DNA of 39,653 nt from Spirulina subsalsa CS-330 (GTDB lineage Bacteria; Cyanobacteriota; Cyanobacteriia; Cyanobacteriales; Spirulinaceae): assembly GCF_028330765.1 (NCBI RefSeq), contig NZ_JAQMTY010000239.1, positions 1 through 39,653 on the forward strand, written 5' to 3'. The notes beneath the pieces are model-generated. The model saw only the letters and a list, made by a program, of their open reading frames with translations. It had not been told where the DNA came from and made no database searches. Every line of letters begins with the position of its first letter. Position 1 is the first letter of the stretch. Positions 1 through 39,653 of the stretch are shown here, one piece after another. Both the position numbers and the translations under genes were made by a program.

Positions 1-235
1 AAAACGATACAGCCAAACTTTTCAGCTACCGACTGTATTTTGAGTTTTAATCTTCCCCAGGAATAGCATATCAAACTATCATACAAAATGGCAAAAATTC
101 AATTAAAGGACTCGCTGTCGCTCGATTTGTTTGTTGGTGCCAATTCATCTCGCCACGAAAAGGCACGTCCGCCGTTACCTTCGGTAACTCTACTCGGACT
201 CGCTTTATAGTGGGAGTCTTCTTTGCACATTTAAG
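1..235. mobile_element. possible right-end fragment of an IS200/IS605-like element
   Basis: No credible gene occupies this edge of the window. The stretch from about 100 to 235 has features I associate with the non-coding right end of IS200/IS605 elements in cyanobacteria: partly complementary segments around 146-157 and 208-216, and a tract near 214-235 reading like the usual subterminal sequence. It abuts a broken DUF4126 gene, which fits insertion into that gene. No transposase is visible because the element would extend off the left edge. The identification is inference from pattern memory and is weak. Confidence 0.3.
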
Positions 236-303
236 ATAAAAATCCGAAATCCACAGGCGGCACTGAGGGTAATGCCCAAACACAAGGCTAGTAATATTTC
301 CAT
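205..303 (-). pseudogene. 5' fragment of a DUF4126 family membrane protein gene
   Basis: Read on the minus strand from an ATG at 303, the first 20 or so codons give MEILLALCLGITLSAACGF, the typical start of DUF4126 membrane proteins (hydrophobic helix with the SAACGFR motif). After the following RIF(I) the family should continue with a VPLL-type segment, but here the sequence switches to LNVQRRLPL and stops at 205, leaving 32 codons of a protein that normally has well over 150. It lies 80 bases downstream of trpD in the same direction, so it may once have been co-transcribed with it. The break point coincides with the putative insertion-sequence end to its left. Function of DUF4126 is unknown. 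Confidence 0.6.
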
Positions 304-383
304 GGGGTGCAGGGTCAGGTCAAGATTAGCCTAGATCTACAGCCTGATCTCGCCGGGCTACGGGTGGATTGTCTCGCGTCGAT

Positions 384-1427
384 CTAGGCACGTAAAAACG
401 TCACCAGTTCTTCCACCTTAGCCCAGGCCGCCCCGCTGTCGAGGATCTCTTTCGCCTTGGCTACCCCAGCCCCATGATCTAGAAAGGGCACAACATCACC
501 CACTTGGAGCGCGATCGCGGCATTCAACGCCACCACATCCCGCTGCGCCTCCGTCCCCTTCCCTTGCAGCACAGCGGTCAAAATTGCCGTATTTTCTTCC
601 ACTTCGCCGCCTCGTAACGCTGTCAAGGGTGCAGCCGTCAACCCTAGAGCTTGGGGATCAAGGACATCGGTTGTCACAACGCCCTGCTGCACCGTGGCGA
701 GATCCGTCAAGCCCCCTAGTCCCGCCTCGTCCACGCCTTCGCGGCCATGGAGGACGATCGCCTTTTCAATCCCCAACTGCTGCAACGCCCCCGCCATCCG
801 CTCCACAAACTGCACATCATAGACCCCAATCACCTGACCCGTCGGGCGCAGCGGGTTCACCAAGGGGCCGAGGAGGTTAAACACCGTCCGCACCTTCATC
901 GTCTTCCGGAACGGGACGACGGCTTTCATGGCCGGATGCCAGCCCGGCGCAAAGAGAAACGTGATCCCCACCGCTTGCAATGCAGCGTGAACCTGTTCGG
1001 GAGCAGCCCCCAAGTTAACCCCCAGGGCTTCGAGGACATCGGCGGAACCTACCTTGCTCGACGCGGAACGATTACCATGTTTCGCCACTTTCACCCCCGC
1101 CGCCGCACAGACAAAGGCCACCGCCGTCGAAATATTAAAAGTATGCGCCCCGTCGCCCCCCGTGCCGCAGGTATCGATGACCGGGGTGCTGTGGGCGATC
1201 GCATCCTGTTGGCGCGATTGGGATTGAAGCACGCGGGCCATCCCGGCCAATTCAGCCACAGAAACCCCTTTGGCTTGGATCGCGGCCAGAATGGCCCCGG
1301 AGAGCACAGCGGGGATCTCTGCTTGGAGCCAGCCGGTCATCAGTTGGGCGGCTTGGTCTTGGGTGAGGGACTGGCCATCGAGCAGTTGTTGAAGGAGGCT
1401 GGGCCAGAGGTCTGCGGGTTGCACCAT
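384..1427 (-). CDS. trpD: anthranilate phosphoribosyltransferase TrpD
   Basis: TrpD transfers the phosphoribosyl group of PRPP to anthranilate, the second step of tryptophan synthesis, in the cytosol. The 347-residue protein has the usual family length. It shows the helical N-terminal domain (about 1-75), the PRPP/Mg-binding loop [17 protein letters not shown] (about 84-100), the [21 protein letters not shown] segment that binds anthranilate and PRPP, and the DEAGLGG motif (about 230) of the metal site. The ATG at 1427 begins [16 protein letters not shown], a normal N terminus. No other trp gene is adjacent, as is common in cyanobacteria where trp genes are scattered. The opposite-strand open frames here are shadows. 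Confidence 0.97.
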
Positions 1428-1585
1428 GGTTGCTTGTATCGCTTGCGGTTGAGGGTGGTTATCCGTTGCTTTAAAAGCCTAGCAAGGAATGCGGTTTTTT
1501 TTGAGCGATCGCCCCTGAATTCCGACCTAGCACCTGGGCTTAAATTCCCATTCAATCCCTGCTATTGGACGGAGGGTTTACTGAT

Positions 1586-1610
1586 TTTTTGTAATATTCT
1601 GTTACAAAAA
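1586..1610. promoter_or_regulatory. 25-bp perfect dyad with HLR1-like half sites upstream of psaE
   Basis: The divergent trpD/psaE gap (381 bases) holds a perfect inverted repeat: arms TTTTTGTAA (1586-1594) and TTACAAAAA (1602-1610) with a 7-base spacer. Each arm contains a TTACAAAA-type octamer resembling the HLR1 half site bound by the response regulator RpaB, which controls photosystem I genes in cyanobacteria. HLR1 is normally a direct repeat, whereas these are inverted, so the assignment is inference. The site is about 200 bases before psaE and 160 before trpD. It could instead be a simple AT-rich hairpin. Confidence 0.35.
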
Positions 1611-1808
1611 GTAGCCGTGCGAGGCCTCGTTAGCCTCAGGGAACTGCCCTAGGGTTTCGGCTAAAACCGCCATTCTGCCGCACTTTTTCCCCCATGCTCA
1701 GGGTGTAGCGTTCTTCATAAAACTTAAAAGCCTGGGTGAGCAAAGCATCAATTTTACGTGTAGGCTTGAGTTTAGATAAATTCCAGACTGTTAATGGAGA
1801 CAAGTTTT

Positions 1809-2024
1809 ATGGCAAAGCGTGGTGATGTAGTCAAGATTTTACGGAAAGAATCCTACTGGTATCAAGATGTCGGTACGGTTGCCTCTGTCGATAAAAGTGG
1901 CATCATCTACCCCGTCATCGTTCGCTTTAATAAAGTTAACTACTCTGGCGTTGCCACCAACAACTTTGCCGAAAGCGAAGTAGAGGTGGTTAAAGCGGCT
2001 CCTGAAAAGAAGGCGAAAGCTTAA
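1809..2024 (+). CDS. psaE: photosystem I reaction centre subunit IV PsaE
   Basis: PsaE is a small stromal/cytoplasmic-side subunit of photosystem I that helps dock ferredoxin and supports cyclic electron flow. The 71-residue product has the SH3-like fold sequence typical of the family: [19 protein letters not shown], then [19 protein letters not shown] and the strongly conserved [12 protein letters not shown]. The ATG at 1809 is chosen over the upstream in-frame ATG at 1794 because family members begin with M-x-x-R-G and because GGAG at 1796-1799 is correctly spaced as a ribosome site for 1809. The C-terminal tail is lysine- and alanine-rich. mutM follows after 12 bases with no terminator, suggesting co-transcription. 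Confidence 0.96.
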
Positions 2025-2036
2025 GGTTCAGGGTTC

Positions 2037-2921
2037 GTGCCAGAACTCCCAGAAGTTGAAACAGTCCGCCGGGGTTTAAACCAAAAAACTCTGAATTGTT
2101 TAATCGAGGGGGGCGAGGTGTTGCGCGATCGCACCCTTGCCTACCCTCTTTCTCATGGCGATTTTGCCGCGTGGCTCACCGACACCTCAATCCAACAGTG
2201 GCAGCGACGCGGTAAATATTTATTGGCCCAACTGGATTCCGGGGGCTGGCTGGGGGTGCATCTGCGGATGACCGGGCAACTGTTTTGGGTGCGTCAGGAT
2301 GAGGCGCTGTCGAAACATACCCGGCTGCGCGTGTTTTGTGCGGGCGGTCAGGAGTTGCGGTTTGTGGATAGTCGCACCTTTGGGCAGGTGTGGGTTGTGC
2401 CGCCTGGGGTTGCCCGCGAAACGATCATCACTGGGTTAACCCGCCTCGGCCCGGAACCCTTTGACTCGGAGTTTTCCCCAGACTATTTACAGCAAAAAAT
2501 CCGCCGTACCCAACGCACGATCAAAGCAGCATTGTTGGATCAAGCTCTGGTGGCAGGGTTGGGGAATATCTACGCCGATGAGGTTTGTTTTGCCAGTGGA
2601 GTGCGCCCGGATGCGATCGCCTCCCGCCTCACCCCGGAGCAAGTGCAGCGCCTCCATGGTGAAATTCGCCGCATTTTAACTGAAGCGATCACCCAGGGTG
2701 GCACAACATTTAGCGATTTTCTCGACCTCCTCGGTGTGCCGGGCAATTACGGCGACAGGGCCAAAGTCTACGGCCGCACCGGCCAACCCTGTCGCACCTG
2801 TGGCAGTGCGATCGAACGAATCAAAATCACCGGCCGCTCCACCCATTTCTGTCCCCGCTGCCAACTCCCCACCCCCGGAAGTCAAGGGAGTATGATCAGT
2901 GATCAGCAAAACAAGTTTTGA
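2037..2921 (+). CDS. mutM: formamidopyrimidine-DNA glycosylase MutM (Fpg)
   Basis: MutM removes 8-oxoguanine and formamidopyrimidines from DNA and nicks the abasic site. The protein (294 residues) begins with MPELPEVETVRRGL, in which Pro2 is the catalytic nucleophile and Glu3 the acid, and a conserved lysine lies in the RRGKYLLAQL segment. The helix-two-turn-helix region contains GLGNIYADEVCF, and the C terminus ends in the zinc finger CRTCG...FCPRCQ. The start codon is GTG at 2037, fixed by the invariant N terminus. It sits 12 bases after psaE and 17 bases before a glutaredoxin gene, so repair of oxidative DNA damage is linked in expression with photosystem I. The last 17 residues after the zinc finger are unremarkable. 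Confidence 0.97.
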   Translation: MPELPEVETVRRGLNQKTLNCLIEGGEVLRDRTLAYPLSHGDFAAWLTDTSIQQWQRRGKYLLAQLDSGGWLGVHLRMTGQLFWVRQDEALSKHTRLRVFCAGGQELRFVDSRTFGQVWVVPPGVARETIITGLTRLGPEPFDSEFSPDYLQQKIRRTQRTIKAALLDQALVAGLGNIYADEVCFASGVRPDAIASRLTPEQVQRLHGEIRRILTEAITQGGTTFSDFLDLLGVPGNYGDRAKVYGRTGQPCRTCGSAIERIKITGRSTHFCPRCQLPTPGSQGSMISDQQNKF

Positions 2922-2938
2922 GAATGTAACCCTTGCCC

Positions 2939-3256
2939 ATGTTGGATTTTGAATGGCTCAATGATCTCCTCGGTCGTCACCCCGACCAAGTCAAAGCCCA
3001 GGTGGAAATCTACACCTGGCAAACCTGCCCCTACTGCATTGCGGCCAAAAGCCTGCTCTGGTGGAAAGGCGTAGAATTCCAAGAATATAAAATCGACGGC
3101 GACAATGCCGCCCGTGATGCCATGGCCGAACGTGCCCACGGCCGTCGCTCCGTCCCGCAAATCTTCATCAACGACGAGCACATTGGTGGCTGTGATGATC
3201 TTTACGCCCTCAATGAACAGGGGGCCCTCGATACCCGCCTTGCCCAACCCATGTAG
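2939..3256 (+). CDS. grxC: glutaredoxin, Grx3/GrxC type
   Basis: This is a small cytosolic thiol-disulfide oxidoreductase of 105 residues that uses glutathione to reduce disulfides or glutathionylated proteins. The dithiol active site CPYC is at about residues 30-33 (WQTCPYCIAAK), followed by the glutathione-binding SVPQIFI (cis-proline) and GGCDDL motifs. The ATG at 2939 is preferred over a TTG two codons upstream. The N-terminal extension of about 20 residues (MLDFEWLNDLLGRHPDQ) before the first strand is longer than in E. coli Grx3. It is the third gene of the psaE-mutM array. The downstream repeat at 3291 with its two hairpins probably marks the end of the transcript. Confidence 0.93.
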   Translation: MLDFEWLNDLLGRHPDQVKAQVEIYTWQTCPYCIAAKSLLWWKGVEFQEYKIDGDNAARDAMAERAHGRRSVPQIFINDEHIGGCDDLYALNEQGALDTRLAQPM

Positions 3257-3290
3257 GAACCGCAGCCGTCGGGTGCATCTCAGTTATGCA

Positions 3291-3370
3291 ACCCCTCACC
3301 CAACCCTCTCCCGTAGGAGAGGGCGTTTGGCTCCCTTCTCCTGCGGGAGAAGGGCTAGGGATGAGGGGGC
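3291..3370. repeat. dispersed CCCTC-type double-hairpin repeat, copy 1
   Basis: The 302-base gap between the glutaredoxin and channel genes contains this unit: a CCCCTCACCCAACCC entry, a hairpin with arms CCCTCTCC/GGAGAGGG, a second hairpin CCCTTCTCC/GGAGAAGGG, and an exit CTAGGGATGAGGGG complementary to the entry. The same layout recurs at 12665-12743 and, in degraded or split forms, at 27195-27240 and 27311-27589. It may act as a bidirectional transcription stop. The remainder of the gap (3371-3558) holds no recognised feature. Confidence 0.8.
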
Positions 3371-3558
3371 TAACTGGCGAGCAGGATGAATAGGCAAAAG
3401 TAGGATGCACAGCAGCCGTCTCGCCTTCCCCATGAGCACACCCATCCCCCTTGGTTCCTTAGCCAAGCCCGCCCATAAACTCAAAAGATGATGCAGGGGA
3501 TACCTTTTTAGGGCCAACCTTCGCCCTACTATGAATCATTCCCGTTGCTGGATTCATC

Positions 3559-4614
3559 ATGCAAGGTTCATTACAGCGCATTCAAATGGGCGCGATCTTC
3601 TTTTTAATGACGATCGCCCTCGCTGTAGTGGGCTATATGGTCTTTGGGTGGACGGTGCTCGAAGCCGTGTATATGGTGGTGATCACAATTTTCGGGGTGG
3701 GGTATGGGGAAGTGAAACCCCTGGAAACTCCCGCCCAGAAAATTTTCACCATTGTTGTGATCATTGCGGGCACATCATCAGCGGTGTATTTGGTGGGAGG
3801 ATTTGTCCAGATGTTGACTGAAGGTGAAATTAATCGCGCACTCCATGCCCAGCGAAAGCAGCGCAGCATTGACACATTAAATAATCACACGATTATTTGT
3901 GGGTTTGGTCGGATTGGGCAAGTGTTGGCGCGACAGTTGGCCCAAACAGGTGAACTCTTTGTGGTGGTGGATACCCAAAGCGATCGCATCCAGCAAGCCG
4001 AAGACCTCGGCTACCTCACCTACACCGGCAACGCCTCGGAAGAACTCAGCCTCCAATCCGTCGGCATTAGCACCGCCAAAGTCCTCGCCACTGTCCTCCC
4101 CGATGATGCCAACAATGTGTTTATCGCCCTCACCGCTCGCGGCTTAAACCCCAATCTCCTCATCCTGGCACGGGGCGAACTCCCCAGCACCGAAAAAAAA
4201 CTGCGCCTCGCGGGGGCGGATCACGTTGTCCTCCCCGCCGCCCTCAGTGGGATTCGCATGGCCAGCTTGATCACCCGCCCCACCACCGTTGATTTCTTCG
4301 CCCAAGCCGAAGAACGCCGCCAACTCGACGAAATGCTCAATCACATTGATGTGCAACTGGATGAACTGGTGGTGGAGCCGGATTCAAGCCTTGCCCAGAA
4401 AAGCATCCGGGAAATTGAAGTGCGCAGCAAGGGTACGTTTATCATCGTGGCACTGCAACGGGCAGACGGAACCGTGGCGGTGCATCCTAATCCGTCGTTG
4501 GTTTTAAATGTGGGTGATACGTTGATCATTCTGGGGCATCAAAGTGATATTCCCCAATTTGCCCGCCATGCCGAACTCAAAAATAAACGACGTTATCGAG
4601 GAGCCACGTTTTAA
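3559..4614 (+). CDS. two-helix potassium channel with RCK (TrkA-N/TrkA-C) domain
   Basis: This is a plasma-membrane ion channel subunit of the MthK/GsuK type. Two transmembrane helices (about 11-32 and 60-85) flank a pore loop with the filter FGVGYGE at 45-51, close to the canonical TVGYGD. A Rossmann RCK domain follows (HTIICGFGRIGQVLARQL, nucleotide-binding glycines at 115-120), and a TrkA-C domain lies at about 265-345. The total of 351 residues is usual. ATG 3559 is consistent with the short N terminus before helix 1. The stop at 4614 is 3 bases before the ammonium transporter ATG, so the two are very probably one transcript. The filter aspartate-to-glutamate and threonine-to-glycine substitutions are unusual, but K+ selectivity is still likely. 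Confidence 0.9.
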   Translation: MQGSLQRIQMGAIFFLMTIALAVVGYMVFGWTVLEAVYMVVITIFGVGYGEVKPLETPAQKIFTIVVIIAGTSSAVYLVGGFVQMLTEGEINRALHAQRKQRSIDTLNNHTIICGFGRIGQVLARQLAQTGELFVVVDTQSDRIQQAEDLGYLTYTGNASEELSLQSVGISTAKVLATVLPDDANNVFIALTARGLNPNLLILARGELPSTEKKLRLAGADHVVLPAALSGIRMASLITRPTTVDFFAQAEERRQLDEMLNHIDVQLDELVVEPDSSLAQKSIREIEVRSKGTFIIVALQRADGTVAVHPNPSLVLNVGDTLIILGHQSDIPQFARHAELKNKRRYRGATF

Positions 4615-4617
4615 ACG

Positions 4618-6312
4618 ATGATCGATACCCTTTGGCTATTGCTCTGCACTGGCTTGGTCTTTTTGATGCAAGCGGGGTTTATGTGTCTGGAATCGGGGAT
4701 GACTCGATCGAAGAACAGCATCAATGTGGCGGTGAAAAATCTCGCTGATTTTGGCTTGTCTGTGGCGTATTTTTGGCTGTTTGGCTATGCGTTGATGTTT
4801 GGGGCTTCGTGGCAGGGGTGGGTGGGTCTGTCGGACTTTGTTCCTAATGTTGAGCCAGCGGATGTGGCGGTGCTGTTTTTGTTTCAGGCGATGTTTTGTG
4901 GGACGGCGACGACGATTATTTCGGGGGCATTGGCGGAGCGGCTCAAGTTTACGGCCTATTTAGCGATCGCAACTTGGGTGGCGGCGTTGGTCTATCCCCT
5001 CTTTGGGCATTGGGCCTGGAATGATCACGGTTGGCTGAAGCAACTGGGATTTATTGATTTTGCTGGGTCTACGGTGGTTCACAGTGTGGGGGCGTGGGTG
5101 AGTGCGGCGGTGCTGCTGACGGTGGGGGCGCGTCATGGCCGGTTTGAGGCGGAGAAATCGATTAAAATTCAAGGATCAAACCTGCCGTTTTCGGTGTTGG
5201 GGGCGTTGCTCCTCTGGTTTGGCTGGATTGGGTTTAACGGCGGCAGCGAGTTGGTACTCAATGATGCTGTGCCAGGCATTATCCTCAACACGATGATGGC
5301 AGGGGTCAGCGGCATGATTGTCGGCGGACTCTTGAGTTGGCTTCAGCATCGCTATGTGGAAGTGGATGGTTTGGTCAATGGCTCGATCGCTGGGTTGGTG
5401 GCGGTTACGGCCAGTTGTCAGATGGTGACGACCCCGATCGCGGTGATCATTGGGGGAACGGGGGCGGCGGTGATGATTGTGGTGTCGTGGTGGATAGCGC
5501 GGTTGCAGATTGATGATGCCGTGGATGCGATCGCGGTTCACGGCGGGGCGGGCGCATGGGGAACCTTGGCCGTTGGCCTCTTTGGCAACGCCGATGCCCT
5601 TGAGGCCAGCAACCGTTTAGCTCAGATTGGGGTGCAAGGTTTGGGGGTGGGGTGTTCTTTTCTCTGGGCCTTTGGGGTGACGTGGGTTTTATTTAAGCTC
5701 ATCAATAGTGTCTGGCCGCTCCGGGTCAGCGCCGAAGCCGAAGCCCTGGGGTTAAATATCACCGAACATCAGGCCAAAACCGAAACCTACGACCTGTTTC
5801 AGGTGATGGACTACCAAGCTCGCACCTTTGATCTCAGTCAGCGCGTGCCCGTCGAACCCTTCACCGAGGCGGGCCATATTGCCACCCGCTACAACCAAGT
5901 GATTGATGCCCTAGAACACAATCATCAACAAAGTGCCACCACTCTAGAGCAGATTTACATGATCGCCTCCACCGTTGCGGCGGCGGTGGAAAGCCAAACC
6001 TTTGCCCCCGATCCGGAAGAATTAGAACTGGTGGCCGCCCGTGAAGATGAACTGGGGATGTTAGCGGGGCTGCTCTTAGAACTCACCCAAGCGGTGCGCC
6101 TCCGGAACCAAACCCTTGAACAGGTACAAAGCTGTTTGCGGGCGGTGCTGTTTCAATTGATTGACCATCGCTTTGGGGGGGTTCCGGCGAATCTACGGGC
6201 TGCGATCGCTGCCACTACCGACACCACCACCCTGACCCATTGGCTGCAACAGGTAATCATTCTCAATCACCTGCACGAAGTGGAAACCCTGATCATTCTC
6301 CCCACCGATTAA
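4618..6312 (+). CDS. amt: Amt-family ammonium transporter with long regulatory-like tail ending in DUF4351-like segment
   Basis: Residues 1-368 form a standard eleven-helix Amt/Rh transporter that conducts NH4+/NH3 across the membrane. The twin pore histidines are visible (DFAGSTVVHSVG, H155; AVHGGAGAWG, H308), as are the phenylalanine gate segment FQAMFCGTATTIISGALAER and Asp147. Residues 369-564 are a 196-residue cytoplasmic tail. It starts like the linker found in cyanobacterial Amt fusions to kinases or cyclases (VMDYQARTFDLSQRVPVEPF, then RYNQVIDALE), continues with a HAMP-like REDELGMLAGLLLELTQAV helix, and ends at 507-564 with HRFGGVPANLRAAI, which resembles DUF4351. No kinase, cyclase or GGDEF motif is present. 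It follows the K+ channel by 3 bases. The transporter call is firm; the tail assignment is tentative. Confidence 0.94.
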   Translation: MIDTLWLLLCTGLVFLMQAGFMCLESGMTRSKNSINVAVKNLADFGLSVAYFWLFGYALMFGASWQGWVGLSDFVPNVEPADVAVLFLFQAMFCGTATTIISGALAERLKFTAYLAIATWVAALVYPLFGHWAWNDHGWLKQLGFIDFAGSTVVHSVGAWVSAAVLLTVGARHGRFEAEKSIKIQGSNLPFSVLGALLLWFGWIGFNGGSELVLNDAVPGIILNTMMAGVSGMIVGGLLSWLQHRYVEVDGLVNGSIAGLVAVTASCQMVTTPIAVIIGGTGAAVMIVVSWWIARLQIDDAVDAIAVHGGAGAWGTLAVGLFGNADALEASNRLAQIGVQGLGVGCSFLWAFGVTWVLFKLINSVWPLRVSAEAEALGLNITEHQAKTETYDLFQVMDYQARTFDLSQRVPVEPFTEAGHIATRYNQVIDALEHNHQQSATTLEQIYMIASTVAAAVESQTFAPDPEELELVAAREDELGMLAGLLLELTQAVRLRNQTLEQVQSCLRAVLFQLIDHRFGGVPANLRAAIAATTDTTTLTHWLQQVIILNHLHEVETLIILPTD

Positions 6313-6414
6313 CCCCGCCCGCCCCTCGGTAACATTTGCTCACGGGGGGTCTGGTGGGGGGAAAGTTTCTTGCTACGGTTAGGGGTGAATCCTCTCGTAT
6401 CGTGGTGAAACGTT

Positions 6415-7686
6415 ATGAATCCTGCTCTGACAAAATTGGGTCTGCAAATGTCGCGCCGTACCGGGGTGCGAGCGATCATGAAAGACATTGTGGAGACGCT
6501 GCGGGCGGGGGCGGGGCAGGACTTTATTAACCTCAGTGCGGGGAATCCGGTGCTGTTGCCGGAGGTGGAACAGTTGTGGCGGGACTGTACGGCGGAACTC
6601 TTGGCCAGTGATGACTATGGGGAAGTGGTGAGCCGCTACGGGTCGAGCCAGGGGTATGGGCCGTTGATTGAGGCGATCGCATCCGATTTTCAGCACCGCT
6701 ATGGCTGGGAGTTGAGCGATCGCCACATCTTGATCACCCCCGGCTCCCAATCGCTCTATTTCTACGCCGCCAATGCCTTCGGCGGTGAGGATGCCGACGG
6801 ACACCTGAAAAACATTGTCCTCCCCCTCAGCCCTGACTACACCGGCTACGGCGGCATCTGCCTCAACCCCAACGCCCTGATCGCCTATCGACCCCATCTC
6901 GATGTTGATGCCCCCCAACACCGTTTTAAATATCGCCCCGACTTCAGCCAACTCCAGATCAACGCCCAAACCGGCTGCGTCATCTTTTCCCGGCCCTGTA
7001 ACCCGACGGGGAATGTGTTGACCGATGCCGAAGTGGCTCAAATCACTGATCTAGCTGCTCCCCATGACGTGCCGGTTTTCATTGATTCCGCCTATGCACC
7101 TCCCTACCCGGCCTTGAATTTCACCCCGATGAATCCCATCCTGACCCCCAACACGGTGCATTGTCTGAGCTTGTCTAAAGCCGGATTGCCGGGGGAACGG
7201 ATCGGCGTGGCGATCGGTGATCCGGCGATTATTGAGGTGTTGGATGCGTTCCAAACGAATCTTTGTATTCATTCACCGCGCTATGGTCAAGCGATCGCAG
7301 CGATCGCGATTCGTTCGGGCCGGTTAGGTACGATTTCCACCGACATCATCCGCCCCCACTACCAAGCCAAATTCGCCATCCTCGAAGCCACCCTCGATGC
7401 AGCCATGCCCGACGCTGTGCCCTGGTTTCTCCATCGCGGCGAAGGGGCAATTTTCGCCTGGCTCTGGCTGCAAGACTTACCAATGACCGATTGGGAGTTT
7501 TATCAAAAACTCAAAACCGTCGGCGTGATCGCGGTTCCCGGTTCCACCTTCTTCCCCGGCTTAAAAGAAGATTGGCCCCACAAACAGCAATGCCTCCGTT
7601 TTAGCCTCACCGCCACCGCTGACGAACTCGCCGAGGGCATGAAACGCCTTGCTAGCCTTGTGCGTGAGGTGTATGGCTGCCCTTAG
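6415..7686 (+). CDS. avtA: valine--pyruvate aminotransferase AvtA
   Basis: A PLP-dependent fold-type I aminotransferase that interconverts valine and pyruvate with 2-ketoisovalerate and alanine. The 423-residue protein matches AvtA from its first residues (KLGLQMSRRTGVRAIMKDI, then DFINLSAGNPVLLPE). It shows the glycine-rich ITPGSQSLYFYAAN segment, the RPCNPTGNVL motif binding the substrate carboxylate, the FIDSAYAPPYP aspartate that pairs with PLP nitrogen, and the PLP lysine in CLSLSKAGLPGERIG. The ATG at 6415 is in the expected position. It is convergent with the FIST gene, whose stop is 85 bases away. Assignment to AvtA rather than a generic class I aminotransferase rests on the distinctive N terminus. 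Confidence 0.92.
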   Translation: MNPALTKLGLQMSRRTGVRAIMKDIVETLRAGAGQDFINLSAGNPVLLPEVEQLWRDCTAELLASDDYGEVVSRYGSSQGYGPLIEAIASDFQHRYGWELSDRHILITPGSQSLYFYAANAFGGEDADGHLKNIVLPLSPDYTGYGGICLNPNALIAYRPHLDVDAPQHRFKYRPDFSQLQINAQTGCVIFSRPCNPTGNVLTDAEVAQITDLAAPHDVPVFIDSAYAPPYPALNFTPMNPILTPNTVHCLSLSKAGLPGERIGVAIGDPAIIEVLDAFQTNLCIHSPRYGQAIAAIAIRSGRLGTISTDIIRPHYQAKFAILEATLDAAMPDAVPWFLHRGEGAIFAWLWLQDLPMTDWEFYQKLKTVGVIAVPGSTFFPGLKEDWPHKQQCLRFSLTATADELAEGMKRLASLVREVYGCP

Positions 7687-7770
7687 GTGGTGCGATCGCA
7701 TCCCCCGTTCCGCTCATCAGGCCGCGAGATTATGTCCCGGACGATCGCTCCGATAGCCCCGCGTCAAGGG

Positions 7771-9018
7771 CTAATCGGTAGGGCGAATCAGGCCAAAAAC
7801 GGAGGTGTAGCCGTGGAGGAAGGTGGTTTTGCCAACGGGGCCGATTTCGCCGTTGCAGAAAAAGCCCCCGACGGGGATCGTGCCGAAATAGCGCTGAAAC
7901 AGTTGGGAATCAAAATTGGCTTGGCCGTACAGCCCCTCACCGCGACCGAGACAGGAAAACAGAAGAGCACCAGCGGGGGCGACTTGGGGTGAGCGGGCGA
8001 GATGTTCTTGGAGGTGGCCTTCGAGGTCGTCGGCGGAGGTTTTCGCGTCGCGGAGGTGGAATTGGATGCGCTGGCCAATGCGGACGCGATCGCCGATCGC
8101 GATCGCTCCCTGTTTCGGATCAACTCCCAACAGATTACGAATCAGAAAATCCCCCCGCCCAAGCTCCCGCTTAAACACATCCCGCACCACGCCGATAAAG
8201 AGGGAATTTTGGGCCAAGGTGCGATCGCTCTCTGCGAGGCTTTCGATCAAGTCCCGCAGCAAATCCAGCGGGGCGCGAATCGTGGACGCATCTTGGGTGG
8301 ACAGTTGCAGGAGAATGTTGCGATCGCCCGCCTCGACGCGATACACCTCCCCAATCGGACGGCAGCCCTGGGCCACAATCGTATCCAGGCGAATCTTGCC
8401 ACTGAGGGCCACCCCCACCGTCCCTTCCCGCAGCAGCCCCAAATCCGGAGCCTGGGGCGCATCAAAAAATAAGCCATTGGGCACGCCCATCATCCCCGCA
8501 CTGGCCAACCCCCCCAGCTTCACCGCCGCCGGATAGGCAAAATCTAGCCCTTCGAGCACATCGGTAATATTGGCCTGCATGGGGTCCGCCAACAAAATAA
8601 AATCCGGTTGGGTCTGGGGGTCAACCCCGACGCATTCAACCCAGGCTTGGGGCGGACTGTCGGGATCGGGCAATTGGGCAGCGGGTAAATAAAACGGATG
8701 CACCGTCACCCCGGAAAAAACCCCCACACACAAACTTAAGGCCGGGTTTTGCTCCACTTCTTGGGCATGACCATCGGCATCAGTGCCAATCACGCCGCCG
8801 CCGCCACAGCCAATCAGGCAGCCCATGGGCAGCGCCTCCCGCAGCAGGGGGACGAGGCGGGGGTACTCGCTGGCATAGGCAGAGGAGATAAACACGATCC
8901 CCAAGTCAGGGCTTTTTGATAATGATCCCCGCAGTTGTTCCACAACATCCGCGATCGCACCTTCTAAAGAGGGACAGGTAGAAAACGCATTCAACCATTG
9001 AAAGGTCTCGATCATCAC
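7771..9018 (-). CDS. FIST N- and C-domain protein
   Basis: FIST (F-box intracellular signal transduction) domains are predicted small-ligand-binding modules of signalling proteins. This 415-residue protein consists of FIST_N (about 30-235) and FIST_C (about 250-390) and no fused output domain. Typical features are DLGIVFISSAYASEYPRL, the glycine-rich LIGCGGGGVIG, the AVKLGGLAS segment, and the C-terminal GALLFSCLGRGEGLYG followed by VGGFFCNGEIGPVG. Such stand-alone FIST proteins are common in cyanobacteria, and their ligand is not known to me. A start at 9018 or the adjacent ATG at 9015 is equally possible. It is transcribed away from cp12 and convergent with avtA. Confidence 0.88.
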   Translation of the reverse strand: MMIETFQWLNAFSTCPSLEGAIADVVEQLRGSLSKSPDLGIVFISSAYASEYPRLVPLLREALPMGCLIGCGGGGVIGTDADGHAQEVEQNPALSLCVGVFSGVTVHPFYLPAAQLPDPDSPPQAWVECVGVDPQTQPDFILLADPMQANITDVLEGLDFAYPAAVKLGGLASAGMMGVPNGLFFDAPQAPDLGLLREGTVGVALSGKIRLDTIVAQGCRPIGEVYRVEAGDRNILLQLSTQDASTIRAPLDLLRDLIESLAESDRTLAQNSLFIGVVRDVFKRELGRGDFLIRNLLGVDPKQGAIAIGDRVRIGQRIQFHLRDAKTSADDLEGHLQEHLARSPQVAPAGALLFSCLGRGEGLYGQANFDSQLFQRYFGTIPVGGFFCNGEIGPVGKTTFLHGYTSVFGLIRPTD

Positions 9019-9339
9019 GTTAGCCTCACGAACCTGAAAACACGGACTGCCTTGGGATTAAGCACAGTAAACTGTCTCAAGTATAGAGAAGTGTTGCCAA
9101 ACTCCAAAGCCTAATCCGCCCCCACCCTGACGAAATCGGCAGGCGATCGCCACATCCTTAAATAAACCGATCAACCCAGTCGCGAACCGAAAGGGATTCG
9201 CTAATATGGTCAATGAACCATAAATGACCGTTCAAAAACGCCTAATCCTAGACTCAAAACCCGGAGATGTCGCTCAGAGCGATTCTGTTTTAGATCTCCC
9301 TAGTCTTGTACGATCAGCGACAATATATTTAGAGGACTC
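9019..9339. other. divergent intergenic region FIST/cp12
   Basis: This 321-base gap must contain the promoters of the FIST gene and of cp12. I see no open frame worth reporting. A HIP1-rich stretch lies near 9140-9150, the sequence 9210-9235 is a near-palindrome around TGGTCAATGAACCA, and a structured segment at 9263-9299 (listed separately) would be in the cp12 leader. No NtcA or other operator was recognised with confidence. Confidence 0.5.
9263..9299 (+). promoter_or_regulatory. nested hairpin in the cp12 leader
   Basis: Outer arms GGAGAT (9263-9268) and ATCTCC (9294-9299) enclose a second perfect hairpin TCGCT-CAG-AGCGA (9270-9282). It ends 40 bases before the cp12 ATG. It could be an mRNA-stabilising or regulatory leader structure; no T-run follows, so it is not an intrinsic terminator. 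Confidence 0.4.
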
Positions 9340-9567
9340 ATGAGCAACAATATCGACACGAAAATTGAACAAGAGCGCGAAAACGCTCGCAATGTGTGCA
9401 GCACCGAAGGGTCAACCTCCGCTGAATGTGCCGTGGCGTGGGATTCCGTTGAAGAGTTGCAAGCCGAAGCCGCTCATCAGCGTTCCACAAAGCCCAAAAA
9501 GAACTCCTTAGAGAAGTATTGCGATGACAATCCCGATGCCGCAGAATGCCGCATCTACGATGACTAA
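9340..9567 (+). CDS. cp12: CP12, redox switch of the Calvin cycle
   Basis: CP12 is an intrinsically disordered protein that, when oxidised in the dark, scaffolds an inactive complex of GAPDH and phosphoribulokinase. The 75-residue product has the full-length arrangement: N-terminal cysteine pair C20/C30, the conserved helix AWDSVEELQAEAAHQ (34-48), and the C-terminal pair C61/C70 in EKYCDDNPDAAECRIYDD, which inserts into the GAPDH active site. All four cysteines and the terminal aspartates are present, so redox control should work in the normal way. A ribosome site (GAGGA at 9331-9335) precedes the ATG closely. The gene ends with a strong intrinsic terminator and so is probably monocistronic. 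Confidence 0.97.
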   Translation: MSNNIDTKIEQERENARNVCSTEGSTSAECAVAWDSVEELQAEAAHQRSTKPKKNSLEKYCDDNPDAAECRIYDD

Positions 9568-9601
9568 GCCAGCCTCACCCTGCTGGTAACCCCAGATCAA
9601 C

Positions 9602-9633
9602 GCAGCGAGTTCCCCCCTCGCTGCTATTTTTTT
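9602..9633 (+). terminator. intrinsic terminator of cp12
   Basis: A perfect 8-bp stem GCAGCGAG (9602-9609) / CTCGCTGC (9617-9624) with a 7-base loop is followed by TATTTTTTT (9625-9633). It lies 35 bases after the cp12 stop. It also rules out the TTG at 9632 as the start of the next gene. Confidence 0.9.
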
Positions 9634-9685
9634 GGAATCAACACCCTCTAAAATGATGGGGCAGCAGTTGGAGCGCAACGAAATT

Positions 9686-10282
9686 ATGCAAGATGAGATT
9701 TGGCTACAGCCTTGGATCTGGCTTGATTACAAGCTGGCGGTACTCTTCACGGTGATTGTGCCCTTGGTGTTATTCATTTGGTCACTGTTTAAGCGACAAG
9801 CTGCTCTGACTCGCTTACTGGTGATCTATTGGCGCGTGGCGAGTTTGTTGATGATTACGGTGTACCTCTTGATTCCCGGTTGGCCGGTGGGGTATTTAAC
9901 CGGATTTTTGGCGCGGCTGTTGATTCCGACCGCCCTTTGGTTTTGGGCGGATTTAAACGAAGATATTGCCGACCAGCCCCCCAACCCCTTTAAGCTAGCC
10001 CTGACGGGGTGGCGGTGGGCGGTGTCGGTCTATTGTGCGATCGCAACCTTTGCCTCGATTCCGTTTCTCTCCTGTGCCTTTTCCCGTGCCGCCCTCAATA
10101 CCCCCTTTTGTCAGGTGTGGCGCGAACCCCCGGTGCTCTATCGGGCCTGGTTTCACGCCAATTCTCAGCCGGGCTTTTTAGGGTTTCTCGGCGCGGTGGG
10201 CTTGACCATCTATGCGCTCTACTTTGGGTCGTTCATGATCACCCGCCTCGGCAAGCGGGGCCGCTCAGCCATGGAGCAATAG
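9686..10282 (+). CDS. DUF3177 family membrane protein
   Basis: This is a predicted integral membrane protein of 198 residues with about five hydrophobic helices: LAVLFTVIVPLVLFIWSLF near the N terminus, then VASLLMITVYLLIPGWPVGYL, LARLLIPTALWFWADL, WAVSVYCAIATFASIPFL and GFLGAVGLTIYALYFGSFM. I recognise it as the cyanobacterial DUF3177 family, whose function is unknown. ATG 9686 (MQDEIWLQPW) is chosen because GGAG lies about 13 bases upstream and because earlier in-frame starts (TTG 9632, ATG 9653/9656) fall in or right after the cp12 terminator. lepA follows after 64 bases in the same direction. Confidence 0.75.
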   Translation: MQDEIWLQPWIWLDYKLAVLFTVIVPLVLFIWSLFKRQAALTRLLVIYWRVASLLMITVYLLIPGWPVGYLTGFLARLLIPTALWFWADLNEDIADQPPNPFKLALTGWRWAVSVYCAIATFASIPFLSCAFSRAALNTPFCQVWREPPVLYRAWFHANSQPGFLGFLGAVGLTIYALYFGSFMITRLGKRGRSAMEQ

Positions 10283-10346
10283 TCAGAAAGAAGAGACGCA
10301 GCGCGTTAAGATTAAGGGACGTTAAGCTCTACACGCTTGCCCCACT

Positions 10347-12158
10347 ATGACCCACGTTCCTACGTCTCACATTCGCAATTTTTCGATCATTGCCCATATT
10401 GACCATGGCAAGTCAACCCTTGCCGATCGCCTCCTCCAAGCGACGGGCACGGTTGAGCAGCGCAAAATGAAGGAACAATTCCTTGACAGTATGGATTTGG
10501 AGCGGGAACGGGGGATTACGATTAAGCTCCAGGCAGCGCGGATGAACTACACCGCCAAGGATGGTCAAGAATATGTGTTGAACTTGATCGACACGCCGGG
10601 CCATGTGGATTTTTCCTATGAGGTGTCGCGATCGCTGATCGCCTGCGAAGGGGCGTTACTGGTGGTCGATGCCTCCCAAGGGGTCGAGGCTCAAACCCTG
10701 GCGAATGTTTACCTTGCCCTCGAAAGTGATTTAGAAATTATTCCCGTTTTAAACAAAATTGATCTGCCGGGGGCGGAACCGGAACGGGTGCTCGAAGAAG
10801 TGGAAGAAGTGGTGGGCCTCGACTGTAGCGGCGCGATTATGGCTTCGGCCAAACAGGGGATCGGCATTGATGAAATTCTCGAATCGATTGTGCATCTCGT
10901 GCCGCCGCCGTCGGATACGGTGGATAAGCCGTTGCGGGCGTTGATTTTTGATAGTTATTACGACCCCTATCGCGGCGTGATTATTTATTTCCGGGTCATG
11001 GATGGCACGGTGAAGCAGGGCGATCGCATCCACCTAATGGCCTCCGGCAAACAATACGACATCGATGAATTGGGCGTGCTGTCCCCCACCCAAATCCCCG
11101 TTGAAGACCTCCACGCCGGGGAAGTGGGCTACATTTCCGCCGCAATCAAAGCCGTGGCCGATGCCCGCGTTGGCGACACGATTACCCTCGCTAGCGAACC
11201 CGCCGCCGAACCCCTCCCCGGTTACGCCGAAGCGAAATCCATGGTCTTCTGTGGCCTGTTCCCCATCGACTCTGACCAATACGAAGACCTGCGCGAAGCC
11301 CTCGAACGCCTCCGCCTCAACGATGCCGCCTTAGCCTATGAGCCGGAAACCTCTAGCGCCATGGGGTTCGGGTTCCGCTGTGGCTTCCTCGGTCTGTTGC
11401 ACATGGAAATCGTCCAAGAACGCCTCGAACGGGAATACAACCTCGACCTAATCACCACTGCGCCCTCCGTGGTGTATCGCGTCACGACGATTAAAGGGGA
11501 AGTCCTCGAAATTGAAAATCCGAGCCACTTACCACCGCCCCAGGCCCGCGAAAAAATTGAAGAACCCTATATTCACCTCGAAGTGATCACCCCCGAAGAA
11601 TATGTGGGGACGCTGATGGATCTCTGCCAGACGCGCCGGGGTGAGTTTAAAAATATGCGCTATTTCACCAGTAAGCGCACGACGTTAATTTATGAAGTGC
11701 CCCTCGCGGAAATTGTCACGGACTTTTTTGATCAACTCAAGTCGCGATCGCGCGGTTACGCCAGCATGGAATATCACGTCATCGGCTACCGCACCAATCA
11801 TCTCGTGCGCTTGGATGTGATGGTGAATGGTGATCTGGTGGATTCCTTGGCGATGATTGTTCACCGGGATAAGGCCTACGGTGTGGGGCGATCGCTCGTG
11901 GAAAAACTGAAAGAATTAATCCCCCGCCATCAGTTTAAAATTCCGATCCAAGCGGCGATCGGCTCCAAAGTGATCGCCAGCGAACATATCCCCGCCCTCC
12001 GTAAAGATGTCCTCGCTAAATGCTACGGCGGCGACATTTCCCGGAAGAAAAAGCTCTTGCAAAAGCAAGCCAAAGGCAAAAAACGGATGAAGTCCATCGG
12101 CACGGTGGATGTGCCCCAAGAGGCCTTTATGGCTGTGTTGCGAATTGATAATAATTAA
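10347..12158 (+). CDS. lepA: elongation factor 4 LepA
   Basis: LepA is a ribosome-associated GTPase related to EF-G that acts during translation, probably on stalled or assembling ribosomes. The 603-residue length is standard. The G motifs are all present: [10 protein letters not shown] (G1), the RGITIK switch (G2), DTPGH (G3), NKIDLP (G4) and a SAK segment (G5). The LepA-specific C-terminal domain is intact, from [20 protein letters not shown] through [20 protein letters not shown] to [13 protein letters not shown]. The ATG at 10347 gives the usual [14 protein letters not shown] beginning. Confidence 0.98.
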
Positions 12159-12211
12159 TCGTGTTCTCTGTTGACTGAATTTTGACTGCGATCGCCGTCT
12201 AGTTAAATCCC

Positions 12212-12652
12212 ATGCCCACCCAAACCGCCCCCCTCATCCATCAACAAATCCTCACCGTCCAAACCCAAGGTAAAACCCTCCACGACATCACCCGCCAAGT
12301 GGAAAGCGTCGTGGCTGATTCCGGCATTGTCACCGGCCTCTGTGTGGTCTTTGTGCGCCATACCTCCGCGAGTTTGATCATCCAAGAAAACGCCGACCCC
12401 GACGTGCTGCGCGACCTCAACCATTTTTTCGCCAAACTCGTCCCCGAAGATGGCCGCAGCTACATCCACGCCGCCGAAGGCCCCGACGATATGCCCGCCC
12501 ATATCCGCTCGGCGATCACCAAAACCTCAGAAAGCATCCCGATCAGCAACGGCCGCTTGGTATTGGGAACCTGGCAAGGACTCTACCTGTGGGAACATCG
12601 ACAACGCAGCCATCGCCGCCAAATCGTGATCCACAACAGCGGTCTTGGCTAG
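12212..12652 (+). CDS. YjbQ/UPF0047 family protein
   Basis: A 146-residue member of the YjbQ (UPF0047) family, a compact trimeric fold. Some members can complement loss of thiamine phosphate synthase at low level, but the physiological role is unsettled. Typical motifs are GLCVVFVRHTSASLIIQENADPDV (histidine and threonine near the putative active site), the DDMPAHIRSAI segment and GTWQGLYLWEHR near the C terminus. It lies 53 bases after lepA and could be co-transcribed with it. A CCCTC-type double hairpin repeat follows immediately. Confidence 0.93.
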   Translation: MPTQTAPLIHQQILTVQTQGKTLHDITRQVESVVADSGIVTGLCVVFVRHTSASLIIQENADPDVLRDLNHFFAKLVPEDGRSYIHAAEGPDDMPAHIRSAITKTSESIPISNGRLVLGTWQGLYLWEHRQRSHRRQIVIHNSGLG

Positions 12653-12664
12653 CCTCTCGCGGCA

Positions 12665-12743
12665 ACCCCTCACCCAACCCTCTCCCACGGGAGAGGGCTT
12701 TGCACTCCCTTCTCCTGGGGGAGAAGGGCCGGGGATGAGGGCA
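12665..12743. repeat. dispersed CCCTC-type double-hairpin repeat, copy 2
   Basis: It has the same architecture as the copy at 3291: ACCCCTCACCCAACCC entry, hairpin CCCTCTCCC-AC-GGGAGAGGG, hairpin CCCTTCTCC/GGAGAAGGG, exit GGGGATGAGGG. It lies between yjbQ and purL. The near-identity of the two copies, more than 9 kb apart, indicates a dispersed element rather than a gene-specific terminator. Confidence 0.85.
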
Positions 12744-12827
12744 GAGCGGTATTGCTAAACTTCAAAAATCAATCGATCAAAGCGGAACGAACGGTTCATA
12801 ATCCGCTACGGTTAACAGTGATCCGTT

Positions 12828-15149
12828 ATGCCGCTTTGCCGTCCTATGTTCACCCCTGCTGAAATTGCCGCCGAAGGTCTCAAACCCTCCGAATACGAAG
12901 AGATTGTCCAGCGTCTCGGTCGCCATCCCAACAAGGCCGAACTGGGAATGTTTGGGGTGATGTGGAGTGAACATTGTTGTTATAAAAATTCGCGATCGCT
13001 GCTGTCGCAATTTCCGACCACAGGGCCGCAGGTGCTGGTGGGGCCGGGGGAAAATGCCGGGGTGGTGGATTTGGGCGACGGGTTGCGCTTGGCGTTTAAG
13101 ATTGAGTCCCATAATCATCCCAGTGCGATCGAGCCGTTCCAAGGGGCGGCGACCGGGGTGGGGGGGATTCTGCGGGATATTTTCACCATGGGCGCACGTC
13201 CGATCGCAATCCTCAATTCTCTCCGGTTTGGCTCCCTCGACAGTCCCCGCACCCGCCGGATTTTTAGCGGTGTTGTCGAAGGAATTGCCCATTACGGGAA
13301 TTGTGTGGGCGTGCCGACGGTGGGGGGTGAGATTTATTTTGACCCGGCCTATAGTGGCAATCCCTTGGTGAATGCGATGGCGTTGGGGGTGATGGAGACC
13401 GATGCGATCGTCAAGTCGGGGGCGGCTGGGGTGGGGAATCCGGTGTTGTATGTGGGGTCAACGACGGGGCGCGATGGCATGGGGGGCGCGAGTTTTGCCA
13501 GTGCGGAATTGAGTGATGCGTCGATGGACGATCGCCCCGCTGTGCAGGTGGGTGATCCCTTTTTAGAAAAATCCTTGATTGAAGCCTGTTTGGAAGCGTT
13601 TAAAACCGGGGCGGTAGTGGCGGCCCAGGATATGGGGGCGGCTGGGATTACCTGTTCAACTTCGGAAATGGCGGCCAATGGCGGCGTGGGGGTGGAATTA
13701 GACCTCGATCGCATTCCGGCCCGTGAACCGGGGATGGTTCCCTATGAATACCTCCTCTCGGAATCCCAGGAGCGGATGCTGTTTGTGGCCCAAAAGGGGC
13801 GTGAACAGGAATTAATCGATATTTTTGAGCGGTGGGGTCTGCATGGGGTGGTGGCGGGTCAGGTGATCGAAGAGCCGATCGTGCGGATTTTCCATCAGGG
13901 CAGCATCGCGGCGGAAATTCCCGCCACCGCCCTCGCCGACAACACCCCGATCTATCACCACGAACTGATCAGCGAACCGCCGGACTATGCGAAAACGGCC
14001 TGGGCTTGGACGGTGGATCAATTGCCGGACTGCACCCATGAGGGGATTGAGATCAACGGGGAGATGATGGGCTGGAATGAGGTGCTGATGCGGTTGTTGG
14101 CAGTGCCGTCTTTGGCCTCGAAGCATTGGGTGTATCAGCAGTATGACCACCAAGTGCAAAATAATACGGTGATCCTGCCGGGGGGGGCGGATGCGGCGGT
14201 GGTGCGGTTGCGATCGCAACTCCACAGCGAACCCACCCGGCGCGGCGTGGCGGCTACCACGGACTGCAACCCCCGCTACGTTTACCTCAACCCCTACGAA
14301 GGCGCAAAGGCTGCCGTCGCCGAAGCGGCCCGGAATCTAAGCTGTGTGGGGGCGGAACCTTTGGCGATTACCAATAATCTCAACTTTGGCAGCCCGGAAA
14401 AACCAACGGGCTATTGGCAACTGGCCCACGCCTGCCGGGGGATTGCCGAGGCCTGCCGCGAACTCAATACCCCCGTCACGGGCGGCAATGTCTCCCTCTA
14501 TAACGAAACCTTCGACAGCAATGGCAAGCCCACCGCCATCTATCCCACCCCCGTAATCGGCATGGTGGGGCGCGTCGATGATGTGACCCAGGTGTGCGGC
14601 CAAGGCTGGAAACATGAGGGCGATCGCATCTATCTCTTGGGGTCCCAAGCCCCGCGCACCCTCGGTGGTTCCGAATACCTTGCCACCATCCATCACACCG
14701 TTGCCGGCCAGCCCCCCGTCGTAGACTTTGAGCGAGAGCGGGCCGTGCAGGCCGCCTGTCGAGACGGGATTCGGCGCGGCTGGGTGCGATCGGCCCATGA
14801 CTGCGCTGAAGGGGGCCTCGTGGTGGCGTTGGCGGAATGTTGTATTAGTGGGCATTTTGGGGCGGTGATGCGCCTGGAACATCCGGTACAGCGTTGGGAT
14901 GAATTTCTGTTTGGGGAAGCAGCAGGGCAAATTTTGGTGTCGGTGCAGGCCTCGAAACATGAAGAATGGGAAGAGTTTTTGCGATCGCGCCTCGACCAAA
15001 ATTGGAGCATGATCGGCCTCGTTACCCTCGCCACCTTGCAAATTCTCACCCCGGATAACACCTATGCTTTAGCGATTCCGATCCAACGGTTGCGCGATCG
15101 CTGGCTCAATTCAATCCAGTCGTATTTCACTCCTGCTGCTGCCGAATAG
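12828..15149 (+). CDS. purL: phosphoribosylformylglycinamidine synthase subunit II PurL
   Basis: PurL is the synthetase subunit of FGAM synthase (fourth step of purine synthesis). It uses ATP and ammonia delivered by PurQ, with PurS as bridge. At 773 residues it is the small, three-subunit type, so purQ and purS should exist elsewhere. Motifs seen include [41 protein letters not shown], the [14 protein letters not shown] segment, [17 protein letters not shown], and in the second half [24 protein letters not shown] and AHDCAEGGL. The start is taken at ATG 12828; ATG 12846 ([12 protein letters not shown]) is also acceptable and closer to the conserved beginning. purF follows in the same direction after about 190 bases. 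Confidence 0.97.
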
Positions 15150-15342
15150 CCAACCCCCTCCGTACATTCGCCCATTGTCTTCCCCCCCCGGCTTAAGAGA
15201 AGATTAAGACCTGTTAAGGTTACAATCAATCAGCGTACCGTTACCCTCAACAAAATTAGGGCGGCGATCGTTGTTGAAAATTCTCACCCCTCACGCTGCG
15301 ACTCTCAGTTTTTTGGCACATTCAAGGAGCAACACCACCATC

Positions 15343-16827
15343 ATGTTTCCCCACCCCTCTGATGCTATTGATGAGCAACAGTCCCTCATCGCCTCCCCCG
15401 AACACCCCGACAAGATGGAAGAAGCCTGCGGGGTATTTGGGGTGTATGTTCCCGGCGAAGCGGCGGCCAAACTCGCCTACTTCGGACTCTATGCATTGCA
15501 ACATCGGGGCCAAGAATCCGCCGGCATCGCCGCCTTCGACGGGGAAACCCTCTCCTGCTACAAACACATGGGGCTGGTGTCGCAAGTCTTCAACGAAGAC
15601 ATCCTTGACGATCTCAAAGGCGATCTCGCCATTGGCCACACCCGCTACTCCACCACCGGATCAAGCCTGGTGGTCAATGCCCAACCCGCCGTTGTGGAAA
15701 CGCGCCTCGGCAGTTTAGCCCTCGCCCACAATGGCAACCTGGTCAACACCGCCGAACTCCGCGCCGAACTGACCCGCCGCAATTGTGAATTTATCACCAC
15801 CACCGATTCGGAAATGATTGCATTAGCGATCGCCGACGAAGTCAACCAAGGCAAAACCTGGCTTGATGCCGCGATCAGCGCCTTCAAACTCTGCCAAGGA
15901 GCCTACAGCCTCGTGATCGGCACACCTCACGGCTTCATGGGCGTGCGCGACCCCAACGGCATTCGCCCCCTCGTGATCGGCATCCTCCCCGGCAGCCCCA
16001 ACCGCTACGTCCTCGCCTCCGAAACCTGCGGCCTAGACATCATCGGCGCAGAATACCTGCGGGATGTCGAACCCGGCGAACTCGTCTGGATCAACAACGA
16101 AGGCCTCGCCTCCTTCCATTGGGCCGCCAAACCAGAGCGCAAACTCTGCGTTTTCGAGATGATCTACTTCTCCCGCCCCGATAGCCTCGTTCACGATGAA
16201 ACCATCTACAGCTATCGCAAACGCCTCGGCCAACAACTCGCCCGCGAAACCCACACCGAAGCCGACTTTGTGATCGCCGTGCCCGACTCCGGGGTTCCGG
16301 CTGCGATCGGCTATGCCGAAACCTCCAAAATCCCCTACGCCGAAGCCCTGATCAAAAACCGCTACGTGGGACGCACCTTCATCCAACCCACCCAAGTCAT
16401 GCGCGAAGCCGGGATTCGGATGAAACTCAACCCCCTCAAAGATGTCCTCGTCGGCAAACGGGTGATCATCGTTGATGACTCCATCGTGCGGGGAACCACG
16501 AGCCGGAAACTAGTGAAAGCCCTCCGCGATGCAGGCGCGATCGAAGTCCACATGAAAATTTCCTCCCCCCCCGTCACCCATCCCTGCTTCTACGGCCTCG
16601 ACACCGACACCCAAGACCAACTGATCGCCGCCACCAAATCCGTCGAAGAAATCGAGGCTCATATTGGCGTGGATAGTCTCGCCTACCTCAGTTGGGACGG
16701 AATGCTAAGGATGACCAACGACGAACCCGATCATTTCTGTTCGGCCTGCTTCACGGGCAACTATCCCATCGACATCCCCGACAACGTCAAACGCGCCAAG
16801 CTCATCCTCGAAGAAGCCAAAGCATAA
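15343..16827 (+). CDS. purF: amidophosphoribosyltransferase PurF
   Basis: PurF makes phosphoribosylamine from PRPP and glutamine, the committing step of purine synthesis. The 494-residue protein carries a 28-residue propeptide ending just before the catalytic Cys29 (KMEEA/CGVFGVY), a class II glutaminase domain (HRGQESAGI, HTRYSTTG, HNGNLVN, TTDSEMIA), and a phosphoribosyltransferase domain with the PRPP loop VIIVDDSIVRGTTS. Cysteines in CVFEMIYF, HPCFYG and FCSACF match the 4Fe-4S type known from Bacillus subtilis. ATG 15343 is preferred over TTG 15271 because AAGGAG stands at 15325-15330 and the propeptide has a normal length. It is next to purL, a common cyanobacterial arrangement. Confidence 0.97.
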   Translation: MFPHPSDAIDEQQSLIASPEHPDKMEEACGVFGVYVPGEAAAKLAYFGLYALQHRGQESAGIAAFDGETLSCYKHMGLVSQVFNEDILDDLKGDLAIGHTRYSTTGSSLVVNAQPAVVETRLGSLALAHNGNLVNTAELRAELTRRNCEFITTTDSEMIALAIADEVNQGKTWLDAAISAFKLCQGAYSLVIGTPHGFMGVRDPNGIRPLVIGILPGSPNRYVLASETCGLDIIGAEYLRDVEPGELVWINNEGLASFHWAAKPERKLCVFEMIYFSRPDSLVHDETIYSYRKRLGQQLARETHTEADFVIAVPDSGVPAAIGYAETSKIPYAEALIKNRYVGRTFIQPTQVMREAGIRMKLNPLKDVLVGKRVIIVDDSIVRGTTSRKLVKALRDAGAIEVHMKISSPPVTHPCFYGLDTDTQDQLIAATKSVEEIEAHIGVDSLAYLSWDGMLRMTNDEPDHFCSACFTGNYPIDIPDNVKRAKLILEEAKA

Positions 16828-16853
16828 CCCTTTCCCCCCAATCCCCTCCTCCT

Positions 16854-16899
16854 CATGACTTGGCTCTGCCAAGTCATGCCCAGCGGAGGCTCTGCCTCC
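16854..16899. repeat. two palindromes with 3-base TCT loops downstream of purF
   Basis: The first has perfect 11-bp arms CATGACTTGGC/GCCAAGTCATG (16854-16864, 16868-16878) around TCT. The second has 6-bp arms GGAGGC/GCCTCC (16885-16890, 16894-16899), again around TCT. There is no T-run. The same design (perfect arms, TCT or AGA loop) recurs at 21036-21155 and 27453-27513, which suggests one family of small palindromic repeats. Confidence 0.75.
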
Positions 16900-16961
16900 C
16901 ATCTTCAGCGTAATTGAAGCTCCCCGCGCTAAACTGAAATCAATAAATATCCCAAGGAATC

Positions 16962-17657
16962 ATGCAAAAGCCTTATCTTCAACGCATTGTCAATGGTAAA
17001 GACAAAGCTATGATTTTCCTGAATGGATATCAGATGAAATATGAAAACAATAGTGCGCTTTGGGCTGATAAACTCCGTCAGGCAAACTGGCATGGTGCAA
17101 TTTATCAATTGTGGTGGGATTCAGGTAGTTATTATGGCATGAAAAATATGTCACCTTTGGGGAATATTCCTATTCTCAACTCCAAGTATATCCATCTATA
17201 TCCTCACTGGCAAGTCATTCTGAAGAGAGCTAAAAACACTGGATTAACCTATTTTTCTTCACTTATTTCTTGTATTCCAGAAACTCAAATCTCACTAATT
17301 GGTTATTCATTAGGCTGTCGTGTTATTCATTATGGAATGCTCAATTATAAGCCAGATTCAAAAATACACTCTCTTGAAAATATATATTTGTTGGCTGGAG
17401 CAATTCGGACGATAAAATGGGATGAGATTGCAGATAAAATTAGTGGTAAAGTGCATAATTTTTACAATAAAAAAGACTTTGTTTTACGAGACTATTTTAG
17501 TATCAAAGGTACTTATGTATACAAACCTTGTGGTCTTTCTCCTATCCAATCACAACATCACGGCATTAGAAATGTAAATATCACTAATATTGTCAATACT
17601 CAAAAACATGAATTGCTCATTTCTTTGAACACACTCGCAAAATCAAATTATTGGTAA
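16962..17657 (+). CDS. DUF726-like alpha/beta hydrolase, AT-rich gene
   Basis: A 231-residue protein of the alpha/beta hydrolase fold, most like the DUF726 (TMCO4) family. The first strand and oxyanion segment is MIFLNGYQM, the nucleophile elbow is LIGYSLGCRVIHYGML (S116), and the candidate acid is D172 in FYNKKDFVLRDY. The segment from CGLSPIQ through ITNIVNTQKHELL, with H216, parallels the C-terminal part of DUF726. Eukaryotic relatives have extra N-terminal membrane helices; here there are none, and no signal peptide. AAGGAA precedes the ATG. The coding sequence is clearly richer in A and T than purF upstream and lacks HIP1 sites, which suggests transfer. The substrate is unknown; esterase, lipase or peptidase activity is possible. 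Confidence 0.75.
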   Translation: MQKPYLQRIVNGKDKAMIFLNGYQMKYENNSALWADKLRQANWHGAIYQLWWDSGSYYGMKNMSPLGNIPILNSKYIHLYPHWQVILKRAKNTGLTYFSSLISCIPETQISLIGYSLGCRVIHYGMLNYKPDSKIHSLENIYLLAGAIRTIKWDEIADKISGKVHNFYNKKDFVLRDYFSIKGTYVYKPCGLSPIQSQHHGIRNVNITNIVNTQKHELLISLNTLAKSNYW

Positions 17658-17699
17658 TTTGAGCAATAAATTACCTGCCAATCTAGCCCACCTGTTTAG

Positions 17700-17799
17700 A
17701 GGGAACCTCGAAAAATACAGATTTCGAGCTAGATCGCAATGAATCCTCGCTGTTTCAGCCCTCAAGGATCGTAAAAAGTTTAATTAATAGAGGTTCCCT
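17700..17799. mobile_element. 100-bp inverted-repeat element (MITE-like) between two hydrolase genes
   Basis: Perfect 10-bp terminal inverted repeats AGGGAACCTC (17700-17709) and GAGGTTCCCT (17790-17799) bound a non-coding segment. No target duplication is evident. The ends resemble those I associate with insertion-sequence-derived miniature elements in cyanobacteria, but no family is assigned. It separates the 3' ends of two convergent genes and might also act as a transcription stop. Confidence 0.5.
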
Positions 17800-17854
17800 G
17801 GGGAGCATGTTTAATTCTTAATAAAAATTGACCGAGACGTTTTTAAAAATAAAT

Positions 17855-19135
17855 TTATCTCATGCCAAACTCGGATTGAATTTTTCCAACGGCATTACAC
17901 AAACCTTGACCATGGATTAATCCAACATACCCAAAGAATTGAGTAACTCCACTGCGGTCAGCAACAAGCACATGATGCACTTGAACAAGATTCTTCGTTA
18001 GCGTGATAGAACCACAATGATCTTTAAGATCAAAGCGATTGACAACTTCATCAGTAAAGTCTAGCTGTTGTGATACTTTTCGTCGAAAGTCGCTTTTGAT
18101 TTTGGTCATGCCTGGCACTTGATTTAGACGAGCAATGACATTGTTTAAAGTATTTTGAGCAATCTCTGAAGCATTGTATGGGTGCATCATAATTGCAATT
18201 CGGCGGGCAACTGTAGGATCTTTGTAATAGCTCATGTGTGCAGTCGGTGTGCTAACAATGCCAGGTAATAGGCTGAGACTTTCCCGAAAAATTACGGAAT
18301 TTTCAAAGTAGTTCAATTGTCCAGAAGATTGACTAAAAATGTCAGTTAATATCTCAGTTGCATCCTTTAGATCATCATTTTTACTGATCAAAAACTGTAA
18401 ATTGTTACTTTTGACGAAATTCTCGATACTCTGTTTAGAGTAATTAAAATTCCCAGTAAAAACATCTTCAAAGGTTATTAGTCTAGAATCAACTCCTTGG
18501 AGGAGAGGACTAAGCGGATAGGCAATAAGGTCAGAGGCATGAACAAAATTTAGCCAAATAATCGGCTGACCAAGCCTTGTATAATTACACAGATTATCTC
18601 TAATGTCTGTTGGCGTTGTCCCAAATGTCATATTGATGAAAGCAACAGGTGATCCCATGGTCACAATTCCTTGCAAAGAAATGTGTTTACTTAGTATTGT
18701 TTGGATATCCCATGCTGGATCACTCGGTTTAAATCGTTTTGAAAATAATACATCCCAGAGAATGACCGTACCAAAGGATTGAGTAACAAAATAAATCTCG
18801 CGTACATTTGAATATGTTTTCAGAGCTTGCTTGATTTGGTCGCAAATCATCTTACGAATTTGTTGCCCTGTGTCATCGTTCATGTAATTTAATGAATCAC
18901 CCATGAATCTAGATAGTGGGCCTCGTCGTGCTTCCTGATATTTAAGGCTTGGGTGATCAATGTGTGAGGATACTGCGTCAGATCCACCTGACCAGTGACC
19001 CCAAAAACCTTTGTGTATGTAGGGTGATTCTTGATTTCGCTCATTCAGAGCCTTCTTGATTAACCGAGGCAGAGGCTCGCCATAATCTGAGTTACGGACT
19101 GCGACACCATGGATAAAAAAGATTAATTTCGCCAT
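17855..19135 (-). CDS. alpha/beta hydrolase of unknown function, AT-rich gene
   Basis: A 426-residue protein with an N-terminal alpha/beta hydrolase domain. The numbering here counts from the upstream ATG at 19153: strand and oxyanion loop LIFFIHGVAVRN, nucleophile elbow YFVTQSFGTVILWDVL with S126 (TQSFG instead of the usual GxSxG), TMGSPVAF, acid D208 in NFVHASDLIAYPL, and probable catalytic H306 in TAHMSYYKD. About 110 further residues form a C-terminal part I do not recognise. The start is placed at ATG 19135 (MAKLIFFIHG) because the fold begins immediately; ATG 19153 adds six residues. No signal peptide or membrane helix is seen. Like the DUF726-like gene facing it, it is AT-rich compared with its surroundings. 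The hydrolase fold is confident, the substrate unknown. Confidence 0.7.
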   Translation of the reverse strand: MAKLIFFIHGVAVRNSDYGEPLPRLIKKALNERNQESPYIHKGFWGHWSGGSDAVSSHIDHPSLKYQEARRGPLSRFMGDSLNYMNDDTGQQIRKMICDQIKQALKTYSNVREIYFVTQSFGTVILWDVLFSKRFKPSDPAWDIQTILSKHISLQGIVTMGSPVAFINMTFGTTPTDIRDNLCNYTRLGQPIIWLNFVHASDLIAYPLSPLLQGVDSRLITFEDVFTGNFNYSKQSIENFVKSNNLQFLISKNDDLKDATEILTDIFSQSSGQLNYFENSVIFRESLSLLPGIVSTPTAHMSYYKDPTVARRIAIMMHPYNASEIAQNTLNNVIARLNQVPGMTKIKSDFRRKVSQQLDFTDEVVNRFDLKDHCGSITLTKNLVQVHHVLVADRSGVTQFFGYVGLIHGQGLCNAVGKIQSEFGMR

Positions 19136-19359
19136 CAGTATATTTCTCTGCATTAATCACGAACGTTGGCCCGTTAAATTTTAATCCAAGGACTAGCCGC
19201 AAAACAGTTTCCCCGTGATTAGGCTTTGCCGAATCGTGGGTGTATGGCAGCTCTGCTTCCGGGATATTCGCAGCAGGGCTGCGTGTTGCTCATCCCGCAG
19301 CAGAACGAGAGTGAACAGGCTGCGGCTGAAGGGTTGGGGGGAGAGGGTGGGGGGTGCAA

Positions 19360-20556
19360 TTAATCAGGGAGTTTGTATTGGGCGACGATGCGCTGGGCGA
19401 AGTCGGGGACGTGGTCGGCGAGTTTGTCGGGATGGTTGCGTTTGACGTAGAGATAGTTGCGGGTGAAGTGGGAATCGATGGAAAAGCGGGCGTATTCTAA
19501 GCCCTTGGGGCCGATGCGTTCGATCACTACGCCCATGAGTTGGGCGGCCCACATTGGGAGCGTTACGCCTTGGTCGTAGGCGGGGATGCTTTGTTGGACA
19601 GCGTTTTTACGATCGCCCTTCGACATCACATCCTGGGTTTCAATTTGATCCTGAATTAAATCCAGCATTTCCTGGCCCGTATCATTGCGTACCACAATCC
19701 ACTGCCACCCAAAGGGCGCACCCATATACCCCACGACGAGATCCGCCAACCCATTCACATAGTCAAAACAACTCATACAAGAGGGCGCAAACACATCTTT
19801 GAGTTTGTTGGTTTTCAGACCGAAAAAAGGCACGGTTTCCGTCGTGCCGTCGGAATGTTTAAAATGCACCCGAAAATCCTGCATAAACTCGTAATGGACA
19901 ACGGTTTCGGGCGATCGGCTGGTGGTGTCGAGGAATTTTTGTAGCCCCTCCCGCGTCACGTTATCGACGCAGGGTGTCCCCAAAACGTAGAGTTTTTCGA
20001 GGCCCAATTGTTGCTCAACGGCCCGCAGGGCTTGGATTTGGCAGCCCACCCCAATCACCAAGAGCCGCTTTAACCCCGATTGCTCGATTTGTTCTAATAC
20101 CGACAAATTCGGGGAGAGGGTGGGTTTATTCACACGGGCGGCGAGGACTTCGGCGGGGGTGCGGGCGATGACGGGCATGGGTTGGAAGCGATCGCTCTCC
20201 GTATTTTGCACACAGACCACGCCCTCTACGAGGTTGCGCGTCAACATTTCACAGGCGATCGTGCTGACGATCCCCGTCCATTGTGCGCCCTCGATCGGTT
20301 CCGTTTTCCGGGCCGCCATCATCTGCTGATGCACGCCGAAATACAGTTCGTCGGGGTTATCGAGGTCACGACTGCGGGCATGGGCGGCGGCTTCTAACGC
20401 TGCCATCTGTTGGTTGAGAAAGGCGCAGGCCTCTTTAACATAGTGGACATAGTAGGTGTCGCAGAGACCGCACTCACTACAGAGTTCTTTGGCGGGGCGA
20501 CGGCTGCCGGGTTTGAGGGCTTTGGCTTTTTTGTGGGGGGCGATCGACGCAGTCAT
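19360..20556 (-). CDS. bciB: divinyl (proto)chlorophyllide 8-vinyl reductase, BciB type
   Basis: This is a ferredoxin-dependent reductase of the F420H2-dehydrogenase beta-subunit family which in cyanobacteria reduces the 8-vinyl group of the chlorophyll precursor. The 398-residue protein has the N-terminal cysteine cluster CSECGLCDTYY (iron-sulfur ligands), the FrhB N-domain with GVGCQIQALRAVEQQLG and TPCVDNVTREGLQKF, and the C-domain with CMSCFDYVNGLADLVVGYMGAP carrying more cluster ligands. Length and motifs match the Synechocystis Slr1923 type. ATG 20556 gives a short basic lead-in before the first cysteines. It is divergent from the Nif11-like gene, with about 210 bases between. Confidence 0.92.
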   Translation of the reverse strand: MTASIAPHKKAKALKPGSRRPAKELCSECGLCDTYYVHYVKEACAFLNQQMAALEAAAHARSRDLDNPDELYFGVHQQMMAARKTEPIEGAQWTGIVSTIACEMLTRNLVEGVVCVQNTESDRFQPMPVIARTPAEVLAARVNKPTLSPNLSVLEQIEQSGLKRLLVIGVGCQIQALRAVEQQLGLEKLYVLGTPCVDNVTREGLQKFLDTTSRSPETVVHYEFMQDFRVHFKHSDGTTETVPFFGLKTNKLKDVFAPSCMSCFDYVNGLADLVVGYMGAPFGWQWIVVRNDTGQEMLDLIQDQIETQDVMSKGDRKNAVQQSIPAYDQGVTLPMWAAQLMGVVIERIGPKGLEYARFSIDSHFTRNYLYVKRNHPDKLADHVPDFAQRIVAQYKLPD

Positions 20557-20768
20557 AAGCTCGCGGGTAAGGGGGAGGACTCGAAGGGACTCAAGGTTAA
20601 ATTTTGTCAGATTCTGGCCGGGGAGGGGGGGATTTTATGAACGAATGTGACGAAGGCGTTACTGTTTGTGAGGGAATTTGCGGTTAATTCGGGGGGTTTG
20701 CTAGCCTGTGGGGGAGTTTTGTCTGTTGGATGGATAGGCTCACGATACAGTTTTAGGATCTTCAACAT

Positions 20769-20978
20769 ATGGCTAAGACGGAAGTAAAACGCCTATTCCA
20801 AGCGGCTCAACAGGATCAGAGTTTGCGCGATCGCCTCAATACCGCTGTGAATCCGGAAGCGTTTGCGGCTATGGCTCAGGAACTGGGCTACGATTTTTCG
20901 GTACAGGAATGGGAAGAAGTCACCCGCTTTTCCGTCGAAGAGCTAGAAAGTCACGTTTCAGAAATTCCCGGCGCTTAA
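20769..20978 (+). CDS. Nif11-domain small protein
   Basis: A 69-residue protein consisting only of a Nif11-like domain: helical MAKTEVKRLFQAAQQDQSL, then a RLNTAVNPEAFAAMAQELGYDF segment and a FSVEELESHVSEIP end. In some cyanobacteria this domain is the leader of ribosomally made, modified peptides (often ending in a double glycine before a core peptide); in others it stands alone. Here the protein ends right after the leader-like helix with GA, so no core peptide is present and no lanthipeptide or radical-SAM enzyme gene lies nearby. AGGA at 20754-20757 precedes the ATG. The role is unknown. Confidence 0.85.
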   Translation: MAKTEVKRLFQAAQQDQSLRDRLNTAVNPEAFAAMAQELGYDFSVQEWEEVTRFSVEELESHVSEIPGA

Positions 20979-21035
20979 TTGCAAAGGTCTCATTGATATT
21001 TAAGGCCGTAGTGAGCGAGAAGCTTTCGGGCCGTA

Positions 21036-21190
21036 GCGAGCTAGAAGCTCGCACCACAGAAGCACAATGTAGGGGGAGTGTGAGCCTCTGGCTCACTCAC
21101 ACCCATAAAAAATGGGGGGCGATCGCAAACTTAGTAGTGTGAGCCTCTGGCTCACTCATACACCCTAAAAAATGGGGTGCGATCGCAAAC
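21036..21190. repeat. palindromic repeats including a tandem duplication of about 60 bp
   Basis: The first hairpin is GCGAGCT-AGA-AGCTCGC at 21036-21052. Two tandem units follow (from 21077 and from 21136), each starting AGTGTGAGCCTCTGGCTCAC and ending in GCGATCGCAAACTTAG, with only a few differences and a one-base length change. Each contains the hairpin GTGAGCC-TCT-GGCTCAC (21080-21096; 21139-21155) and a HIP1 site. The last bases of the second unit supply the stop codon of the minus-strand gene at 21191. The same two hairpins occur together at 27453-27513. Confidence 0.85.
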
Positions 21191-21460
21191 TTAGCGCAGC
21201 GTTACGTTGAGCGTCAGGTTACTCATGCCCCACACATCAAAGAATTGATCAAATAAGACTTGGCTGGCTGCGGTCATGCTGCCATCTTCGCCCACGGGGC
21301 CGCCTTGAACGTGGCGGCCGCCGTCGGTTTGGAGATCGAGCCGCCATGCCCCATCCTCGATCGGGGTGAGGATGAGTTGCCCTCTGGCGAGGACTTGTCC
21401 GGCTCGGCTAATAATGGCGCAACGCATGAAGGTTCTAGAATTGAGACTGTTGTTCATCAT
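21191..21460 (-). CDS. small conserved-looking hypothetical protein
   Basis: An 89-residue soluble protein without a recognised domain. The region from MRCAIISRAGQVLARGQLIL through GAWRLDLQTDGG to the end (FFDVWGMSNLTLNVTLR) has the alternating pattern of a small beta-rich fold. The start is uncertain: ATG 21460, the next ATG, or ATG 21427 (MRCAII) are all possible and none has a good ribosome site. It is divergent from the pseudouridine synthase gene, with only about 35 bases between the 21460 start and that gene's GTG, so the two would share a promoter region. I consider it probably real because the alternative, the upstream extension of the synthase frame, is not protein-like. Confidence 0.5.
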   Translation of the reverse strand: MMNNSLNSRTFMRCAIISRAGQVLARGQLILTPIEDGAWRLDLQTDGGRHVQGGPVGEDGSMTAASQVLFDQFFDVWGMSNLTLNVTLR

Positions 21461-21493
21461 ACCAGCGATGCTTCGGGTGTTTGGGGGGATGGG

Positions 21494-22414
21494 GTGTTAA
21501 ATCAGGGCTGGGTGTATCACGATCGCATTCGGGCGGCCCATTCGGGTCAAACGGTGCTGGGGTTCTATACCCAGGTGTATCCCCACTGGAGCCGGGAACA
21601 GTGGCGCGATCGCATCTTGGCCGGTCAAATGCGCCTCAATGGTCAGCCGATCGCACCCGATACCGTCCTGATCGCCGGGCAAACCCTGAGCTACCATCGC
21701 CCCCCGTGGCAGGAACCTGATGCGCCGCTGAATTTTGAAATTTTGCAGCGCGATCGCGCTTTCTTCCTCGTTCATAAACCGTCGGGTCTGCCCGTACTGC
21801 CGGGGGGCGGTTTTTTGACCCATACCCTGCTCCATCAGTTGAAACAGATCGAGCCAGAGATCGCACCGATCCATCGCCTCGGACGGGGCACATCGGGGAT
21901 TATGCTCTGGGCGCGGACAGCGGCGGCACGGGTGGAGTTAAATCGGCAAATGCGCGATCGCACGATCACGAAAACCTATCGCGCCCTCGTCTCCCACTGG
22001 TCACACCCCGATCACCTCACGATCACCGATGCGATCGGCAAACTCCCTCACCCCACCCTTGGCACAATCCACGCAGCAACCCCAGCGGGGAAACCCTCGG
22101 AAAGTCGGGTGCAGGTGGTCGCCCGTCGCGAGGATGGGGTGTTGCTCGATGTGACGATTCCCACAGGTCGCCCCCACCAAATCCGCATCCATCTGGCCGC
22201 GGTGGGGCATCCCCTCGCGGGTGATCCCCTCTACGCGCCCGGCGGTGTGCCGATTTTGACCCATCATCCCGACACCGGAACCTATCCCGTCCCCGGCGAT
22301 TGCGGCTATCATCTCCACGCCCACCGCCTCACCTTTGCCCATCCAGAAACGGGAGAAGCGATCGCCACCCATTGCCCCCCGCCGCCCTGCCTGAGTGCAA
22401 CCACAGACCCTTGA
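21494..22414 (+). CDS. RluA-family RNA pseudouridine synthase
   Basis: Converts uridine to pseudouridine in rRNA or tRNA. An S4-like N-terminal RNA-binding part (YPHWSREQWRDRI, then MRLNGQPIAPDTVLIAGQTLSYHRPPW) precedes the catalytic domain with VHKPSGLPVLPGG, the catalytic aspartate context HRLGRGTSGIMLWA (a glycine replaces the aspartate in the usual HRLDxxTSG), and the C-terminal PTGRPHQIRIHLAAVGHPLAGDPLY. The frame is open further upstream, but GTG 21494 with a preceding G-rich ribosome site gives the normal N terminus and a 306-residue protein. The D-to-G change in HRLGRGTSG affects the residue usually regarded as catalytic and should be confirmed; the arginine that follows is retained. 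Confidence 0.85.
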   Translation: MLNQGWVYHDRIRAAHSGQTVLGFYTQVYPHWSREQWRDRILAGQMRLNGQPIAPDTVLIAGQTLSYHRPPWQEPDAPLNFEILQRDRAFFLVHKPSGLPVLPGGGFLTHTLLHQLKQIEPEIAPIHRLGRGTSGIMLWARTAAARVELNRQMRDRTITKTYRALVSHWSHPDHLTITDAIGKLPHPTLGTIHAATPAGKPSESRVQVVARREDGVLLDVTIPTGRPHQIRIHLAAVGHPLAGDPLYAPGGVPILTHHPDTGTYPVPGDCGYHLHAHRLTFAHPETGEAIATHCPPPPCLSATTDP

Positions 22415-22661
22415 AAAAATCATCTCGATCCTCACGATCTCTTCAGGATTGCAGTCGTTTGCAAAGATCCACGCGCAAACTGTCAAACATGGACAACTTG
22501 AGGCATTTTACCCGCGTAAACTGTTTGAGATCAGGCTGATGTTTCCGATCACCATGGGATTGTTGAGATCCTGGAGAGTGAACCGATCGGCGGGACTGAA
22601 GCCCCTGTGCAACGGCGATCCAGGTGCGATCGCAGCACACCATCCCGATCCCCACACAACC

Positions 22662-23342
22662 ATGCACCTCCTACTCGCAGAAGACGATCAACAACTCGCC
22701 GCCTCCCTCGTGGAAATTCTCGCCACCCAACGCTACTGCATTGATGTGGTCAACGATGGTGAACAGGCTTGGCATTCGGTACAGTCCAGCCAATATGACC
22801 TGCTGCTGCTGGACTTGACCTTACCCAAACTTGATGGCCTGAGCCTTTGCCGCCGTCTCCGGGCTTCCGGCTACCAATTCCCGATCATGATGCTGACGGC
22901 ACGAGACACCACCGAGGATAAAATTCTGGGATTGGATGCGGGGGCGGATGTGTATATGGTGAAGCCCTTCGCGGTGCAGGAAGTGCAGGCGCAGTTGCGG
23001 GCCTTGTTGCGGCGGGGTCTTGCGCCGTTGCCGCCGAGTTTAGCCTGGGGGGCAGTGAGTTTAAACCCGCAGACCTACGAGGTGCATTACCGCGATCGCC
23101 CCATTCACCTCACCCCCAAAGAATTCGCCATCCTCGACCTGCTCCTGCGCCACCGTCCTCAGGTGGTGAATCGCGATCGCCTCCGCCATAGCCTCTGGTC
23201 TGTCACTGACTACCCCAGCGATGCCACGATCAAAGTCCATATTAAAAGCCTGCGTCAAAAACTTAGGGCCGCCGGTGCGCCCCGCGATTGGCTCCAAACC
23301 GTCCACGGCGTGGGCTATCGCCTCAACTCTACCCCCCCCTAA
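22662..23342 (+). CDS. OmpR-family two-component response regulator
   Basis: A 226-residue cytosolic transcription regulator. The receiver domain (1-115) has the acidic pocket AEDD, phospho-acceptor D51 in LLLLDLTLPKLDG, the threonine of MLTARD and the lysine of VKPFA. The winged-helix DNA-binding domain (about 128-224) ends with TIKVHIKSLRQKL and VHGVGYRL. ATG 22662 is chosen because the receiver strand begins at once (MHLLLAEDD); the longer open frame from 22395 is not protein-like. It faces the histidine kinase gene convergently and their stop codons overlap, which makes them a likely pair although not an operon. Targets are unknown. Confidence 0.93.
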   Translation: MHLLLAEDDQQLAASLVEILATQRYCIDVVNDGEQAWHSVQSSQYDLLLLDLTLPKLDGLSLCRRLRASGYQFPIMMLTARDTTEDKILGLDAGADVYMVKPFAVQEVQAQLRALLRRGLAPLPPSLAWGAVSLNPQTYEVHYRDRPIHLTPKEFAILDLLLRHRPQVVNRDRLRHSLWSVTDYPSDATIKVHIKSLRQKLRAAGAPRDWLQTVHGVGYRLNSTPP

Positions 23343-25159
23343 GCCGCCAAGGGCAACGTAATCCGCACGATCGTGCCTTGATTCGGCACACTGTCGAGAG
23401 CGATCGCCCCTTGATGAAGATCCACACAGGTTTTCACCACCGCCAACCCCAACCCCGTACCGAGGATCATCTCTGCATTACTGCCCCGATAGAACGGCTC
23501 AAACACCCGCGCTTGTTCCGATTCACTCATCCCCATGCCCTGGTCTTGCACCACAATTTGTAATTCTTCAGAATAGCCGGTAATCACCAGACTAATCACG
23601 GGGTCAGCGGGGGAATATTTAATCGCATTACTGAGCAAATTCATCAAGATCCATTTCACCAACTTCGGATCAATAAACACGTGATCATAGGGGTAATAGT
23701 TATGGTAAGAGATACGATTTTGAGAGTCGAAATCATGATCCACATCTGCCAGAATTGCTTGACAAAAGGAATTCAAATCAACAATTTTCGGATGAAAGGC
23801 TAAATGCCCCGCTTCAGCTCGTGAGAGCATTAAAATATCTTCAAGGATTTGACTCATGTAGCGGGCCACGGACTGAATCCGTTGATAAATACTGAGCCGT
23901 TTACGGTCGGATAATTCCGGGGCATGGGTGATCAGAAATTGACTGGAAATCAAAATCGTACTGAGGGGATTGCGAAATTCATGGGAGGTCATGGAAAAAA
24001 ACTTGAGTTTGGCCTCACCCATGGCGCGGGTTTGCTTGAGTTGCGTGTCCCAATGCCACCCCAATAACCCGACGATCGCAGTCAACAAAAGCCCAATGAT
24101 GAAGGTGGCTCCCAGGGCCCAGGGTGTGGTGGGGGGGTAGGTGGGGGCGGGGAAAAAGTGTAGTTGCCATTGACGCTGACCGACGGCGAGGGACTGGGTG
24201 CAGGGCTGGGGGCAGAGGTAGGCGGATTCTGGTAGGGAGGGAAGGCTGTGGCTGGGGGTGCTGTTGAAGCGTTGGGTTTCGGCGTGATAGAAGCCCAGGG
24301 CCTGGGGAAGGGTGGCAGCGGTGCGATCGCGAATCACCACATCAATGGGAATCTGCAACGATCGCCAGGCTTCTTCGACGAGATCATTGACCTGAAACAC
24401 GCCGAGCAAGACCCCGCCCGGCTCCTGCGGCACTGGCAAAAAAACCAGAAACCCCCATTGATTTTCAGGCTCTTGGACGAGGCGAATCGGGGCGGTGGCG
24501 GTGAGTTTACCCGTGCGGCGGGATTGTTGGAGGGCTTGCGATCGCACCCGATCGGAGAGCAAATCAAACCCCAAGGCCACCTCATTCCCCGGCCAGGGTT
24601 CAATGTAGGTGACCGGAAAATATTCCGGCCGTTGACCCGCCGGAATCAGTCGCCCCGCCCCGTTTTGCTCCGTGATCTGCGTTGCCCCCAACCCTTGGGC
24701 TTGTAACTCGCCCTCGTAGGCGGTGCGATCGCGCTCCAACACCTGCGGAGCCCACTCCAACGCCTGAATCCCAGGGTAGGAGGTCGTGACACGCTGCACA
24801 AACTGGCTAAACTCCATTGCCGTCACCTCCGGGCCCGAGGCGGCATAGAAATCCCCCAAAGCCAGCAACGTTTCCGTGTATTGATTTAAACGGCCAGCGA
24901 GGGCAATGGTTAAATTTAGCGTCTGACGCTCAAACTCCAGTTGACGTAGCGATCGCTCCCAACGCCCCACCCACCAACTCGCGCCCCCCGACACCACCAC
25001 CCCCACCACCCCAATCACCAGCAGCAACCAAGGGCGCGATCGGTGTCGTGTCCCCCCCGAACGCACCGCTCCCCCCCCAAGACGTTGATTGATTGGGAAT
25101 CGATTGTTCCCACCCATGCGGGTAGCCAAAAACTTGAGCCAATGGTCGTGTTGATTCAT
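23339..25159 (-). CDS. membrane sensor histidine kinase with CHASE domain
   Basis: A 606-residue sensor kinase. Transmembrane helix 1 (about 43-61) and helix 2 (about 346-368) enclose an extracytoplasmic CHASE domain (about 80-280; LEWAPQVLERDRTAYE, FPVTYIEPWPGNEVALGFDL). The cytoplasmic part has a HisKA domain with phospho-acceptor H393 in TSHEFRNPLSTILIS, then the ATPase boxes: N box MNLLSNAIKYSP, G1 VQDQGMGMSESE, F box FEPFYRG and G2 GTGLGLAVVK. CHASE domains bind small ligands; cytokinin-type and other ligands are known in the family, but this one's is not predictable. It is encoded opposite to the response regulator with overlapping stops and probably phosphorylates it. Confidence 0.93.
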   Translation of the reverse strand: MNQHDHWLKFLATRMGGNNRFPINQRLGGGAVRSGGTRHRSRPWLLLVIGVVGVVVSGGASWWVGRWERSLRQLEFERQTLNLTIALAGRLNQYTETLLALGDFYAASGPEVTAMEFSQFVQRVTTSYPGIQALEWAPQVLERDRTAYEGELQAQGLGATQITEQNGAGRLIPAGQRPEYFPVTYIEPWPGNEVALGFDLLSDRVRSQALQQSRRTGKLTATAPIRLVQEPENQWGFLVFLPVPQEPGGVLLGVFQVNDLVEEAWRSLQIPIDVVIRDRTAATLPQALGFYHAETQRFNSTPSHSLPSLPESAYLCPQPCTQSLAVGQRQWQLHFFPAPTYPPTTPWALGATFIIGLLLTAIVGLLGWHWDTQLKQTRAMGEAKLKFFSMTSHEFRNPLSTILISSQFLITHAPELSDRKRLSIYQRIQSVARYMSQILEDILMLSRAEAGHLAFHPKIVDLNSFCQAILADVDHDFDSQNRISYHNYYPYDHVFIDPKLVKWILMNLLSNAIKYSPADPVISLVITGYSEELQIVVQDQGMGMSESEQARVFEPFYRGSNAEMILGTGLGLAVVKTCVDLHQGAIALDSVPNQGTIVRITLPLAA

Positions 25160-25495
25160 GCTTAGAAACTGATTCGAGCACAGTTATTGAATACCTTAAG
25201 CCTCAATCATGGCTGAACCAACGCAGAGTCTTAAAACTGCCATAATGTGACGCATCACATCCAAACAAGACATTGAAACCTTAACGCCGTTCAGAAATGG
25301 TGATCTTTCATACTGAACACTCCCAACATCCTTTTAAAAAATTATCAAGCGGAGATCTACCCGAAATCTTTACCAAGATTACCCAAAATACTTTACATCT
25401 TTTTGGTAATCTACCAATCAATAAGTTTATGGTTACGAACAATAAAAGTCTAAAAATTGTAGCCATTTTAACAATTCATTGATCAATAATCCACA
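25160..25495. other. divergent intergenic region, kinase/ABC binding protein
   Basis: These 336 bases separate the divergent kinase and importer genes and are AT-rich from 25300 on. A partial palindrome TGTGA-CGCA-TCACA lies at 25246-25259; it resembles a cAMP-receptor site but has a 4-base rather than 6-base spacer, so it is not called as an operator. No gene is supported; a 61-codon open frame from 25297 has no protein-like features. Confidence 0.45.
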
Positions 25496-27175
25496 ATGAA
25501 ACGACGCGATTTACTCAAGACCGGCACTGCATTTTCCCTCGGACTTTCCCTTGCTGCCACCCTCAAAGGTTGCACCCCAAATGCTACCGATAGCGCCGAC
25601 ACCCCCTCAGATTCCAGCACCGACAGCGGCGACAAGATCGTCTTAACCATCGTCCAAGGGGGAGGCTTTCCCAACAGTCTTGATCTCCATCGTCCCGGCA
25701 CCAACCGCCCCGCCTACGGGATTTCCTGGAGCATTTACGATCGCCTCATGACCTTCGGAACCAAAACCCTCGACGACGGCACGATCTCCTACGACTACAC
25801 CGAACTCAAGCCCGAACTCGCCGAATCCTGGGAAATCGCTGAAGATGGGATGTCTGTTACCTTTACCCTCCGTTCTGATGCGGTGTTTCATGACGGAACC
25901 CCCGTCACCGCCAATGATGTGAAATGGTCCTTTGATCGCGCTGTGAGCATCGGTGGATTTCCCACCTTTCAAATGAAAGCCGGAGCCTTAGAAAATCCCG
26001 AACAATTCAGCGTCGTTGATGATCAAACCTTTAAAATCGACTTCCTGCGCCCGGATAAATTAACCATGATTGATTTGGCCGTCCCCATCCCGGTCATTCT
26101 CAATTCCGAACTCGTTAAGCAACATCTCACCGACGAAGACCCCTGGGGCGCGGAATGGGTAAACAATAACGACGCGGGCAGTGGAGCCTATCAAATCGCT
26201 ACGTTTGAACCGGGTGAGCGGCTCACGTTAGAACGGTTTGAAGATTGGAAATCGGGCCCCCTCCCGGCGATCGCAGAAGTGATTATTTTAGATGTGCCAG
26301 AATCGGGTAATCGTCGGGCCTTGTTAGAACGGGGCGATATTGATATTAACTTTGAGGTGTCCGAAAAAGACACCGAGGAACTCACCGAAACCGGCGATTT
26401 CACCATCGTTTCAACCCCCATTGAAAACTGTGTCTATTCCATCGATATGCACAGCAATCCAGAGTTAGGCGGTGAACCGAATCCCTTTGGGGATGTGAAG
26501 GTGCGACGAGCGATCGCCTACGCCATCCCCTACGAGGAAATCATGCAAACCGCCTTCTACGGCCAAGCCATTCCCCTCTACGGTGCAGAATCTGAAACGG
26601 TAACAGACACCGCCTGGCCCCAACCCAGCCCCTACAACACCGACATGGAGCAAGCCAAAACCCTCCTCGCGGAATCCAGCTACCCCGACGGCTTTAGCAC
26701 CACCCTCGCCTTCGACCTTGGCACTCAAGAATGGGCCGAACCCCTCTGTGTTCTTGTTCAAGAATCCCTCGCGGAACTCGGCATTACCGTCACCCTTGAA
26801 AAAGTCCCCACCGCTAATTTCCGCAGCGTATTAACCGAGAAAACTCGCCCAATGATCGTCAATAACTTTGGCGGTTGGTTGAATTATCCAGACTATTTCT
26901 TCTTCTATGCCTACCATGGTCAAGATGCCACATTTAACGGTAGTTCCTATAAAAATTCTGAGATGGATGCGCTGATTGAAACAGCCTTAGAATCCGAACC
27001 AGGGGATGCAGAATATGAACAAGCAGTGAAAGATTTCATCACCTTAGCCTGGGAAGAAATGCCCCGGATTCCGATTGTGCAACCCACCCTATCCGTAGCG
27101 ATGCAAACCAATGTCGAAGGCTATCAATATTGGTTCCATCGTCAACTGGATTTCCGCCAACTCACAAAGGCTTAA
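25496..27175 (+). CDS. ABC importer substrate-binding lipoprotein, family 5 (peptide type)
   Basis: A periplasmic solute-binding protein of 559 residues for a Dpp/Opp-type importer. The N terminus MKRRDLLKTG with a twin arginine, a hydrophobic stretch and the lipobox-like LKGC (C26) suggests a Tat-exported lipoprotein, followed by a Ser/Thr/Asp-rich linker. Family signatures include ELKPELAESWEIAEDGMSVTF, LRSDAVFHDGTPVTANDVKWS and DVKVRRAIAYAIPYEEI. ATG 25496 is the only sensible start. The two permease and two ATPase genes follow in the same direction. The substrate cannot be told from sequence; dipeptides, oligopeptides, glutathione or metal chelates are family options. Confidence 0.92.
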   Translation: MKRRDLLKTGTAFSLGLSLAATLKGCTPNATDSADTPSDSSTDSGDKIVLTIVQGGGFPNSLDLHRPGTNRPAYGISWSIYDRLMTFGTKTLDDGTISYDYTELKPELAESWEIAEDGMSVTFTLRSDAVFHDGTPVTANDVKWSFDRAVSIGGFPTFQMKAGALENPEQFSVVDDQTFKIDFLRPDKLTMIDLAVPIPVILNSELVKQHLTDEDPWGAEWVNNNDAGSGAYQIATFEPGERLTLERFEDWKSGPLPAIAEVIILDVPESGNRRALLERGDIDINFEVSEKDTEELTETGDFTIVSTPIENCVYSIDMHSNPELGGEPNPFGDVKVRRAIAYAIPYEEIMQTAFYGQAIPLYGAESETVTDTAWPQPSPYNTDMEQAKTLLAESSYPDGFSTTLAFDLGTQEWAEPLCVLVQESLAELGITVTLEKVPTANFRSVLTEKTRPMIVNNFGGWLNYPDYFFFYAYHGQDATFNGSSYKNSEMDALIETALESEPGDAEYEQAVKDFITLAWEEMPRIPIVQPTLSVAMQTNVEGYQYWFHRQLDFRQLTKA

Positions 27176-27194
27176 CGATAGTCAATAATTTATC

Positions 27195-27240
27195 GCCCTC
27201 ACCCCAAACCCCTCTCCAAAAGAGGGCGGGGGGCTTCGGG
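27195..27240. repeat. CCCTC-type repeat, partial copy
   Basis: CCCTCACCCCAAACCCCTCTCC followed by a hairpin with AGAGGGCGGGG is a degenerate single-hairpin version of the repeats at 3291 and 12665. It lies just after the binding-protein stop and may stop or attenuate transcription before the permease genes. Confidence 0.65.
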
Positions 27241-27310
27241 ATATAGCCGATGGATTGAGAAAGCACTATCCCACCATCAAAGAGTAGATACCCTGGTTGA
27301 CTGACTTGAT

Positions 27311-27589
27311 AGCCCTCACCCCCGACCCCTCTCCCAGAGGGCGAGGGGAGCCGATCCATTTTTCCAGTTCCCTCTCCCCTAGAGCTACTGCTTATACACA
27401 ACGTTCTAAGGTTGACCTCGCCTGCGTTTAATCCCCCTCTGTCGTCAAGGCAGCGAGCTAGAAGCTCGCACTACAGAGGATTCTATACAAGGTAGTGTGA
27501 GCCTCTGGCTCACTCATATCCCCTCCAGATTCGTAACGTGGGTTATGTATAAGCAGTAGCCCCTAGAGAGAGGGCTAGGGTGAGGGCTT
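27311..27589. repeat. CCCTC-type repeat interrupted by a miniature element
   Basis: The left part (27311-27384) starts GCCCTCACCCCCGACCCCTCTCCC and reaches CCCTCTCCCCTAGAG. The right part (27560-27589) resumes with CCCCTAGAGAGAGGGCTAGGGTGAGGGC. Removing 27385-27559 and one copy of the duplicated nonamer rejoins the second hairpin, CCCTCTCCCCTAGAGAGAGGG. The 549-base gap between binding protein and permease is thus made almost wholly of repeats. Confidence 0.8.
27385..27559. mobile_element. 175-bp miniature inverted-repeat element with 9-bp target duplication
   Basis: Ends are CTACTGCTTATACA (from 27385) and TGTATAAGCAGTAG (to 27559), perfect inverted repeats of 14 bp that continue imperfectly (next to AAC and AACGTT on the left, GTT and AACG on the right). 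Both sides are flanked by the same nonamer CCCCTAGAG (27376-27384 and 27560-27568). The interior has no open frame but carries the hairpins GCGAGCT-AGA-AGCTCGC (27453-27469) and GTGAGCC-TCT-GGCTCAC (27497-27513). This is a textbook non-autonomous transposon layout; the parent family is not identified. Confidence 0.85.
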
Positions 27590-27724
27590 TCCGGGATCTG
27601 GCTAATCATCGTGACAGATTAGCGATCGCTCAACCCGATCATTAATGGGCAATATCTACTGGATAAAATGACTCATTTTGCTCGTTGCATGATTCGTGAT
27701 TGTTTCCCATTTCCTTAGAAGATC

Positions 27725-28747
27725 ATGGCCCAACAGTCTAAACTGCGCTTTATTATTCAACGCTTACTAGCTGCGATTCCGAGCATTATCGGGGTTGTGG
27801 TGGTGACGTTTATTTTGACCCGCGCCCTCCCGGGTGATCCAGCCGTATTTTTCGCCGGGCCTTCCGCCACCCAAGAAGCGATCGATCAAGTTCGTGCCAG
27901 TCTGGGCCTCGATCAAAGCCTACCAATCCAGTTTTTGCGCTATATCCAAGACCTGCTCAAAGGCGATTTTGGCGAATCGATCACCACAGGGCAAACGGTT
28001 TTATATGACCTCACCACGCGCCTCCCGGCTTCTTTGGAATTAACGATCGCTGCCTTGATTTTCGCCCTCGCGATCGCGCTTCCCCTCGGTATCGTTGCCG
28101 CCCTTTATCCCAACTCCAAATGGGATCACCTGATTCGCTTTTTAATGACCGCTGGGGTTTCATTGCCCACCTTTTTCACCGGGCTATTTCTCCTCTATGT
28201 CTTCTACTATCGTCTTAACATCGCCCCCGCCCCCACCGGACGTTTAGATCTTCTCACCTCTCCCCCGGATCGAATCACCGGCTTATTCTTAATTGATAGC
28301 CTCGTGACAGGGGATTTTGAGGTATTTATTCAGGCATTTTGCCAATTAGTCATGCCTGCCATTACCCTCGGAATTTTTGCCCTTGCCCCCGTCGCACGGG
28401 TGACGCGAGCCTCCATGTTAGCGGTGCTTAGTAGTGATTACATTCGTACCGCCCGCAGCCACGGATTAGCCCCGCTCAAAATTCTGTGGAGCTATGCGTT
28501 TCGCAATGCGTTGTTATCAATTTTGACGACGATGGGGGTGGTGTTTTCGTTTCTGTTGGGGTCGAATGTTTTAGTGGAAAAAGTGTTCGCTTGGCCGGGG
28601 ATTGGTTCCTATGCGGTGGAGGCATTGATTAGTTCAGACTATGCAGCAGTGCAAGGCTTTGTCTTAACGATGGCGTTGCTTTATATCGTGCTGAATTTAA
28701 GCATTGATATTATCTACGGCATGATTGATCCGCGAGCAGGTCAGTGA
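27725..28747 (+). CDS. dppB: ABC importer permease, DppB type
   Basis: The first of two inner-membrane subunits of the peptide-type importer, 340 residues with six predicted helices. It has the standard N-terminal helix (FIIQRLLAAIPSIIGVVVVTFIL) and the RALPGDPA and LGLDQSLPIQFLRY motifs of DppB/OppB. The cytoplasmic EAA-type loop that contacts the ATPase is YIRTARSHGLAPLKILWSYAFRNALL, and VLVEKVFAWPGIGSYAVEAL lies near the end. It is separated from the binding-protein gene by 549 bases of repeats, so a separate promoter or read-through is needed. The gene symbol is by type; the substrate is unproven. Confidence 0.92.
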   Translation: MAQQSKLRFIIQRLLAAIPSIIGVVVVTFILTRALPGDPAVFFAGPSATQEAIDQVRASLGLDQSLPIQFLRYIQDLLKGDFGESITTGQTVLYDLTTRLPASLELTIAALIFALAIALPLGIVAALYPNSKWDHLIRFLMTAGVSLPTFFTGLFLLYVFYYRLNIAPAPTGRLDLLTSPPDRITGLFLIDSLVTGDFEVFIQAFCQLVMPAITLGIFALAPVARVTRASMLAVLSSDYIRTARSHGLAPLKILWSYAFRNALLSILTTMGVVFSFLLGSNVLVEKVFAWPGIGSYAVEALISSDYAAVQGFVLTMALLYIVLNLSIDIIYGMIDPRAGQ

Positions 28748-28767
28748 TGATCCTCGCCTCACCTAAC

Positions 28768-28785
28768 AAGGGGCTTAAGCCCCTT
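28768..28785. repeat. 18-bp perfect palindrome between permease genes
   Basis: The sequence AAGGGGCTTAAGCCCCTT is perfectly self-complementary and starts 21 bases after the first permease stop. A related near-palindrome, AATGGGACTTAAGCCCATT, lies at 29772-29790 in the next gap inside a miniature element. Both are followed by TGCC(C/T)GTT, indicating common descent. Confidence 0.65.
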
Positions 28786-28846
28786 GCCCGTTGCAAATTT
28801 CGAGACCGTTGAGCGGCTAATTTTAGAGCCGAGGAAGAGTAGAAAC

Positions 28847-29692
28847 ATGACACTTTCATTACGTCATACACGCTATGTGATTGGAGAAAATGCGATTACC
28901 TTTGGGGCATTTCTCCTATTTTTAGGGTTCGTGTTGTTGGCAATTTTCGGCGATGCGATCGCACCCTACGACCCCCTCGCCAGTAATGCCAGTTTGGCCC
29001 TCAATCCCCCCTCGGCCCAACATTGGTTTGGTACTGATGCCCTGGGGCGCGATATTTTGAGCCGGGTTTTAGTGGCGACGCGGTTAGATTTGGGGATTGC
29101 GATCGCAGCGGTGGCGGCTTCATTTGTGGCGGGGAGTGCCTTGGGGGTTTTGGCGGGATATTGGGGGGGCTGGGTGGATGCGATCGCCGGTCGTGTGATT
29201 GACACGATTATGGCGTTTCCGCTGTTCGTCTTGGCGATGGGGATTATGGCCGCCCTCGGAAATTCCGTGGAGAATATTATCTACGCCACGGCAATTATTA
29301 ACCTACCCCTCTATGCGCGGGTGATTCGTTCGGAAGTCTTGGTAATTAAAACAGCGGGCTATATTGAAGCCGCTAAATTATCCGGCAATACGGATGTTCA
29401 AATCATGCTGCGCTATCTCTTCCCCAATGCCTTACCCGTGATGATGGTGCATATTTCCCTCAATATGGGCTGGGCCATTCTCAATGCGGCAGGTCTTTCC
29501 TTTATTGGCTTAGGGGTGCAACCCCCAACCCCAGAATGGGGAATCATGGTAGCTGAAGGAGCGACTTATATTATTTCGGGGGAATGGTGGCTGGCGATGT
29601 TTCCCGGCTTAATGTTGATGATCGCGGTGCTTTGTTTTAACCTCCTCGGTGATGGATTACGCGATTTGGTTGATCCTCGTAAACGAACTTAA
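28847..29692 (+). CDS. dppC: ABC importer permease, DppC type
   Basis: The second membrane subunit of the importer, 281 residues. DppC/OppC hallmarks are the N-terminal extension with one helix (ITFGAFLLFLGFVLLAIFGDAIAPYDP), the HWFGTDALGRDILSRVL motif, and the EAA loop YIEAAKLSGNTDVQIMLRYLFPNALP. ATG 28847 is chosen because GAGGAAGAG immediately precedes it; the upstream frame from 28784 runs through the palindromic repeat and has no family resemblance. A miniature element fills the 194-base gap to the ATPase genes. Confidence 0.92.
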   Translation: MTLSLRHTRYVIGENAITFGAFLLFLGFVLLAIFGDAIAPYDPLASNASLALNPPSAQHWFGTDALGRDILSRVLVATRLDLGIAIAAVAASFVAGSALGVLAGYWGGWVDAIAGRVIDTIMAFPLFVLAMGIMAALGNSVENIIYATAIINLPLYARVIRSEVLVIKTAGYIEAAKLSGNTDVQIMLRYLFPNALPVMMVHISLNMGWAILNAAGLSFIGLGVQPPTPEWGIMVAEGATYIISGEWWLAMFPGLMLMIAVLCFNLLGDGLRDLVDPRKRT

Positions 29693-29727
29693 AAAATAGG
29701 GTAGGCACTGCCTAATCATTTGAGTTT

Positions 29728-29821
29728 TATAGCGATCCTAAATCAATCGGAAATCTTATCTCCTCATCAACAATGGGACTTAAGCCCATTGCCTGTTCAT
29801 GAATCAAATAGGATTGCTATA
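29728..29821. mobile_element. 94-bp miniature element with TA-flanked inverted repeats (IS630-like)
   Basis: The left end TATAGCGATCCTAAAT (29728-29743) and right end AAATAGGATTGCTATA (29806-29821) are inverted repeats matching at 13 of 16 positions. The TAGCRATCCT arms are bordered by TA on both sides, as for IS630/Tc1-type insertions. The ends match a motif I know to be widespread in cyanobacterial genomes. The centre carries a CTTAAG-based near-palindrome (29772-29790). There is no open frame. Confidence 0.7.
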
Positions 29822-29886
29822 GGATGGTGGGTAATGCCCACTCTACGAATTAGAATTACTGTTAGTTTTGGGGTTAATGAATAACC

Positions 29887-30894
29887 ATGACTGTTGCAAG
29901 CATTCCTAAAACACAATTATTAAACATTGAAAATCTAGCCGTTGAATTTCGCACCCGTTCTGGGATTGTGAAAGCTCTCGATCAGGTGAGTTTTTCGGTG
30001 GCGGCGGGGGAAACCGTGGGTTTGGTCGGAGAAAGTGGGTCGGGTAAGTCGGTGCTGTCCTTGGCGATTTTGGGGATTTTGGATGCGGCGGCGCAGATTA
30101 CGGCGGGAACGATCGCCTTTGAAGGGGATAACCTCCTGACGATGCCGCGATCGCAACTTCGCGCTAAACGCGGCACGGGCATCGCGATGATCTTCCAAAA
30201 TCCCCGCGTGGCCCTGAATCCCATCCGCCGCATCGGTCAACAGTTGCGGGATGTGTTGATCGCCCATGGCGGCCTCACGAAAGCCCAATGTCAAACGCGG
30301 GCGCTGGAACTGCTGACCCAGGTGCGCATTCCTGACCCCCACCAACGGATTAACGCCTATCCCTACGAACTGTCGGGGGGGATGTGTCAGCGGGTGATGA
30401 TTGCCCTGGCGTTGGCGGGGCGGCCCAAGGTGTTGATCGCCGATGAGCCGACGACGGGGCTAGATGTAACTACTCAGGCGGCGGTGATGGAGTTAATCCG
30501 CGACCTGGGGCGGGAGGGACAAATGGGAACGATTTTGATTACCCATGATTTGGATTTGGCGGCGCAATATTGCGATCGCATCCTCGTCATGCACGCCGGG
30601 CATATTGTCGAAACCGCCCCGACGCGGTTGATCTTGACCCAACCCCGTCACCCCTACACCGCCAAACTCCTGGCCGCCACCCCCGACCCCCATAAACGCC
30701 TTGACGAACTCACCCCGATCGCGGGACATCTCCCGGATTTGCGGGGCACATTACCGCCCTGTCGGTTTCAGTCGCGGTGCGATCGCGCCATTCCCGACTG
30801 CGATCGCGCTCCCTTAAAACGACAAGCGATCGCCCCCGATCACACTGTCGCCTGTTGGCATCCCTTACCCCTATCGTCTGGAGTTGAATCATGA
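29887..30894 (+). CDS. dppD: ABC importer ATPase, DppD type
   Basis: The first ATP-hydrolysing subunit of the importer, 335 residues, cytosolic. It has Walker A GESGSGKS, the signature LSGGMCQRVMIALAL, Walker B VLIADEPTTGLD and the switch histidine in ILITHDLDLAAQYC. The C-terminal oligopeptide-type extension has HPYTAKLLAATPDP and a cysteine-rich end (PCRFQSRCDRAIPDC, ACWHP) that in relatives forms an iron-sulfur-like site. The stop overlaps the start of the next ATPase gene by four bases (ATGA), so translation is coupled. Confidence 0.95.
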   Translation: MTVASIPKTQLLNIENLAVEFRTRSGIVKALDQVSFSVAAGETVGLVGESGSGKSVLSLAILGILDAAAQITAGTIAFEGDNLLTMPRSQLRAKRGTGIAMIFQNPRVALNPIRRIGQQLRDVLIAHGGLTKAQCQTRALELLTQVRIPDPHQRINAYPYELSGGMCQRVMIALALAGRPKVLIADEPTTGLDVTTQAAVMELIRDLGREGQMGTILITHDLDLAAQYCDRILVMHAGHIVETAPTRLILTQPRHPYTAKLLAATPDPHKRLDELTPIAGHLPDLRGTLPPCRFQSRCDRAIPDCDRAPLKRQAIAPDHTVACWHPLPLSSGVES

Positions 30895-31910
30895 TCAGCC
30901 TTGACCCGCCCCCCCTGCTCAGCGTCGATCACCTGCGCAAATATTTCCCCACGGCCCGCCGTTCCTTCCTCAACCGGGATGCAGCCCCCCGCCTCCTCCA
31001 TGCCGTGGATGATGTGTCCTTTACCCTCGAAGCCGGGGAAAGTGTGGGACTCGTCGGGGAATCGGGTTGCGGTAAATCGACGCTGGTACGGTTGTTAACC
31101 CGTTTGCTTGACCCGACGAGCGGCGAGATTCGCTTTGAGGGGCGCGAAATTGGCGCGATCGCGGCTCCCAAATTTGCGCGGCATCCGTTGCGATCGCAAT
31201 TACAACTGGTATTCCAAGACCCCCACGACAGCCTCAACCCCCGCCATACCGCCTTCGACAGCATCGCCGCCCCCCTCAAACAGTTGGGCGGGTTTCAAGC
31301 CTCGCCCCTCCTCACCGCCCGCATTGAAGAATTAGCCGAATTGGTGGGACTTCCCGCCGCCCTGCTGTCCCGCTTTCCCCACCAACTGTCCGGCGGCCAA
31401 AAAGCACGGGTGGGCATTGCGCGAGCGATCGCCCTCCATCCCAAACTGTTAATCCTCGATGAACCCACCTCCGCCCTAGATGTCTCGGTGCAGGCGGTGA
31501 TTTTGCATCTGTTACAGGATCTCCAAGCGCGGTTAGGGATGAGTTATCTGTTTGTGTCCCATGATTTAAATGTGGTGCGGCTCTTGTGCGATCGCATTAT
31601 TGTCATGTACTTGGGGCAAATCATCGAAATGGGCCCCACGGATGCTATTTTTGACAACCCCCGCCACCCCTACACCCAAGCCCTGATCGCCGCCATCCCC
31701 GACCCCGGCACACCGCCCCAACCCCTCCAACTCCAAGGCGAACCCCGCAGCCCCATCGACCCCGACCCCCAGGTCTGCCGCCTCTACGGCCGCTGTCCCC
31801 ACGGAGTCGAAGCCTGCACCACCACCACCCCCCACCTCGAACCCATGGGCCCCGACCATGTGGCCGCCTGTCACCGCGCCGATGTGCTCAACCCGGCTCA
31901 ATTGCGATAA
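30891..31910 (+). CDS. dppF: ABC importer ATPase, DppF type
   Basis: The second ATPase subunit, 339 residues. It has Walker [10 protein letters not shown], a family insert [15 protein letters not shown], the signature [16 protein letters not shown], Walker [13 protein letters not shown], and the switch histidine in [14 protein letters not shown]. The C terminus contains [14 protein letters not shown] and a cysteine-containing end ([20 protein letters not shown]). It starts within the last codons of dppD. The operon ends at the hairpin 31943-31983. Together with the binding protein and both permeases it completes a five-component importer. Confidence 0.95.
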
Positions 31911-31942
31911 AGCGATCGCCCTCATTCCCGGATTGCTTCGGT

Positions 31943-31983
31943 ATGGTTAAGGGTGAGGGTGAACCTCCACCCTTAACCATTTT
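31943..31983 (+). terminator. terminator-like hairpin after the importer genes
   Basis: Perfect 13-bp arms ATGGTTAAGGGTG (31943-31955) and CACCCTTAACCAT (31968-31980) with a 12-base loop, followed by only a short T-run (31980-31983). It lies 33 bases after the last ATPase stop. The weak T-run lowers the certainty, but its position fits an operon end. Confidence 0.65.
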
Positions 31984-31987
31984 CCCT

Positions 31988-32065
31988 AGCGCGATGATGC
32001 AGGTGGAGATCCACAACGACGGCCCCGTGACCCTCTGACTCGAACGGGATGCGGCGACAGCCTAA
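31988..32065 (+). pseudogene. dtd: 3' remnant of D-aminoacyl-tRNA deacylase gene (dtd)
   Basis: In frame from about 31988 the sequence reads SAMMQVEIHNDGPVTL, a stop (TGA at 32036), then LERDAATA and a second stop at 32063. This matches the C terminus of Dtd, where MQV...NDGPVT is the conserved substrate-pocket motif followed by a hydrophobic residue and a short end. About 120 upstream codons of the enzyme are missing, and the TGA replaces a hydrophobic codon. A decayed fragment is the simplest reading. A functional dtd elsewhere in the genome, or its loss, cannot be judged from the window. Confidence 0.65.
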
Positions 32066-32156
32066 CGATCTCTCTATTCGCACCCCAAAATCTCAACAAA
32101 CTCCGTAAAATCACGAGGGTTGACCCAGAAGCCGATACAATAAAACGGGTTTTCCA

Positions 32157-32441
32157 ATGCAGCGAGTTGAGGGGACATTCAGCTTGAAAATGCGCCGAGT
32201 CGCTTGGGTGCAGCGAATATTAGCATTCCTCTACTTACTTTTAATGGTGTGGGGCTTGGGTGTTGGGACATTGGCTTGGATTGTTCGCGATGGCCTAGGC
32301 CCGGTTCCGGTTGCCTCCCAAGGCCGGGATGCCCTGGAGAATTTTTTCTTCACCTTTTCCTGGGGGCCGGTGATGTTTATCCTCTGTGGTGCGATCGCCC
32401 TCCTCTACTGGTATCTCACGGAGCTTCAACGGGCCGAATAG
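32157..32441 (+). CDS. small two-helix membrane protein, unknown function
   Basis: A 94-residue protein with two predicted transmembrane helices (ILAFLYLLLMVWGLGVGTLAWIV at about 20-42 and WGPVMFILCGAIALLYWYL at about 69-87) separated by a short loop with SQGRDALENFFFTF. I do not recognise the family. ATG 32190 (MRRVAWVQRI) is an alternative start with GAGGGGA upstream and would leave 83 residues. It lies alone between the dtd remnant and cruF, with about 280 bases before cruF. Confidence 0.6.
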   Translation: MQRVEGTFSLKMRRVAWVQRILAFLYLLLMVWGLGVGTLAWIVRDGLGPVPVASQGRDALENFFFTFSWGPVMFILCGAIALLYWYLTELQRAE

Positions 32442-32720
32442 CCCCCCTCGTCCCCATCAGCACCCCTTCTGCTTCACCAACAGGGGCGAATCCTGACCCC
32501 GCCACCGCCTTCAAATCCCCAATTTTCGTGAGCAGCTCCAAACTTCATCCCGCAAAAGGTGGAAGTTAAATGTGTAGAGATGTAAACTATTCATTAAAAA
32601 TAAGTTAAACCCTACACAGTTCAACGCGCACCCTTTCGCGTTTACTGTACAAAACAGCGGGCGGGAAACATCCGTAAGCTCGCACCACAACTACACTAAG
32701 GTTCTAGAGGTCTGAATTGG

Positions 32721-33653
32721 ATGAAACAGCTTGCTATTGCAGAGCGTTCTTTGCTCGCCGGTCATATTCTATCGATGGTGTTTGGCTTGGCAGGACTGCT
32801 GCTCGTCTTGCCGAACGCCGAACTGATTGCGAATCTTCCTGAAATAGGGAAAACCGTTTTTCAATGGTCAATGGCGGGCGGGGGTGTCGCATACATGCTG
32901 TTGGGAACCGCTGCCGTTGCCATCTATGTCTTCCGGACTATCGGAACCCGTCAAGGTCTTACGTTTATGCTGCCAGCGGTGTTTCTGTCCTTGGGGAGTG
33001 AACTCCTCGGCACGAGCACCGGCTTTCCCTTTGGCCATTACCGCTACCTGAGTGGCCTGGGGTATAAAGTGGCGGGCTTGGTTCCCTTTACCATTCCTCT
33101 GTCGTGGTTCTACCTCGGCATTTCAGCCTATCTCTTAGCCCGTGTGGGGTTAGAATCTCGGTTTCAGTGGTCGGCGTGGCTGCGGTTGCCGATCGCGATC
33201 GCCCTCGGTGCGCTCCTCCTCACCTCCTGGGATTTCGTCCTCGATCCCGCCATGAGTCAAACCAATGTTCCCTTCTGGATTTGGGAACAACCCGGCGCGT
33301 TCTTTGGCATGCCCTATCAAAACTTTGTGGGCTGGATGGGAACCGGCATCGTCTTCATGTCCGTCGCTACCCTACTGTGGCCCAAGCAACCCCTCGCCCT
33401 TTCGCGCCAGCAACTGGTGTTCCCCCTTGTGGTGTATCTCAGTAACCTGGCATTCTCCACGGTGATGAGCCTGGGGGCTGGGTTTGTGGTTCCGGTGTTG
33501 TTGGGCATGGTAACGGGTGTGATTCCAGCGATCGCCCTCTATTGGATGGCCCGCACCCCCGAAGCTGCGATCGAGCAAACCCTCGCTAACACCATGCGCG
33601 AAACCGCCGTCGTCACCCCCCCCGCCACCCTCCCCGTTGTTTCGACAAAATAG
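32721..33653 (+). CDS. cruF: carotenoid 1',2'-hydratase CruF (DUF422 family)
   Basis: CruF adds water to the psi end of gamma-carotene-type carotenoids on the way to myxol glycosides (myxoxanthophyll) in the membrane. The 310-residue protein has seven or eight hydrophobic helices and the family motifs GSELLGTSTGFPFGHYRYLSGLG, then LSWFYLGISAYLLA, TSWDFVLDPAMS and WIWEQPGAFFGMPYQNFVGWMG, rich in conserved acidic and aromatic residues. ATG 32721 starts right before the first helix. In many cyanobacteria the glycosyltransferase cruG is adjacent; it is not here. An intrinsic terminator follows, so cruF is probably a single-gene transcript. The tail after residue about 285 is threonine-, proline- and valine-rich and variable. 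Confidence 0.9.
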   Translation: MKQLAIAERSLLAGHILSMVFGLAGLLLVLPNAELIANLPEIGKTVFQWSMAGGGVAYMLLGTAAVAIYVFRTIGTRQGLTFMLPAVFLSLGSELLGTSTGFPFGHYRYLSGLGYKVAGLVPFTIPLSWFYLGISAYLLARVGLESRFQWSAWLRLPIAIALGALLLTSWDFVLDPAMSQTNVPFWIWEQPGAFFGMPYQNFVGWMGTGIVFMSVATLLWPKQPLALSRQQLVFPLVVYLSNLAFSTVMSLGAGFVVPVLLGMVTGVIPAIALYWMARTPEAAIEQTLANTMRETAVVTPPATLPVVSTK

Positions 33654-33679
33654 CCTCAAACCGTTAATCGATCCAACAG

Positions 33680-33721
33680 GTGGGATGTCTTCTGACTCAG
33701 AGGACATCCCACATTTTATTT
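33680..33721 (+). terminator. intrinsic terminator of cruF
   Basis: Arms GTGGGATGTC (33680-33689) and GACATCCCAC (33703-33712) are perfect over 10 bp and can extend inwards through a wobble pair; ATTTTATTT follows (33713-33721). It lies 27 bases after the cruF stop and insulates the injection-system genes. Confidence 0.8.
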
Positions 33722-34040
33722 GCCGTTAAGCACCATCGTTGCATGCGATCGCACCAGGGCGGGAAACCGAACGCGATCGCCCCCATCACGCCTTAACCTT
33801 TCGTTACCTTTAGGGCGGTTTTCCCAACATTTAGACCAAAGTCTAATAACCCTCATCGCCATTTATCGGTACGCTGAAATCCGAAGCTTCTCCTTCCAAC
33901 CTTAGATTGACTCATCAGCAGCTTGTCAGGGTGGAAGACAGTAGCCCCTGATTGGCTTGAACTCAAACCAACCATCCACCTCAGCGCATTGATGTGCATG
34001 CCTTGAAACATCGCTAATTCCAGACGGAGGATAGCCCCCT
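33722..34040 (+). other. upstream region of the contractile injection cluster
   Basis: About 320 bases with no supported gene, holding two HIP1 sites near 33748 and 33774 and presumably the promoter of the sheath gene. Complementary segments GGTGGA (33930-33935) and TCCACC (33974-33979) could form a long leader hairpin. A strong ribosome site, GGAGG (34026-34030), stands 10 bases before the sheath ATG. Confidence 0.45.
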
Positions 34041-35780
34041 ATGGCCTTGGACTATTTTGCACCCGGTGTCTACGTCGAAGAAGTAGACCGTGGCAGTCGC
34101 CCTATTGAAGGGGTCAGCATGAGTGTTGCGGGCTTCATTGGGTACACCGAAGACGTTCGCGGTGACGCGGAACTCTTCAAGCCCATGATGATCACCAACT
34201 TCGATCAATATCTAGAATATTTCGGCAAACCCGGCTCGGACGGCTTCACTGAATTCAAAAAAGCCGCCGACGACGGCAGCGAAGAAACCTACTATCCCTA
34301 CCTTCCCTTTGCAGTTCAGGGATGGTTTCTCAATGGTGGCGGTCGCTGCTGGATCACCAGCATCGGCACTAAACTGCCGGGCACACCTGCCCCCCCACCC
34401 GAAGAAGTATCCACCCCCGTCATGACCGCCGGGGGGAAACCCTCCCTCGCCTTTAATGTTGCCACCAGTGAAGAAGATGGGGCTGCGTTGGCTCCCGCTG
34501 GCAGCGAAGACGCTCGCCTGCGGGTGGTGATCACAGAAAGCACCCCGAAACCCCCGGAATCCGAGGATGACGAACCGCCCATTGATGACGGTCAATTCTT
34601 CCAACTCAGGGTTGTTCTGGGCGAAACCGTCCTCGAAGAGTACGACCACCTGAGCATGAATCCTGAGGTGGAAACCGCTGTGGCAGACTATGCGGTAACA
34701 GCGATCGCCGACTCCGAATACGTCACGATCAACGACATTTCCGTCAGTGGTCAAGCCCTCTCCCGCCGCCCCGCCAACGGCGTTTTTGAAATCGCACCAC
34801 CCCCCTACATCTCCCCCGTCAACAACGCCACCCGTGACATCACCGGGAACCGTAACGACAAAACCGGGATGCAGGGCATTTTCGAGGTGGATGAGGTCGC
34901 CATGATCGCCTTCCCCGACCTGATGCTACTGTTCCAAGCCGGAATTTTAGACTTGGATCAAGTGCATGGCGTGATGGAATTGATGGTGAGCCTCTGTGAA
35001 AACTCCTTCCCAGGGCCGCCCTACCGGATGGCTGTGATCGATCCGCCGCCGATTAAACCCGGCAAGAGCAATGATCCAGTAGCCCCCGAAACCCAAAAAC
35101 CCCAGGATGTGGACGCTTGGCTCACCAGCTTTAACCGTCGCTCCATGTTTGGCGCTCTCTACTATCCCTGGATTAAAGTCGCCAACCCCGCGAATGCCGG
35201 TCGTCCTCTGATGGTTCCCCCCTCCGGGCACATGATGGGCGTTTGGTGTCGCGTCGATGGCACACGCGGCATCTTCAAGGCTCCCGCCAATGAAACCCCC
35301 CGTGGTGTTCTTGGTCTCGCCTACGAAACCAACACCCGCGAGCAAGAACTGCTCAACCCGAAAGGCATCAACTGTATTCGGAACTTCGCCAACTACAACC
35401 GAGGCTACCTGATTTGGGGCGCACGGACGTTGGTAGACCCGACGAATATTCAATGGCGGTATATCAGTGTGCGCCGGTTGATGAGCTATGTTGAAAAGTC
35501 CATTGAGATTGGGACGCAGTGGGTCGTTTTTGAACCGAACGATGCCGATCTGTGGTCACGGGTGACGCGGACTGTCAGCAACTTCCTCGAAGGGTTGTGG
35601 CGTGCGGGTGCGCTCCAGGGTGGTTCACCGGGTGAATCATTCTATGTGAAGTGCGATGCTGAACTGAACACCCACGAAACCATGATGATGGGTCGGCTGT
35701 ATGTCGAAGTGGGGGTCTGTCCTGTCCGCCCGGCTGAATTTGTGATCTTCCGGGTCAGTCAGTGGGCACCGGGAGCGTAA
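34041..35780 (+). CDS. contractile injection system sheath protein
   Basis: A phage-tail-sheath family protein of 579 residues, the contracting outer tube of a phage-tail-like injection machine. The start MALDYFAPGVYVEEVDRGSRP and VAGFIGYTEDVRGD are classic sheath sequences. The C-terminal domain has EKSIEIGTQWVVFEPND, then a WRAGALQGGSP segment, the FYVKCDAELN motif and a VCPVRPAEFVIFRVSQW end that links neighbouring subunits. Residues about 112-255 are a surface domain that begins with a proline/glutamate-rich stretch. It is one gene only, whereas Afp and PVC particles have three sheath genes. Three tube genes follow directly, and no capsid or packaging genes are present, so an eCIS or thylakoid-anchored tCIS-like particle is more likely than a prophage. 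Confidence 0.95.
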   Translation: MALDYFAPGVYVEEVDRGSRPIEGVSMSVAGFIGYTEDVRGDAELFKPMMITNFDQYLEYFGKPGSDGFTEFKKAADDGSEETYYPYLPFAVQGWFLNGGGRCWITSIGTKLPGTPAPPPEEVSTPVMTAGGKPSLAFNVATSEEDGAALAPAGSEDARLRVVITESTPKPPESEDDEPPIDDGQFFQLRVVLGETVLEEYDHLSMNPEVETAVADYAVTAIADSEYVTINDISVSGQALSRRPANGVFEIAPPPYISPVNNATRDITGNRNDKTGMQGIFEVDEVAMIAFPDLMLLFQAGILDLDQVHGVMELMVSLCENSFPGPPYRMAVIDPPPIKPGKSNDPVAPETQKPQDVDAWLTSFNRRSMFGALYYPWIKVANPANAGRPLMVPPSGHMMGVWCRVDGTRGIFKAPANETPRGVLGLAYETNTREQELLNPKGINCIRNFANYNRGYLIWGARTLVDPTNIQWRYISVRRLMSYVEKSIEIGTQWVVFEPNDADLWSRVTRTVSNFLEGLWRAGALQGGSPGESFYVKCDAELNTHETMMMGRLYVEVGVCPVRPAEFVIFRVSQWAPGA

Positions 35781-35788
35781 TTGATCAC

Positions 35789-35822
35789 ACTGGGAGCCGT
35801 TGATGATTCGATGGCTTCCAGT
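35789..35822 (+). promoter_or_regulatory. hairpin between sheath and first tube gene
   Basis: Arms ACTGGGAGCC (35789-35798) and GGCTTCCAGT (35813-35822) pair at all ten positions if one G-U pair is allowed, with a 14-base loop and TTTCC after. It stands 9 bases after the sheath stop and 72 bases before the tube start. It may attenuate transcription or protect mRNA ends and so set sheath-to-tube ratios. Confidence 0.4.
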
Positions 35823-35893
35823 TTCCTTGGCTCGCGTGATGGGCTGGGGTCCGATGAAATAGTATGCGGGTTCGTGTTTAGCAGGAGGCTGTA

Positions 35894-36367
35894 ATGGCAG
35901 AGTTGAATCCAATTCCAACAAGTCGATTTTATTTAGAGTTTGATGGTCTTACTGAAAAGTTTGTGGCCAGTGTGGCGGAGTTTTCCTTTGAGGGGAAAAC
36001 CACCGGCCATGAAAAGCCGTTAGCCTCAACGAAGGACGGCAAAACCCTTTGGCAAAGTACCTCCGCCGGGTTTACGGATAACCCAGATTTTGCGGTGGAA
36101 ACCTATCTCGTCGAAGGGGATATGGATTGGTATAACTGGATGAAGTCCACGATGCCGAAGAGTGAAGGGGGGGATGGCAAGTGGAAGGAAAGCCGCAAAG
36201 CCGGAACCCTAACCGCCTACAACAGTATGGATGAGGCGGTGATGGAGTGGAAAATCGTCAATGCTTGGGTGAAGAGCTACAGCGTTTCGGATTTTTCGGC
36301 GGATGGGGCTGAATTTGTCAAAGAAACGTTTGAGATCGTCTGTGAAGATGTGAACCGGACGAAGTAA
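35894..36367 (+). CDS. contractile injection system tube protein 1 (gp19-like)
   Basis: A 157-residue inner-tube protein of the T4 gp19/Afp1 family, which stacks in hexameric rings inside the sheath. Family features are NPIPTSRFYLEFDGL at the start, AEFSFEGKTTGHE, a central YNWMKS helix and AGTLTAYNSMDEAVMEWKI leading to the final strand with WVKSYSVSDFSADG and ETFEIVCEDVNR. A good ribosome site (AGGAGG, 35882-35887) precedes ATG 35894. It lies between sheath and a second tube gene. It differs clearly from the other two tube proteins and may be the main tube or an end-ring subunit. Confidence 0.9.
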   Translation: MAELNPIPTSRFYLEFDGLTEKFVASVAEFSFEGKTTGHEKPLASTKDGKTLWQSTSAGFTDNPDFAVETYLVEGDMDWYNWMKSTMPKSEGGDGKWKESRKAGTLTAYNSMDEAVMEWKIVNAWVKSYSVSDFSADGAEFVKETFEIVCEDVNRTK

Positions 36368-36458
36368 ATCGGGATTGATGGGGCGCGATCGCACCGCGAT
36401 CCCCCATTCATCTCACCCCTATCACTTTTAATTTGGACAGCTTACTGGGAGCAAGATT

Positions 36459-36932
36459 ATGGCAAGCGGAGAGCTTCTAGCCAACTCGAAATTTTACATC
36501 ACGATTGACGGCTACGATGAACTGATCATCAAAAGCGTCAGCGGTTTAAGCATTACCCTAGAGGTCGCCGGCTCGGATTCATCCTACGGGGTCACCAAAG
36601 ACGGCAAAAGTGTCGTCCAAGCCACCGTCACCGGGGTCAGCAACTCCAACATCACGGTCGTTTTTGTCGGCACCGCCGACGATCGCCGCCTCTTCGACTG
36701 GTGGGATGCCTCCCACTCACGGGAAATCACCGGGGGCGGTTCCGGCAGCAAAGGGGAACGCAAAACCGCCAGTGTCACCCTCTTCAACCAAGGGGGAGAA
36801 TCGGCCGCACAGTGGGACATGACCGGGGTGTTTCCCGTTAAATACACCGGCACCCAATTTAGCCCTGACAGCACCGACCTCTACACCGAAACCATCGAAT
36901 TTGCTTACGAAAACTTGCATCGGATCAAGTAA
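36459..36932 (+). CDS. contractile injection system tube protein 2 (gp19-like)
   Basis: A second 157-residue tube-family protein: LANSKFYITIDGYDELIIKSV, then SGLSITLEVAGSD, the RRLFDWWDASH helix, RKTASVTLFNQGGESAAQWDM and VFPVKYTGTQFSPDSTD, ending IEFAYENLHRI. Its pattern is the same as tube 1 but with low identity by eye, so this is not a recent duplication. GGGAGCAAG precedes the ATG. A HIP1-containing hairpin region (36378-36407) lies between it and tube 1. In known systems different tube paralogues form the shaft and the layers next to the baseplate; which role this one has cannot be told. Confidence 0.9.
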   Translation: MASGELLANSKFYITIDGYDELIIKSVSGLSITLEVAGSDSSYGVTKDGKSVVQATVTGVSNSNITVVFVGTADDRRLFDWWDASHSREITGGGSGSKGERKTASVTLFNQGGESAAQWDMTGVFPVKYTGTQFSPDSTDLYTETIEFAYENLHRIK

Positions 36933-36956
36933 GCAAACCTGAATCGCAGATCAGGA

Positions 36957-36983
36957 GGAGGGGGCAACCGGATTGACCCCTCC
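36957..36983 (+). promoter_or_regulatory. hairpin between second and third tube genes
   Basis: Arms GGAGGGG (36957-36963) and CCCCTCC (36977-36983), loop 13 bases, followed by CATTCGTGTTTT. A second small hairpin CCCC-TCTA-GGGG (37000-37011) lies close to the ribosome site of the third tube gene. It may be an attenuator or processing site; there is no strong T-run. Confidence 0.35.
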
Positions 36984-37021
36984 CATTCGTGTTTTAAACC
37001 CCTCTAGGGGAGGTTAAGGAG

Positions 37022-37531
37022 ATGGCCAAAAAAAAGAAAAAAACGGGAGAATTGCCCGAAATTCTCAGTAACAGCAAGTTTTACGTGGAATTATCCCTCG
37101 ACGACAGCGAAGAAATCGATGCCTTTTTCATGGAATGCAGCGGGATGAATCGCTCGCTCGACGTGATTGAACTCGCAGAAGTCACCCCGAATAAATGGGG
37201 AAAAGGCGGCAAAGGAACCTACGGACGGATTCGCCGCACCAAACTCCCCGGCAATGTGAACAGCAGCAACATCACCTTAAAGCGGGGACTGTGTAACTCC
37301 ACCACGATTTGGGATTGGTTCACGGCGGTGGCGGTGGGTCGATGGTTTGAAAAATTCCGCGATGGGGATATCACAATCTACGACCAAGGCCATATTGAAC
37401 AGGCCCGCTTTCGGTTTACAGGGGCGTGGCCCAGCAGTTACACCATCGGGGACTTGGCGGCTGGGGGCAGCGAGTTGGAAATTGAAGAAGTGGAATTAGT
37501 GGTGGCTCAGTTTTATCGAGTCAGTAACTAA
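37022..37531 (+). CDS. contractile injection system tube protein 3 (gp19-like)
   Basis: A third tube-family member, 169 residues, with a lysine-rich start (MAKKKKKTG) before the common LSNSKFYVELSLDDSEEI. It keeps the fold markers FFMECSGMNRSLDVIELAE, TLKRGLCNSTTIWDWFTAV, DGDITIYDQGHIEQARFRF and WPSSYTIGDLAAGGSELEIEEVEL. Its insert KWGKGGKGTYGRIRRTKLPG is basic and absent from the other two. AAGGAG lies right before ATG 37022. The basic N terminus and insert set it apart, consistent with a baseplate-proximal tube layer (Afp5-like) by analogy, which is inference. Confidence 0.88.
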   Translation: MAKKKKKTGELPEILSNSKFYVELSLDDSEEIDAFFMECSGMNRSLDVIELAEVTPNKWGKGGKGTYGRIRRTKLPGNVNSSNITLKRGLCNSTTIWDWFTAVAVGRWFEKFRDGDITIYDQGHIEQARFRFTGAWPSSYTIGDLAAGGSELEIEEVELVVAQFYRVSN

Positions 37532-37639
37532 AACGTGGGAAAACGCCATCAGATTGAGTGCCGCTACTGGGTTGGGCCGCACGGTCTCGTAAGATAGGAA
37601 TTCCCATTGATTAATCCTGCATAACATTCGACAAGCATT

Positions 37640-37939
37640 ATGATTCAAACCGAGTTTGAATTTACCCTTCCCAAGGGATATCTAGACCCTGAGGGTAATT
37701 TGCATCGTACTGGGGTGATGCGTTTGGCGCGGGCGATGGATGAGATTGTGCCGATGCGCGATCCACGGGTGAAGGGTAACCCCGCCTACGCAACAGTGAT
37801 TATTCTGTCACGGGTGATTATTCGTCTCGGAGCTTTAGAAGACATTAGCCCCAGTGTGATTGAAGATTTTTTTGCGGCGGATTTGAACTATCTGCAAACG
37901 TTTTATCGCCAGATTAATGAACTTGAAGACGAAGCGTAG
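37640..37939 (+). CDS. tail-assembly-type small protein, paralogue A
   Basis: A 99-residue acidic protein: MIQTEFEFTLPKGYLDPEGN, LHRTGVMRLARAMDEIVPM and a helical C-terminal half with SVIEDFFAADLNYLQTFYRQIN. The F-x-L-P-x-G-Y-x-D-x-x-G-x-x-H-R-x-G-x-M-R start resembles phage tail assembly proteins of the Mu gp41 type, which chaperone tail parts. It follows the third tube gene by 108 bases and precedes a clearly related gene by 11 bases. I infer an assembly or baseplate-associated function. Confidence 0.7.
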   Translation: MIQTEFEFTLPKGYLDPEGNLHRTGVMRLARAMDEIVPMRDPRVKGNPAYATVIILSRVIIRLGALEDISPSVIEDFFAADLNYLQTFYRQINELEDEA

Positions 37940-37950
37940 GATAGGGGTTG

Positions 37951-38271
37951 ATGATGCAACGTGAATTTGAATTCACCCTCCCTAAGGGCTGGCTGACACC
38001 GGATGGGGAACTGCTGCGTTCTGGGCTGTTGCGATTGACGACGGGGCAGGATGAGTTAGTGGCGCAGGCGGATCGTCGTGTGCTTGATGATCCGAATTAT
38101 GTCTCGTTAGTTTTGTTGTCGCAGGTGATGACTCGCTTGGGCCATTGGACGCAGATCACACCGGAGCATCTAGAGACGCTGTTTTTGCGGGATGTTTATT
38201 ATTTGCAGTCGGTGTACAGGTTGATTAACCAAGATGATCCGGGTGAGGTGATGCCGGTGGGGGAATTGTAG
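37951..38271 (+). CDS. tail-assembly-type small protein, paralogue B
   Basis: A 106-residue protein related to the preceding gene: REFEFTLPKGWLTPDGELL, RSGLLRLTTGQDELVAQADRR, and LETLFLRDVYYLQSVYRLIN at the end. Identity is moderate and the domain order identical, so it is an old tandem duplication. ATG 37951 follows TAGGGG closely; a TTG one codon earlier is less likely. It overlaps nothing; the next small gene starts 8 bases after its stop, implying tight coupling. Confidence 0.7.
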   Translation: MMQREFEFTLPKGWLTPDGELLRSGLLRLTTGQDELVAQADRRVLDDPNYVSLVLLSQVMTRLGHWTQITPEHLETLFLRDVYYLQSVYRLINQDDPGEVMPVGEL

Positions 38272-38279
38272 GCTACCCC

Positions 38280-38408
38280 TTGGCGCAGCTTTATCAAGAG
38301 GTAGCCTATATTGCCCTGCATTTTCACTGGTCACGGGATGAGATTTTGGCGTTGGATCATCGGGAGCGGCGGCTGTGGGTGGCGGAAATTAGTGCGTTGT
38401 TGGCATGA
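38280..38408 (+). CDS. very small Afp6/DUF6760-like injection-system protein, TTG start
   Basis: A 42-residue protein: MAQLYQEVAYIALHFHWSRD followed by EILALDHRERRLWVAEISALLA. The pattern (L-Y-x-E-V-A-x-I-A-x-H-F-H-W, then a helix with D/E-HRERRxWV-x-EIS) is that of the short proteins found after the tube genes in contractile injection clusters (DUF6760; Afp6/Pvc6 position). The frame is open only from 38247 and has no ATG or GTG, so TTG 38280 is taken as the start. An upstream ATT at 38265 would add VGYPL, which also looks family-like. GGGGGA at 38259-38264 could serve either. The stop overlaps nothing and the next gene starts 21 bases later. Confidence 0.7.
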   Translation: MAQLYQEVAYIALHFHWSRDEILALDHRERRLWVAEISALLA

Positions 38409-38429
38409 GCAGAGGTAGGTCGTGTTGCG

Positions 38430-39518
38430 ATGACTCAGAATGATTTAGTGGCGGCGGCGCGACGGGGTGAACCGGATGCGATCGCATCTCTGCTCAATCG
38501 CCAACTCCGCACCAAAGGCATGACCGTGCGCGTCACGGCCCAGGGCGAACAGATCACGATTCTCGTTGAAGCAGTAACGCCACCGCCCCAAGCCCCCCTG
38601 GTTAACTATCTACGCCATGCCTTTACACAATTAGCCGCCCCGACGATCCACCGCCTCCGCATTTGTGGCACGCAACAGGGAGCCGCAACCATCTCTTGGA
38701 CTACTGAACTGGAGCTAACCCCGCCCTCTCCCCCGCCCTTGGAGGAGATCCCCTCACCGCCATCGGAACCCCTCCCCCCACCCCCTAAGCCGTCCGACTA
38801 TCCATCCCCGCCCCGTCCCGATTCGCCATCACCGCCCTTAGATCCCTTACCACCGCCGCAACCCCCCACCTCTGTACCCACCGCATCCGATCCCCCCTCG
38901 CCTTCCGGCGCAAAAACACCCCGGCTGTTGGGGGAATGGTTTTTGGTGTCCGGTGGGGCGGGGTTGGTGGCGGTGGTGGTGCATTATGGGCTGGGCGCGA
39001 TTTTAGGGGGTTTACCGGGGGCGATCGCACCCTGGCTCGTGGATGCAGTAACCGGCCTCGTGTTGGGCATTGCCCAAAGCTATGTTTTGACGCGCTATCT
39101 CGAAAAATCCCATTGGTGGGCGGTGACCTATCTGGTGCTGCCCATATTGGCGCTGGTTCCCACCTTGATTGCGATTTTGGGGGTTTGGGGCCTGCAAGCG
39201 TGGATTTTAGGAACCCGGGTGCGGCGATCCTATGGGTGGATTTTGGGCAATATGGCGATGGTGGTGGTGTTTGCGGGGGTGGCGATCGCCGGCATTATTC
39301 TGCTGCGGGCGTTAGTTTTTGTCCTGAGTTTTGCCACGGTGTTTTTATATTGGCTGGCGGGGATGATTCTCGCGGCCTTGATGCTGTTGATTCAAGGGGC
39401 AATTTTAGAACGACTGTTCTATGGTGTGCCGGAGCGATCGCGCCCTGACCCGGATCAATACCTCCAGCACCTTTGCGATCACATTCAGGAAGACTTGCAA
39501 CGCCTCATCGCTCGTTGA
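38430..39518 (+). CDS. proline-rich multi-helix membrane protein with cyanobacterial N-terminal domain
   Basis: A 362-residue protein in three parts. Residues 1-95 form a small alpha/beta domain (LVAAARRGEPDAIASLLNRQL, then RTKGMTVRVTAQGEQITILVE) that I know from many cyanobacterial proteins of unknown function. Residues about 96-165 are a proline/serine-rich linker. Residues about 168-330 hold five or six hydrophobic helices (LVSGGAGLVAVVVHYGLGAIL, WAVTYLVLPILALVPTLIAIL, MAMVVVFAGVAIAGIILL, LYWLAGMILAALMLLIQ), and the C terminus is soluble and acidic. It starts 21 bases after the Afp6-like gene in the same direction. Its place in the cluster allows a role in membrane attachment of the particle, but that is inference; it could equally be an unrelated neighbour. 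Confidence 0.75.
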   Translation: MTQNDLVAAARRGEPDAIASLLNRQLRTKGMTVRVTAQGEQITILVEAVTPPPQAPLVNYLRHAFTQLAAPTIHRLRICGTQQGAATISWTTELELTPPSPPPLEEIPSPPSEPLPPPPKPSDYPSPPRPDSPSPPLDPLPPPQPPTSVPTASDPPSPSGAKTPRLLGEWFLVSGGAGLVAVVVHYGLGAILGGLPGAIAPWLVDAVTGLVLGIAQSYVLTRYLEKSHWWAVTYLVLPILALVPTLIAILGVWGLQAWILGTRVRRSYGWILGNMAMVVVFAGVAIAGIILLRALVFVLSFATVFLYWLAGMILAALMLLIQGAILERLFYGVPERSRPDPDQYLQHLCDHIQEDLQRLIAR

Positions 39519-39653
39519 CACTCCCACCGTTAAATCAAAGATTATAACGGGGGATTCTTGCTTCATTGGGTTTGTCTAGTCTCAAGTCATCTCTGTCTTG
39601 AAACCCCGTCCAGATTCCCCTCCACAAGCATCTGTTTAACGTCCACTGAATGT

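Follow-up and report, generated by a model that had tools for sequence, protein, structure and literature searches.

Contractile injection systems (CISs) related to the one considered here have been described from several organisms. The CIS of Streptomyces coelicolor (subtype IId) is encoded by one gene cluster, sco4242-sco4260, whose tube genes are the two homologues cis1a and cis1b. In cyanobacteria, a membrane-anchored (thylakoid) CIS, or tCIS, exists in Anabaena (PMC8894136), and a haloarchaeal CIS relative acts as a type VI secretion system, T6SS (PMC11566945). An extracellular CIS (eCIS) operon is defined in PMC8213781 by core genes within 12 kb and at least ten core genes in a group. 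The stretch of DNA analyzed in this study (39,653 nucleotides, hereafter the window) is an entire assembly contig, C229, of the source genome G000. With a probability of about 0.8, we take the window to encode the sheath-tube module of a complete, dispersed, subtype IId-like CIS of the Streptomyces lineage in a Spirulina-type cyanobacterium.

The sheath-tube module

Reading of the ORFs together with Pfam searches places a single sheath gene, three gp19-type tube genes and two genes for small paralogous proteins in one direction on the plus strand. The features of the module and its direct surroundings are the following.

33680..33712, plus strand: terminator-like hairpin of 15 pairs between cruF and the sheath operon (terminator scan)
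33831..33846, strand not given: palindrome TTAGAC-N4-GTCTAA, candidate operator 210 bp upstream of the sheath start (upstream alignment)
34041..35780, plus strand: contractile sheath (Cis2), 579 aa (Pfam; closest solved relative is the S. coelicolor CIS sheath)
35894..36367, plus strand: gp19-type tube paralogue 1, 157 aa (Pfam; tube tree)
36459..36932, plus strand: gp19-type tube paralogue 2, 157 aa (Pfam; tube tree)
37022..37531, plus strand: gp19-type tube paralogue 3, 169 aa (Pfam; solved-structure matches; NCBIfam)
37640..37939, plus strand: g41a, small tail-assembly-like protein, 99 aa (alignment; weak phrog_508 match)
37948..38271, plus strand: g41b, paralogue of g41a, 107 aa (alignment; weak phrog_508 match)
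38430..39518, plus strand: proline-rich protein, 362 aa, with hydrophobic segments seen by eye (no family)

The window stops at 39653, 135 bp beyond the last gene, because the assembly contig ends there. In the stretch scanned for hairpins, 12 terminator-like sites were found versus 7.7 in shuffled sequences, and the hairpin upstream of the sheath operon has the longest stem of these; a promoter scan gave nothing useful.

The sheath protein is recognized by the Pfam families Phage_sheath_1C (E 1.5e-19) and Phage_sheath_1 (E 9.7e-11), and tubes 1, 2 and 3 by Phage_T4_gp19 with E-values of 1.3e-15, 6.3e-21 and 4.8e-27, respectively. On the tube tree the three proteins fall into three groups, tube 1 forming its own group, with tube 2 placed on its side of the tree. 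Such a triplet next to a single sheath gene is usual in this lineage, being found at 58 of 79 loci, and the tube paralogues are retained across much of the order. One of the three may form the main tube, with the other two making special rings. Tube 3, the one tube compared with solved structures, was considered for the former role: its best solved matches are the tube proteins 7adz_1a (37.7 bits) and All3324 (37.0 bits), but in NCBIfam the CIS5 adaptor model scores higher than CIS1 (48.7 versus 23.3 bits, both far under the cut-off), and this assignment is not claimed.

The small proteins g41a and g41b are 45% identical to each other, and g41a is 66-89% identical to 15 other aligned copies. 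Both weakly match phrog_508, annotated as 'tail assembly chaperone', with E-values of 0.0021 and 0.0037, and a profile of g41a matched no solved structure at E 1. Pfam, alignment and PHROGs thus bear out the gene content and common direction proposed in the first-pass annotation, which had also listed a small Afp6-like protein. No separate protein of this kind was found, the sole further ORF being that of the 362-aa protein, which belongs to no Pfam, NCBIfam or PHROGs family. The gene of the latter also occurs in a sister genome of the same genus (G105, main contig 4.99 Mb), and six further Spirulina-type loci that were inspected showed no copy of it; its product is probably a neighbor and no CIS part. 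A role as a CisA-like membrane anchor was considered and, given this absence beside the module, is not claimed.

Probable remaining parts of the system at separate loci

The module had been taken for the start of a cluster continuing to the right with spike, gp25 and effector genes. The sister genome does not bear this out: comparison of the 105 ORFs in the next 24 kb with 46 CIS-related reference proteins gave no match at E 1e-3. What follows the module there is a 514-aa gene on the opposite strand with no Pfam match, a sulfate permease gene and further ordinary genes. The other parts are found on the same contig, at 269 kb from the sheath module (baseplate genes gp25-gpJ-gpI), at 600 kb (the cap gene Pvc16 together with a two-component pair, a histidine kinase and a LuxR-type response regulator) and at 3.6 Mb (Cis5-like tube, Cis7-like protein and VgrG). 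The four loci lie between 172 kb and 3789 kb on this contig.

In the source genome the counterparts are located on contigs C58 (gp25-gpJ-gpI), C62 (Cis7-like protein and VgrG) and C97 (Pvc16). The spike locus, as seen on C62 and in the sister genome, comprises a Cis5-like tube, a long protein without a family, a Cis7-like CIS_tube protein and the VgrG spike. Contig C62 starts inside the long protein, and the Cis5-like tube was seen only in the sister genome; neither this gene with the start of the locus nor a sixth gp19 gene was found in the source genome. Similarly, C97 ends just above Pvc16, and the kinase and regulator neighbors of the cap gene were therefore seen only in the sister genome.

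The window-type sheath occurs in 42 of the 148 genomes of the order. With score limits placed in clear gaps, gpJ of the C58 type was detected in all 42 of these, VgrG of the C62 type in 41 and Pvc16 of the C97 type in 41, and none of the three in the remaining 106 genomes; the exceptions are G076, without a strong VgrG match, and G046, without a strong Pvc16 match. A single genome contains sheath, tube, gp25, gpJ, a VgrG-type spike and a Pvc16-type cap, with no head genes seen beside them, which supports the original proposal of a CIS as opposed to a phage. That proposal had named the lack of any nearby baseplate or spike gene as evidence against itself. Literally, this lack is what we observe; the CIS reading nevertheless survives, because the missing parts occupy other chromosomal sites and are inherited together with the sheath. 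The products of the separate loci would then assemble into one particle.

The single gene cluster characteristic of subtype IId is replaced by four loci in the sister genome, and measured against the part of PMC8213781 that sets out the eCIS operon definition, the sheath locus has at most six core genes and none after them. A search of open-access literature, with papers covered in part, brought up no account of a cyanobacterial CIS with dispersed genes. Since published surveys look for gene clusters (criteria, e.g., in PMC8213781), a scattered, co-inherited system can be missed or counted as a fragment, and CISs in cyanobacteria may be commoner than counted. Of 19 genomes with the markers on one contig, five have them linked by steps of at most 20 kb and 14 have them unlinked; in some relatives the modules adjoin each other. 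Among the relatives there is a natural gradation between one locus and four, in which one could study how a many-part machine works after its operon comes apart.

Subtype assignment and alternative explanations

The best solved match of the sheath is the S. coelicolor CIS sheath (340 bits, residues 4-578); the scores are 276 bits for the CIS sheath of Halogeometricum borinquense, 183 bits for Anabaena All3325 and 22-25 bits for T4 gp18. The gpJ protein of C58 and the VgrG of C62 likewise have their best solved matches in S. coelicolor CIS chains (365 and 162 bits, respectively), and gpJ has no Anabaena match at E 0.01; the best entries for sheath, gpJ and spike are 8bky, 9gtp and 9gtr. All three proteins are therefore nearest to the IId system, by a coarse test that relies on best matches, not on a tree with the published clades, and in which the control system on contig C230 also matches S. 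coelicolor best. An Anabaena-type tCIS, admitted as a possibility in the first-pass annotation, would be expected to resemble All3325 most closely in its sheath and All3317 in its baseplate, and the values above (340 versus 183 bits for the sheath; 365 bits versus no Anabaena match for gpJ) do not agree with it.

By analogy with Streptomyces, the particle may stay cytoplasmic and fire in its own cell under stress; this is the least certain step of the proposed mechanism. The chance that the machine is real and is instead released (eCIS) or membrane-anchored (tCIS or T6SS-like) is only somewhat below even. The membrane-anchored Anabaena system (PMC8894136) and the haloarchaeal relative acting as a T6SS (PMC11566945) are precedents for it, whereas the nearest solved relatives belong to the cytoplasmic S. 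coelicolor CIS and no tail fibre or anchor was noticed in an unsystematic inspection.

The source genome has a second CIS, on contig C230, with two sheaths, two gp19 tubes, gp25, Pvc16, a spike tip, Tail_P2_I, two baseplate-J proteins (one under the cut-off), base-V, GPD and CIS_tube/LysM proteins. We considered it as an Anabaena-type tCIS contrasting with the window system, and this was abandoned after control searches, in which it too had its best solved matches in the S. coelicolor CIS. The completeness of this system and the common best match would suit an explanation of the window module as a spare sheath-tube set that swaps onto the C230 baseplate. This is improbable: of the 42 genomes that have the window-type sheath, 27 yield this one sheath match only and three more yield only pieces of it, so that the module exists without the C230-type system, and its own gpJ and VgrG types accompany the sheath in 42 and 41 of the 42 genomes.

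Still less probable is a relic, the scattered remains of an earlier CIS that is being lost, which would account for the scattering and for the lack of a baseplate gene beside the sheath. The frames are open, and comparison of the source and sister genomes gave dN/dS values of 0.05 for the sheath, 0, 0.08 and 0.06 for tubes 1-3, 0.04 and 0.16 for the small paralogues, 0.03 for the Cis7-like protein, 0.03 for VgrG and 0.15 for Pvc16. The parts tested, at three loci, are thus under strong purifying selection (dN/dS 0-0.16), and the joint retention in 42 genomes and the persistence of the tube paralogues also argue against decay.

A prophage or phage-tail remnant, suggested by sheath, gp19 and tail-assembly families that are common to phages, is the least probable explanation, as the best solved matches are to CISs, T4 gp18 scores low, the co-inherited cap and spike belong to CIS families, and, as first annotated, the cluster shows no head genes (PHROGs gave none for the ten large flanking ORFs scanned from 17855 to 33653, for five proteins of the module or for the 362-aa protein, and none was seen by eye in the remaining window ORFs or around the other CIS loci).

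Candidate operator and cargo islands

The palindrome upstream of the sheath is present in seven of seven aligned Spirulina-type upstream regions, with one outer base changed in L015. Its core TAGAC-N4-GTCTA occurs in 21 of 77 sheath upstream regions and is missing from 56, and over the 148 genomes the palindrome is no commoner than a reversed control (46 versus about 60 matches). In the sister genome (5.1 Mb) the exact 14-base site occurs at two places only, before the sheath and in an island with AAA+ and eCIS_core genes, where it precedes two small ORFs by the AAA+ gene. A one-mismatch copy lies in the same island, and further ones at 2.010 and 4.537 Mb. One-mismatch sites in the source genome are on contigs C3 and C27, the latter without a tie to a CIS gene.

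The palindrome was also considered as a master operator of all structural loci. It was not found at the gp25, spike and cap loci of either genome, nor in two cargo islands of the source genome (best sites with 3-4 mismatches of 12 in each case), and with a genome-wide number not above the control, there is no support for its governing the structural loci jointly. Among 23 loci around exact sites, three have the site before a window-type sheath (L158, L173, L174); in the other 20, blast found CIS genes in L156 only, where the site lies between convergent genes. Counting both the source and sister genomes, the exact site precedes the sheath in five of the 42 sheath-bearing genomes. The response regulator was detected in 15 of 15 Pvc16-holding loci with the site versus 16 of 37 without it, a count biased in that site-bearing loci supplied three of the four regulator references and that 13 of the 15 are Pseudanabaena-type organisms and hence few independent cases. 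The count leaves out six further site loci lacking Pvc16.

The eCIS_core domain lies beside an AAA+ paralogue in 14 of the 26 loci taken for AAA+ matches (L151, L154, L179-L181, L183-L203), four of these calls being weak (22-29 bits with a home-made profile); L186, L202 and L203 adjoin C230-type clusters. Among loci without AAA+ it occurs in five of 142, of which four are stretches linked to a CIS and the fifth, L149, overlaps L151. In all 204 sequences, many overlapping and of differing length, it is found in 30 of 62 with AAA+. This is an association and no proof of cargo. No AAA+ paralogue could be assigned to the window CIS, because several genomes, including the source genome, hold more than one close copy.

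The recurrence of the palindrome by the AAA+ gene of the sister genome is a lead towards a regulon, in which the response regulator may act through the palindrome before the sheath. A fuller scheme, in which one particle is built from four loci, cargo islands pair eCIS_core with their own AAA+ protein, and the LuxR-type regulator switches the sheath operon and some island genes via the shared palindrome, is conceivable and on balance doubtful. Palindrome and AAA+ islands are testable leads to control and cargo.

Comparison with known systems

Afp and PVC have homologous parts and three sheath proteins each (Afp2-4, Pvc2-4). The contrast drawn in the first-pass annotation between these and one sheath with three tubes stands, and the arrangement is the rule of the lineage. 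The H. borinquense CIS (clade IIa), according to the part of PMC11566945 concerned, has a related sheath, and its structural genes fall into two subclusters separated by about 8.7 kb; this split is the nearest such case seen, but it lies within one region of one plasmid, and here the distances are hundreds of kb. Class IId eCIS regions are named for filamentous Cyanobacteria in PMC10020575, i.e. the same subtype in the same phylum; the pertinent portion of that paper mentions them for effector homologues and does not describe scattered loci. The Anabaena tCIS, as presented in the corresponding part of PMC8894136, is likewise cyanobacterial and has sheath, tube, Cis7, VgrG-like spike, baseplate and cap proteins, but its genes form one cluster, all3313-all3327, and ours are dispersed. 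Finally, the S. coelicolor CIS (PMC10066040, PMC12237407, the relevant parts) shares with the window system one sheath and several gp19 tube genes; it differs in its single cluster, compared with four loci here, and in its tube set, the cyanobacterial system having three tubes by the sheath and a Cis5-like tube by the spike.

Sheath-tube module of the window

The module and the 362-aa gene that neighbours it comprise the following:

34041-35780, + strand, 579-aa sheath protein
35894-36367, + strand, gp19-type tube protein 1
36459-36932, + strand, gp19-type tube protein 2
37022-37531, + strand, gp19-type tube protein 3
37640-37939, + strand, small paralogue g41a
37948-38271, + strand, small paralogue g41b
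38430-39518, 362-aa protein without family match in Pfam, NCBIfam or PHROGs

The sheath and the three tube genes called in the first-pass annotation are confirmed. The two small paralogues, described there as tail-assembly-like, are present, their family match to phage tail assembly chaperone being weak, and no Afp6-like protein was detected besides them in the module stretch. The proposed lack of phage head genes is borne out for the ten large ORFs left of the module, where a phage-family scan detected none. The named relatives closest to the window sheath belong to Spirulina sp. The intergenic stretch ahead of tube 1 (35781-35893) has a far stronger predicted fold than its shuffles (z -3.9), with a long stem, and perhaps controls the ratio of sheath to tube. 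Near cruF, a 94-aa protein (32157-32441) shows a weak BrkB match (E 0.0023, under the cut-off).

Scattered location of the remaining components

The window is an entire contig of an assembly of 304 contigs (98.6% complete). The module is shared with the same-genus genome G105 (two contigs, the main one of 4.99 Mb), the proteins being 90-100% identical, and the next genes there are a 514-aa one on the opposite strand, one for a sulfate permease, and others of ordinary kinds. In the 24 kb past it, 105 ORFs of at least 60 aa were compared with 46 reference proteins, among them the parts of both contractile injection systems (CIS) of the source genome, and none gave a match. Thus, the module, earlier taken for the start of a CIS cluster, is not the left end of one in this lineage.

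Other parts were identified elsewhere in the source genome. Five gp19 matches comprise the three of the window and two in a second system on contig C230, and the two gp25 matches fall in C230 and on contig C58, where gp25 stands in one row with a baseplate J protein (gpJ; TIGR02243, 606 bits) and a protein of the Tail_P2_I family. Contig C62 encodes a VgrG-related protein and a Cis7-like CIS_tube protein, the latter without the LysM call that its C230 counterpart received; contig C97 carries Pvc16. In G105, the four markers lie as follows.

Positions of the marker genes on the main contig of G105
window-type sheath, 172 kb
gpJ, 441 kb
Pvc16, 773 kb
VgrG, 3789 kb

Next to Pvc16, G105 encodes a histidine kinase plus a GerE-domain response regulator. 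In two Spirulina-type loci (L015 and L018) the tube module is followed by one further gene and then by the response regulator and Pvc16, and hence this unit sits apart in the lineage of the window. Ahead of the Cis7-like gene, G105 encodes a 1328-aa protein without family and a fourth gp19 protein, for which All3323, Pvc5, and Afp5 are near the top among solved matches. The C230 system (L004 and L005; L139 and L140 in G105) is the complete cluster of a second CIS, having two sheaths and two tubes, and is adjoined in G105 by an eCIS_core protein.

Co-inheritance and linkage

With score limits chosen after the scores had been seen, the window-type sheath occurs in 42 of 148 genomes of the order (at least 476 bits; next genome 251). 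All 42 possess the C58-type gpJ (best piece at least 238 bits; next genome 115), 41 the C62-type VgrG (at least 481 bits; next genome 171; no strong match in G076), and 41 Pvc16 (at least 218 bits; next genome outside the 42, 102), G046 having only a 67-bit Pvc16 match, located by its sheath. The other 106 genomes provide no exception. Because the genomes are related, hypergeometric values of this co-occurrence are not independent tests. A further sheath match is absent in 27 of the 42 genomes, and three more have as their second match a fragment of the first gene; the system is therefore not tied to the C230 type.

Linkage was counted in 19 genomes with the markers on one contig (for G046, three markers and the weak Pvc16), the other 23 having markers on different contigs or one missing. 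In five genomes successive markers are no more than 20 kb apart, and in nine they are split yet within about 50 kb. The remaining five have them far apart: they occupy four places in G105, three in G088, three in G046 (within 136 kb), and two each in G060 and G126.

Tube paralogues and selection

In 79 loci, some cut by contig ends and some from genomes entered twice, the sheath is adjoined by three tube genes in 58, two in 13, five in two, four in one, one in two, and none in three. The tree of 79 tube rows forms one group per paralogue (support 99/94, 93/80, and 89/88 for tubes 1 to 3); unrooted, it places tubes 1 and 2 on one side, and tube 3 with the spike-locus and C230 tubes on the other. 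The three paralogues are old and kept. The two five-gene rows (L016:11866-14669, L018:11839-15213) are consecutive genes by one sheath with the tube1-tube2 pair doubled, one copy in L018 bearing a long serine-rich front end.

Estimates of dN/dS between the source genome and G105 cover genes of the sheath, spike, and cap loci. The sheath has 0.049, tubes 1-3 have 0, 0.077, and 0.063, and the small paralogues 0.044 and 0.164; the Cis7-like protein and VgrG both stand at 0.027, Pvc16 at 0.150, and the neighbouring 362-aa protein at 0.259. Several underlying counts are small.

Candidate regulatory palindrome and putative cargo islands

The palindrome TTAGAC-N4-GTCTAA, 210 bp upstream of the sheath, is conserved in all seven aligned Spirulina-type upstream regions, two of them near-identical. 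The shorter form TAGAC-N4-GTCTA occurs in 21 of 77 sheath upstream regions (up to 400 bp), the 21 being from Spirulina, Pseudanabaena, and a few others; no letter-shuffled region came within fewer than two mismatches of the 16-base core. The exact 14-mer TAGACYWWAGTCTA has two places in G105, ahead of the sheath and, in an island of short ORFs, 120 bp upstream of a 224-aa ORF without Pfam match. A one-mismatch copy in the same island is 86 bp upstream of a 162-aa eCIS_core ORF. This island (L151:5723-11463) comprises four short ORFs, two with eCIS_core, and a terminal AAA+ ATPase. The palindrome was found neither at the other structural loci nor in two eCIS_core/AAA+ islands of the source genome, and its number over the 148 genomes is not above control; a palindrome-based regulon is a lead, not demonstrated.

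In G060, a palindrome lies about 330 bp upstream of an AAA+ paralogue that is split over two frames (L181:3717-5757), and one exact copy marks the point from which the genes for a 717-aa protein and for a row of three similar 356-377-aa proteins run in opposite directions (L182:3523-9359).

The eCIS_core domain, which we take to be the newer name of DUF4157, is found near AAA+ paralogues in 14 of the 26 loci selected for AAA+ (four of the 14 weakly), compared with 5 of 142 loci without AAA+. DUF4157 has been linked to CIS toxins (PMC8213781).

Proposed assembly and comparison with known systems

The modules expressed at several loci would most likely assemble into one phage-tail-like particle. 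By homology, the window locus would supply sheath and tubes, Cis5-like and Cis7-like proteins would connect the tube to the VgrG spike, gp25, gpJ, and gpI would form the baseplate, and Pvc16 the cap. By analogy with Streptomyces, in which particles in the cytoplasm kill their producer under stress, this one might act in the same way. A non-systematic look at the parts brought up no tail fibre or anchor.

The window sheath matches that of the S. coelicolor CIS (PMC10066040, 8BKY and 8BL4; PMC12237407, 9GTP, 9GTR, and 9GTS) with 340 bits over residues 4-578, vs 276 bits for H. borinquense (PMC11566945, 9EZM) and 183 for Anabaena. Likewise, the C58 gpJ scores 365 bits against S. coelicolor gpJ (next match 37), and the C62 VgrG 162 bits vs 83 for Anabaena. 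The best match of the C230 system, used as control, is also the S. coelicolor CIS. By these similarities, two systems of the broad S. coelicolor lineage seem to be present in the source genome, and no near relative of the thylakoid-anchored CIS of Anabaena turned up. Class IId regions, the Streptomyces-lineage subtype, have been mentioned in filamentous Cyanobacteria (PMC10020575).

The individual CIS parts are already known. In the portions of the CIS literature available to us we found no description of an otherwise complete, co-inherited CIS that is scattered. Cluster criteria such as those outlined in PMC8213781 would pass over the window locus. The nearest case of a split found in that literature is the two-part cluster of the H. 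borinquense CIS (PMC11566945).
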